Assembly: GCA_945859605.1 (NCBI GenBank)
Contig: OX243828.1
Location: forward strand, 28,104,178-28,168,177
Length of the DNA stretch: 64,000 nucleotides
Direction: 5' to 3'
Source of the DNA: Lumbricus rubellus
Taxonomy: Eukaryota; Annelida; Clitellata; Crassiclitellata; Lumbricidae
The position numbers and the translations under genes were made by a program. The notes under the pieces are model-generated. The model searched no databases. It was not told the DNA's origin and was given only the letters and a program-made list of their open reading frames with translations. How positions within the stretch are numbered: position 1 is the stretch's first letter; each line of letters begins with the position of its first letter. Below are positions 1 through 64,000 of this stretch, in pieces.

Positions 1-77
1 ATGGATGATGTCACGTGTGACAGGCAATGGATGATGTCACGTGTGACAGGCAATGGATGATGTCACGTGTGACAGAG
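1..77. repeat. 26-bp tandem repeat, about 3 copies
   Basis: Three direct copies of a 26-bp unit run to position 77, cut by the left edge of the window. Each unit carries GTCACGTGTGAC, which contains the E-box CACGTG. No gene start is visible next to it, so any regulatory role is a guess. Confidence 0.85.
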
Positions 78-880
78 TTTTGGAGAAGAGACTGTGAGAG
101 TCAAGTGATTGTTTCGCTTTCCAAAATGTTCTTCCTAGTTTTCGATCATGTGACTGCGTGTGTACTGCGGTCGCTGAAAATAGCACAAAGGGTAATTTTC
201 ACTGAGGAGAGAAGGGGAGAAAGGTCACCGAATTGAGGAATGGGGGCAGAGTAATGTCAGCAAATACGGACAGCCTCAATGTTACTCATGTATCTCACTA
301 TCCAGACCAGCAGAGAGCAGCAACAGAGAGTGGAGTAGAGATCCTTCCCGTTGGATCAGCATAGAAGTCCTTCGACGCTGCTTTGAGCTGCGCTGCAGGA
401 TCAATGCCGTCGCATAATCTTTGCTGCAGTCAGCAGTCTGTGTACTGTTACAGTACATGTGCAGAGTGGAATGGAGCGGGTAATGGAAAGGGCAAACAAG
501 GGGAGGGATGAGGGATCAAACGTAGATTTCTGAGGACGACGTTTATCGTCAACACCAACGACAAATAGCAACCTCTCCTCCCCCTCCTCTCCGTTCTATT
601 AGTTAGACTTAGACGTAAAGCAATTGGAATTTATATATCGCCCGTCAAGATAACTACTCAGAGGCGCTCCCGATCTAGACAAGGCGGAAGAAGCAGTCTT
701 AAGCTGCTTGACGGCTACGTTCACGTTCGCCCTGTATGTGGTCTCTCTTCATTTTATAGGCTTTTAGTTCAGTGTACGTGCGTCGACCCTAATGATCTTA
801 CACGAACTGGAGAACACATCCCTGATGTTACTGCCATGCACGTGGCAGGCCAAGTGCCCATACACGTCACGATAAAACGT
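78..880. other. Gene-free stretch
   Basis: No supported coding region is visible. Near 655-670 there is a fragment of the dispersed motif CTCAGAGGCGCTCCCGA, which recurs throughout the window as part of retroposon remnants. The rest is unclassified unique-looking sequence. Confidence 0.5.
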
Positions 881-884
881 AGAG

Positions 885-1006
885 AGATCATTAGCCATGA
901 GATCATTAGCCATGGGACCATTAGCCATGAGACCATTAGCCATGAGACCATTAGCCATGAGGCCATGAGCCATGGGACCATTAGCCATGGGACCATCAGC
1001 CATGGT
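885..1006. repeat. 15-bp minisatellite (about 8 copies)
   Basis: The unit is close to CATTAGCCATGAGAC, repeated with point variants. Open frames read through it on both strands, but these are translations of the repeat and not genes. Confidence 0.85.
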
Positions 1007-1259
1007 AAGAACCGCCATCTTTTTAATGGGCCACACGTTCTCTTCTGACACATGATTATGCACGTAGGCACACTGTCTGATTGGCCCAAAAGTTTGTAAA
1101 ATGTAATTTCTCCTCAACAATTAAGATTTTTCTTCCACAATTTCATGACATCTCGTACAGGAGAGATTTCTCAAAAATACTTGAACATTTCAATGAACAA
1201 AGCGCATTTTATTGAACCATCCTGTGTGCTGGTTGTAATTCATATAAATGCAGGTTGCA

Positions 1260-1263
1260 TTAA

Positions 1264-1343
<80 letters not shown>

Positions 1344-1500
1344 TTTTTTGCCCTGAGGTACCTATGATCCCTCAGGGACTTACACCCTAATAACTAAAAT
1401 TATTATTATTAATTATTGCTATTATTATTACTACCATTATTATTATTATTATTATTAGGCTATTATTATTATCATCATCATCATCATCGATAATAATAAT
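1260..1500. repeat. (ATT)n microsatellite cluster
   Basis: A nearly pure ATT run covers 1262-1341, followed by interrupted ATT and ATC runs to 1500. The sequence just after it (1515-1560), read on the minus strand, resembles 44840-44880. Both look like the end of one retroposon family with an ATT-rich tail. Confidence 0.85.
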
Positions 1501-1861
1501 AATTACGACGATTTAGGCCTATATGGCGCAGTAGCACAGCCATGCCGTTACAAGGGCCCCCAATGGCCAATGTAACGAAATCATGTGTGACCAAAAGAGA
1601 TTTTAGCTTTTTTCTGTTGTCCGTAATTTCTGCTGTGACAGCCGTTGCCTGCAGATACGACGGCGCCAGAGTGTCAACCACAGTAACGTCTCATACGAGA
1701 CTCCGTCCTGCTTTCCACGGTATAAGAGTCGTGCCGTCAGGTCTTCTACCATCTGAGCGCAGCATATCTCGTGGCTCCTTAAAATCGCTGGGAAGCCGGC
1801 TTTAATCAGACTGCGATGAATCAAGTCGTTGATTGCTACATGTCGGGCCACGCGATCAAAC

Positions 1862-2325
<464 letters not shown>

Positions 2326-2399
2326 CCCTCCTACTTTATCCAGGCTGTGGACTGGCAGCACGTGGAAACGCCAGAGCTTAATTAATGCTCGTCTATATA

Positions 2400-3500
2400 A
2401 TGTATAATATTATGTATACTGATGACACTGGAACGGCGCTTTGCTGTCCTCGCTGTAGTTTTTTCATTGGATAGACTCTTTTTAGCGAAATACTTGTCTC
2501 TTGACAAAAATTCTCCTATAGCAACACAATAATATTTATGTTCCTTTTAACTTAATAGGACTGTCATGATCTGGCATCGTTTCTGCTTTTAATCTAATCA
2601 CCTGACACCGTCCTGTTCTCAAAATCTTCCATCCACATCATTAGATCTAGCGCTGGTTGACCTTGGGGTGAGGAAGCAAAGGTCACGACTCCGATTGTTC
2701 ATCATGAATTCCAGATGCAACGCTGACTTAATACGTTGACCTTCGCTGACCTCCAAAGAACCACGGAACCACAGAACAACCACTGCTGCTTCATGGAAGA
2801 CACGTTCTTATTGTCTGTGGAAGGCATTAACACCGAACGAAAAGTCGTGCTCTGCCTTGACCCTCACTTCTCCCAGGGGACTGACCACCTAATCAATCAA
2901 GCATTGCATGCTTAGAAGCCTATAATTATATACTTGAGCGGAATTTTCACCCTTTGTGATTGAAATTACATTGCTTCTGGCGTATTAATGGAAATTTATT
3001 TTATTGATTACAATGAACGAAATTTCATACGAGATGCTAGAGAACGAGAAACACTTAACCAACAACAACAACAAGTCAACAACAGCAACAGCAACAACAA
3101 CAACAGCTATCATCATTATCTCTTTGCTACTGATAAGAACATTGTGTTTTCTAGCACTAGCAGTCCTATATTGAAAGACCGTTTATTGAGCCTGTTCATC
3201 ACAGCATTTGAGTTCATTGAACTGACCCATCAAGACCTTTCCCGTGTCAATTAGGAGAGGGCTACCAGTGCTGCCGTGCTGCAGTCTTATGTCTTCATCA
3301 GATGCTGCTTAATTCGTGAGATTACTACGCTTCTTAAAGCGATTCAGCGCTTGTGCCAGGGTAATAAAATGCATTAAATGAATTTGTGATCCCATCACGC
3401 AATCGTAAAAGACAAATCGTTCGAATCAGTTGAGCGCTTCTTGCAGCAAAGCAAGTGTTGTTTGTTATGCGGCCAGTAGAAAGAATCCACCGAGTTGGGT
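2400..3500. other. Gene-free stretch with CAA-rich patch
   Basis: An open frame at 2988-3251 reads through a CAA/AAC-rich patch (about 3058-3105) and gives Q- and N-rich peptide. It has no recognisable domain or splice context. I see nothing else. Confidence 0.4.
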
Positions 3501-3508
3501 TGAAAGGC

Positions 3509-3509
<1 letters not shown>

Positions 3510-3583
<74 letters not shown>
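3510..3583. repeat. (CAG)n trinucleotide repeat, about 25 copies
   Basis: Uninterrupted CAG/GCA repeat. On the minus strand it would read poly-Cys in one frame. No coding context is supported. Confidence 0.9.
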
Positions 3584-3699
3584 CAACTTCGGCTCTGATC
3601 CGATAACCTGTGAAGAAGTGCAAATGAACGCTATAATTGCCACGGAGTATACACTTAGTAAAATCAGAGAAGGTCGTTAATCAGATGCCACTCGTACAA

Positions 3700-3825
3700 T
3701 GTACACGTACACTGTACAGTGTACACGTACACACACACACTGTACACTGTACATGTACACACACACTGTACAGTGTACACTGTACACAACTACACATACA
3801 CTGTACAGTGCTGAATCTGCGCAAC
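3700..3825. repeat. GTACAC/TGTACA repeat
   Basis: Alternating AC-rich tract studded with the palindrome TGTACA, so short hairpins are possible. Confidence 0.75.
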
Positions 3826-3957
3826 TACATGCATGTAAGATAAGACATTATGTATACAAAACAAACTGAAGAAGTGAGACTGTCAACTATTATTGTTTAA
3901 TTTTTCACAATATTCCGTCTATTGTGATTTGTCGATTTTGTAGTAGGCCTCATTGCA

Positions 3958-4235
3958 GTACATGCTATTTGGCTGCAATCAGACATCAAGAGAAAAATAA
4001 TAAGTCCCATTAAGATATGGCTACATTAGCCTATTTTCTGCAGTTGTCATACATTACTGCTGCGAGCGTGAAAACATACTTCGCAGTATATTAGGCCTAT
4101 ATGCTATTTGGCTGCTATCAGACATCAAGAGAAAAATAATAAGTCCCATTAACATGATTATGGCTACATTACTTTCTGCAGTTGTCATACAAGACATACA
4201 TTACTGTTGTGAGCGTGAAAACATCCTTCGCAGAA
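3958..4235. repeat. Tandem duplication of about 135 bp
   Basis: The block beginning near 3961 (CATGCTATTTGGCTGC) is repeated from about 4098 with indels and substitutions. Both copies end at a segment GAGCGTGAAAACAT. The function is unknown. Confidence 0.8.
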
Positions 4236-4419
4236 ATTTGGTTTAATTATAGAGAGTCTACGGATCGGTCATCCATCTTACTTACTTACGCACGGTCGTA
4301 GTTAATACGAAACTTAGCCTCGTTTCAGATCGATGTGCGCCAACCATGCAGCAGCATCGTCGTCCGAAAGGGCAGACGACTATCAAGACAAGGATGCACG
4401 GAATGCTAAACGCTTCGGC

Positions 4420-4495
4420 GTCTTTCATATAGCGCCTCAACATGTTCTCGTCGTTTATATAGCGCCTCAACATGTTCTCGTCGTTTATATAGCGC
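4420..4495. repeat. 28-bp repeat, 2-3 copies
   Basis: The unit contains TATAGCGCCTCAACATG. It includes the TATAGCGC core that recurs in retroposon remnants across the window. Confidence 0.7.
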
Positions 4496-4917
4496 TGTTG
4501 TAGCGACTCGAGGAGCGGGATTGATTGCGGCTCAGTGGCGCTTAGCGATGGCCATCGATAAAAGGATGGCTACTTAAATAGATAGAGCCCGATCTCCTTT
4601 GTTTTCTTCAGACCGGTGTCACGTGATGTTCTATTACCCCCTAAAGCTATCCGGGGGAATAAATTGATTTATCCCCGGATGGAATATATCGGGGGGGGGG
4701 GGGTAAACCATTCAGTCCTCTTTATAATTGAAAAATGCGTATAATTGAAAAGTTTACGTTGTAAACAAAATTTAGGGTGGCTCTAATTGTTTTAAGTCTC
4801 CTAAACAATGTTCTTCTTTCTTCTTTAGGTTTTCTGCTTCTGAATCAGACTGAATGCCTATTGCTCTCAAGTGATGTCGTCTTCTAATTTGCTGTATTGA
4901 GGTTTACACAAACGTAT

Positions 4918-5240
4918 TCATTCATTCATTCATTCATTCATTCGTTCGTTCGTTCGTTCATTCATTCATTCATTCATTAGATGCATTCATTCACTCACTT
5001 ACTCATTCATTCATTCATTCATTAGATGAATTCATTCACTCACTTACTCATTCATTCATTCATTCATTCATTCAATCATTCATTCATTCATTCATTCATT
5101 CATTCATTAGATGCATTCATTCACTCACTTACTCATTCATTAGATGAATTCATTCACTCACTTACTCATTCATTCATTCATTCATTCATTCAATCATTCA
5201 TTCATTCATTCATTCATTCATTCATTCATTCATTCATTAG
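4918..5240. repeat. (TTCA)n array
   Basis: TTCA repeats are interrupted by TTCACTCACTTACTCA and TTAGATGAATTCA blocks. Open frames through it are repeat artefacts. Confidence 0.85.
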
Positions 5241-5249
5241 ATGCATTCA

Positions 5250-5335
5250 TATAGCGCCTCTGAGTAGCCCCCTTGAAGAGGCGCTATATGAATGCATATG
5301 AACAGCGCCTCTTCAAGGGGCTACTCAGAGGCGCT
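5250..5335. repeat. Inverted pair of GCGCTATAT retroposon-tail motifs
   Basis: Two copies of a roughly 32-bp motif (starting AGCGCCTCTGAGTAG) sit head to head, separated by TATGAATGCATATGAAC. They can form a long stem. The same motif is found singly elsewhere, for example near 660, 34800, 55110 and 61925. Confidence 0.8.
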
Positions 5336-5339
5336 TCCA

Positions 5340-5990
5340 ACTTGAGCGCGGCCAAATAAAACTGTCTTAAGATGAGAGAGGAAAACCTGAGAAGGATTTT
5401 TACAAAGAGTATTATAGACCCGATGCATTTCAGTCAGTCCACTTCCATTGGGGTGGGATGGTGAGGGGGGGTTCGAACCTAGCGGTGCTTTGCACTTAAG
5501 TAGGCAAACTAGAAGTCTGCATTATTAATATTTTATTTAATTAGAATTAAACTTTTCAGAACTTTTACTAAACCATAATCAAGTCGGTAATTTTGATATT
5601 TTATCTGATTAAAATATAAATTGCTATTCTATGTAGGTCCAATTGGAAAATGTCTTAGAAAATGTTTAAGGGTCGCCAATAATTATCATACATGTAGTTC
5701 GTCCTCTGAGGCAAAAAATATCCCAGCAAAGTCAGTTCTTACATCAGCGCATCTCTGCTCTTGATATACCATATATTTATATTATTATATATATTTATTT
5801 TATATTTATATTATCAGGTTATAATCTTCTGTCGAATTAGTTCCTACTATCATCATCCATTCAGTTGGTCAAGCATAATATGCCGGTAATTGTCATCCGA
5901 AGCTTGGCGCAGAGGCACTGGCTCCCACCACCCTCTCCCCCAATCCCGACGATCCCGTTTCAAATTACTGATTTGGTTGAAAGCTGCAGC
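5340..5990. other. Gene-free AT-rich stretch, possible SINE fragment
   Basis: At 5470-5480 there is a perfect RNA polymerase III B-box-like GGTTCGAACC in a tRNA-like context, readable on either strand. No convincing A box was placed. No other feature is seen. Confidence 0.35.
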
Positions 5991-6004
5991 TGCTGCTGAG
6001 ACAA

Positions 6005-6108
6005 GACATCATCATCATCATCGTCGTCGTCATCATCATCATCAACGTCGTCGTCATCATCATCATCATCGTCATCATCGACGACGTCCATCGTCTTCTG
6101 AGAATCCT

Positions 6109-6139
<31 letters not shown>

Positions 6140-6165
6140 CGACGACAACGACGACGACGACGATA
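6005..6165. repeat. CAT/ACG trinucleotide repeats
   Basis: CAT- and ACG-type triplets in both pure and mixed runs. Translations are poly-His or poly-Thr artefacts. Confidence 0.85.
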
Positions 6166-6235
6166 GCCAGCGCAACAATCTTCCGATCGACCACCCTTCC
6201 CCCTCCCTTCCCCCGTCATGTTCTTCTGTTTTCAT

Positions 6236-6500
6236 CTCGTATTCAACCGATAATTATATAGCGCTGCTTTATTCTGTTTTCATCTCGTATTCAACCGATA
6301 ATTATATAGCGCTGCTTTCTTCTGTTTTTCATCTCGTAATAATTATATGGCGCTGCTTTATTCTGTTTTCATCTCGTATTCAACCGATAATTATATAGCG
6401 CTGCTTTATTCTGTTTTCATCTCGTATTCAACCGATAATTATATAGCGCTGCTTTATTCTGTTTTCATCTCGTATTCAACCGATAATTATATAGCGCTGC
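6236..6500. repeat. 48-bp tandem repeat (about 5.5 copies)
   Basis: Each unit contains CTCGTATTCAACCGATAA followed by TTATATAGCGCTGC. One copy (about 6320-6347) is partly deleted. The TATATAGCGC part again matches the dispersed retroposon-tail motif. Confidence 0.85.
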
Positions 6501-6854
6501 TCTGTTGTTTTCCAGCATGCAGAATGTAAATCCTTCGCTACTGCAGCGTCGTCGAGGATTATCCGCCATCGTCGTCTGTTCTGCAATGATGGCATCCGAC
6601 GACGCATGCAACGTCATCGCCGCCGCCACCCCCGCTTTCTGCTTCTTCACAGGATGCTGCCGCCCCGGCCACCCCCGCCGTCGCCCGCCACCGCCACCGC
6701 CCGCCACCACCGCCGCCGCCGCCGTTCCCACCCGCCGTCGCCCCCGCCGCGTTCCGCCGCCGTCTCCGCCATGACTAAAAACAGCAACGATGATGATCAA
6801 AATGATTAAATTAACAACATTTTAGATGATATGCTAAAAAAAATCAAAAGAAAT

Positions 6855-8490
6855 AGTAATTTTAGGTGATTTGAACATGGATCTCTTGAAACTAATAGCC
6901 ACAAGGCCACTGCTGATCTCTACCACTGCTTTACTGCCCAACATCTATTGCCTCTCATAACCAGACCTACCAGGATCACTGACCACACGTCTACATTACT
7001 AGATAACATATTCACTATAGCATTTGGACCAAACTTATTTACTCTTCAATTCTCATCGAAGACATCTCTGATCACTTACCAATCATAGCATGGTTTGATT
7101 TTGGTCGTCCCATCAAACTCCCTAAAAACCCTCAAACACTGACATTTAAACTAGTATCTGATGACCATAATGTTTCTAACTATATACAGACCGATTTCTG
7201 TACTCCCATTATTCGCTAAAATATTTGAAAAATTAATGTACGCACGTTTATATAGTTTTTTTTATCAAAAGAGAAAGTACTATTTCAGTCTCAGCATGGA
7301 TTCCAACAGGGTCATTCTACCTACATGTACATGCCCCTTCTAAGCATACAAGACAAAATCTCTAATGCAATTGAAAATAATGAGTACTCCCTCGGTATCT
7401 TCCTTGATGTAAGCTAGACTAAAGCCTTTGATTCTGTAAATCATCATATTTTGATCAAAAAAACTTTATAACTACGGAATTAGAGGCACACAATTACAAT
7501 GGTTTGTTAGCTATCTTGAAAATCGTTTTCAACTGGTTTCTGTCAATTAATAAAAATTGTAATTCTGATCTACAAATCATTTCTCACGATGTCCCTCAGG
7601 GATCTAATCTGGGTCCCCTTTTTATTTTTAATCTATAATTTAATGATTTACCTAATGTGTCGCATTCTATGTATTTTGTGCTATTTGCTAATGATTCTAA
7701 CTTATTTCATTCCGATAAATCTATTGATACCCTATTCAAAATGGTTAATTCTGAGCTTTGATTGGTTTCAATCCAAATAAACTTACTCTAAATTTGGATA
7801 AAACCAACTACAACCCCTTCAGCTTCCATAAGAAAAAATATCCCAATCAACTTCCTATTCTACCTATTGAAGGGACTCATCACCCAAGTAACATCCACAA
7901 AATTTTTGGGCGTTTACATTGACCAGCGTCTAAATTGGAAGGAGCACATCAATAACATGTCTAGCAAAATTGCTAAGACTATAATTGGTGTGCTATTTCG
8001 CTCATCTAAGCTAATTCCTATCACTATCCGGTCTATGGCAGTAGTGTAGTCCTAAAAAATGAAGTGGGGGAACGCTCTTTATAATAATATTAGTAGTAGT
8101 AGTAGTAGTAGTATTAATATTCCATTATCCCTGGAAAAGAGTGGGGGAACGGCGTTCCCCCGCGTTCCCCCCCCCCCCACTACACCACTGGTCTAGGCTA
8201 TAGCCTACTGTGCTCTTAGCCTATTTATCCTTAGTTAACCTACTGTAATTTAATTTGGACGTCCACTTACAAATCAAATCTTGTGAGACTAGTCACCCTT
8301 TAAAAATATGCAATCCGATTCATAGATAATATTCCTCGCCAAGCCCACACTGCTCTGTACTTCCAGGAATTTGGATGATTAAAAATCGATTAAATTAGGC
8401 ACTTGCAAATAGGAGAGTTTATGTAGGCTACCGCTAACCATGGCCTTTTACCACTTGTATTTCATGATTTCTTTAACCTATCTGTGTGCC
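6855..8490 (+). pseudogene. Decayed non-LTR retrotransposon (endonuclease and reverse transcriptase remnants)
   Basis: Plus-strand translation in changing frames gives LINE landmarks in order: an endonuclease-like ILGDLNMDLL near 6853-6882, then RISVLPLFAKIFEKL-like sequence (frame 7161-7343), a palm remnant with FLDVS and KAFDSVNHHIL near 7400-7450, DVPQGSNLGP near 7585-7615, LFANDSNLF (a degenerate active-site box, expected YADD) near 7681-7708, and KFLGVYIDQRLNW at 7902-7940. Frameshifts and stops separate the blocks, so it is dead. A C-terminal block continues beyond a small transposon at about 8040-8192 and ends where the 8499-9900 element is inserted. The order suggests a CR1/Jockey-like clade, but clade assignment is inference. 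Confidence 0.75.
8040..8192. mobile_element. Small hAT-like MITE inside the LINE remnant
   Basis: The ends are CAGTAGTGTAGTCC and, reversed, CAGTGGTGTAGTGG, like hAT-type CAGTGGCGTAG termini. The flanks GTCTATGG and GTCTAGGC match at 6 of 8 bases, consistent with an aged 8-bp target duplication. A TAG-triplet run and G/C homopolymers lie inside. It interrupts the reverse-transcriptase remnant. Confidence 0.6.
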
Positions 8491-8498
8491 TGCCTGTC

Positions 8499-9900
8499 CA
8501 TGGGCGGAGTTTGCTTTCGGTTCTTCGGAAGGGGGGATCTAAAAAAAAACTTGGGCTTTGGTTGGGGCAGAGACTTATTTCAGATCGAGCGGCGCCGAAA
8601 TTTTGTTTTTCCGGACAAAAAGTTGATGACTTTTTTGTCATTCGATTGAAGTTGGTGAAAAGAGCCATTTCCCCGAATACATTTTCGAGTCTAGAGTCTA
8701 GACCTTCTTGGGAGGGAGAGAACTTCTCTTCAGTCTTCTGCTGTTGAGCAGGTTTGTGACGTGGACAATCCGGTGATCCTCTCCGACCGCCGCCATCCCG
8801 CTCTGTCCTGCGCCTTCCTCTTGGTGTTACCATATACGTCTCCATTATCCAGATCGCTCAGCATATTTAATCTTCTTCTGCCTCTCGTTGCCTTTCCCTC
8901 CATACGTCCCTCCAGCAACGTCACCAACATACCCTCTCCTCTAAGTATGTGGCCCAGCCACCGATGCTTTCTCCTGCTTATTGATTGAAGTAGTCCTCTC
9001 TTCACCCCTGCCCTTTTCAAGACTGCCTGATTTGTGATTTTGTCTCTCCAACTTATTTTCAACATTCGCCTCCACGTCCACATTTCAAAGGCCTCTATTC
9101 TTTTCCTATCCGTATCCATCATTGTCCAGCACTCAGCACCATATGTTGCAACTGTCCATATCAGACATTTTATCATTCTTATCTTTAGTTCCATATTCAT
9201 ATTTCCAGTTAGTATCCCTTTCTTTTCCATAAAGGCACATTTACCCTGAGCTATTCTGCTCTTAATATCTGCTTTGCAATATCCATCCTCTGATATTACA
9301 CTGCCCAGGTATTTGAACTGGCTGACCTGCTCCACGAGTTGACCATCGATCATTATCTTCATCCCATCCACTTTTTTCCTTGATATGCACATTACTTTGG
9401 TCTTCTTTACGTTGATCTTCATGCCGTATTTCTTCGTTACATCATTCAGGTTGTCCATTAATACCTGCAGTCCTTCTTCGGTGCTTGACACGATTGCTTT
9501 ATCGTCTGCGTATCGGATTGCTTTTATCAACTCCCCACCAACCTTCACCCCACTTTCTACCTTGCTAATAGCCTCTCTTGTTAGAGCCTCATCATATATG
9601 ATGAATAGCAGCGGGGACAGGGAGCATCCCTGTCTGACCCCTCGCCCTATCACACAACCATTTGAAAGGTTTTCACCAATCTTCACATATGCTATTTGCT
9701 TGTTGTATAAATTCCAGATTAGTCTTCTGTCTCTCCAATCTACTCCAATATCTAGTAGTATCTCCATCATTTTCAACACCGGGAAAAGATACCATTTGCG
9801 TGGTGAAAAGATACCATTTGCGTGGTGAAAAAGTTGAATCTGGACCTTCTTGTGGGTGGGGGGTTTAGCCCCCCCTAGCCCCCTATAAACTCCGCCCATG
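8499..9900. mobile_element. hAT-like (8-bp TSD) element carrying a LINE fragment
   Basis: The element starts CATGGGCGGAGTTT and ends with its exact inverse AAACTCCGCCCATG. It is flanked by perfect TGCCTGTC copies at 8491-8498 and 9901-9908, so an 8-bp target duplication. Most of the interior is a minus-strand reverse-transcriptase fragment. Just inside the right end lie a G-run/C-run block and a 20-bp duplication (ACCATTTGCGTGGTGAAAAG). Either a LINE inserted into a MITE or the element captured the fragment. No transposase is present. Confidence 0.75.
8752..9780 (-). pseudogene. Reverse-transcriptase fragment (non-LTR retrotransposon)
   Basis: An open minus-strand frame (8730-9899) contains the palm and thumb of a LINE reverse transcriptase. 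It has GVRQGCSLSPLLF (about 9614-9652), the catalytic box RYADD, then KTKVMCISRK, FKYLGSVISEDG, and a C-terminal LIWTVATYGAECW ... MWTWRRMLKISW region. The family normally has an upstream endonuclease and fingers, and these are missing, so the copy is 5'-truncated. The frame is intact over more than 300 codons, so it is younger than the neighbouring LINE remnant. The first 40 or so codons of the open frame come from the surrounding transposon end and are not part of the enzyme. A homologous C-terminal piece occurs at 45720-46050. Confidence 0.8.
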
Positions 9901-9994
9901 TGCCTGTCTGTCTGTTTCTCTCCTTCTCCGCCTGTTATTCATTAGACCGTTGACAAGTCTCGTGACGTCGTCCGACAATGTTTGTCTCTAATGA

Positions 9995-10470
9995 CAGACG
10001 ACGACGACGACGACGACGAAGGACGCTTCTCCTCCTCCTCCCCAATCTCCTCTTTCATCTTCTCCTCCTTCTCCTCGTCATCTTTCTCCTCCTCCGTATT
10101 CTCTTTCTACATATCCTCCTCCTTCTCCTCGTCATCTTTCTCCTCCTCCCCAATCTCCTCTTTCATCTTCTCCTCCTTCTCCTCGTCATCTTTCTCCTCC
10201 TCCGTATTCTCTTCCTACATATCCTCCTCCTTCTCCTCGTCATCTTTCTCCTCCTCCCCAATCTCCTCTCTCATCTCCTCCTTCTCCTCGTCATCTTTCT
10301 CCTCCTCCGTATTCTCTTCCTACATATCCTCCTCCTTCTCCTTCTCCTTTATGTCCTCCTCCATGTTCTCCGCATGCATATTCTCCTCCATATTCTCCTC
10401 CTCCATATTCTCCTTCTCCTCCTCGTCTTGCTCCTCGCCTTCCTCCACTTCCTCCTTCTCCTCCACCAAT
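9995..10470. repeat. CTCCTC polypyrimidine minisatellite
   Basis: GAC triplets (9997-10018) are followed by a long CTC/CTT-rich tract with a higher-order unit of roughly 120 bp recognisable by CCAATCTCCTC and CCGTATTCTC. Long Leu- and Ser-rich frames across it are artefacts. Confidence 0.85.
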
Positions 10471-10639
10471 CAATCGGTGGCAATATTCAGAATAAATTAT
10501 CTTCTTTCATTCTTCCGCCTTCCACGGAATAATGGCGTCTGCGCATGCGTCTTCTGTCGTTCGTGCCGACCAATAAGAGTATATTATTATTTTCAGACGA
10601 CCATACTTCTGCCAATGACGTCACCTCAGTGGTGGAATC

Positions 10640-10985
10640 AAAAGCATCGTCCACCACATTTGCACCACACATGCACCACATTTGCACCACACATGCATGT
10701 TTGCCATCGAACTAAAAGTCTAAAACACCACGACGTCACGAGCACACCAACACCAATCTGCTTCACCACACGCACCACCACGCACCGATACCATTAATAT
10801 TGATTTTAATTTATTGTCAGTGGAATCAAAAGTATTCGCAACCAACACCATATTGCACAACATATCACCCACCTCCACCGTCAAACTATGACACCATCAC
10901 CATCAAATTGCATCACCACCACCACCACCACCACCACCACCACAACCACCACCACCACCACAATCACCACCACGGGCACCACCGG
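10640..10985. repeat. CACCA-rich repeats
   Basis: Copies of TTTGCACCACACATGCA near 10655-10695 and a near-pure CAC run at 10912-10966. No gene is supported. Confidence 0.75.
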
Positions 10986-11141
10986 CAACGGCCCGGCATC
11001 ATGCTAACACTCGTCTATTCTCTATACAATGTACTGGCTTCAAATGTTGAAACTCTCTTCGTACATATCTTCATTCCCAACCTAACACTAAATAAATTTC
11101 GCCTATATTATAATCTACTTGAAACAGCTCCTGATATTCTA

Positions 11142-12347
11142 CAGGGTGCGGCCAAAAAAAATACCCCTTTACGAAAATCGCGATTTCTCAAAAACCGCTG
11201 ATCAGTTTGTTATAAAACTTCACCAGTCTATTTGACACATATTTATCTACAACTTGGCTAAATTTAATAAAATTCGAATCATGAACACCAAAATGGTGCA
11301 ACCCTGAAGTGAAACAATGCAATTTTCGTTTCAACAGACATTTAGTGACAGCAATAAGTAACAAAGTAACGGCGCAAACAGAAATGTAACAAAGTTCAAG
11401 GTTACTTATTGTTCTTGACAAGATTAGGCCACACCGTTAAGTTTTGTGCAATGAATGTTCGAAGTGAACACCGTTTGCTTTTACTCAAGCTTGCAGACGT
11501 TTTCGAAAGCCCAGAACAGACTTCTGAGTGGTCTCAAGTGGCAGGCCATTCCTAATGATTTGCAGCGTAACTTTTTTTAGTTCAGAAATGTTCTTTGGCT
11601 TTGTGGTAAGTTTGTTGTAAGTCTCAAGCATTGCACCCCAGACAGCATAGTCGAGTGCGTTCATATCTTGGGAATTTGGCGGCCACGAATCCTTGTCGAT
11701 GAAGTCAAGACAGTGGCTTGTTAACCAATCTTGGGCCAGCTTGGCGCCGTGAGCGGGCGCTCCATCTTGCTGAAAAGGGAACTGATTTCCCAAGACAGTG
11801 TGACAATCATCGACAAGCTTAGGCAAAAGATTCTCCACGTAGTAGGCTACTTAGCATTGACTTTGGCCTTCTCGTCAATGAATTGTAAGCGTTCTTTTAC
11901 CCTCATAGCTGACACATGCAGAAACCATGATGTGGGGAGAGAACTTAGCTCTTTCGACCAACAGACGCTTGGATGGATATCGGCTTTTTACTTCTACGCA
12001 CAGACACGATTGTTTTGATTATTAATTGGTGGATTGATGCAAAAGATCTTTTCATCGGTGAAGAACACGATCCGCAAAGCGGAAATGACGTAATTATGGC
12101 ACACCACAGGCTATTTTATGTAAAAATATGATTTCTTATTTCGTGAATGCCTTGTTCAGTTGAAAAAATGAAGTTCTTTCTTCTGCCTGATGTCTTGATC
12201 ACAAAAATAAAGATACTGGCATAAAATTTTCAGAGAATGTGTAAAAATATGTTACGAATAAGAATGAAAATATTTGTAACAAAATATTCGGCGGTTTTCG
12301 AGAAATCGCAATTTTCGTAGGGGGGTATTTTTTTTGGCCGCACCCTG
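11142..12347 (-). mobile_element. Mariner/Tc1-superfamily element, decayed (DD37D)
   Basis: The ends are CAGGGTGCGGCCAAAAAAAA and its inverse, each flanked by TA, the target duplication typical of IS630/Tc1/mariner elements. The inner ends also share TACGAAAATCGCGATTTCTC-like inverted sequence. Minus-strand coding remnants include VFFTDEKIF with the first catalytic Asp, and an open C-terminal piece (11485-11838). In that piece QQDGAPAH and WPPNS...ALDYAVWG supply the second and third Asp with 37 residues between them. Stops and frameshifts separate the N-terminal half, so the transposase is dead. The DD37D spacing points to the maT-like group, by inference. Confidence 0.85.
11485..11838 (-). 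pseudogene. Mariner-type transposase, C-terminal fragment
   Basis: The open piece of 117 codons holds the FQQDGAPAHGAKLAQDWL box and SWPPNSQDMNALDYAVWG box of DDE/D transposases. It ends inside the element 343 bp before the minus-strand 3' terminus at 11142. The upstream N-terminal half (about 11840-12100) is still readable in pieces but interrupted by stops. It would act as the transposase of the surrounding element if intact. It is not functional here. Confidence 0.8.
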
Positions 12348-12547
12348 TATAGTTATGGTTTTTTGCTCTGTGGTTTCCCATGGATCCGCCCCTGTCCCAG
12401 CATTTCACTCCCTGGAGGCGACTGTAAAAGATCAGGACACATGAGCGCCTTGCAGGCTGCCATACAGTTAGCTTCCAATCCAGATAAACTAATAAGTAAT
12501 AACCATCTGCCAATATTATTACAGAGGCTCAGGACTTTTCAATGTGC

Positions 12548-13072
12548 ATTTCTACACGAAATGTGCAGTTGTAAATGAATTTGTGCAGTTGTAAATGAAT
12601 TCGTGCAGTTGTAAATGAATTCGTGCAGTTGTAAATGAGTTCGTGCAGTTGTAAATGAATTCGTGCAGTTGTAAATGAATTCGTGCAGTTGTAAATGAAT
12701 TCGTGCAGTTGTAAATGAATTCGTGCAGTTGCAAATGAATTCGTGCAGTTGTAAATGAATTCGTGCAGTTGTAAATGAATTCGTGCAGTTGTAAATGAGT
12801 TCGTGCAGTTGTAAATGAATTCGTGCAGTTGTAAATGAATTCGTGCAGTTGTAAATGAATTCGTGCAGTTGTAAATGAATTCGTGCAGTTGTAAATGAAT
12901 TCGTGCAGTTGTAAATGAATTCGTGCAGTTGTAAATGAGTTCGTGCAGTTGTAAATGAATTCGTGCAGTTGTAAATGAATTCGTGCAGTTGTAAATGAAT
13001 TCGTGCAGTTGTAAATGAATTTGTGCAGTTGTAAATGAATTCGTGCAGTTGTAAATGAATTCGTGCAGTTGT
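12548..13072. repeat. 20-bp minisatellite (about 26 copies)
   Basis: The unit TCGTGCAGTTGTAAATGAAT is highly uniform, with rare variants (TTCG/TTTG, GAGT, GCAAATG). It creates an EcoRI-type GAATTC at most junctions. The repetitive minus-strand frames here are artefacts: the 20-bp unit cycles through all three frames. Confidence 0.9.
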
Positions 13073-13443
13073 AAAAGCTATCTTGTGCAATGATAACCAA
13101 CAGATAAAGCAAAATGGCAACCGCAGGTGGTTCACCACGGGACAGCGAAATGGGAAGATTAAGGGCCTAAAAAAGTCATCAGTTTTTACAGCCGGCGACT
13201 TGTGAAATTTGTGTGGGAAATTTCTGACAGCGGGAAGAGCAGGAAACCACGTGATCCCACCGGCCTGGAATTATCATCACTGTCTCATAGGCCTACAATG
13301 ATCAGCATTCGTGAAGGTCAAATCAAAAGCGCTCAAGCGATCGGCTATATGTAGTCTGGCATAGAATTATATTTTATAGTCAGACCAATTATTGAGCTGT
13401 CCTCACTCCTCCGATGAACCTCACAGTTCGCTTCTCTAATAAG

Positions 13444-13808
13444 CATGGGCGCCCGCACATAGGGGCAAGGGGGGGGCACTTGCCCCCCCCCCTGGAAAAT
13501 TGAAACCTATTTTTCTCACTACCACTTTTGGGGTTTATAACAAATTTCTTCATATTAGAGAATTAAAAAGCCTTCTGTTAACTAATATTTTTCGATTTTT
13601 AAACAAATTTCCTTGAAAAAGAAGCAATACATATTAGAAATTTTAAAAAGTGAAACTGAAAATTTTACATCAAGAAACCTCTGTGAAAAATACCCATGCA
13701 TGTTCTTAACTTCCCGCTTTGCATTTGTTGTCCTTCTGCTAAAAAATTTTTTTGACGTTGACCATCGTGTTTTGCCCCTTCCTGCAAAAATTTCTGCGGG
13801 CGCCCATG
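13444..13808. mobile_element. hAT-like MITE with CATGGGCGCCCGCA ends
   Basis: Terminal inverted repeats of 14 bp (CATGGGCGCCCGCA) are flanked by CTAATAAG and CTGATAAG, an 8-bp target duplication with one mismatch. Just inside the left end is AGGGGCAAGG followed by a GGCACTTGCC hairpin. The interior is AT-rich with no transposase. It shares the CATGGGCG terminus and 8-bp duplication with the element at 8499-9900. Confidence 0.75.
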
Positions 13809-14007
13809 CTGATAAGTTCTCGTGCGATTCCTTCTTCTCTTTACGATTTGTCTGAATTCAGATTTGTCCTCTGCTCCAATTTCCCGCCTGCGATTACGTC
13901 ATTGCAGTCGTCTCCATGACAACGGTGGTGATCGAAAAAAAGCGTCCGAGAAATGTGGGGCGACGGCCGTACGCCTACGTGATGGCATTTCTACCACAAT
14001 CATATAT

Positions 14008-14172
14008 TCTACTGCAGTTATTTATTCTACTGCAGTTATATATTCTACTGCAGTTATATATTCTACTGCAGTTACATATTCTACTGATTCTACTGCAGTT
14101 ATATATTCTACTGCAGTTATATATTCTACTGCAGTTATATATTCTACTGCAGTTATATATTCTACTGCAGTT
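14008..14172. repeat. 18-bp minisatellite (about 9 copies)
   Basis: The unit TTATATATTCTACTGCAG includes a PstI-type CTGCAG. Because 18 is a multiple of 3, frames stay open across it. No gene context is seen. Confidence 0.9.
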
Positions 14173-14754
14173 ATATCGGTCGGATGCGCTTGTTAGAACG
14201 ATTCTTGTTAGCTGCAGAATAAAACTCTGTCGTGGGCTAGTAGAGTACCTCTAGCAAACGACTCGAATATCTTTGCCTCCTCTAGCGTCTGAACGAATTA
14301 CACTCCACTTCGACCCACGTGAAAGATTTCAATGGTTACCAAACTCTGTGCCAACTTCGCGATTTAGTTGTTGCAGGGTCAAAAGTGTGACGCGATGTGA
14401 CTGAAGAGAGACATGCCTCGATTAAGTGAAAACAATATTTCAGGCTCCAGAAAAATACGCAAAGTGCAAAAAAAATCCAGTAGGCTAAACTGGGATAATG
14501 GCAAGGTATGAAGACTGTGATAATATATTAGAGCCGGTCTATTTTGTGTAGAATGGCCCACCCTGTATATAAATATATAATATACTCCCAAAGAATTGCA
14601 TAAGAAATTTTAAACACTGTTTCTGTAATACTCGACTTATGTAATACTAAGTTAAAGCAAAGAGAACAAAGTAAAATGGTTACACATTTTCTGAATAAAT
14701 TTAGGCTTAAATGTGTATTCAGGCATCCAATACATAACCCCACTCCAAATCAGT

Positions 14755-15060
14755 GGACACTTTAGTATTGTATTTAAGCAATTACAAAGCGCGTCTACTA
14801 TGGCGAACCAGTCAGAAGCGCTCCCGTGCGCAAGACCTTGCAAGAAGGTTTTGAGAAGAGAGAGTTGTAAAGCAAACAGAAGGAGGAAGCACATTCGAAG
14901 AGAATGAACAATTGAGGACAAACGATCGAGAGCCTAAGCAGTTCTAGAGCAAGGATCCAAAAGGTCAAGCCTTTTGGATGAACGAAGTGGACAGTGGAAG
15001 CTGAGTGAGGCTGAATTGTAACATCGGCCAGATATTTGGTGTAACAGTACCTGGTTCAAA
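14755..15060 (-). pseudogene. 3' end of a LINE, related to the copy at 61880-62886
   Basis: Plus-strand words such as GAAGCGCTCCC, GGTTTTGAGAAGAG, TTGGATGAACGAAGTGGAC and GAAGCTGAGTGAGG occur in the same order as at 61947-62190. The minus strand is the sense strand, as in that copy. This copy is more diverged and lacks an open frame. Confidence 0.75.
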
Positions 15061-17340
15061 TCTAAAAGACCAAAATCTGAAATTTAGAAAAAGACAATGG
15101 CAAAACTTAGAAAAAGACAAAGGCAAAATGCACCTCTCTCCTCAAAGCTACATAACAGCCATTAAAGCTCTTGCTGTGACGGCATAGTTAAAGGAACAAC
15201 TCACAAGAGCGCTTCTACAAAGTCATTGCACATTTCATAGTTATTACAACTACGTGTAACTTCCAATTTACCACCGAACCAGTTAAACAGTTTTTCATCA
15301 TGAATGCATCACAAGAATTGTCAGGAGTAACTATTTCAAGCTGAATCACAACTGACTGTAAAGGAATGTATGATGTATGGCTTGTGTATGAAGAGAACTG
15401 TATGTGGAGGGTGCAAAAAAACTTGGAGGGACATCCGAGGAAGAATAGGACAAGGAAAACAATGAATAAGAAATGCAAATTAACGAAACCCAAAAATATC
15501 AAACAAAGAACATGGTGGACAGAGCCAGCTTCTGCAAAATTTTCAACACTTTTTCACTTGCGAGTTTGTAACATTAAAATACACAACTTGCTTACTGCTT
15601 GCTCAATTACTTACCTAACCAGTAACCACCCATGTACCCGTACTGAAACTTCGTAAATATAATGTGATTAAAGATTGCTGTAACTTACAGCTTGCCATTT
15701 ACTGTAACTTGCTAAAGTGGTTAGGCCAGCTTTAGGTGAAAGTTTAATGTCATAAAAGAAATGGTAGTAATGGCAAAATTCGAACTTGCCAGCATTCCAG
15801 TCAGTAACTTAGGTGCCAGACGTGAAGCTAAATTGATTGACAAATATTTACATCAGTTCAGCAGAATAATATCAAATACAATTATTAACTGCAATAAACT
15901 TACTGATCTTTTTATCAGAAACAAAACAAGTTGATTTTTTTACTATGTCATGTCCTACTGATATCTTTCGAAAAACATCTCATATTACTGCTCAAGGATC
16001 TTGTGACAGACGTACAAAACTCACAGCGCAAAATTACAATGAAGAATCTGGGTTGTCCAAATACTGACCGCTGGAAAGAGGGGAGGGAGCTGTCATGCAA
16101 TGGAGGGACGATGAGGGAAGTTAATCCCAACGAGGATGACCGCATCCAAACTCACACACATATTTCAATATAGAATCAAGCAGAACTTGATTGTAGCATA
16201 CAGTTGGAAATAAATTGCAAGTGCTCTGATGCACCAGCCTCTGTCAGCCTCTGTCAGAACTGTGTTGGGCTCTCCACTCAAAGTCCCCACTGTCAGATGT
16301 GGCAGCAAGAAAAGCCCTACCCAATAGCAAAGTTAGACCTGGAAGGTATTAGCTATGCTTCTGTCATCGGTCGGAGTGTTGATGTCCTTAAAGAGGAATG
16401 GAAAGGGTGGTAACGTCAAATGTAGACAGTGAGAGGGAAATACAGAGGTCGTTTCAATATGACAGAATCTTCCTTTACACACAGCACAAATTGACCAAAA
16501 ATATGCATTTCTGCATTACATATCAGATTTGATCAGAAAATTACCAATGATCACTATTCTCAAAAACTGATGCATGCTTGTAACACTATTCAAATGTAAT
16601 TCTAAAGTTGGAGCAGGATCAGACTTTTTAGTTCGTTATAGCAACAACTCAAATATCTCTTTGAAACACAACAGACCATGCCACATCTGATAACTGAACC
16701 CATTAAAACAACATCCACTAAGATTTTGGGTCATTTAAAATAAATCAACAAATACTGTGACAGTGTTAACTATGTCTGGCTCTACAGCCATATTCTTCTG
16801 AAGCTACTATTCAACTGTGACAATCACATTCAGTCTGGCAGCTGCATAAAAGACAAAAGCAATATTGGGATTTGACTAGCACTGCAGATTCGTGATTTCA
16901 TGAGCACCAAGAAAATTAGCAACTGAAATTCGCTGATCGATTACAATAAGAATTTTCTCGCAAAACGTTGTAGATAACCGATTAGAATTTGATTAGTTAA
17001 ATTGCAAACCAATCAGCATTACAATTAGTTACTGAAATTTGCTAATCGTTTAGAATTAGATAACAAAATCTTGTAACAAATGAATTAGAATTAGCTGTCG
17101 TGTAATTGATTAGCTAATCAAATCTAGAATAAAAATCAATTAGTTACCCACCTCTGCTTTGTTCGTTATTAAACAAATTTCTGATACACAAGCTTAAAAC
17201 TATTCGACAAGAGTTTGCTTTTATTACATGATGGAATATCTCAGTATCTCTTCATCACTCGTTAAGAGAGTGGTCCGTCAAGGGCGTTCAACCACTATAG
17301 AAAACGTGTACATTTAAATTTGTCAGTCACTGTTGGCTGC
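15060..17340. other. AT-rich gene-free stretch downstream of the ADAR gene
   Basis: Short open frames (for example 16204-16413) have no recognisable domains or convincing splice sites. 16915-17150 is rich in AATTAG/CTAATT words in both orientations. Nothing else is recognised. Confidence 0.45.
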
Positions 17341-17470
17341 TGCAATCAACATTTTTTATTTTTAAAAATCAATTGCGGACAACAAGAACTGGTCCAGCCA
17401 CCCAATATCCATCCAGTCCTGCCTTTTCAAATGCTAACCTGCATAGCACAAGTGTTGCCTCTGTCTTAGC
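17335..17470 (-). pseudogene. Degenerate tandem copy of the ADAR last coding segment
   Basis: The segment repeats, at an offset of about 133 bp, the 3' end of the ADAR coding sequence and its flank. GCAATCAACATTTT, GACAACAAGAACTGGTCC and CTGCCTTTTCAAATGCT all recur. On the minus strand it reads FEKAGLDGYWVAGPVLVV in place of the true [19 protein letters not shown]. An AATAAA on the minus strand (17355-17360) lies in it and could serve the ADAR transcript, which would make this part of the 3' UTR. Confidence 0.8.
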
Positions 17471-17501
17471 TGTTGCAATCAACATTTTGAAATAAACTGA
17501 A

Positions 17502-20285
17502 TCAATTGCTGCTTCTAGGTGACAACAAGAACTGGTCCTGCTCCAGAGGCTTTCCAACCCAACGCCCAATTCCTGCCTTTTCAAATGCTTGGTACAGCAG
17601 ACCTTTTGCCTGCTGGTAGTCGCCAGCAAGAGCCTTTGCCTCTGCGTACGTAGACTGGACATCAAACGTTAACCCTGTCGTCAGACGCAGAGCTCCCGAC
17701 AACTCACTGAACTTCTGGAACAGCTCCTGCTTGGAAAGCTTACAGGAATTGCCGGCTTCCAGCTTTCCAGAGTTAGTATTCACAACGTCGAGGCCGTCAG
17801 TCCCATCGTTCATCCACACGCACGCAAAGCTCGGTGCCTTCTGCGGCTTGCGACTGTCAGGATTCGTGATGGTGCTCAGCGTAGGTTGGTTCACGTGGTA
17901 ACCAGTTGGCAGCGATTCGATCTCACCGAGACGACCAAACACGGCTCGGCTTAGATGCTCGCTGTGGTAGAGGCTTCCGACGACTATGCTGCTCAGGTAG
18001 ACTGGCTCCAAGAAGAGACTGAGTAGAGCTCCTAGAAGAAAATCAGCACAATGCATCAGTATAATAATTAACTATAAATCATTTTCACTCAATGAGATGT
18101 GAACTAATATTCTCTACCAACAGAGTAATATCTATCTGATGAGGCTGCACAACTGGCCTGTGTTACAGCAACTAAGGCCTCTCCACCTTTAATACCTTGA
18201 GAACATAAGGTTTAATGCTGCTAGTTCAGAGCTACAACTCTAACAGCACATTGATTTATACTTTCAAAACTGTTCATAGTATTACTATTCCATCAGTTTT
18301 TTTGCAGAGAAATTGTGCTGCAGACTTTTCATTATATTGCATGCATTGCTGTCTCAAATCTGAGTGGCCTCTTGCCTCATTCTACTTACTTAACAAACTC
18401 TCCAAGCAATGGCGCAAACAGCATTTTCAGTCAGATGGACACAAAAGAAACGTAGGCCTGGAGTGTGCATTAGGCCAGTGTACATTAGGCCTGGAGTGAA
18501 CAAAATAAATATGCATCTGCCCCCCTGCAGTCTATAGTGTCTTAAATTCAGCATTATCTTAGGAAGAACTTTATTGGCCTTGTCATCTGCATCAAGCTCT
18601 ACAACAAACTTTCCCGCTTCTCAGACAGCATGGTGTTCAAAAACATACACAAAATTCAACAATAACACCAAACAAGTTCAGGCAGAAATTTATTACCATG
18701 ACTGCAAAGAAATCAATTTCATGGCATAAGATAGGAAGCTTAAAATGTGTAGAAATCAAATGGATTGCAATCTGACGTAATGTAACAAAATGCAAACCTT
18801 GAACTCCAAGAACATTCCAGCGAGCAATCTTGTCGCTGCACGACATCGTAAGCAACCTTTCGCCGCTGAGAATTCCATCCCACGTCTGAACGGCCTCCGC
18901 ATACTTCACAGGAATCGTGCCTTCGCCAGACTCGATCTTCGTCCTCAGCTGTCCCCGAGTTATACGGTTCGGATGTCGGTCCGTACCATTTTCTTCTCCT
19001 TCTTCAGGAGTTGTTTCATGGGGCGCGAAGATTCGTGCGTCTCCACATGGAGATGAACTTATGAACAGATGAAATTTCACGTCACGTTTTATCTGGAAAC
19101 CTGCACGGTCAGAACATTTCTCGAGTATGGTGGAATCGGCCGGTGGTTCAGTTGCCGATGTCCATTTCTCCAGTTCATTGAAGAGAAATAGACGCAGGCA
19201 ACGACACGCAAGAACCTCAGCGTGACAATCATTGATGGCCGCTCCGATGTCACTGATATATTCCCCATTGATACATTTTGTTCCTGTTGTTACTGCGACC
19301 ACTTGCCCTGGCATCGCATCGTATGATTTCTCATCGCCATACGTCATCACGATTCCTGCGAGCACCTTAAACCGCGAATGCTGCGTTGTGAACTGATTCG
19401 TCAGATCTCCGAACTTCTCGACGACTATCTTCGCAACATGATCAGATAGCAAACGATCAAACTGTCCTCGATTTGATGGAACTGCTTCCTTTCCTAATTA
19501 TGCAAACAATAACTTATTGTTTTACGATCGCACAAGTTTCTTTACTCTGGCAATTTGCAAAAACAATTAGCATTTAGTTTAGAGACTGAGTCCTAAGTTC
19601 ACGCCTTCTCTGTCAGTGCATCGCAATCATTTTGACTATGAAAACCATTTGGTCAGAAGATAATTCTTCAAGAAACTCGACCTAACCAAACTACATAATG
19701 GTATTATGATATTATGGTAAATGTAGTGCAGTATTAAATGCAAAGTAGACCAATATATGTTTAATTAATAACTGATTACGATATAATGATACATATACAG
19801 CTTCAAGCAATAAAAACTCTGGTTATGGTCATGGTTAATTAAAAATAATGTGATTAGGAATAACAGTAGGGTGAAAACCCCGGTCCTGAATCGGTTAAGT
19901 ATTATTACTAACTAGTAATCAATTAGTAATTAGTTAAGTATTATTAATAATTAGTTAAGGTAACTAGTTAAGGTAATTAATTAACCTATTATAGTAATTA
20001 GGTCTTATTAATTACTTATTATATTAATTAGTATAGTAATTAGTATAATAATTAGGTAATTATATTAGTAATAGTAATTAGTTAACCCTAACTAGCAGCG
20101 GTACAGGGTCCCACCCCGGGTATGCGTCATCGGTAGCGGCATCCAAAACACAAAGAGCCGGTCTTTTCAAAAGACTGCGGCGGACGGAACACTTAACTGA
20201 AGGGGGGTATTGTTCTAGGAACTACCCTATAATTATAGTCCCCCCTTTTGATGTAAAGGCCTTTGCGTGCACATTCCTGTCTGCC

Positions 20286-20328
<43 letters not shown>

Positions 20329-23301
20329 GTGACTTACTTGTACGTCAAAAATAATTATAGACATTGAAAAATAAATTTTTATTTCTTCACAGGGTCCCAT
20401 AGCCCCCAAATAGTCCACGCCGGTAGAGTGCAACAAATTATTACCTTCACTGAACCCTATAATTATGATCACACGACGGCGAAGACGCCCCAGGCATCGG
20501 TCGACGGACGACGGTCGCGTGCACTGAAGCGTGTCATAGCAGACATAACGGTCTCTACGCCCCGGGCGATGAGACGGGCACCGATCGAGGGGCCTATTGA
20601 ACTGCTCAGCCGTTTAATAACGCAATTGTAAAGCCCACATATTCAACAATTACAAATCATTGCTTTTATCGCCCGTACACACAAGCTTTGATCACACACG
20701 TATTGATTTATAACACACGAGGCTATGTAGACGCGCATAAGTCAAAGTATAGTCCATTCGTCTTCACACCCCCTCTTCCTCCTTACCCTCCATTCCTCCT
20801 CTTCCTCCATTCCCCACTCTTCCTCCACATCCCATCTCTCTCTCTTCCTCCTCACCCCTCTCTTTCTTATTCCTCTCATCTACAAAGTCAACCGGCAGCC
20901 TTTGAACGCAAACATGAAACACACACATAAATGTCACTTCAAAGTTTTATCCCTCAACGAATATTCACATTTGTACTCAAGACTTCTAAAGCCTCTTTCA
21001 TCATCAAAAGACCTCGGCGAACTTCTAAAGAGGCAGGCATCAAAAATATTCTGTTTGATCTTCAAAGAGCACAGTACTTCTAAAGATTCTTTCATCTGAC
21101 ACGTACACAAATCTAGAAAGGAACACACATAACCAGTGGTATTTACACGCACCCAAGCATGCAAACACAAACATGCACACAAAAGCATGATGAAATATCT
21201 CTCTTCTATTACATCAGCCACCTTATAAAACTCGCAAAATCTCCACAGGGTAGCACAGACGCTTTCAGAAATCAGCACACGTTTCTTCATCTACAGACGA
21301 TTCCCGTGGCCAGCAGCTCTTTCTACAGTCTTGTGTCAGACGACAGCAACAAGTCTTCAGCTTACAACAGAATGACTTCACGTATGTATTATAGTATTGA
21401 GAAGAATTATTTTAATTTGTATCGAGCTTGAATAATTTCTGAATTTTATTTAATGTATAGGACTATAGTGCTTAAATTTCTTCATCTGTCTTAAACATTC
21501 ATTTATTATTTCTTTCGTCAGCTTAAATTCATAGGTTCTGTCTTAAACACCCGTTTATTGTTTCTTTCGCCAACTTAAAATAACTTCATAGGTTCTGTCT
21601 TAAACACCCGTTTATTGTTACTTTCGCCAACTTAAAATAATTTCATAGGTTCTGTCTTAAACACCCGTTTATTGTTTCTTTCGCCAACTTAAAATAACTT
21701 CATAGGTTCTGTCTTAAACACCCGTTTATTGTTACTTTCGCCAACTTAAAATAATTTCATAGGCTCTGTCTTAAACACCCGTTTATTGTTTCTTTCACCA
21801 ACTTAAAATGCTTTCATAGGCGCTGTCTTAAACACGACTTTTATTTCTTTTCTAGAATCCAAGATGATAGATGCCATTATAAGGGACGAAGAATTGAAAA
21901 TGAAAGAACGTGTTCGTAACAGACTGCTTGAAATGGGTTTGTAGTCTGCACATGAAATTTATATTTTATGTGTGAAATATTTTACTCAAAATACACCGTG
22001 AGTCAAAAAAAAGTAAGCCAAATTGTTTTTCATATATCTCTAATGCATGATAACATATCACGCTAAAATTTTCCAAATATTTAGAGAATTGGACGAAGAA
22101 TATGATTCCAAAATTTCATGGGATAAAATTGAACGGATAAAAAGATATGAATCTGTAAACTTCATATGCCGAAATTGCCGTTTACAAGCAATTTTTTTGT
22201 CAGATTCAATAAAAAAAAGTAAGCTAAACTGTTTTTATTATTTCTCCAATGCCAGCTAATTAATCATACTAAAACTTTCCAGATATTTAGATAATTGAAC
22301 CTAGAATAGGATTCCAAAATATCATGCAATAAATTTGAACGGATAGAAAGATATGAATATTTGAACGTCATCTCCGAAATTTCACTTTTCAGCAAATCTG
22401 TTATGGTGTTCGCTGCAGTTTTGATGCCTGATAATTCCCAAGTTTGGTCTTCAGTGATCCTGGAGTAAAATTTTACGGAATATAAAGTGTGGAGCGTGCA
22501 TAATGAAAGACCGAGTCTACCAGACAACAATCCATGATATAAACGATCTGAAGCAACGCTTGTTGGAAGTGTGGGATGGCCTGGACCAGAGGATAATCGA
22601 CGATGCTGTTGCCTAATGGCGCCTGCGCCTCAAGGCTTGCGTGCACGCTGAAGGATGACATTTTGAGCATCTTATTTAATTAAATAATCAAATCATACTG
22701 TTGGGGTCATATTGCTAGTTCAATTATCTACATATCTGGAAAATTTTAGAATGATTGATCATCAGGCATTAGAGATATGAGAAAAAGTTTGACTTACATT
22801 TTACTGAATCTGACAGAAAATTGCTTGTAAACGGCAATTTCGGCATATGAAGTTTAAAGATTCATATCTTTTTATCCGTTCAACTTTATCTCATGAAATT
22901 TTGGAATCATATTCTTGGTCCAATTCTCTAAATATTTGGAAAATTTTAGCATGATATGTTATCAGGCATTAGAGATTTATGAAAAACAATCTGGCTTACT
23001 TTTTTTTGACTCACGGTGTATATTTTGTTATAACTAATTGTAATGAATTCGAACATTTTACTAGTTAGAAATGTGGCATTTTAAATTTTCAGTCAAAGAC
23101 CTTTTAGCAGTGCTATTTTATTTCAGAGCGAAAAAGAAAAGCTGACGAAATGAACACAGACAGGCATTCAAGTAGGAAATATTTCTTTATTCTCTGTCAA
23201 ATTTTCGCTGTTAGACCTTTATTGACAGCATTGCAACCATCATTTACAGAAACCAACATTTGGCCTCTTATAGAATTCATTGTGTTATATCTTCTATAGA
23301 A

Positions 23302-23346
<45 letters not shown>

Positions 23347-26300
23347 ATTATATAATGCAAAGGTCCTCACCATAATAATCGAAACCACATATTATTATAG
23401 TGCACTCTTTTTCGTGCGGACTCGGACATTATAGCATATTTTACATTCTTCAGGTAAAACGCGACCAACTTTCGCGCTGTGTGACATCATTTTAATGTTG
23501 TGCATACCTTACTATAACATCGATGCTTTGGGGAAACAAATTTAATTCTCCACACAAGAAATATTTTATATTCAGCATAATTTTATTCATTTATAGAACT
23601 CGGTCAGAACAGTGGTGCTGCAACTACAACTTCGGCTATGGCAGTCCCGCCTTCCACATCGGCAGAGTCGCACGCCAGATCCACCACGGCAAGAGAGCCG
23701 GCTGATGCATCAAGTAAGTTGTATTCGAAAATTTTAAATGACTTTCATAAGTAGAGTAGAAAGCCGTGTTACAGCACTATAAACAAGTGTTTGCTATTGT
23801 TCTGCATTGTTTTGCCTAAAATATTGTCAGACATTTTGTCTTGTTTTTTCCTATGTGTGGGTTACACACAAAAACACACGTGATCTGTGCTGTATGAACC
23901 GCATCACACCCATAAAATATCCTTCCGCACCAACATTTTTACTATGTAGAACTACTTTCGCGTATGAATTTGTGAAAAAGTAGTTTCAGCGCTATAATAA
24001 GTAGACACGTTTGAAACACAACAGTCTTAGAATTCAAAAGAGCATTTGAAATTTAGCATCTTTTGTAAAAGTAGTGCGCCTCTACGAAAAATAAGTAGAT
24101 ATAGAAAGACATATGATAAAATTCTTTCATATTGAACAAGATAAAGCAGGCTTTGCAACTCGAATACTGCAAAATGAGTAAATAAAGTTCTTATTCTTTG
24201 TATTCTGTATTAGGCATCATGTATTTTCCTAACTCTCAAAACTCGTGTATTTCTGTTTCTAGCGAACACGCTCGATGCTGACCTCGATCAGTTGCTGAAG
24301 GAAGATATTCAACTGAAGGCGAGAATTCGAGAAATGAGTAAGTTTTCACTTCGGCGTATTTCAATTGCAGACTTTTAAAAATAAAAAAAATAAAAAATCT
24401 TTAAAATTTGTTGTTAATTTATAAAAATAAATTTATAATCATTTAAAATACTTGCACTATTTAAAAATGGAGCTTGTTATTCATGTCAAATAATATATGT
24501 TGTAGGACTTAAGCGAAAGGCAGACGCGGATACCAGCCGTGCAGCCAAGCAAACTAAGTTGGAATCCGGCGGCCCGCGACAAGGGGGCCCCGGCCCGGCG
24601 GCGCCCGGTCCAAGCAGAGGCAGCGTGACAGAGGCCGACTCGACAAGTAAGTTCCTACAAACTTGATGTCTTTACTTCCTTTTGCCTACAACATATGCAC
24701 CCTTGCACATTCTACCAACTTTCAATAATGTACATTCAGTATACAAGATGTGAACTTTAACGGTCTTTGACTTTATTATAGTGAATATACAGCATGTGAA
24801 CATAATATTTTATTGTTGTCGTTAACCTTTAGATCGTTGTGAATCTTGCCGATCTTACAAGCAGACACTGACGAACAATCTCTGCGAAGTCTGTTTGCTG
24901 AGACGAGAGTGTCCGCAGTGTAAGACCCGCCGGCCGTCGCGCTTCTTCAGGTCCGGACAAGATCTCTGCGTCACGTGCTTCAAGAAGCAGGGCAACCCAA
25001 ACATCAAGACAAGCGCCCAGAATGCGTTCATAGACGTTTCGTTTCCAGCACCGCAGACAACCGACGTACATAACATGCTGCTGACGGAATCGTCGCGCAT
25101 GACGAACACCCTCGAGGACACGTTCAGAGACGAAGGGTTTGTAGGCTACAAGCTACAAATGTTGTTGGACTTATAAAATTTTTAGCCTAAAATCCTACTG
25201 GACTTAGAAAATTCTGCAGTGTGTTCGGACTTGGGTAAAACTTGTATTTGCACGTTGTTTGGACTTAGAAAATTTCTGCATTTTGTTTGAACTTAGAAAA
25301 TTTACAACTCTAGCGCGTTTGGTCTTGGACAAATTTTTATGTACTTAGATTGTTTAGTCAATTCTGAGTCTGTACATTGGTTTGAAAACATTTTCGCAGC
25401 ACTCTTACATTCTGACTTGGGAAATTCTTGAGGCTGCAGCATTCGAACTTGTGCATTTTGCGGCGTGCGTGGTATGTACGGGCGCGTGTTATACTCACAA
25501 AAGTTTATGCTTTTCTTCTTTAGGCCGGTGAAATGGTTCGTTGCGGTCGATGTGGACTTCAAGCGAACCACGTCAGACGGGGAAGCCCAGACGGTCGGCT
25601 ACTTCAAGTCGGTGCCAGCAACACTCACACACCCATCTCAGATCCCAGATCAAATGCAAGAGGCCGTGCATCGAATTGACGAATTGGTAGATACGTTTAC
25701 GAGCGAAAGTTCCGGATGGACGGTAAATGGTGTGGTTGACTTTAAAATTTGCAATGCCGTCTTCGACCCAGTAGGCGCCTCCAGCTATATCCCTACGCCG
25801 CAATACATTGTCAATAAGCGAGCTACTCTGAATATTCAGAACGAGGACGAGTTCTGCTTTCTATACAGCGTGCTAGCAGTTTCCCACTACCAAAAAGATA
25901 ATGCCTGCCGAGTCAACAAATACAAGCAATACCTGGGAGAGCTATATACTAGAGGACTTAAATTCCCAATGACAATCGAACAGATTCCACTGTTTGAATC
26001 GCTCAATCCTGACTATAGCATAAACGTCATGTATTCAAACCCAGATGACAAAACTTTTACGCCTCTCTACGCAAGTGCTCACAGGGGTAGAAAACACATT
26101 GCAAACCTTTTGCTTCTTGATAATGGCGACAAGCGCCATTACATAACTGTGCGCAATCTTTCCGCACTCTTTAACACTAGAAATTCACAAGATCATAGAA
26201 GTTTCCCCTGTCCGTACTGCTTGTGCTGCTTTACAACCGCGGCAGTCAAACATGCGCACATGGAGGAATGCGGCAAACACGGCCTTCAGTCCGTGCGGTA

Positions 26301-29300
26301 TCCAACTCCTGAAAATTCCACACTGAAATTCACAAACACTCAGCATGAAATGCCTGTGCCTTACGTCTTGTACGCAGATTTTGAGTCGTTTTTGGCGCCA
26401 AACGACTCTGCCTCCAACGCCAATGCAACCAAAATACTTGATACACATACTCCTAGCGGCTTCTGTTGTCTGACTGTGTCTTCTTTTGCTCACTTGAATG
26501 ATGCCAAACCATACGTCTATTCTGGACCTGACGTCATGGATCATTTCTTTTCTCATGTGAAATCTGAACAGAACCGCATTAATAAAATTCTTTCTACCAA
26601 CATGCCTATGAATCCGCTGACTCAGCAGCAGAAAATGGAATTTGATTCTTGTACTGCATGCCCATCTTGCTCTGTTGCTTTAACCGGCCAAAACAAAGTT
26701 CGACACCACTGTCACATGACTGGTAACTTTGTTTCTGCTCTTTGCTCGCCCTGCAACTTGAAAATGAAATTTCGCAAACCGACAAAGGCCAAGAATCGGA
26801 AAACCCCAAACTATTTCCTTCCTGTCGTGTTTCACAACCTTAAGGGTTACGACTCTCATCTCATCTTGAAACACATGACAAAGGAGTTCGCAAGCGAAGA
26901 AATCAAAGTAATAGCCACTAACATGGAAAAATATCTTTCGTTCGAAGTCAATAATATCAGATTTTTGGATTCTTTACAATTTCTAACCTGTGGTTTGGAC
27001 GTGTTGGTGAAAAATTTGGCGAAAGAGGGTGACTCCAAATTCAACCATTTGCGCCGACTTTTTCCGGACAATTACAAATTGCTGCTGCGTAAGGGGGTAT
27101 TCCCTTACGAATACATGACTTCGGCCTGCAGAATGACCGAAAGGACTCTGCCTCCCAAAGGCTGCTTCTATAGCAAACTGGCTGAAGAAGACATTTCACA
27201 GACTGACTACGACTATGCCCAACAGGTTTGGCAGACATTCGACATGCAGACTCTCCAAGACTATCATGACCTGTACTTGCAGACGGACGTTATTCTACTA
27301 GCTGACGTTTTCGAATCTTTTCGAAAGATGTCTATGGAATTTTACGGACTTGACGCGCTTCACTACTACAGCAGCCCCGGTCTTAGTTTTGACAAGTGTT
27401 TACGCATGACGAAAGTGGAGTTGGATCTTATCACAGACCCAGACATATACCTTTTTGTGGAGCGGGGGATGAGAGGTGGTGTCTCCATGATATCCAATCG
27501 TTATGCAAAGGCCAACAATCCGTATCTTGCCCAAGGATACGATCCAAATGACCCCATCAGCTACATAATGTACTTGGATTGCAATAATCTGTATGGTTAC
27601 GCCATGTCCGAACCGCTCCCGACCGGAAAATTTAAATTTCTAGCGACTGAAGAAATTGATAATTTCGACTTGAGCACTAAACAGACTGACGACGACTTGG
27701 GTTATTTGTTGGACGTGGACTTGGAGTACCCTTCACATCTCCATGACGCACACAACGACTATCCTCTCGCTCCAGAGAGCTTGCACATACGACCGGAGAT
27801 GATATCTCCTTACGCAAAGTCCATTTCGCACAAAATTTCGGCTAAAATTGGTACCGGAGTTGAAAAGTTGACTCCAAATCTAATGTCAAAGACTCGATAC
27901 GTCGTACATTACCGAAATTTACAATTCTACCTAAAAATGGGGATGAAATTGTCTAAAATTCACAAAATACTTGAGTTTCGGCAAAGTCGATGGTTGAAAA
28001 ACTATATCGACTTCAACACGTCCAAACGGCAGGTTGCCAAATCTTCCTTTGAAAAAGACTTTTACAAACTAATGAACAACTCTATCTACGGGAAGACCAT
28101 GCAGAATAATAGGAAGCACCTAAACGTCAAATTAGTCATGAGTGGAAAGCGCGCGAAAAAATTTGTTGCCCGGCCAAATTTCGAATCGTACACTATAATA
28201 AATGAAGATTTGACAGTCATAAAATTAACAAATTCAAACGTCTTTTTGAACAAGCCACTCTATGCAGGCATGTGCATTTTGGACATATCAAAATTAAAAA
28301 TGTACGAATTCCATTACGAACATATCATTCCTCTTTACAATTCCGCTTGCAAACTCCTTTTCACGGACACAGATAGCCTTTGCTATCACATACAAACATC
28401 CGATGTGTACAAAGACATGCTGCAGCATTTAGACGAATATGACACCTCAGACTACCCCTGTGGGCACTTCCTTCACAGCCGCTCCAACGCTAAGGTAATT
28501 GGGAAGTTTAAGGATGAGTGCAATGGGGCCGCTGTTTTGGAATTCTGCGGCTTGAGATCGAAAATGTATAGTTTGCTGCTTCCTAACGAAAAAGAGAAGA
28601 AGACGGCAAAGGGTATAAAGAAGGGGTTCGTTCAGAAGAGCATTCGCCATGCTGACTATAGGGCCTGTATACTGGAGGAGAAGCCAACATCATCGAAATT
28701 TTGCGTTATTCAAAGTAAGAAACACGACCTTCACACGGTTGAAATTCGAAAAGCTGCGCTTTCCCCGTATGATGATAAGCGTTACCTACTCAATTCGTCG
28801 GAGTCGTTGGCCTATGGACACATAAAAATTGCCTCTCTCGTATAATTCGTTGAAGTCTGCACATTTGGACTCTGTAGATATGTTAAGGTATTGCATAAAC
28901 GAGCAAGTTATTGTGTATTATAGTAAAATGGACACTATTTGTTGTAAATATTTGAACATTCGTTGAACATTATTATTGCATAAAGATATTGTGTGTTCTT
29001 TGAATAAAGAAGTGTTTGCGTTGGAAGAAAAATTATTGTGTTTGTTCTTTCGTACTTAGAAATTCTCATATTAAAATTCTCGCACGCTGCTTGGCCGCAT
29101 ATGCCTGGGCTTGCAAGGTTCTCGCTTGCTGGTTGGCCGCAGGGTCCTAGGTTAATGAAAATCTCGCTCGCTGATTGGTCGCAGGTTCCTGGCTTAGTAA
29201 GATTCTCGCTCGCTGGTTGGTCGACACTTCCTGGGTTATCAAATTTCTCGCTCGCTGATTGGCTGTAGCATTCTCGGCGCCGATACCGATGGCGCATTAC

Positions 29301-32290
29301 TGATGACGCAATACTCGGGGCGCGCGGGGCCCTGTACCGCTGCTAGTTAGGGTTAACTAATTACTATTACTAATATAATTACCTAATTACTATACTAGTT
29401 AATATACTAATTACTATAATAGGTTAATTAATATGACCTAATTACTATAATAGGTTAATTAATATGACCTAATTACCTTAACTAGTTACCTTAACTAATT
29501 ATTAATAATACTTAACTAATTACTAATTGATTACTAGTTAGTAATAATACTTAACCGATTCAGGACCGGGGTTTTCACCCTACTAATAACAATCTAATGG
29601 AATCCATGTTTTCACTTCACAGAACACTAAAGTTACACTTTAAGAAACATGCTGCTCTATGTAAATATCAAAATTGTTGGGCCACTAATTTAAATGAGAA
29701 TGTATCAATGTAAATGCACTGTGAGGTTTTCATCATAACATTGTCCACAACGTTAGGTCTCTCTTAAACTGCATTAAAAAAATTAGCATAAACTTTCTTA
29801 CATGGATTATTGCTCCTGAAAAATGTTACTAGAACATCAGTCTAGAAAAAGAACTGACAATAACTGGCATTAAAAAAATTTCACAGGCATACACTTTTGC
29901 AAAAAATGCATTTAAGCGAATAGATAAATGCGCAAATTTTATGAAATACTTACCAGGAGTAGCAGGGAAAGTGATGTTATACACGGCCTCGAGTGCTGCC
30001 TGTGCTGCTCGTATCTTGGCCATCTTCTTGTTGCGGCCTGATCCTTCAAATATCCTTCCTTCCAGATTGACGGACATCACGAATGTCTTGCAGTGGCTCT
30101 GTCCCGTCTCGGAGACAATGTCGTACTTGATTCCTGGGAGAATTTCGTTCAGAACAGATACAGAGTTTTTACCAGCCAACGATGAATTCTTTGCGGTGGA
30201 ACCATTTGGTGATAAGAGGTCATCGGCCGCCATCATATCGGGAGAGACGTCTCGGGAAGTGTCTTCCGCTGACGGAAAGCCATTCTCGTCTTGTGGCTGA
30301 TTCCTAAGATAAAGCAGAATCCTGTCGGCAGCACTGAGCTTTGCCTGCTTCTTTGTTCCACCCTCACCATGAAAAATCTAAACAACAACAACAACACAAA
30401 TGGTCAAGACAATTGACCAAGTTTTCTGTAACTCTGGTAGGCATCGTGTAATTTCTAAATAATAATCACCTAATCACGTTTATAGCATTACTATAAAATG
30501 CAGAAGACATAAAAAAAACCATAACATATTCAGAAGCACAGGAAAAGTCTTATTTATAGGTCTTGTAAGAAAAAATTACCGAACAAATGATGCTCAAATA
30601 TAGGATAATTTACACATTAAACCTACCACAAATCAACATATCTTGAAGCTGGATGTCATTTCACAATTGTTCCATCCAGTATTGTAGCAATCTGTAATGC
30701 TGCATGCATAATTGCATCCTGTCCCGCGTGCAAATCTGGTGCCACCAAATGTTCCTATAGTCATCAACTTAGTCATCAACTCGAACCATTTCTTCAAAAC
30801 TACTCGTTTTGCAAAAGATGACATTTACTGCACATGCCACCTATTGCTAAGTCTAAGCTGGGGGAAACAATAATTTTGTTGATTGATGCATCTTTATTTT
30901 TATTTATTCCTTAGGAAGCTTTAAATAACACATCTTCAAGATAGGCAACTCAGAAGCACTTCCAGCCCAACAGCGGCTCAAAAGGACAGAACTTTTTGGG
31001 ATTCTCAGTTGTGCATCTACATTTATTTATTTCACATCATTTATTATTGTTATCATCATTGAGTTTTTATTTAGCACACCTTCAAGGTAATCTACACAGA
31101 AGCACTCCCAATCCAACCACAGCTAAATAAGGCAGCTTTTAAGTGATAAGGCCTAAAAAAATTTGTGTTTCCGGTAACAGAGCTAAAAAAAATTGGGTAG
31201 GTAGGTCGGAAAATATTTTTATTTTGGTAAAATATTTTTATGCAGTGACTATCCGAAAAAGTATACCCCACTAGTCTTTTTTGCACGCTGAAACAAAGTA
31301 CATGTTCTAAGCAAGTATAAACTGCCTATTTCCCGACTGTCTGCACCTAAAACTGCTCTAGAAAACAGTCCCATTGATTTCATTTTGTTGACGTCTTTTC
31401 TGTTATGTCAATACAAATGTTATAAAAAAATGTAATTTAAATTTTTTTAAAAAAATTTTTTCTTTTTTTTAAATAAATTTTTTTACAAAAATATTTTTGT
31501 CGCGGCCGTAAAAATGGGTCGGTCGGTTTACCGGAAACACAACAATTTTTTTTACGCCTAAAGGAACATTGTGGTGTGACCTCTAGGCACCAGGTGGAGC
31601 ACAACAGGAAGCCCATTCCAGGTTCTAGGGCGGGCCAATCAGAAAGATTGCCAAGGCATCATAGCTCACTCCACGATTGAGGGGTCAAGAGCTCAGCTTG
31701 ATCAGCCAATCAGAGAGCAGATCAATGCTGGACATCAGAGGTGGGACAGCGGAGCTCCCGCAAGTACATGGGAGCCAGTTACATTTACCGTAGCAGTGTA
31801 CTGCATCTATTGTATGTTGATAGAATCTGTTCCTGTTATATTCAATCTCAAAAGCATTTTAATCGCTGTGTAAAATGCAATACACAAAATGTGCTTATCA
31901 GAAGCAACTAAAGCCCACCTACTTACTTACTGAACGTTACAATGTTTATCATTTCCTTACCAGTCCCTTGTACTGAACCTCCATCAAAAACACTGGGTTG
32001 TGAACAGGACCAGTCTGTGAAAGCACTTTGTACTCGAGACCCGGATATAACTCGTTAAGCAGCATCAGCGCATTCTTCGTCGGACTATCGTCGAGTCGTC
32101 CAACGGTTCTGTTCGCCGTCTTTCTTCTTTTCTTCTTTGGCGGCTGAACACCTGCAGCGACATCTGAACCAGGACGCTTGCTCACAGAAAGGCCGTCGCC
32201 TTCGACTGTCTCGCCTTCGTCTGTCTTGTCTGCATTCTGCTGAACTGCATTTTCACATTTCACGAACTGGACCTCATCATCTGACTCCAT
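17502..32290 (-). CDS. ADARB1-like: ADAR2-like double-stranded-RNA adenosine deaminase
   Basis: It deaminates adenosine to inosine in double-stranded RNA, in the nucleus. The model has four coding exons, reading 32290-31961, 30377-29954, 19493-18798 and 18031-17502. Intron phases are 0, 1 and 1, and all fit, giving 659 aa. An NLS-like PPKKKRRK lies near residues 50-57. dsRBD1 (about 71-137) is split by intron 1 after VQYKGL, and dsRBD2 (about 174-236) has [12 protein letters not shown]. The deaminase domain starts near 270. Zinc and proton-shuttle residues are present: His342 and Glu344 in NDCHAEV, Cys401 in [10 protein letters not shown], Cys470 in [11 protein letters not shown]. The flipping-loop Glu (about 442, SGEGTIP) is also present. 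The C-terminus matches the family (EQDQF near the end). Two dsRBDs and no Z-DNA domain favour ADAR2 over ADAR1. The start ATG follows a possible acceptor (GTGTAG), so a 5' non-coding exon is likely. Intron 2 (about 10.5 kb) holds the Polinton-type element. Confidence 0.93.
19865..20140. repeat. Left terminal inverted repeat of the Polinton-type element
   Basis: Near-perfect inverse of 29300-29584. It has three parts: a 14-bp GC-containing tip, about 210 bp of ATTAGT/TAATTA-rich sequence with small indels between the two copies, and a GC-rich inner edge (GCAGCGGTACAGGG, then GCGTCATC). Confidence 0.9.
20140..21371. other. Polinton 5' region without a recognised gene
   Basis: An open frame at 20428-20631 (67 codons, basic, [12 protein letters not shown]) follows a possible acceptor TTCTTCACAG at 20385-20394, but matches nothing I recognise. 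It could be an exon remnant of a lost element gene or chance. No integrase, ATPase or capsid motif is seen here. Confidence 0.4.
20277..20328. repeat. (TCTG)n microsatellite
   Basis: About 12 TCTG units inside the Polinton-type element, upstream of the polymerase gene. Confidence 0.9.
21372..28845 (+). CDS. Protein-primed-type DNA polymerase B of the Polinton-type element
   Basis: DNA polymerase with 3'-5' exonuclease, expected to replicate the element. The model has eight exons: 21372-21381, 21856-21936, 23127-23171, 23597-23713, 24263-24337, 24506-24646, 24833-25136 and 25524-28845. All junctions are GT-AG. The first six introns are phase 1 and the seventh phase 2, giving 1364 aa. The N-terminus is charged and partly helical (about 1-155). 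A Cys-rich zinc domain follows (about 158-203: CESC, CEVC, CPQC, CVTC). The last exon has a CPYC...H..C finger, ExoI YADFESF (Asp543, Glu545), an endonuclease-VII-like zinc loop (HHCHMTG ... CSPCN), Exo[11 protein letters not shown], Exo[15 protein letters not shown], motif [10 protein letters not shown] (Asp943), motif B NNSIYGKT and motif C FTDTDSL (Asp1206, Asp1208). All are intact and the large exon has no disabling change. The ATG is chosen because the 10-nt exon 1 gives the required phase. The first exon is the weakest. AATAAA lies at 29003-29008. Confidence 0.85.
21525..21835. repeat. 57-bp tandem repeat (about 5 copies) in polymerase intron 1
   Basis: Units share TCTGTCTTAAACACCCGTTT and CGCCAACTTAAAATAA. 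The array ends 20 bp before the acceptor of exon 2 (TTTTCTAG, 21848-21855). Confidence 0.85.
21994..23018. mobile_element. Tc1/mariner-type MITE with long inverted repeats
   Basis: The ends are CACCGTGAGTCAAAAAAAAG and its inverse, flanked by TA. Roughly 190 bp at each end (21994-22200 and 22800-23018) are inverted copies. A further related segment begins near 22205 (AATAAAAAAAAGTAAGC), so the element itself contains an internal partial duplication. No transposase frame is seen. It sits in intron 2 of the polymerase gene, so it arrived after the Polinton-type element. Confidence 0.85.
23300..23345. repeat. (ATT)n microsatellite
   Basis: About 15 ATT units within intron 3 of the polymerase gene. 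Confidence 0.9.
29003..29008 (+). promoter_or_regulatory. Candidate polyadenylation signal of the polymerase gene
   Basis: AATAAA lies 158 bp after the polymerase stop codon, followed by a GT-rich stretch (GTGTTTGCGTTGG), the usual layout of an animal 3' end. Confidence 0.55.
29057..29275. repeat. 42-bp subterminal repeats of the Polinton-type element
   Basis: Four to five units contain TTCTCGCTCGCTGGTTGGT-like sequence, spaced close to 42 bp, between the polymerase gene and the right inverted repeat. Each has a reverse CCAAT-type ATTGG or GTTGG core. No counterpart was found at the left end. Possible roles are initiator binding or a promoter. Confidence 0.75.
29300..29584. repeat. Right terminal inverted repeat of the Polinton-type element
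   Basis: Inverse of the left end. This copy has an extra internal duplication of a unit containing TAATTAATATGACC. Confidence 0.9.
30950..31135. repeat. Retroposon-tail fragments in ADAR intron 1
   Basis: AGAAGCACTTCCAGCCCAAC (about 30952) and AGAAGCACTCCCAATCCAAC (about 31097) are two copies of the motif also found at about 50549. Both follow a TTTATT-rich segment. They look like ends of the same interspersed repeat family. Confidence 0.55.
31150..31558. mobile_element. PIF/Harbinger-like MITE
   Basis: The element begins GGCCTAAAAAAATTTG and ends with an approximately inverted TTTTTTTTACGCC. Each side is flanked by TAA (31147-31149 and 31559-31561), a 3-bp duplication as in Harbinger elements. 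The shared inner motif is TGTTTCCGGTAA, followed at the right end by the inverse of ACCGACCGACCC. No transposase is present. Confidence 0.65.
31562..31765. repeat. Interspersed repeat copy (same family as about 50590-50780)
   Basis: The word order GTGACCTCTAGGCA, ACAACAGGAAG, GAGCTCAGCTTGATC corresponds to GTGACCCCTAGGCA, ATAACAGGAAG, GACGCTCAGCTTGGTC near 50610-50705. The class is not identified. Confidence 0.6.
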
Positions 32291-32424
32291 AGTCAACGCT
32301 ACACAATCAGAAATATACAGTACTACAGCACACAGAGAAAATGATTCCATTCCAACGACTCCATCTGAAAAGTCTACAATCATGACTCAATAACTTCAGC
32401 TACAATGCAAAAACCGCTACAAGG

Positions 32425-32530
32425 CTACTTCTACATCTGCTACTTCTACGTCTGCTACTTCTACGTCTGCTACTTCTACATCTGCTACTTCTACGTCTGC
32501 TACTTCTACATCTGCTACTTCCGCTACTTC
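32425..32530. repeat. 15-bp minisatellite (about 7 copies)
   Basis: The unit TCTGCTACTTCTACG lies just upstream of the ADAR start region. The minus-strand frame through it gives an Arg/Ser-rich repeat and is not a supported gene. Confidence 0.85.
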
Positions 32531-33150
32531 TTAATATGCTTGTTAAAACGGTCACTTCATGTTTAAAAACATTTGAACAGAAGAAAAATTGGGGGATTAT
32601 CAACGTGACAACAAAGAAATCAACTAAGGGAAAATGCAAGAGACAATTTTTGATATGATGTCTTGCTTGCAGAATAACTCAGGTTACAGAATTCTGAGAT
32701 TACATCAGAAGGATGTACAGCAGAAATAAGATTGAGATGGCTATGGGATATTTTCAGATAATTTAAGACTACAAACAAATGAGAAATTTAAAATAGTTCT
32801 TGAAGTGAAGAAAACATGACCAAACTGCAATGCATGAAATGGAAGGATATCCAGTGTTGGCAGTATGGCAATACGAGCAAGATCTTAAATATTTCATCTA
32901 ATCTATAGATGTCTTCTATAGTGACTCATACCTTGTGCTTTCAGCTCTCTGAGCTCTAGCACTGTAGCTAACATAATGTACTAAGCACAAATTGATGGTC
33001 ACATAAAGTAAGACTGCTATCAAAAGAGAAGACAGGTAAAAAGAAAACAGAGTTACTCCTATTCACTGCACAATTTTACCACTCTTATGCAATTTCACTT
33101 CTGTAATTCGAAAACCATTTTTGGTAATTCCATTCTATTCTATTCTATTT
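32530..33150. other. Gene-free stretch upstream of the ADAR gene
   Basis: No promoter element can be assigned with confidence. Near 32930-32970 a diverged copy of the LINE C-terminal segment CCTTGTGCTGTCAG is visible. Confidence 0.4.
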
Positions 33151-33480
33151 TTGGATCCCAGTGCGAAGAACTCCTGGAAAAGAAGTCTTGACACCTGGCA
33201 GAAAAAGTAAAGCCTCCAGAGTCCAGACAAAATCTGAGCACAAATAACAGCAGGAAGGGAATTCCACAACAAAGAGCAGACAGAGTCAAAGGCGCGGTGT
33301 TGGGCTGTGGCAGTCCAAGATCGTGGTACAAGAAGATTGATAAGAAAACCGCTTCTGAAATTGAAGCTGGATTGACTAAGATAACAGGCGAGAAATAGAA
33401 GCTGGATGAAGGATTGAAGGTATTTTTAGATTTAAAGTAGAAATGGGTGCATGTTGCAATGATGTTGGAATACATTCAGG
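33150..33480 (-). pseudogene. LINE 3' fragment related to 61880-62886
   Basis: The minus-strand frame shows LYHDLGLPQPNTAPLTLSAL, collinear with the LVPRSRTVMAQSRSFVSIG segment of the better copy, followed by the CCGIPF region. The copy is strongly diverged and truncated at both ends. Confidence 0.6.
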
Positions 33481-33778
33481 AATTAAAATCATCAATCCAG
33501 CTTCCAAGCTTCCATTTAAGCTATAAATGTACTGGTAAACAAAATGGCCTCAATACTGACGTCATTCTATATAAGGGTGGGTAAGTAAGCATTGGAGAAG
33601 CATATCTATGTGATAAGCCATGCGAATTAATTTGGGACCGGAGTTCGGAGTTTTGCCAAACCCACCTCCCATTCTCACTACGCCCCTACCTCGCTTCACT
33701 CTTACTCTGCCACACCTCATCCCGCCTTATTCACCCGCAAATTATTGAGCGGGCATCACTGTTTCGGGTTATTTTCTA

Positions 33779-33932
33779 TAATGGCTCGGTAGCAAGTAAA
33801 CATTATGGCCGCCGCAGATAGGTGCAAAATTAGAGCGGCCTGACATACGGCGATCGATAGCTCAATATTTCCGCGACTTGAGGCCGCTCTATTCTGCACC
33901 TATAATGTTTACTTGCAACCGAGCCGTCATTT
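33779..33932. mobile_element. Foldback MITE with CTCGGT ends
   Basis: The left arm (33779-33841) and right arm (33881-33932) are imperfect inverse copies sharing GCAAGTAAACATTAT, AGGTGCA and TAGAGCGGCCT. The loop is about 40 bp. A related half-element occurs at 36203-36310. No target duplication was resolved. Confidence 0.7.
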
Positions 33933-33999
33933 ACCTCTACCGAAGTTGGATTGATGAAAAATAATAATGTCACATTGGACAATTCATTTACGACGCCGG

Positions 34000-34890
34000 A
34001 AGATCTTGGCGCATGCGCATTGTCCAAAATGCATTACTTCTTATCAATTCGATTCAATTGGCGTCTTAATGGTCGTTAGGATCGATCGGGTTAGGCGCCT
34101 TGAAGGTAGGTTACGGTCATGGTTAGCGTCGTAATTAGATCAAATGCTAAATAATTCTGTCGCAGAAGTTTTTAATTTAATCATGCGTTGCATTTTCGTT
34201 TCGCTACAACCACGCAACAAATTTATCACAAATAAAACCGAAAGCGTTGACAGACGCGCGAGCATTTCACGGTAAACTCTTGAGAACAATGACTGAAAAA
34301 TGCTCGCACTTACAAAAACGTACTGCAGCAATCAGTTCTCTCGGACAAAGTTACCGTTCTCGTGACCAGCAAATATTCTAACAATCTCTCATGAACTTTA
34401 TAAAAATTCGACTAGGTTATAAAAATTGAACGGCCATTTTATTTTATTTTTCTTTCTAATGTATAAGAGACAAAGACTCTAAAAGAAATTAGCAACATAG
34501 AGAAATAAGTAAGTAACTAAAAGACAGTAAGTAAAACATTGGGTAAATGAAAACCTATAATATTAATAATTATATGTATGCCCTAGATATTTGAATGCCA
34601 TGATTCAGATCGCAAGCAATCGATCAATCGTAGCAACGATTTAGACGCATTTACAATCAGACTCAAAATATTATAAATTTGATAATTATTTTTTATACAC
34701 ATAATCACCAAAATTTAATTGCGCTGCATCTGAAAAACAAGCTGGTTGAGCTGATTCACCGACACGTAGGCCTATGTTATAATGTTATAGCGCGCTTCCA
34801 AGAAATCTACTCAGAGACGCTTCCGAGTCCCGACTATAGCGCGGACACTGAATGGTTGTGAAAGACTTGCTCAGAATCCCTCCACTGCGG
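34000..34890. other. Gene-free stretch
   Basis: AT-rich. It includes another copy of the dispersed motif CTACTCAGAGACGCTTCCGA near 34809. No gene is recognised. Confidence 0.4.
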
Positions 34891-34892
34891 CG

Positions 34893-34972
34893 TGAGGTGA
34901 ATTTCAACTCGCAACCCTCCTGCTCTAAGGCACCGAACATAGGCCTACCCCTACACCACCGCGTCCCTGGGA
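34893..34972 (-). mobile_element. tRNA-related SINE head (degenerate)
   Basis: The minus strand begins GGGACGCGGTGGTGTAGGGG (A-box-like), followed about 30 bp later by GTTGCGAGTTGAAATTC (B-box-like, degenerate). It resembles the fragment at 56516-56588. Confidence 0.5.
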
Positions 34973-35399
34973 ATCGGAATAAAATAGGAATAGGCCATCG
35001 ATGGAATAGGCCTGGCCCTGTAGGCTATCTTTTGGAAAATTTAAACATTGCCAAGTAAACATGGCAATGGCATGACATAGACGTGTTTCTAGTCTCACAA
35101 TGTTCACGTAGTCCACAAAATTGTTTTTTTATTGATTAACAATATCAATCTTCGTTGTTCTTTATTTTGACTCAGTTTTGTTTCGATCGAGTGCTCAACG
35201 TGAGAGCAGTTACGTCATATCTAAAAATAGCATTTGCATTTTGTTCCTATAAATATACGAATTGTCAGTTTTGTTATTGCCAAGGTGCTTGATTCTTCAG
35301 GCGATTGGATTAAGAAACTGACCCAAAGTAATTAAAAAACGGAGAGTTTAGAGTGTCACTAAATGTAAGTAAATCATGTATAGCTATCCATTTGAAACG

Positions 35400-35830
35400 T
35401 AGGTGATCATTATCGCGTTTGCGTTGGCTACTCGGGTTAGTTCGTGTTTCGACTCCATGGGTAGCTAGCTATGGAGGGCTAGCCTGTCCGCCCTTTTTAT
35501 TAATAAAGTGACGGGTAAGCTCAATTTTCCCCATTAAAACCGATGTGTTAGGGAGGAACGTCGTTCGACCTAACGTTTGAAGTTACGAGAAATCCTTGTT
35601 TGCTGTCCTGAATGGCAAATCTGGCAGAATCGATTGTGTTTGGCGAAGCAGCACGACCTGTTGAATCTACTGCCGGGTTTTTTGCTAAACAATTACCAAA
35701 CCGGATAACGGCTATCAGATTTTAATCTGCGAAGCCCGTGTTATCGTTTACGAATTAATAGTAACTATCCAATTCCACGACATCATTCGCTTCCGAATGA
35801 TGTCGTGGAATTAGGTATTGTCTTTCTTTG
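35400..35830. other. Region with several strong hairpins
   Basis: Visible inverted repeats include TAGCTAGCTA near 35460, GTTAGGGAGGAACG...CCTAAC near 35550-35575, and a perfect 19-bp stem with a CTTC loop at 35771-35812 (AATTCCACGACATCATTCG and inverse). No open frame of note. A structured RNA or old foldback transposon are both possible. Confidence 0.45.
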
Positions 35831-36202
35831 ACCGCCTGTAAACACCCTTTCTGACTTGACGCATTTAGCTTTAGAGTGGCACTTAAGAAATATAGAGTTG
35901 CGATTATGAAATTGTTGTATACAAAGCAAATGCACTAGTTGTAAGATTTATGTTTTTCTGGTACAGACGTATATTTTAATTTTCACTGACTAACTGACAC
36001 CTAACTCATCAAACATGCGTGTTAGTGTCTTTTATGATGGAGCTCTCCTTATTTTACCATCTAGTCAGTTAGTCATTCAGTTTGTCATTGTCTACACGAA
36101 CTACAGACAAACCAGGCAAATATAATCTGGATTAGTGGAATGCTTATTTTGAGCAACTCCATATTTGTCATAGAGGACTTAGAGTTAGTTGGGTTAATCT
36201 CT

Positions 36203-36535
36203 ATAATGACTCGGTAGCAAGTAAACATCATGGCGACCAAAGATCCGCTCATAATAGAGCGCGGTCACGTGACGGCAAAAAGGTAGCCCAATATTTTCGC
36301 GGCCTACGGTGATGTATAAGCCAATGTTTTTGCGAAAGTAAGTAAAAATACCATGAAACGGTTATTTTAATAAATATTAATACGCTTAAAATTTTAATAA
36401 GCTTAAGAACACAACAAAATCGATGGACCTTAACACATTGGCCGCCATCTACAAGATATCTCGCGGTAAGCGCGAGATCTCGCGGAGATATCTCGCGGTT
36501 TTGTAACCTTAAGATAAATTGCAATAAGACATATG
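36203..36535. mobile_element. Partial copy of the CTCGGT foldback family
   Basis: TATAATGACTCGGTAGCAAG followed by TAAACATCATGGC matches the left arm of 33779-33932. The remainder differs. At about 36465-36500 there are AGATATCTCGCGG repeats around the palindrome CGCGAGATCTCGCG. Confidence 0.5.
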
Positions 36536-36547
36536 AAATGATTGTCA

Positions 36548-37208
36548 GAGGACCTGGACGGGGGCATGCCCAATAGAAACTCCAGGTTTAACCAGGGTTA
36601 GGAGCTTGAAAGTTCTTGGTGTAATATTATCTAATAATTCACATTGATAAGATATGTTGCAGAGCCAGGCAGTTCCTTTATGCCCTCCATGTAGGCTATT
36701 CACTGCTCATGGTCTAGCTGGCATCAAGCTATACGATGTGGTAAGAGCTACTACGTTGTCACGTCTGCTTTATGCAGCTCATGCATGGTGGGGATATGCT
36801 GGACAACAGGAAAAGGGTAGGCTCCAAGCCCTGATGAATAGGTTTATTCGTCAGCATTATCTTCCTGGTGATATTCCAACTTTTGAAGCACTGTGTCGTC
36901 AGGCTGATACCCGTTTGTTTTCGGCGGTTCTGACAGGACCAGGCCATGTCCTCCACGACTTGCTTCCCTCCAGCGAAGCGAACGGGTCATAACTTGCGCC
37001 CCAGACATCGTGACCGGGTGTTGCCAAGAGCAGACAAATAAGATGAGGACATTTTTTTAGCTAAAATTCTGTATACATATTAATTACTTTGTTTTGTTGA
37101 TAGTTTTTTTATGTCAATATTATGTGAATTTTTATATGTGATACTTGTTCGCCAGAGCGCTGTTTTGCAACTGGTCATATTAAAGAATATACTTACTTAC
37201 TTACTTAA
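36548..37208 (+). pseudogene. 5'-truncated LINE, reverse-transcriptase C-terminus and tail
   Basis: Plus-strand coding remnants include LKVLGVILSNNSHIDK-like sequence (frameshifted, about 36610-36650) and an open piece (36654-36992) with DVVRATTLSRLLYAAHAWWG and FSAVLTGPGHVLHDLLP, typical of the region after the LINE polymerase domain. It ends with a (CTTA)n tail at 37190-37207, the 3' end type of this family. The same CTTA tail closes fragments near 45055. It is not functional. Confidence 0.75.
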
Positions 37209-37209
37209 G

Positions 37210-37766
37210 TAAGTGAGTTATTTGGTGGATTTTGTTCTCAATTGACAGGCACAGCTCACACATGCATCAAATGATATTCAACAATGTTCTTAATTAGCAG
37301 AGATTTAATATTTCATGTGCACCCTTGCATTAAGGCAGCATTATGCCTGCAGTTTTGAGGGGTTCACAGAACTTTAAAAATTATGTCAGAGGGGCCACTG
37401 GAGGGTGATCACAGCCCACTCTGACCCTAACCTTAGTATAGCCATGTATATGTGCATATATAATCATTGGGCATATACTGCTAAAGATAACTAAACAATG
37501 TTGGTTCACAACTTACTTTAAAAACTTGATATTGAGCTGTGTTGTGGAGAGAATACATGTCCAGACAAAGAGCCAATGAAAGATGGGGTTGGGAAACTGC
37601 AATAGATAAGCACATCCTATTTGTTCAAGCAATGACAGTCACAGCTGAAGCTGTGACAGGCCGTTTTGCTTTCACAAAAGGTTTTTCCTTTCCATGATAT
37701 AATACTTTAATAACTTACTAATTATAATTTGAGTTGATTATGTGTGATTTTTAGTCGTGTGATGAT
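37210..37766. other. Upstream flank of the RNF217-like gene
   Basis: No repeat or promoter motif is identified with confidence. TTTTTAG at 37748-37754 just before the ATG could be a 3' splice site of a 5' UTR intron. Confidence 0.35.
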
Positions 37767-40700
37767 ATGGCTGAAGCAGGTGACATGTCAAAGAATCAAA
37801 ACTCCGAAAGTCTTCGCTTAAAATCAAATGGCGGGAAAAAAATCGAAGCTGGAATATTGTTGGAGCATGAAGCAGCATCTGAGAACAGCAAAGGACGACA
37901 GGATGCTGAGACGACTGAAGGAGGAGGAGGAGGTGGCGGCATCTTTCTGAGGGGTCGAATGTCCTTTCGCTCATTCCACGGAAAACCGTCAAGGAGACGA
38001 GGAAATTGGGACGAAGAAATGATGTACACGATGCGTGGTGATCAACCGGTGTTGATGGACGAGACAATGTCTGCGAGACACAACAATGCATCTGCTGCTG
38101 CTGGTCTTGAGAAGATGGAATCACCGCCACTGCCGTCGGATGGAGCGTTTGATACTGCAGACAATGACAGCGACGAATCTGACACTGACACTGAATCTGA
38201 AGCGATGAGAGACTTCTACAGAAACATCGCATTGTCTCAGGAGAGAAATGCTGCTCTCATAAACGAACTGAATGACGATCCAGATGACTTTGTCGATCGT
38301 TTCTTACGGTTTCGAGGACAGGGCGACATAATCGACATGCTGATGTGGGACCTCCAGCTTGATGGTGACGAAAGCAACTCGCAGACAACCTACCCGATAG
38401 GTGAGCTGAGGACGACGGAGGAGTGCCTCATCTGTTTCAACATCACTTCACTGAACCTACGACCGTGCTGTGCCTTCCCCGTCTGCAACAGCTGCCTCGA
38501 GACTTACTTCCACACTCAGGTGTCTGAAGCAATAGTCAAAATCGCGTGTCCAAACACCGACTGTGCACAGAAGGTGCACCGCGATGAGATACTCGCGCGA
38601 CTCAACGTCACGATGAAGGTGAAGTTCAACCAGTTCCTTGTGGACGCAAACAAGGAGCCGCACCGCAAGACATGTCCGAGGTGCAGCAGCATCATGACAA
38701 TCGATCTGCAGTTATTACGAGAACCAATCGCGAAGAAGTTTGGAGTGCAGGTCGGTTGTGTTGACTGTGGTCTCGACTGGTGCTTTCCGTGCCAGGCGCC
38801 ATGGCACGAGGCGATGAAGTGCAAAGAATATCGTCGTGGCGACAAGCTGGTTAAGGCGTGGGCACTCGAACGTCCGCACGGGCAATTCAATGCACAGAAA
38901 TGTCCCAAGTGCAAGGTGGGCTAAAGAGTTAATTTATATATAAGATTTGTTTATTTTAAATTTATTTGTTTCATATCCATTTTATGTGTACCACTAAGGC
39001 ATCAAGTGCTGGTCTTTAACAATTCGCTGATGACATGTGGCTTGAGACACTTTGAAAACCAAGCAAAACCATAATGCCAGAGGAATTGCAACTTTTTATA
39101 TGTGCAAGAAAACTAAGACTAGACCAAAAAGTTACTGGAGAAATGAGAAGGCAACTATGACGTAAGAAGACAGAAGAAACATTGAAGATGAAAAGAATGC
39201 AGGAAGTGTATGTATAAAATAAATTAAGACAAGTGACAGTGTGGCCTTGTTTACATGCCCCTAGTGTACATGTCATTCAGTTAACCAGTGGATGGTGTTT
39301 TGTATTAATTAATGCTCCATGCGTGCGGGAACTGAAATCTGTAGCATTGACTATTTCAGTGCACTGGCATTGATCTTTTGCCACACAGCTTGGTTTCAGA
39401 GGGATGGTGCGAGACATGTTTTTCTCAACCAGGACAGGACTTCCTCACAACTGTAACAGAATGTTTCATTGTTTGATCGACCTGCTCTGTATGCACATGA
39501 TCTCACAAACTGCATTGAAGTGATGGCTTCGGTTGTTTTGCGAGATTAATTTAGTTGAGTAATGATGAATAGGAGTTATGAGTCAATCTTCTGATCAAAT
39601 ACAGGAACCTAATCCATTGAGATAAAGAAAGAGATTCGTTGTGTGATTGGCCGTTCAATATTAAGTGAAAACCACCTTGAGTCGAGATGACAGTCGGTAA
39701 TCACAATTCATTGGAAAAGTTTGGATGCGTTGGACAAACCAGAAACCAGGATACTGCTTGGTTGGTAATCATCATGTATGTTGTAAGAGAGAAGTTCAAA
39801 GTCTGATCCTCACAGTTTAACGCTTTTAAAGGCTAACTTCCAGTTCTATTGGCTGTGCAGTGGTTTTTTGTACACCCTGGTCGTCAAAGTGTTAATTAAG
39901 GTTTGGTCTGAAACTTCATTGCACTGCTGATATTCCTGTGTTCATTTACAATGACTTGCATCAAATTGTACTTTGACCGTGTTGTTGATTATGATCCTGT
40001 TCATTTCATTTCACACTCTTTGTCTCTCTGTCTAATTACATGTTGACAACAGTGGCTGTGAATCATTCTGTGGCTGTGAATCATTCTGTGGCTGTGAATC
40101 ATTCTGTGGCTGTGAATCATTCTGTGGCTGTGAATCATTCTGTGGCTGTGAATCATTCTGTGGCTGTGAATCATTCTGTGGCTGTGAATCATTCTGTGGC
40201 TGTGAATCATTCTGTGGCTGTGAATCATTCTGTGGCTGTGTTTCTGTGGCTGTGAATCATTCTGTGGCTGTGAATCATTCTGTGGCTGTGAATCATTCTG
40301 TGGCTGTGAATCATTCTGTGGCTGTGAATCATTCTGTGGCTGTGAATCATTCTGTAGCTGTGAATCATTCTGTGGCTGTGTTTCTGTGGCTGTGTTTCTG
40401 TGGCTGTGTTTCTGTGGCTGTGTTTCTGTGGCTGTGAATCATTCTGTGGCTGTGAATCATTCTGTGGCTGTGTTTCTGTGGCTGTGTTTCTGTGGCTGTG
40501 TTTCTGTGGCTGTGAATCATTCTGTGGCTGTGAATCATTCTGTGGCTGTGTTTCTGTGGCTGTGTTTCTGTGGCTGTGTTTCTGTGGCTGTGTTTCTGTG
40601 GCTGTGAATCATTCTGTGGCTGTGAATCATTCTGTGGCTGTGTTTCTGTGGCTGTGAATCATTCTGTGGCTGTGAATCATTCTGTGGCTGTGTTTCTGTG

Positions 40701-43689
40701 GCTGTGTTTCTGTGGCTGTGTTTCTGTGGCTGTGTTTCTGTGGCTGTGAATCATTCTGTGGCTGTGAATCATTCTGTGGCTGTGTTTCTGTGGCTGTGTT
40801 TCTGTGGCTGTGTTTCTGTGGCTGTGTTTCTGTGGCTGTGTTTTTGCATCTACACAACAGGATGTTAAGGGTCTGGAGGGAAGATAAATTTAGAAGTCCA
40901 CAACTTAATGCTTTGCGTATTTTAATGCTTCACATTCTTGAAAGTCACCAGTATTTCACATATCTTATTCTATTTCATAACAATTGTTGATGCCTTCGTG
41001 ATTAAAGACAGACAAAACAGAAGACAGTTCAATCAGTCAATCGATCAATCAGTTAATCAATCAATCTATCGACTTGTTTATTTGAAATACATGACCTTCA
41101 TCCTCCTCACAAGGTCACTCCATAAAAATACTGAACACAGGCCACATGATCTCACCCTCACATGATTTCACCCTCACGTGATCTCACCTTCACATGATCT
41201 CACCCTCGCGTGATCTCACCCTCACATGATCTCACCCTTACATGATTTCACCCTCACGTGATCTCACCCTCACGCGATCTCACCCTCGCGTAATCTCACC
41301 CTCACATGATCTCACCTTCACACGATCTCACCCTCACGTGATCTCACCCTCACATGATCTCACCTTCACATGATCTCACCCTCACGTGATCTCACCCTCA
41401 CATGATCTCACCCTTACATGATCTCACCCTCACGTGATCTCACCCTCACATGATCTCACCTTCACATGATCTCACCCTCACGTGATCTCACCCTCACATG
41501 ATCTCACCCTTACATGATCTCACCCTCACATGATCTCACCTTCACATGATCTCACCCTCACGTGATCTCACCCTCACATGATCTCACCCTTACATGATCT
41601 CACCCTCACGTGATCTCACCTTCACACGATCTCACCCTCACGTGATCTCACCCTCACATGATCTCACCTTCACATGATCTCACCCTCACGTGATCTCACC
41701 CTCACATGATCTCACCCTTACATGATCTCACCCTCACGTGATCTCACCCTCACATGATCTCACCTTCACATGATCTCACCCTCACGTGATTTCACCCTCA
41801 CATGATCTCACCCTTACATGATCTCACCCTCACATGATCTCACCTTCACATGATCTCACCCTCACGTGATCTCACCCTCACATGATCTCACCCTTACATG
41901 ATCTCACCCTCACGTGATCTCACCTTCACACGATCTCACCCTCACGTGATCTCACCCTCACATGATCTCACCTTCACATGATCTCACCCTCACGTGATCT
42001 CACCCTCACATGATCTCACCTTCACATGATCTCACCCTCACGTGATCTCACCCTCACATGATCTCACCCTTACATGATCTCACCCTCACGTGATCTCACC
42101 CTCACGTGATCTCACAGAGTTGATTCATTGGGAAAAAGCTTTATTAATACAAGAATGTTGAATGACTTTTCATAAATGTTTCTATTATTTATTTCTTCTG
42201 TGCACTAGTGTGCATTGTTGTAGTCTAATAAAGAACATTCTTGCTTGCTTAGTAATCCAGTTGATCCAACAGAACCATGTGTTTTAAAATGGATTAGTAA
42301 TTTCCGTGTGATTTTCATTTACTTCTGAGTTGATGTCTGTGGAGATTCGATGTAAACAGTGTTTACTGCTTCATTACGTTACAGGTCTTCTATGTAAACA
42401 GTGTTTACTGCTTCATTACGTTTACAGGTCTTCTATGTAAACAGTGTTTACTGCTTCATTACGTTTACAGGTCTTCTATGTAAACAGTGTTTACTGCTTT
42501 ATTACGTTTACAGGTCTTCTATGTAAACAGTGTTTACTGCTTTATTACGTTTACAGGTCTTCTATGTAAACAGTGTTTACTGCTTCATTACGTTTACAGG
42601 TCTTCTATGTAATCAGTGTTTACTGCTTCATTACGTTTACAGGTCTTCTATGTAAACAGTGTTTACTGCTTTATTACGTTTACAGATCTTCTATGTAAAC
42701 AGTGTTTACTGCTTCATTACGTTTACAGGTCTTCTATGTAAACAGTGTTTACTGCTTCATTACGTTTACAGGTCTTCTATGTAAACAGTGTTTACTGCTT
42801 CATTACGTTTACAGGTCTTCTATGTAAACAGTGTTTACTGCTTCATTACGTTTACAGGTCTTCTATGTAAACAGTGTTTACTGCTTCATTACGTTTACAG
42901 GTCTTCTATGTAAACAGTGTTTACTGCTTCATTACGTTTACAGGTCTTCTATGTAAACAGTGTTTACTGCTTCATTACGTTTACAGGTCTTCTATGTAAA
43001 CAGTGTTTACTGCTTCATTACGTTTACAGGTCTTCTATGTAAACAGTGTTTACTGCTTCATTACGTTTACAGGTCTTCTATGTAAACGGTGTTTACTGCT
43101 TCATTACGTTTACAGGTCTTCTATGTAAACGGTGTTTACTGCTTTATTACGTTTACAGGTCTTCTATGTAAACAGTGTTTACTGCTTTATTACGTTTACA
43201 GGTCTTCTATGTAAACAGTGTTTACTGCTTCATTACGTTTACAGGTCTTCTATGTAAACGGTGTTTACTGCTTCATTACGTTTACAGGTCTTCTATGTAA
43301 ACGGTGTTTACTGCTTTATTACGTTTACAGGTCTTCTATGTAAACGGTGTTTACTGCTTCATTACGTTTACAGGTCTTCTATGTAAACAGTGTTTACTGC
43401 TTCATTACGTTTACAGGTCTTCTATGTAAACAGTGTTTACTGCTTCATTACGTTTACAGGTTTTCATTCAGAGAAGCACAGGCTGTGATCACATGACATG
43501 CTCGCAGTGCAATACGCATTTCTGCTACCAGTGTGGAGAAAAGTTCAGAGAGTTCAAGTTCATCGGTAATCACTACAGTCGTCTGAGCATATTTGGCTGC
43601 AAATACCTGTACGACAAAGAGAAGCCGATAGAAAGGAAGTTTGTGCGAGGATCAATTTTTGGTCAGTAGTTTTGTGGTGTCCATTCTAG

Positions 43690-43739
<50 letters not shown>

Positions 43740-46700
43740 TTTCGTTTATTCAACAATCTGGTTGACCGACCGCAATTGGTTACAGACTACAGTGTACAAT
43801 TATGCAGTTGAAACAATTCACAAGAACGGAGATCACAGAATACATAAATCCTAACTACTAACAACAGATCGCCTGCAGTAATTGGCGCTAATCACCTTGT
43901 CACCTTGTGCTGTCAGTTCGTTGAACTCTAGCGATCGACAAGGCCAGCCTTCTGCATTGCTTTCTTTCTGATGTCGCTTCTCTTAGTTGTTCCAGATTCA
44001 TTCCTGTTGTTTCTTGAACATCGTCCAACCACCTTTTCCTTGGTCACCCTTGTTTTCTCCTTTCCTCACCGCATGCCAGCATCATATCTTTCTCCAAACC
44101 ATTTGAACGCATAACATGACCAAAGAAAACCAACTTTCTTCTTAGCACTGTTTGTTGTAACGACTCATCCATATCGATACCAATTTCTGTGCGCACCCAC
44201 TCATTTGTTCTTTTTTCTTTCCAAGATAATAGCTAATAGCAGCCTACAAAGCTTGTCTGCCCTATACGGGGCGCAAACTCGTTACCTCTTGCTTTCCATG
44301 CCAGCGTGTTATCCACTGTGCTACCAGGCATGGTTTGAATATTCATTCTTGCGCTGATTATTATTTCTTGATTCTGATCCGACTTGTTAGCATTCTTTCT
44401 TTTCTGACGACGACTTCAGTCTGGTTGGATGATTCCTTAATTGTGGGCAGACTTTTTATTTTAGGGGTGTCTGACGTCAGATTCTGCCCAGATATCTTCG
44501 TGATCTCATCCACTTGTTGACTTTAGATCCTCTCTTCGTCCACTACGCTCATGTGACAGACATGTTTTGTTCCGCGAGCAAGGAACACACTCGAGCTTTG
44601 TTCTGCTCTTTAGAATTAGCTCTCTCCATTGACAAGTTCTTTGTTATTAACTGATGCCCAAAGCACATCTTTCTGCTGTCCCAAAACTGACTTCTTTTCT
44701 CTGTTTTTTTGTTGTTGCTGGAAATGCATTGGCGCTTTCTAAATTTATAGATACAATACAATTTGGAATCTGAAGAACAAAATCTTTAAATTTTTGCCCA
44801 GCAAATAATAAATAATAATAATAATAACAATGACAATTTATAAGGCACTGTAACACAGCCAATGCCGTTACAAGTGCTCTTCACATAAAACTACTTTACT
44901 GTTTTTGACCTTTTCTTAGTTACTTGGGATCAGTTGTCATAAATACGACCTTTTTGGATTGACCCTTTGACTTATGCACCGATCACTCGAAAGTCATTGA
45001 GTTTGTACTGATTACCGTTATTTTGTATGTGTTTGATGCTTTGTCAATAAACGGCTTACTTACTTACTTACTTATAAATCTTTGCTGTTGTTGTAAAACT
45101 ATCTGATTCATTGATTCTGACCATTTGTGGTTGTTGTTGTGTAGGAGCAAAGCTGTTGGCCGCTCCCATTTTGGGTGGCCTGGCTCTCGGAGCGGGTGCT
45201 GTCGTCGCTGGCATTGGTCTCGTCGTTCTACCGTTCTACGGTGGATACAAGCTGCACAAGAAGCTGCAGCAGACGAGACAGATGAAGCGACACCGAGCAG
45301 AACTGCTCAACTATCGTCTGCGTAAGCATGCGATTTCGTTTCTAATTTGCTCACACCAAATGCATTACATCCACCAAATGCATTACATCCCTGTATTCAT
45401 GGCTTTTGTAATCCATGCATTCATGGCTTTTTTAATCCCTGCATTCATGGCTTTTTTAATCCCTGCATTCATGGCTTTTGTATAATCCATGCATTCATGG
45501 CTTTTGTAATCCATGCATTCATGGCTTTTTTAATCCCTGCATTCATGGCTTTTTTAATCCCTGCATTCATGGCTTTTGTAACCCATGCATGCATGGCTTT
45601 TTTGATCCATGCATTTATGGCTTCTGTGAATTGTAATCAGTTTGAAATTTAAAAAAGATAATTATTATGATTATTAGTTTCAGATTGTGTATTTTAGTTT
45701 GTGTAAATACTTAATCTTTTGCAATGTGGGTACGGAGAAAGATGGAGAAAATCAGTTGGACAAAGCATGTTTCAAATGAAGAAGTACTAACGATGGTAGA
45801 AGAGAAAAGATCTCTGCTGGACACAATAAAGATAAGACAAAAGAATTGGGTGGGACATTTGCTAAGAGGTGACTCACTGCAGAAAGAAATAATTGAGATT
45901 GGAGGGAAAGAGGTGCAGAGGAAGGCCTAGACAAAAACTGCTGGACGGGATGATGGAAGAGGGATACAGAGAACTTAAGGACATGGCATAACAGCGTGAA
46001 ACGTGGAGACATTGGACGTTTGGACCTGCCGCTTGGCAGAGAACGTAAAGAAGAAGAAGAAATACTTAATCTGACGCATTATGCAAGTTTTCGCTTCTGT
46101 TCCATTTGGAATTGATGGCAGTTGCTATGACTTGCAGCATCTGCTTAATTTACGAATGCTCGCTCTACAGGATGAGTGAAAACTGTCTGATATTGTAGGC
46201 ACTCCATATCCTGAGTGGGAACCGAACAGGCCGCAGAGTTTCCCAAACATCGTCATCACTGAACACATGTCGACGAACGAAGAGAGCAACCTTAGTGCCG
46301 CTGCTGCTGCTGCTGCTGCTGCTGCTGCGGTAGGAGTGGTGCCATCTAATCAGGATCCTCACAAGGATGAAATCGACAAACTTGACCGAAGCTTCTTCCA
46401 TGCGGCCAAAGCAGATTCGCTGATGTGCTGCGGCGCCAACGTTGTTGCCAACGATGTTGACCAGTCGTCAGTGAACGTTGCCAACGATGTTGATGAGTCG
46501 TCAGTGAACGTTGCCAACGATGTTGATGAGTCGTCAGTGAACGTTGGCAACGATGTTGATGAGTCGTCAGTGAACGTTGGCAACGATGTTGATGAGTCGT
46601 CAGTGAACGTTGCCAACGATGTTGATGAGTCGTCAGTGAACGTTGCCAACGATGGTGATGAGTCGTCAGTGAACGTTGCCAACGATGTTGATGAGTCGTC

Positions 46701-47064
46701 AGTGAACGTTGCCAACGATGAGTCATCGTTGGTGGGCGTTGCTTCTTCCGATGCTTCCATAACAGGACGACAGGTCGTCATGGCGATGGCTGGCGACGAT
46801 TATCCGAGCGTCGTTTCGTCGAAAAGTCCTGACGACCAGTCAACCATTGAAGCTTATTTTCGGCTGAAAGAAGCGTTGTCTGACGGCCATTTCGAAGCCG
46901 AAGCCGACGCAGGCGATTTCAGCGTTACGAAGCAGCCTGTGCTCAACTCTGACCCTGCTGCCATTCCCGCGACAGCGAGTAAGGGCGAAGGAATTGCCGA
47001 GCGGCGGCTTCGCTTCGAGACGCCGCTTCTCGTCGCATCAAAGCTCGGCGAAATATTTGTCTGA
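37767..47064 (+). CDS. RNF217-like: RNF217-like RBR E3 ubiquitin ligase, membrane-anchored
   Basis: RING-between-RING ligases take ubiquitin from an E2 onto a RING2 cysteine and then to substrate. Exons are 37767-38915, 43460-43661, 45145-45321 and 46199-47064. Phases 0, 1 and 1 fit, giving 797 aa. RING1 runs from Cys220 (ECLICF) to about Cys266, the IBR from Cys303 (CPRC) to about Cys352, and RING2 from Cys379 (CPKC). Intron 1 cuts RING2, and Cys392 in STGCDHMTC is the expected catalytic cysteine. After FGCKYLY comes one hydrophobic helix (about 454-482, [20 protein letters not shown]), as at the C-terminus of RNF217. The N-terminal 210 residues are low complexity and acidic. The last exon adds a poly-Ala run and about eight copies of an 11-residue repeat ([11 protein letters not shown]), a tail not expected in the vertebrate protein. 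Orthology to RNF217 rests on the RSIFGCKY-TM layout and needs a tree. Confidence 0.9.
38916..40050. other. Start of RNF217-like intron 1
   Basis: Unique-looking AT-rich intron sequence. I see no exon or mobile element before the tandem arrays begin. Confidence 0.5.
40053..40845. repeat. Mixed 16-bp and 12-bp minisatellite
   Basis: Built from two interchangeable units, TGGCTGTGAATCATTC (16 bp) and TGGCTGTGTTTC (12 bp). Pure 16-mers come first, then blocks alternate. It lies in RNF217-like intron 1. Frames through it are artefacts. Confidence 0.9.
41150..42117. repeat. 16-bp satellite with 304-bp higher-order repeat
   Basis: About 60 copies of a unit close to CATGATCTCACCCTCA. Variant bases (CGTG, TTCA, CTTA, ACACG) recur in the same order every 304 bp (19 units). 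The marker TTCACACGAT is at 41317, 41621 and 41925. The array is in RNF217-like intron 1. Confidence 0.9.
42347..43459. repeat. 43-bp tandem array carrying the 3' splice site of RNF217-like intron 1
   Basis: About 26 copies of a 43-bp unit with GTAAACAGTGTTTACTGC and TTACGTTTACAG. The last copy's TTTACAG is the acceptor of exon 2 (exon starts 43460). Every other copy has the same TTTACAG followed by GTCTTC. Variants include A/G in AACAGTG and C/T in CTTCATT. Confidence 0.92.
43690..43742. repeat. (TAA)n microsatellite
   Basis: About 17 units just after exon 2 of the RNF217-like gene. Confidence 0.9.
43880..44260 (-). pseudogene. LINE reverse-transcriptase C-terminal fragment
   Basis: Minus-strand reading gives [20 protein letters not shown] (about 44170-44111), then a K-R-W-L-D-D-V-like block and [15 protein letters not shown] (about 43955-43911), the usual end of RTE/CR1-type LINE proteins. 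Frames are broken. A short plus-strand copy of the last block occurs at 49537-49592. Confidence 0.65.
44262..44332 (-). mobile_element. tRNA-related SINE head
   Basis: The minus strand has GCCTGGTAGCACAGTGG (A-box-like) and, about 45 bp on, GAGTTTGCGCCC (B-box-like). It is partial, with no tail or target duplication resolved. Confidence 0.5.
44835..45085. repeat. Retroposon end with (CTTA)n tail
   Basis: AGGCACTGTAACACAGCC matches the segment near 1520 in inverted relation to an ATT tail. The second half (about 44990-45075) ends in ACGGCTTACTTACTTACTTA, the CTTA-type LINE or SINE tail. Confidence 0.55.
45355..45620. repeat. 22-24-bp minisatellite in RNF217-like intron 3
   Basis: About 11 units with GCATTCATGGCTTTT and variable links (GTAATCCAT or TTAATCCCT). 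Open frames through it are artefacts. Confidence 0.85.
45715..46055 (+). pseudogene. LINE reverse-transcriptase C-terminal fragment
   Basis: The plus-strand frame from 45724 starts [20 protein letters not shown], continues [14 protein letters not shown], and after a frameshift shows [18 protein letters not shown] and HWTFGPAAW. It corresponds to the C-terminus of the reverse transcriptase at 8752-9780. It lies in RNF217-like intron 3. Confidence 0.75.
46455..46720 (+). repeat. 33-bp coding repeat in the RNF217-like last exon
   Basis: About eight units encode [11 protein letters not shown] with rare G, Q or E changes. A unit length divisible by 3 keeps the frame. The repeats lie C-terminal to the membrane helix. 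Confidence 0.9.
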
Positions 47065-47700
47065 TGGTTGTTGTCGTCGTAATGTCGGGACGAGTTCTAT
47101 TTCAGTTCTCATCATTGCCATGTTGATTACAGCGCTGCTGCACCCAGTATCGTCACTTCACCGTTTGATTTTCATTGCCATGTTGATTACAGCGCTACTG
47201 CTGCACCCAGTATCGTTACTTCACCGCTTGATTTTCATCTTCTGCATTTGTGCAGACACGTGCACACACACTTCAGCTCACTTGAAAGAATCCATTTAGT
47301 TCAGCTGCTGCTCTTACTCAACTTTTGCGTCCAATGATGTTGTTGGTGGTGCTTCGTTCGCCAGCAAACAGAAGATTCGCCGATTATTATATTCATTGTG
47401 ATTTCGTTGATACAGTAGATTATCATCCGGTTAGCTCATGATGCACAACATGATGCACAAGATCCCGTGATTGTATTAATTATTCTGTGATCCAGTGGAT
47501 CAGTTGATGCTGTAAACTAAATTATATAATGCTTAAGATTATTATTATCTGTGCGATTTTCATAGAATTTGTCAGATTATCATGTTATTTGAATATCATA
47601 AATATCCATTGGACCGTTTGTCAGATTATCATGTTATTTGAATATCATAAATATCCATTGGATCGTTGTGTAATCTTGAAGGCAGAAACTTCCTCTTTAA
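47065..47700. other. Post-stop region of the RNF217-like gene with short duplications
   Basis: Two roughly 62-bp copies with ATTGCCATGTTGATTACAGC (47112 and 47175) and two 47-bp copies with CAGATTATCATGTTATTTG (47571 and 47622). Probably 3' UTR or flank. No further exon was found. Confidence 0.6.
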
Positions 47701-48169
47701 AGGGATGCAGGAAATGATTATTTGGCTTGGCTACTATTATTAGTAAATGTAGTGTTATTATCAGTAATGTTGTTTAGTTTTAATTCCTTTATCTTATGCA
47801 AGGTTATGTTTTAAACAGGTTAGCATGTTCCCTGGGAGGCAAATGTGTATGTTTACCAGTGACATTCTGAGTGGAGGTTCAGGTCTGGGTTTTAGACCAT
47901 TTCTCATTACATGACTTTCCATCATCCCATGACATTCAGATTAATGATATCTCTATCAAGTTGTGATTATTGACAGATCTTTCATGTTTTGTGCGACTGA
48001 AAGGATTTGATTCGATAACTCGATCGTGATTAATGTGCCATTCGTTGTCTTATCAAGATGCACAAGATGCGATTTCGAGTATCTCGTTACTGTAGTCCTT
48101 CGTCGGTTTATTTGGGTGTGGCTTGAAGTTTGGCGCAGTAGATGTAAACAGATCTTGGAACTACCATCA

Positions 48170-48532
48170 GAAATATTGCGTGTAGTCGTTGCTTCATCAT
48201 CATCTCTTCACACACGAAACTCGTTGCGTGTAGTCGTTGCTTCATCATCATCATCTCTTCACACACGAAACTCGTTGCGTGTAGTCGTTACTTCATCATT
48301 ATCATCTCTTCACACACGAAACTCGTTGCGTGTAGTCGTTGCTTCATCATCTCTTCACACACGAAACTCGTTGCGTGTAGTCGTTACTTCATCGTCATCG
48401 TCTCTTCACACACGAAACTCGTTGCGTGTAGTCGTTGCTTCATCATCATCATCTCTTCACACACGAAACTCGTTGCGTGTAGTCGTTACTTCATCGTCAT
48501 CGTCTCTTCACACACGAAACTCGTTTCTTTAA
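48170..48532. repeat. 45-51-bp minisatellite (about 7 copies)
   Basis: Units contain GCGTGTAGTCGTTGCTTCAT, then CTTCACACACGAAACTC, with variable TCATCA triplet numbers so unit lengths differ by 3. The open frame is a by-product. Confidence 0.85.
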
Positions 48533-50055
48533 TAATGTTGGAATCTCAAAACTGCGGGATGTGAAAACGCAAATTATCTAGTCTGCAAAATTGGTCTGGT
48601 GTTTGAACTGGACACTTCTTTGCCGACTCTGCGTCAACGTAAAATACTGAATTATTATTTCATCTCTAACAGTTTATAGTTCTGTGTATCAGTCAGATTC
48701 GGTTTAGCGCGGGCGCACGTTATGTTCATTGCAGTTCAATTAAACACGCAGTCTACGAGAAGAAGGTTCAATCTGCACGCCTCGTTTACAAAGTAAAAAC
48801 TATTTGAAATTTGTGTTTGTTAGTCACATTTATTACTTTTAGATTGCAAAGCTTTCTAATATATTATATTTAAAGTATTTCTATAAATGACTAGCATACG
48901 ACTGTGCATATCAATGGAATGGACTAGAATGTTAGAAGCTGCTTCATGAGGGTTTGGTCACAAGATGTATTACAGATTTTTTTACATATAGAGACTGCAG
49001 AGATTAGGAAGTCTGTTACTAGGTAATTATAATAATAATACAGATTCCACTTGTACTCCAAATTTGCCTTGCATTCATATTTCCAAAAAGATGTAGAAAT
49101 TGTTCTGTAAGTTCATGACCTTGGTGCAGTCATCATTCAAGGTAGGCATTGGAATCTCGTGTTATCCATCAAGAGTGTTTTGACGGCAAATCACTTGTGT
49201 AGGTTTAAAGATTTTTTTTTAAACAAGAGAGAGAAAATTTGAAATGCAGTATATCACATATGAATGAATCATGTATCAAAAGCCCAAGAACTTTCTAAAT
49301 TTAAATGCACCACCTTATTAGAGCTTTTCTAAAAACCTGCGTTGAATATAGAAATAACCTGTAGCAAAGTTTGCATCATTTTACATATAATTATACAAAT
49401 TCTGTCATTCATAAATAAGAATATTTGAATCTACACAGGTTGTGAAACAAAGTCAAATCAATAACATCAAACAGCGTTTTAACTGGTTCAGAAACATTGC
49501 GCATAAATCTGTCACATTAACATTTTACATTAGTAAAAGGCTGGCCTTGTCGATCGCTAGAGTTCAACGAACTGACAGCACAAGGTGACAAGGTGATAAT
49601 TGTATATAACCATGAAATGCAGAAAATCGGCCATTGAAAAATTACATTACAAATTACATTGATTGCATATAATATATGACGCGTCCTGGTAAAACTCAGG
49701 TTTCTGCATAAAGTTCCACATGAAAAGCATATAAACATTATTTCACACTGATGAAGAAAATATTTGTTCTTGCACACTGAAAAGGACAATGTTTGCCACT
49801 GATAAGGACAATGTTTGCCACTGATAAGGACAATGTTTGCCACTGATAAGGACAATGTTGAATCAGTTCTTTACGATTAAGAAACCTCTTCATGCAATTC
49901 CTTTTCGAAATATATATGGCACCAAAATTATTGCAGAGTTCTGCTAGTTTATAAGTTTGATTTTTAATGGATTCGAAGTTCTGAGAACAGGTTGACCTTT
50001 TTTCTTAAATATTTACAAGACTGAGCGTGACGAGACTTTGGCATAAAATAAAAGC
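48533..50055. other. Gene-free stretch
   Basis: It contains a short plus-strand LINE C-terminal remnant at 49537-49592 (reads [16 protein letters not shown], then stop) and a 22-bp repeat ACAATGTTTGCCACTGATAA at 49788-49858. No gene is recognised. Confidence 0.5.
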
Positions 50056-50061
50056 TGGCCT

Positions 50062-50470
50062 ACATACATACATACATACATACATACATACATACATACA
50101 TACATACAAACATACATACATACATACATACATACATACATACAAACATACATACATACAAACATACATACATACATACATACATACATACATAGTTGCA
50201 TACATACAGTCATACATACATACATACATACATACAAACATACATACATACATACATACATACATACATACATAGTTGCATACATACATACATACATACA
50301 TACATACATACATACATACATACATACATACATAGTTGCATACATACATACATAGTTGCATACATACATACATACATACATACATACATACATACATACA
50401 TACATACATACATACATACATACATACATACAAACATACATACATACATACATACATACATACATACAGA
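50062..50470. repeat. (CATA)n microsatellite
   Basis: A 400-bp CATACATA tract interrupted by AACATA and TAGTTGCATACATA. Long Tyr/Val/Cys/Met frames on the minus strand are artefacts. Confidence 0.95.
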
Positions 50471-50529
50471 CATCGCAGAGGGCACTGTAATAGTCAAGGC
50501 GGAAAACTGTGAAAGAGTGGACAATTGTA

Positions 50530-50965
50530 GAGGTGGCAAGTTCAGAAGCACTCCCAGCCTAACCATGCCTAAATAGGACAGTTCTGAGATTCTTAAAGAA
50601 TAGAGCGGAGTGACCCCTAGGCAATAAGCACACAGTATAACAGGAAGAATGAATGCCTGTCAAATAGCATTTGTCCGAGAGCAGGGAACCAGACGCTCAG
50701 CTTGGTCCACCGACCGAAGGGTGGATCGAGGTAGAACAACAGAGTTCTCACAGATATTGGGGAAGGGCAGATATAGGGGAGGGCAGATATAGGGGGAGGG
50801 CAGGGAAATGCACCATCTAACCAACCCACAGACCCTGTAGGCAAAATATAATTTGAGACCTGACCAAATGTTGGGATATAATCAATAAGATGAATCACAG
50901 CTTGTAGGACCAATTCCAGAAAACTAATCCAGTCAGCCGGTAGTCAGAGGGTGTTACAGTAGTCC
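50530..50965. repeat. Interspersed repeat of unknown class
   Basis: It begins with AGAAGCACTCCCAGCC and shares collinear words with 31562-31765. It includes a 20-bp duplication GGGCAGATATAGGGG near 50765-50805. The minus-strand frame has no domain I can name. Confidence 0.55.
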
Positions 50966-51261
50966 AGGTGGGAACTATGAAAGAGTCGTCAAGAACAAAG
51001 ATGGCACAAAAAGTTAGAGATATTTTTACAACTGGTAATAACAATCACGACATAGCAGGTTGTTTATATGCAGAGCAAAAGTTAACTCAGAGTAAAGTGA
51101 CCCAAGTGTGTGTCATCCAAGGAAACTAGTGTTAAGGCTTCCATGTCTACTTTTGCCAAACCAGATATAATGTTGTCTTGGTAGAGTTTAGTCACAGAGG
51201 TTAGGGAACATCCAGGTCTCCAGGGTTTCCATGATTCAATAAATATCTCTAACTGCAACTG

Positions 51262-51372
51262 GGCAGCCTGTAGGTCATCGGTCTGTAGGTCATCGGCCTG
51301 TAGGTCATCGACCTGTAGGTCATCGGTCTGTAGGTCATCGGCCTGTAGGTCATCGGCCTGTAGGTCATCGGC
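51262..51372. repeat. 15-bp minisatellite (about 7 copies)
   Basis: The unit CGGCCTGTAGGTCAT has C/T and A variants. A minus-strand frame reads DDLQA repeats and has no other support. Confidence 0.85.
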
Positions 51373-52259
51373 AGAGGATTGACTAAGGACAGAATTAGCC
51401 AATAAGATGGAAGTGTAATTGTGTATGATCATCTATTCCATTTTACTCACAGAAACCATACTCACTGCTTTGTGCAGGAGCTGCAGTACTTGCAATGAGA
51501 CCAGTAAGTATCTGGTCAATTAAATAGCTGATGAACAGCATTATAATTGGCTTTGCAGGTTAAAAATATCAAATGAGATTCTGCAAATTCACCTACACTT
51601 AGAAATTGTCAATAAAATTATACACCTTCTTGCCAAATCATGCCTCCAAGATGCAAGTGCTCAAACCCTGTTGAATGGCTATATACCTAATTTGGTTAGT
51701 AAGTTGTCGAAGCTCATAGTAATTGTAGAGCCTTTGTCAGCATGCCTCATCAGTGGCTATATCAATCGGACACACATTAGCAACATTTGAACACTGCAAT
51801 TAATGTGACCAGACGGTTATTATATACACCTCTACAGGTCCTCTCGCAATCCAGTACTTTGAATTGACCAACTCATACTCTGTCAGATCATTGGACGGTG
51901 AAGTCATGTGACGTGACAGTCGCATACACTCTGTTTTAAACAATACTTTCTAATTATGTCAGATCCAAAAATTTCAGTTGCCTCTCCAACACAGCCTCTT
52001 CATATAAAATTATCGTATAAATTTACAAAGCGCCTCTCATGGTGCGCACCAATCAGAGGCGGGATGTCATGACATTGTACTTCAGGTGGCACTCATTGAA
52101 AAGAAGTTTAAAGGTGACTGGAAATATAACGACCTGTTTGAAGTTCTAAGGTGAGTGCATGTTAACATGCAGCATTTGATTTGCAATAGCCTTGCACCAT
52201 AGTTGCTACTTCTTCTTCAAAGTATCGTAATAATAATGCTCAATAAAACTGCAGCTCGT
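51373..52259. other. Flank between the two convergent genes
   Basis: Two short stretches look like small plus-strand exons (51443-51502 and 52086-52151) but have no partner exons or domain. A GCGCCTCT retroposon-tail motif lies near 52030. Otherwise nothing is recognised. Confidence 0.35.
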
Positions 52260-52786
52260 TCAGGTTGAACTTGAGTTTGTCGTCGTTGACGTCGGCCATT
52301 CATCACCTGACCAGACCAACACGAAGATGCTGCTATCATCGGTCGCTGCTGCTGCTGTATCCTCCGTCGTGCTGTATCTTGATATCACGTTCGATGCCAG
52401 GTCCCTGTATCCTTTGCCGATTGTAACAAACAGCGACTTCTGTGAAGGAGGATTTGCGTCGACGTTGTCATACAGCAAATTAGGCAACGACGACAACGAC
52501 GGCAACATGTCCATCTCCGTTGACCTGGGAGCTTCTGGAAAAGAGAGCGGAAGGATGATGGAGATGTTGGGGAAGCTGTCGCCATACGGTTGGCAGACGG
52601 TCAGTGGTATCATGTTGTGCTTGCTGATGACAACGATGCAACCACCGGTTGTACCGACGTAAAGGAATTCATCGACAACGTTCATACACGTCACTTGCCA
52701 CTTTGTAGCTGCAAACAACAAATTTAACTGAATTAACATTAATGCATAATGTACGATAGAAACAACCTTAAACTAACCTATCGGTC

Positions 52787-52846
<60 letters not shown>

Positions 52847-55782
52847 GCTATTCCAAGCATTGTCTTCTTTTTTAATTAATGGATAATAGCAATAAGTTAT
52901 TTACAATAGCTTATTATTATTATTATAATCATTTATTACTAAAAATACTTTTTTACAAGAAACTAGAGCAAAAAAGTTGTTTTGTTCTGGAGTTAACGGT
53001 CCTCATCAACAAACAACTGTGTGAATGTGCCTTAGCGTTATATCAATCAAATCTGGTTAAAAAATTATTATCATCGTCGTCATCGTCATCATCGTCATCA
53101 TGAAAATTGTTAATTATTATTATTACTGAACAAAGTGTCGACATAATCGATCAGTTGATCCATCGATCAGTTGATCCATCAATCAGTTGATCCATCGATC
53201 AGTTGATCCATCGATCAGTTGATCCATCGATCAGTTGATCCATCAATCAGTTGATCCATCGATCAGTTGATCCATCGATCAGTTGATCCATCGATCAGTT
53301 GATCCATCAATCAGATGATCCATCGATCAGTTGATCCATCGATCAGTTGATCCATCAATCAGTTGATCCATCGATCAGTTGATCCATCGATCAGTTGATC
53401 CATCGATCAGTTGATCCATCAATCAGATGATCCATCGATCAGTTGATCCATCGATCAGTTGATCCATCAATCAGATGATCCATCGATCAGTTGATCCATC
53501 GATCAGTTGATCCATCGATCAGTTGATCCATCGATCAGTTGATCCATCGATCAGTTGATCCATCGATCAGTTGATCCATCGATCAGTTGATCCATCGATC
53601 AGTTGATCCATCGATCAGTTGATCCATCAATCAGTTGATCCATCGATCAGTTGATCCATCGATCAGTTGATCCATCGATCAGTTGATCCATCGATCAGTT
53701 GATCCATCAATCAGTTGATCCATCGATCAGTTGATCCATCAATCAGATGATCCATCGATCAGATGATCCATCGATCAGTTGATCCATCAATCAGTTGATC
53801 CATCAATCAGTTGATCCATCGATCAGTTGATCCATCGATCAGTTGATCCATCGATCAGTTGATCCATCGATCAGTTGATCCATCGATCAGTTGATCCATC
53901 GATCAGTTGATCCATCGATCAGTTGATCCATCGATCAGTTGATCCATCGATCAGTTGATCCATCAATCAGTTGATCCATCGATCAGTTGATCCATCGATC
54001 AGTTGATCCATCGATCAGTTGATCCATCGATCAGTTGATCCATCAATCAGTTGATCCATCGATCAGTTGATCCATCGATCAGTTGATCCATCGATCAGTT
54101 GATCCATCGATCAGTTGATCCATCGATCAGTTGATCCATCGATCAGTTGATCCATCGATCAGTTGATCCATCGATCAGTTGATCCATCAATCAGTTGATC
54201 CATCAATCAGTTGATCCATCGATCAGTTGATCCATCGATCAGTTGATCCATCGATCAGTTGATCCATCGATCAGTTGATCCATCAATCAGTTGATCCATC
54301 GATCAGTTGATCCATCGATCAGTTGATCCATCGATCAGTTGATCCATCAATCAGATGATCCATCGATCAGTTGATCCATCGATCAGTTGATCCATCAATC
54401 AGATGATCCATCGATCAGTTGATCCATCGATCAGTTGATCCATCGATCAGTTGATCCATCGATCAGTTGATCCATCGATCAGTTGATCCATCGATCAGTT
54501 GATCCATCGATCAGTTGATCCATCGATCAGTTGATCCATCGATCAGTTGATCCATCAATCAGTTGATCCATCGATCAGTTGATCCATCGATCAGTTGATC
54601 CATCGATCAGTTGATCCATCGATCAGTTGATCCATCAATCAGTTGATCCATCGATCAGTTGATCCATCAATCAGATGATCCATCGATCAGATGATCCATC
54701 GATCAGTTGATCCATCAATCAGTTGATCCATCAATCAGTTGATCCATCGATCAGTTGATCCATCGATCAGTTGATCCATCGATCAGTTGATCCATCGATC
54801 AGTTGATCCATCGATCAGTTGATCCATCGATCAGTTGATCCATCGATCAGTTGATCCATCGATCAGTTGATCCATCGATCAGTTGATCCATCGATCAGTT
54901 GATCCATCGATCAGTTGATCCATCGATCAGTTGATCCATCGATCAGTTGATCCATCATTGATTGTCGCATGGATCAGTCAAGCACTTCTAGAAGTCTGAC
55001 CATGTCTTCTACTCATAGAAAAATTAAGATTTATATATTTAAACAGGAAATTTCTGCAGAAAAACATATTTCCAGGATCATACAATAACTTTAGCCGTGG
55101 TTGGGTCGGGAGCGCTTCTGAGTAGAAACTCTTGAAGAGGCGCTATATAAATGTCTGAAATGAATGAATGATGTGAAAAAATGAAAGACATGTTAAATAG
55201 ATTATTTGCAGTCAATCACCTTTGAATCTATTGTTGTCCTGAGGACCGTTGCCCCTGAGAAGTTTGGATGGAATCTGGTTGACCAGATTGACCAAGGCCA
55301 ACAAAGACTTCGTTGATGTATCCCAGCAGTAAACTGTTGTACCTGGAGAGAGACATTCATTATAATCATTTAGTATAAGCTAGAAATATACATCAAGCAT
55401 TTTTGCTTAAAACCGTGTTAGCAAAACAATGCAAAATAAGCCAGAACAGCTTAAGCAGTTTAAGCAACTTCTCAGAAGTTCAAGGAAACGAAAGCACGTA
55501 GCTTTATAAATGTTTTATAAATGTTTAAATACAATACAATACAATACATAAAAAGGTTAGCAAGTGTAAGACTATATTCTCATGAACGCAGAACTTATGA
55601 CATTCTTATTCCCAGCAACAGCTGATTCAAAGCAATGTGTACAGAGAGTCTGAGCAACACTGCAAATGTTCCGTTACATCCACATTATTACGATACAATG
55701 AGCAGGACTAATTTGGAAATGAAGACATTAATAATAATAATAACAATAATAATAATAATAAATAATAATAATAATAATAATA

Positions 55783-55823
<41 letters not shown>

Positions 55824-56147
55824 CTGGATAGACATAGGAGTAGAGAGTGAAAGGATCAGTGGAAGATGTGACGAGGTGGAATGTGTCCACATGATTTTCT
55901 TCGGTGTTGAAGTGGTTTAACGTGCGAATGCACTCGCTTGTTGTTGAATCGGCGCTCCAGATGGTGATCTTGCCATGCTCCTGGCCACACCAGAGTTCAG
56001 TAGCACTGCACACAAACATACAAATACTTGCTTTGAGATGCATAATTTTTATGAGGTCTAAAAGTCAAGTCCAGAAGAGTCCAGAACATACCGTGGCATG
56101 GTTAGTAATTAATTCCAAACCAGTCTATATTCCGCAGTCTAGTGACT

Positions 56148-56201
<54 letters not shown>

Positions 56202-59200
56202 GCATATATATATATATATATATGTATATATCACTCATCATCATCATCATCATCAGAATTTTATAGACTGAAATATAGAAAATCCTTAGATCTGTAACTA
56301 ATTGTAACCTAGTCTATATATATATATATATAGTCTATATATATATATGCATATATATATATATAGACTAGGTTACAATTAGTTACAGATCTAAGGATTT
56401 TCTATATTTCAGTCTATAAAATTCTGATGATGATGATGATGATGAGTGATATATACAAAGGCACGTTCATTTGGCTTTTATGTGCAACTTGTTCAAGGTT
56501 GCTATGCAATGACTTGACGTAGATTCCAACCTGCAACCCTCTGGTAACAAGGCACAGACCATATACCGTTAGACCACTGCGTCCCGAAAGTAAATCCTAA
56601 ACAATTCCCATCTATGACAAGATAACACTCAACGAATTTGGCAACCAGAGCTTTATACTAGACAACATGCAGCATGTAAACACATGAGCTTCATGTCTAC
56701 ATGTACATTGTCTTGTAATGTAATTTAATTCTCCAAAATCAACTTAACTTAAACAAATCTAACTCAAACTAGCTTAGAATAAGTTGTTAACATAACTGAT
56801 CCAATTCTAATCCAATCACATCCATCGAAATTAATCTAATCTGTGCTCTTCAAACCCAATATAATCTAACAAAGAATTTTCTCAGAGACAGTTTTCCTGC
56901 GACATCCAAATTCATAATCAGACGAAACGTCCCTCAGATGCTCTGCACATTATTCTGTGATTGTCAACAGATTCATCGATGTCATCTTAAGTACATCATT
57001 TAATCATCGAGTTCATCAAAATTAACATTTGACTCATCTTAATACAATCATCTGAAAAGTCATTTTATTTAACACAAACCAGCAAAGTAACGAAATGAGA
57101 TTTACCTTGTTGTTACCGTGACGATACAATGGATCGGTTTCTTGTTACATTGATACTCTCTTTCGACAGGAGAGTAGGACAGGTCAAAGGTTGCAGGCAG
57201 CATGCCAGAACAGACGACAATATGGCCGTCGTCTAAAACCACATACATCTGGTTCTCTGCTTGACTAAACGACATGCAGCGGACACTGGTTCCCGGCCGA
57301 TTTGAGACGGAGAATTTCAGAATCTCCTTGTATTCTGATTGTCTGATTTGAAAACAAATTTATGCAAACATTTAGTACGATAAACATTTTCAGCGTAATC
57401 CTGCAATATGGATGTGTCGTCGTATATTTTGATACAAAAACTCCAAATTAAAAGATTCTCTGTCAACTATTTGTCATTTAAATCATTTAACTCAAATGTT
57501 GATCATAGCGAAACATTAATTTATTATAACTAAAAGACGCAATGCGCCAACACTTAAACTGTCTGAAAAGATAAATTGATTAAAATTGGTAAATTGTACT
57601 TATGATGGTAAATTGTTTAGTACATGCATGAACTAGCATGACAAAAGAAATAGTTTAGAATGCTAACTGGTTAAGAACACTGAGCGGTTCAAAAGTTTCA
57701 CAATTAGTTCAAACCACAGACGGCAATCTTTTCGATGTTCTTACAGAATGTTCACTGTGAGACAACATTCATTTGACTTAAACTGATCATGTGGCTGTGT
57801 GAAAAGATAGGTAAGTAAGTATTAAGTAAGTAGCCTTTATTTGCATCTGACAAGTGCACATGCACTACATTGCATAAAATGATTACATACATTTTTAAAA
57901 GTGGCCTATGACAGATAGCAGAGCAGATTTTTAAATCATATAACTTGAAATAAGATATGAAAAGACTGTCCATTGAAACGCACGTGTAGACATGAATCAT
58001 CGCTCCAGAACACGCACACCAGATGTCAGCCGTAGTGACACACATCACGGAAATTACTGCAAACTTCACCTCCAACTTCTAACGAAAAAACCACACACAC
58101 AGAGTCAGCAAAATTAACCAATTAAAAAATGAACAAAATCAAGAAAAGCCCAATTTGGATATATAAGTAAAACATCAATCGAAATAATCAATCAAAAATC
58201 TCAGTAAAATTCGAAGTGCGTGTACTTTAAGCTGTTACTTTCATATTCTTTCAGTTTTTGCGTGCATTCGTTTGACTATGCAACACACAAATCATTTGCT
58301 ATACACAAACTTGACCACATTAAGCACAACCAAGCAGTAGATGCAAAAGTGAATCAAAAATCTTGAACCAAAATTCTCCTATGACACGGACGTAAATCCC
58401 ACATTCCAACATGATAACCACAAGACTATCGAGCATCCCTGCGTGACAATCTTCCATGCTAAACACAAGACATAATGACAATCCAACATGATGACAATCC
58501 AACATGATGACAATCCAACATGATGACAATCCAACATGATGACAATCCAACATGATGACAATCCAACATGATGACAATCCAACATGATGACGATCCAACA
58601 TGATGACAATCCAACATGATGACAATCCAACATGATGACAATCCAACATGATGACAATCCAACATGATGACAATCCAACATGATGACAATCCAACATGAT
58701 AACCACAAGACTACCGAGCATCCCTGCATGACAATCTTCCTTGCAAGCTGAATAATTCTACTCAACTTCAAATGTAACCTTTAATATTAAGGTGATATAA
58801 AAATATATCCCCACCAATGCCACAAACATATATTATTTTTAATTGGATAGATGTTCATCATGATAAAATCCAATCGTTTGATTCGTGATCAGTTTAAGAA
58901 AAGTGAAATTGAAGATCCAAATGAAATGGAGAGACAACCTTTATCTGGACGCACTCCTGATCCTGGTACGTACAGACGACCAGTGCACCAGATGATGAAT
59001 TGGGTGCAGTACGAACTGACACCCACACATCTGACTGAGGATTGTCTGGTTGACACATGCTGCTCATGTCTATGCCTACATTCCGTCCATCTGATCATCC
59101 AGAATAAAAATAACAACAACAACGATCTTTATTTCGTAATTATTAACCAATCAGAACACAACAATTATTAACCAATCAGAACACAACAAGTGCAGCAAAT

Positions 59201-59303
59201 GAAGTGTCCAAAACATTCATTCTTTAGCCACAACAAAATGTACAAATACATTTATAACTAAGTAGGTATCAACAATATATTACATTGTATAATATATTAT
59301 AAT

Positions 59304-59334
<31 letters not shown>

Positions 59335-61805
59335 CATATATATACATATATATATATATATACACACATATATATATACACTGTGTCCGGAAAAAAAGGG
59401 ACCCATTTTGTAAATATGAAAATAAATAGTAAACATTTATCGATTTTTACAATTCAAACACCATTTTCATCCAGACACATTTGTCTAACATTGGTGAAAA
59501 TAGAAAAGTTCCAGTCTCAATATTGACGTCATAATGACGTCATTTGTATAAAAAGTCATATTTCAGATATAAGTGCATAAAATTATCTAAAATTTCAATA
59601 TTTTTAAGATGTCATTTATCAGTAATAAATGTCAATTTAATTTTAATTTTATATCTGAATTATGCCAGACTGCAATTTGTGCTCAAAGTGTCCACCTTCG
59701 GCCTCAACGCAAGCTTCAAAAAGGTCGCGCTAATAGCCAACAGCACCATCGATAACCAGCTTATAAAAATCCTCTCAGGCATTAACAATTCGCTCACGTA
59801 GTTCTTCAATGTTTCTTTTCTTTGTCTGGTAACCATCTCCTGCAATAGTCTCCATGTTTTATAATCAACTGGATCTAAGCTCGGGCCGTTGGGCGGCCAA
59901 AGATTATAAAAGGAATGAAATCCGGGGTCTCATTAGTCAACAGTTCAGCAGTTTAACGAGTTTAGTGAGCGGGAACGCCATTAATGTTTATTAATCCGAG
60001 TATTCGTGGATATCAGACATCAATTTTATTTGGAGGAGACAATTCCTGTAATGAGTTGCATTTATTTTTACTCCTGGTTCTGTTAAATGGATTTCCGTTT
60101 CACCAAGAGCCAATATACCAGCCGAAATCATGCATGACTGGCCGCTAAATGACCTTTAGTGCAAATGACGTCATTCTGACGTCATCATTGTGACTGGAAC
60201 TTTTATATTTTCACCAGTATTAGATAAATATGTCAGGATTAAAATGCTTGTTGAATTGTAAAAATCGATGAATATTTACTACTTATTTTGATATTTAGAA
60301 AATGGGTCCCTTTTTTTCCGGACACAGTGTATATATGTATATATGTCTTTGTTCATTATCAATCGGAATGACAAATCGCAGCAATGCAGATGAAATACAA
60401 GCAGACTGTCAATAGGAGAAAGGTCTGAAGGGGAAGAGTTTTCAGAGAAGACCTCTAGGTTTTTTCACGCTTCAAGGAGAGCACTCTAACAAACAAACAA
60501 CTGCCACATCCCACAATCAAGATCGAGAAACGAGGCTTGGCTGTATTCTGGAAGATCGTCGCAGAGACCTGTCATGGAGCATTTGAACAACACGAACTGT
60601 GCTTGCCTTGCGTGAAGGAGTCTGACGTCATTCTCCTGACGGAACAGGCGCACAGAACATCTGCCGCATCATCTTCCAGCATCACGACGTTGTAGAGCGC
60701 ACAGAACTCAGCACTCTCCGCAAACTCGACGATCTCCTTCGCAGACGGACGTTCGCTTGGGTCACGTGACCAGCATAGGGTCATAAGGTCAAGAATGTTG
60801 GTTTGCCGGATGACCTCCTAAGCAACAGAATTACGAGAAAAAGGACTGACCGTTACGTAAAGTGAAACTACTGTAGCTAATTTTATGTAATAGTAATACT
60901 GCAGTGAATTGTAAAACTTGATATTCACTTAATTGTAAAACAATATCCTGGTAATTGCGCAAAATTCTTTTGACACTTTAAGAACAATTGCATTGGTTTG
61001 CAAGATGCGTTTAGCAAATCAAAGTGTTAATGGTATAATGTTCTTATCCTAGCCACTTACCTAGAACTTCTCATCAAAATTGAATTTTCCAAGAATAATG
61101 CCACATGAATAAATTCTACATGCGCATAATAATGGAAAGGATGTCTGGAAACTAATGACAGGAAATGAAAGACGAAAGACAGAAATACATACATGTGACC
61201 TCGGCAAGAAAAGAGACCGCTTGTCAGGAATAGACTTATTAACAGTCTCCATTAATTATAAGCTGACATCATAAGAAAGTGATGAGAAAAATATTTCATG
61301 ATGCTTCGTCCGATATTTGCATCCGTTGTAAATGAAAACATAAAAAATCATTTGGTGGGAAATCGCAAATAAAAATTTAATCTGAACCTACCTATTGCAA
61401 ACATCACATATTTTGCCTTAATACATTAGGTGTGGTAATATAGCTTCTAAAACAGCGAGCCAAAGGTGCAGTTGCATTAATTAAATGCGAAAATCAATAA
61501 TCACGGTTTTTAAGCAAAAATCCATTTTCTTACTGATCTAGAAAGTGAGATCATATATTTTCATAGTGAAACAATTCATGTATATATAACATACACACAC
61601 ACACATAACATAAATGAATAGAGAGAAAGGCATGCATAGAGAAAGAGGCAGGTAAAAAAACCTTCGTTGTAATCATTGGACGTCCGCCAGACATCACATG
61701 ACCTTTGAGATTGATGTTGGTGCCATTGAACGTTCCCATGTCTTCGAACGGCAGCTTCAGCAGCAGCAGTTCATAGATGAACATGCCAAACGAATAGCAG
61801 TCAAC
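52260..61805 (-). CDS. LRRK1-like: LRRK-family kinase, kinase C-lobe and WD40 domain (5' part outside window)
   Basis: LRRK proteins are ROC-COR GTPases fused to a Ser/Thr kinase and a WD40 propeller, acting on membranes and Rab GTPases. Visible exons, 5' to 3': 61805-61662, 60817-60607, 59090-58939, 58078-57984, 57342-57106, 56005-55824, 55342-55220, 52708-52260. Lengths sum to 1593 nt (530 codons plus stop) with all phases matching (0, 1, 0, 2, 2, 1, 1). The first encodes VDCYSFGMFIYELL (kinase helix F) and the second ends the kinase with LCWSRDPSERPSAKEI (C-lobe Arg). WD blades follow: SDVWVSV...GALVVCTYQD, ADIWCACSGAMIHVYT, QMYVVLDDGHIVV, ELWCGQEHGKITIW, TTVYCWDTSTKSL, EFLYVGTTGGCIVVI and FVLVWSGDEW. 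Intron 2 appears to use a GC donor (CAAG/GCAAGC). LRRK1-like rather than LRRK2-like is inferred from the helix-F exon boundary and WD layout. Catalytic Lys, DFG, ROC-COR and leucine-rich repeats lie beyond the edge. Confidence 0.88.
52785..52846. repeat. (AAT)n microsatellite
   Basis: About 20 AAT units in the last LRRK intron. Confidence 0.9.
53145..54957. repeat. 16-bp satellite (about 113 copies) in the last LRRK intron
   Basis: The unit GATCAGTTGATCCATC is very uniform, with AATCAG and CAGATGATCC variants. Variant order is duplicated at an offset of 928 bp (58 units): about 53330-53830 corresponds to about 54258-54758. ATCGAT and TGATC sites recur in every unit. Confidence 0.95.
55728..55822. 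repeat. (AAT)n microsatellite at a LRRK splice donor
   Basis: AAT/ATAA repeats end next to the donor of the exon 56005-55824 (exon end, then GTATTATT...), so the first intron bases after the donor are repeat. Confidence 0.85.
56155..56456. repeat. CA/TA repeat and large near-perfect palindrome
   Basis: (CA)n and (TA)n at 56157-56230 lead into an inverted repeat centred near 56340. Arms of about 107 bp (56224-56330 and 56350-56456) match perfectly as read, including seven TCA/TGA triplets at the outer edge. The spacer is TA-rich. It sits in a LRRK intron. Confidence 0.9.
56516..56588 (-). mobile_element. tRNA-related SINE head (degenerate)
   Basis: The minus strand starts GGGACGCAGTGGTCTAACGG (A-box-like). 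About 45 bp further, TTGCAGGTTGGAATCTACG is a B-box-like element with a G for the usual C. It is similar to 34893-34972. Confidence 0.6.
58470..58702. repeat. 16-bp minisatellite (about 14 copies) in a LRRK intron
   Basis: The unit GACAATCCAACATGAT is almost invariant (one G variant). The flanks repeat each other: ACCACAAGACTATCGAGCAT before and ACCACAAGACTACCGAGCAT after, so a larger duplication encloses the array. All frames through it are artefacts. Confidence 0.9.
59300..59378. repeat. (TA)n/(CA)n microsatellite
   Basis: TA and CA repeats directly abut the left end of the mariner-like element, which inserted into TA-rich sequence. Confidence 0.85.
59379..60329 (-). mobile_element. Mariner-like element, decayed, in a LRRK intron
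   Basis: The ends are CACTGTGTCCGGAAAAAAAG and its inverse, with TA on both sides. Subterminal inverted sequence includes GACCCATTTT. The minus strand retains transposase pieces: NLWPPNGPSLDPVDYKTW (third-Asp box, about 59908-59857), an N-I-E-E-L-R-E-R-like segment and FEACVEAEGGHFEH (about 59720-59680). These are separated by frameshifts and stops. At 951 bp it has lost the N-terminal half. Confidence 0.85.
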
Positions 61806-61868
61806 CTGTAATTCATCAGCAGCAGCAGTAGTTCATAGATGAACATGCCAAACGAATAGCAGTCAACC
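61757..61868. repeat. 62-bp duplication across a LRRK exon start
   Basis: The first 50 or so bases of the exon that starts at 61805, plus its acceptor, are repeated upstream on the minus strand with the second acceptor at 61867/61868. Both copies contain TACAG followed by GTTGACTGCTATTCG (minus strand). The offset is 62 bp, not a multiple of 3. Confidence 0.9.
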
Positions 61869-61884
61869 TGTATATAATCAGAGT

Positions 61885-62886
61885 ATTGTATTGTATTGTA
61901 TTGTATTTAAACATTTATAAAGCGCCTCTAGTAGGGTGAACCGTTCAGAGGCGCTCCCAGTGCGCAAGGCCCAGCGAGAAGAAACAGGTTTTGAGAAGAG
62001 ACAAAGCAGAGGAGAGACTACCAGAAAGAAGTGTAGAGCGAACAGAAGGAGAGAGGGCATTCCAAAGAGAAGGACCAATTGAGACAAATGATCGAGACTG
62101 AGCCATAACAGTTCTAGACCGAGGAACCAAGAGGTCAAATCTGTTGGATGAACGAAGTGGACGGTGGGAGGAAGCTGAGTGAGGACGAAGTAAAACATTA
62201 GTGAGATATTTTGGGGCAAGACCCCATTGAGCCTTTATGATCAGAGTCAGGATCTTAAATTGTGTGCGAGCACGGAGAGGAAGCCAGTGAAGTTCATGAA
62301 ACATAAAGGTAGAGATGTGAGAGTACTTGGGAAGGCGGGCAATCAATCTAGCAGCTGAGTTGAGAACCGACTGAATCGGTGAAAGACGAACTTTAGGAAG
62401 ACCAATGAGGAGAGCATTGCAATAGTCAATTCGTGAACATATAAAAGCATGAATTAAGGTAGTGAAGATGGAGGAGGAGACAGAGCGACGAATGGCTCTG
62501 AGACGTCTTAAATGGAAATATGACGAGCGTGTAACATTGGAAATATGCTCAGTAAAGGTAAGTGAACTATCAATTACAACACCCAGATCCCGCACACTTG
62601 AAGAGAAGGAAAACAGCGGAAATCTTTCAGAGAGCAGAATGAAATCAAGCTTCTGGAGCTGCTGGGGAGTACCTAGCCAGATGAATTGAGTCTTTGAAGT
62701 ATTAAGTAAAAGGCGATTTGAAGACATCCATGAGTGGAGATGAGTAGTAAGGGATTCAATAAGAGCAACTAATAGCAGCTGGGAAGATGAGGGACCATGG
62801 ACAAAAGAGTAGTCTTCAATGTCAATAAGCCATATGTCAATAAAGAACTGGACAGGTAGTTGAACAAATTGTAGTCTATTGGTCAA
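61885..62886 (-). pseudogene. 5'-truncated LINE, reverse-transcriptase C-terminal half
   Basis: An open minus-strand frame (about 313 codons) begins in the reverse-transcriptase palm: LNTSKTQFIWLG, VRDLGVVIDSSLTFTEHI, then FHELHWLPLRARTQFKIL, SSHRPLRSSNRFDL and GPSLWNALSPSVR. These are typical of the thumb and C-terminus of CR1/L2-like LINE proteins found in many invertebrates. The YADD box is missing, since the copy starts after it (IEDYSFVHGPSSSQ suggests the neighbouring region). The 3' end has AAACATTTATAAAGCGCCTC and a (TTGTA)n tail at 61886-61906. The frame is intact, so it is a fairly young insertion. Related older copies lie at 14755-15060 and 33150-33480. Confidence 0.85.
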
Positions 62887-63180
62887 GTAAGTAAAGTAAG
62901 TAAAGTCCCATCTCGTTCCATGAGGAACACAGGGAGGCGCTCATCTCCTTTTCCATAGCCCTGAGCCAGCAATGGACGAATCCCAAGGTCCTGGACACGG
63001 GGCCAGTGTATCGCAGGACTTGCTGTTTACTTCCCAGCTTACGCCGGTACCAAATTATACTGCTTGGTGACAGAGGCACGTGTGCGTAAACAACTTGCCC
63101 AAGGTCGTTACCCGGAGTCGAACCCGCAACCTTTCGCTCCGTGAGCGGACGCGTTACCGGTCTGCCACCAGGTCGCACAC
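62887..63180 (-). mobile_element. tRNA-derived SINE with 13-bp target duplication
   Basis: Perfect direct repeats GTCTATTGGTCAA at 62874-62886 and 63181-63193 flank the element. The minus strand has A box TGGTGGCAGACCGG (63170-63157) and B box GGTTCGACTCC (63124-63114). It ends in ACTTTACTTACTTTACTTAC at 62887-62908, like the CTTA tails of LINE fragments here. Length is 294 bp. RNA polymerase III would start near 63180. Confidence 0.9.
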
Positions 63181-63194
63181 GTCTATTGGTCAAA

Positions 63195-63268
63195 GAGTAA
63201 AGAAATTTTATGCCAGGATTTCATTGGTTTCCTAACCAATGAAATCCTGGCATAAAATTTCTTTACTC
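63195..63268. repeat. Perfect 35-bp hairpin
   Basis: Arms 63195-63229 and 63234-63268 are exact inverses separated by TCCT. Each arm contains AATTTTATGCCAGGATTTCA. It lies just beyond the SINE target duplication, in the LRRK gene's upstream intron. Confidence 0.95.
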
Positions 63269-63297
63269 ATGACAACAAACATCTGCTTCGCTCCTTT

Positions 63298-63462
63298 CAT
63301 ACCGACGACGATGACGACAACGACGATGACGACAACGACGATGATGACGACGATGACGACAACGACGATGACGACAACGACGATGATGACGACGACGATG
63401 ACGACAACGACGACGACAACGACAATGACGACAACGACGATGACGACAACGACGATGAAAGG
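63298..63462. repeat. GAC/GAT triplet repeat
   Basis: ACGACGATG-type triplets. Poly-Thr/Met or Ser-rich frames on either strand are artefacts. Confidence 0.9.
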
Positions 63463-63554
63463 CTGAACTGCGATTCATTCATTCCACAGCTATTTCCTGA
63501 ATTTCAATAGTACATCGTACTTTTCAGGGTGTGGTCCATCTGCCTGGAAAAGCA

Positions 63555-63592
63555 TCTCTCTCTCTGTCTGTCTGTCTGTCTGTCTCCCTCCC

Positions 63593-63677
<85 letters not shown>

Positions 63678-63705
63678 CCCTCCCTCTCTCTGCCTCTCTC
63701 TCTCT
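63555..63705. repeat. (CT)n and (TCTG)n microsatellite
   Basis: Pyrimidine tract of mainly CT with TCTG units at the left edge. Confidence 0.9.
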
Positions 63706-64000
63706 GTGGATCTGCGGAGTGGAAGCTAAATGCGCCTTTCATCTAGTCGCTCACTCATTTGACCGGTATGACCTTCATGTACCTCGGTGACGGACTGCAA
63801 CCACCCACCCATCCACCCATCCACCGACCCATTGTACCTATCCATATCTCTCAGTCTCATGCACTGGAATCAACTTTCCTCTACAATTCAACCTGTATCA
63901 TCATTAGATATCACACTCATCACACTCTTCTTTTTATCTTCACACATCTCTTTCTATGCAAGGCCCTCTGTACTGGGGTCGCTTCTGATAGGGTATTGCT
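63706..64000. other. Right edge, no feature recognised
   Basis: A (CCAC/CCAT) patch lies near 63800-63830. I could not place an upstream LRRK exon here. Confidence 0.4.

Follow-up and report, generated by a model that had tools for sequence, protein, structure and literature searches.

A 64,000-nucleotide stretch of the 787-Mb Lumbricus rubellus genome (C21:28104178-28168177; here called the window) carries an insertion with Polinton-type ends in which a DNA polymerase is the only recognizable gene, and this raises the question of how an element without a detectable integrase could be copied and inserted. We think it probable, from the comparisons given below, that a split (bipartite) Polinton, accompanied by palindromic satellites, exists in this genome and that the element is its replication half. 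Polintons, in their original descriptions, have AG...CT inverted repeats and a 6-bp duplication. The insertion in the window (19865-29584, 9720 bp) has AG...CT ends (AGTAGGGTGA...TCACCCTACT) and is flanked by AATAAC duplications; the ends, inverted repeats, duplication, and length given in an initial annotation of this DNA were all borne out by the sequence. The features are as follows.

19859..19864, no strand: left target-site duplication, 6-bp AATAAC (from sequence)
19865..20143, plus strand: left terminal inverted repeat, beginning AGTAGGGTG
20144..24822, no strand: long left part in which a coding signal was not found (copy comparison, Pfam, tblastn)
21988..23024, no strand: probable nested insertion with 208-nt inverted arms (96%) (inverted arms; copy alignment)
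24823..25176, plus strand: open frame with predicted N-terminal polymerase exon (frame-specific conservation; match in L033)
25465..28845, plus strand: intact ORF of a family B DNA polymerase, predicted to be of the protein-primed type (sequence, fold, copies, dN/dS)
29288..29584, minus strand: right terminal inverted repeat, ending CACCCTACT
29585..29590, no strand: right target-site duplication, AATAAC (from sequence)

The two inverted repeats (~280 nt) match at 90% overall, and their outermost 115 nt are 100% complementary. Most of the long left part could not be aligned to the insertions L011 and L014, and it matched L012 and L021 at 68 to 94% where aligned; L012 and L021 had no match over almost the whole of 21988-23024. 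The AG...CT terminal inverted repeats and 6-bp duplication are those of a Polinton/Maverick, and the length, 9720 bp in the window element and 8.2 to 8.8 kb in these four like copies, is below the 15 to 20 kb of that group. Adjoining the insertion on the minus strand is an ORF (29829-30236) that, by its motif, we take to resemble a double-stranded-RNA-binding domain. Two 1-kb stretches of the window (10001-11000 and 41001-42000) have a strong GC skew (-0.62).

That an intact polymerase is the only recognizable gene, as annotated initially, also held: its ORF is stop-free over 1126 amino acids (aa), and Pfam and tblastn found no others. Pfam searches with ten further ORFs of the window element gave no credible match (best, 0.027, far below the cutoff), and when ORFs from seven reference stretches were run by tblastn against five members of the window family (family 1), the polymerase gene was the only one found. 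These searches could overlook exons that are short or highly diverged. Within their sensitivity, the window element and the four like elements showed no integrase, ATPase, protease, or capsid gene, and the possibility of an integrase or capsid gene missed in the window was rejected. The window element thus differs from a Polinton/Maverick in having no detected rve integrase and no detected ATPase, cysteine protease, or capsid gene. A hexon beside the polymerase, as in adintoviruses, was not seen either, a capsid gene being found in 0/5 family 1 elements, and no Pfam match to an NS1 helicase or parvovirus capsid was obtained among the ORFs examined.

The polymerase ORF (25465-28845) forms an unbroken 3.3-kb exon, the true start of which is probably near position 25500. 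Across the 5.6 kb to its left, clear frame-specific conservation was seen, among the best tblastx matches, only in the N-terminal exon; a large part of the leftmost 4 kb could not be aligned between some family 1 copies. This exon, presumably zinc binding to judge from its cysteines, is coding as well: read in its own frame, it is 87 to 89% identical (aa) to its counterparts in the four like copies, compared with 54 to 81% for the other frames listed. It also matches the same exon in L033 (32%, E = 5e-14). The predicted fold of the polymerase has a mean pLDDT of 84.3, and its nine best PDB matches are nine chains of phi29 DNA polymerase (best E = 5.2e-18; TM-score by target length, 0.61 to 0.71). 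Judged from its sequence and this model, the protein is a phi29-type, protein-primed family B polymerase. A protein database search returned 4219 relatives (E ≤ 0.001), the five best of which are 54 to 67% identical and come from proteins without organism names; a spider adintovirus polymerase is 44% identical. Pfam, NCBIfam, and PHROGs gave the polymerase no name, yielding only a weak match to endonuclease VII; ankyrin-type matches in the PDB by sequence were taken as chance and rejected, and viral contigs searched with single proteins yielded no relative.

Copies of the window structure, for which the initial annotation had proposed a search, were indeed present in the same genome. A search with the left repeat (best 40 of 404 candidate places scored, the window's two included) led to 14 insertions beyond the window that were opened at both ends and ten more that were read at one end (L003 and L040 to L048). 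Four of them (L011, L012, L014, and L021; 8156 to 8781 bp) share the window layout and have polymerases 91 to 95% identical, open in L011 and L012 and with one interruption each in L014 and L021. The 25 insertions with family 1 ends thus comprise 5 polymerase elements and 20 palindromes or palindrome-like insertions, ten of the latter read at one end only. Perfect 6-bp duplications were seen in 15/15 family 1 insertions with both ends (ten checked by machine, four by eye from the flanks, and the window itself); the structure of the window insertion is not due to chance, because many places in the same genome carry its end repeat and all 15 duplications are perfect. A domesticated host polymerase was rejected on the same 15 insertions. 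A lone deletion product was also rejected, the family being multicopy, and derivation by a single deletion from 15- to 20-kb Polintons, which the initial annotation had named as its refutation, had no counterpart in the insertions opened.

When the genome was searched with the polymerase protein, the best 41 of 2190 candidates scored were the window and 40 other places, the latter 92 to 95% identical and all nearly full length; 31/41 were stop-free. Two of these places (C16:13130321 and C16:13161251), which lie 31 kb from each other, score equally, and each contain one TAA, are possibly a segmental duplication. Counts for this family and for family 2, described below, are lower bounds, the best candidates having been scored. 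Among the five opened copies, dN/dS, another check that had been proposed, was 0.047 to 0.108 in 10/10 pairs (Nei-Gojobori; dS, 0.29 to 0.62; open pieces only for L014 and L021), and from these sequences the family 1 polymerase is under strong purifying selection. Selection of this strength, persisting at dS of up to 0.62, and 31 open frames among 41 scored places (best of 2190) speak against a full Polinton having simply given rise, by deletion, to a non-autonomous derivative in which the polymerase was kept by chance and which is moved by full elements; we regard this as the least probable of the three alternatives weighed here.

The remaining ten family 1 insertions for which both ends were opened lack a polymerase and are palindromes. 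Such noncoding, near-perfect palindromes of 3.5 to 10 kb, with the same ends as the polymerase elements, occur in both families, and 14/14 palindromes opened at both ends have inverted arms, which range in length from 1.3 to over 4 kb and in identity from 97 to 99.96%. The ten insertions read at one end match such palindromes, with the resemblance limited to ~750 nt in L041 and ~790 nt in L046. Half-versus-half identity was 99.40% in L010, 99.44% in L013, 99.55% in L022, and 99.33% in L023. It was lower in L009 (85.7%), L024 (94.4%), L016 (97.2%), and L019/L020 (67.5%) because their halves are out of step or hold insertions; by local alignment, their arms extend over 1.3 to 2.7 kb at 98.2 to 99.96%. 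L010, L013, L022, and L023, together with L036 and L037 of family 2, are ~8-kb noncoding palindromes with halves 98.9 to 99.6% identical and internal tandem units of ~73 bp (judged by alignment offsets), and 5/6 have perfect 6-bp duplications. Related family 1 palindromes differ from each other by 0.2 to 13%. Arms of related palindromic elements differ by up to 19%, compared with 97 to 99.96% identity within an element, and a hairpin step in protein-primed replication is thereby testable from sequence. Some of these insertions hold other ORFs: L019/L020 has a nested 1378-aa ORF (L019 3222 to L020 1353), presumably a Gypsy-like gag-pol, and L018 has an internal ORF (3435-4253, minus strand) that, by motif, we take to be THAP-like. 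L015 is inserted in another copy of the Gypsy-like element, and its empty site is found in L020 (57 nt at 98%, with a single copy of the duplication).

Sharing of sequence between polymerase elements and palindromes extends past the repeat at the left end: L014 shares 720 to 751 columns with four palindromes, L012 shares 535 with L015 and L016, L021 shares 497 with L024, and L011 and the window share shorter pieces. Matches at the right end stop about at the repeat (at most 346 columns). Palindromic deletion forms are known for protein-primed linear replicons, as in yeast killer plasmids and the left-end palindromes of adenovirus. By analogy, the simplest reading is that the palindromes would arise by fold-back copying from the left end, one replicon end being doubled into a long palindrome with identical ends as in those systems; unlike those forms, the present ones are chromosomal, have 6-bp duplications, and occur in many copies.

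Candidates for a source of integrase were sought with the Polinton-type integrase of an environmental viral contig (L025), which showed that the short integrase ORFs of the genome fall into three main kinds (best 129 of 3361 scored). Kind i, opened once, is a canonical Polinton of ~16 kb that has all genes, a polymerase of its own among them (L030+L027). It starts with AGTAGTATAGAG, an AGTAG end, and AGTAG ends are common to all families seen, this one included. A full Polinton with a similar end is what the deletion-derivative explanation would call for; its polymerase is only 39% identical to that of the window, so that it is not the parent of the window element. As a partner element, kind i was rejected, being a canonical Polinton with its own polymerase in a stretch without the family 1 repeat, and kind iii (L029, opened in part) was rejected because its stretch also contains no such repeat. 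Elements of both kinds may nevertheless supply integrase in trans; given its AGTAG start, the canonical Polinton too could do so, and on the sequence of the ends any integrase of the AGTAG-ended families could serve the window element. L029 carries its integrase ORF twice (4448-5407 and 8355-9290), as a direct repeat ~3.9 kb apart, and the ORFs preceding each copy are presumably ATPase-like and phospholipase-like.

Kind ii identified a sister family (family 2). The integrase insertion L031 is 8802 bp long, with 939-nt repeats starting AGTAG and the duplication CTGAAT, and encodes a RING protein, a Pox_A32-type ATPase, an rve+Chromo integrase, a Peptidase_C5 (adenovirus-type) protease, and a DJR-like capsid protein (weak match, E = 0.0094; 3141 relatives in the protein database). 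Two further ORFs, the one scanned having no Pfam match, we take to be penton-like. L034 (8904 bp) is a copy 95.7% identical to L031 that has a different duplication, TGTGCT, and L028 and L032 are further copies, incomplete at the ends as read. Neither L031 nor L034 has a polymerase, and these capsid elements (Pfam was run on L031 only) are compact and gene filled between the repeats. A search with the L031 end repeat gave 41 matches (best 40 of 247 candidates scored), and the seven insertions opened from this list were the capsid element L034, the polymerase elements L033 (9308 bp; duplication TGTAGC) and L038 (9310 bp; duplication ATGATA), and the palindromes L035, L036, L037, and L039. L033 and L038 are 99.8% identical to each other, and their polymerase, open in L033 and with one in-frame stop in L038, is 60% identical to that of the window. 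L033 also encodes a PC4-type protein (E = 5.5e-19), of which L038 has an identical stretch; capsid-element proteins searched against L038 gave no match. Perfect duplications were seen in 7/8 family 2 insertions with both ends (L031 and L033 to L039), L037 being the exception.

Family 2 thus carries complementary gene sets on separate insertions (L033/L038 versus L031/L034), and recurrence of the arrangement in a sister family is a further point against the deletion-derivative explanation. L033 aligns to L031 in the end repeats only. One end of L033 matches an end of the capsid element L032 at 287 of 290 positions (98.97%), and the match drops to 48 of 160 in the adjoining inner sequence. The corresponding end of L038 matches L032 at 98.6% (290 columns), the opposite end of L033 matches at 92.9% (336 columns), and the ends of L032 are 82 to 90% like those of L031 and L034. 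Polymerase and capsid insertions have thus traded their ends or kept them alike together, and this holds for nothing but the ends. On these sequence comparisons, a split in family 2 is well supported. Family 1 and family 2 end repeats have little in common beyond AGTAG.

The recurrence of AGTAG across all families seen would also fit three unrelated kinds of parasite whose ends are alike through the use of one integrase, with no common genome. It would fit, too, with the finding that none of the 25 family 1 insertions examined (40 of 404 candidates scored) was an integrase/capsid element. The L033/L032 match, spanning the whole 290-nt repeat, exceeds what an integrase site should need, and the polymerases of the two families fall together: in a tree made by a quick method (45 rows, consisting of 38 of the 120 listed relatives and seven from the loci and the window), the window family, the L033 polymerase, and four environmental proteins form one clade of 8 (SH-aLRT, 100). 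We therefore consider unrelated parasites unlikely, placing them second among the alternatives. Among the 25 family 1 insertions examined, no relative with integrase or capsid genes and the termini of the window element, for which the initial annotation had proposed to look, was seen; the helper of the window's own family, like the source of its integrase, we can only infer. Neither palindromes nor partners without a polymerase were foreseen in that annotation.

The separation of the two gene sets extends across the scored places of the genome. The L031 integrase has at least 116 matches, itself included (2738 candidates), which are 79 to 100% identical and stop-free in 101/116. Twelve of the 116 lie within 10 kb of a scored family 2 end, all among the 21 closest, and one (C9:3326550) lies less than 10 kb from a family 1 end, outside that insertion. 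Of the polymerase places scored (best 41 of 2190), not one is within 20 kb of any of the 116 scored integrase places. A member of the 79 to 82% group on C6 (~8.0 kb, read at its ends only, target duplication not resolved) has RING and ATPase genes at one end, capsid and protease genes at the other, and no polymerase in either 3.2-kb end stretch; its repeats match neither family, and L013, a family 1 palindrome, matches only in repeat-rich sequence outside it. Roughly a dozen copies of the integrase (79% identity, ORF 346) have one TGA each, as if, assuming the same stop, a lineage that carries a stop had been multiplied in trans.

Because only the best candidates were scored in the end-repeat, polymerase, and integrase searches, complete one-piece elements that have these ends may have escaped notice, and polymerase-only and capsid-only insertions could then be deletion products of such elements, in the genome or in a coinfecting virus, that complement each other by chance. 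Polymerase and capsid relatives do occur on environmental contigs of equal size (32,451 for P0002 and P0127, 32,263 for P0006 and P0194, and 21,071 for P0045 and P0181), which suggests both genes on one contig; P0002 sits in the window clade, and P0127 stands at 86%. For integrase-plus-capsid contigs sized 16,472, 12,970, and 8,483, no polymerase of equal size was among the 120 listed relatives. The 0/41 association within 20 kb, the compact and gene-filled rather than eroded capsid elements, and the fact that no opened insertion with family 1 or family 2 ends has both gene sets count against chance complementation, which we hold to be unlikely too and, of the alternatives, the one we credit most.

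According to the initial annotation, the element could be a non-autonomous derivative whose polymerase is still under selection, or it could belong to a distinct lineage that supplies its own polymerase for replication and relies on a borrowed integrase. The latter agrees best with the data, because the family is multicopy, its layout is found five times, dN/dS is 0.05 to 0.11, and the sister family is divided. A split Polinton would work as follows. The window element would be replicated as linear DNA by the protein-primed polymerase that it encodes, and an integrase from separate, polymerase-less elements would insert it. Polymerase and capsid elements would act in trans on common ends, a single capsid may package both kinds, and the palindromes may be fold-back products of protein-primed replication that spread as satellites; a partner element would serve the window family likewise. 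We lean, by a small measure, toward a Polinton lineage that is permanently split into a replicase segment (polymerase, joined by PC4 in one family), an integrase/capsid segment, and fold-back palindromic satellites, with common terminal repeats by which all of them would be recognized. Such a lineage would be a segmented double-stranded DNA (dsDNA) virus-like element living as a multipart transposon.

We know of no earlier case of a multipart genome in the Polinton group. Our literature search found no paper on Polintons that lack one gene, and a split Polinton was not found in the literature searched (PMC11071296, PMC11071308, PMC6431247, PMC4028283, PMC8363768, among others), most subscription papers and Repbase being outside its reach. 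Polintons/Mavericks are described as 15 to 20 kb with the conserved genes together (PMC4028283, PMC6431247). The present elements resemble them in the putative protein-primed polymerase B of the window element and in the genes that the polymerase-less partners carry (rve integrase, ATPase, cysteine protease, and capsid), and they differ in that the genes are divided over two kinds of 8- to 10-kb insertion. Three adintoviruses are 13.3 to 14.6 kb, and in the one detailed, polymerase, integrase, and capsid are on a single contig (PMC8363768). Kinship of the polymerase and a partner integrase with a C-terminal chromodomain are shared with adintoviruses (PMC11071296, PMC8363768); unlike them, the window element has no detected hexon or integrase. 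Bidnaviruses and Vesanto virus have a polymerase B related to that of adintoviruses, a segmented genome with similar inverted terminal repeats on many segments (3.3 to 5.8 kb in Vesanto virus), an NS1 helicase, and a parvovirus-type capsid (PMC8363768, PMC11071296). The elements described here differ from bidnaviruses in having a double-jelly-roll-like capsid, an integrase, and chromosomal insertions. To our knowledge, bidnaviruses and Vesanto virus have no integrase. Polintons have been described as one-piece self-replicating transposons or viruses, and a split, trans-complementing form, if true, would be the first known to us. It would mean that segmentation can arise without particles that carry both parts, since the chromosome holds the two of them in waiting, and it would be relevant to the bidnaviruses, a segmented lineage with a related polymerase.
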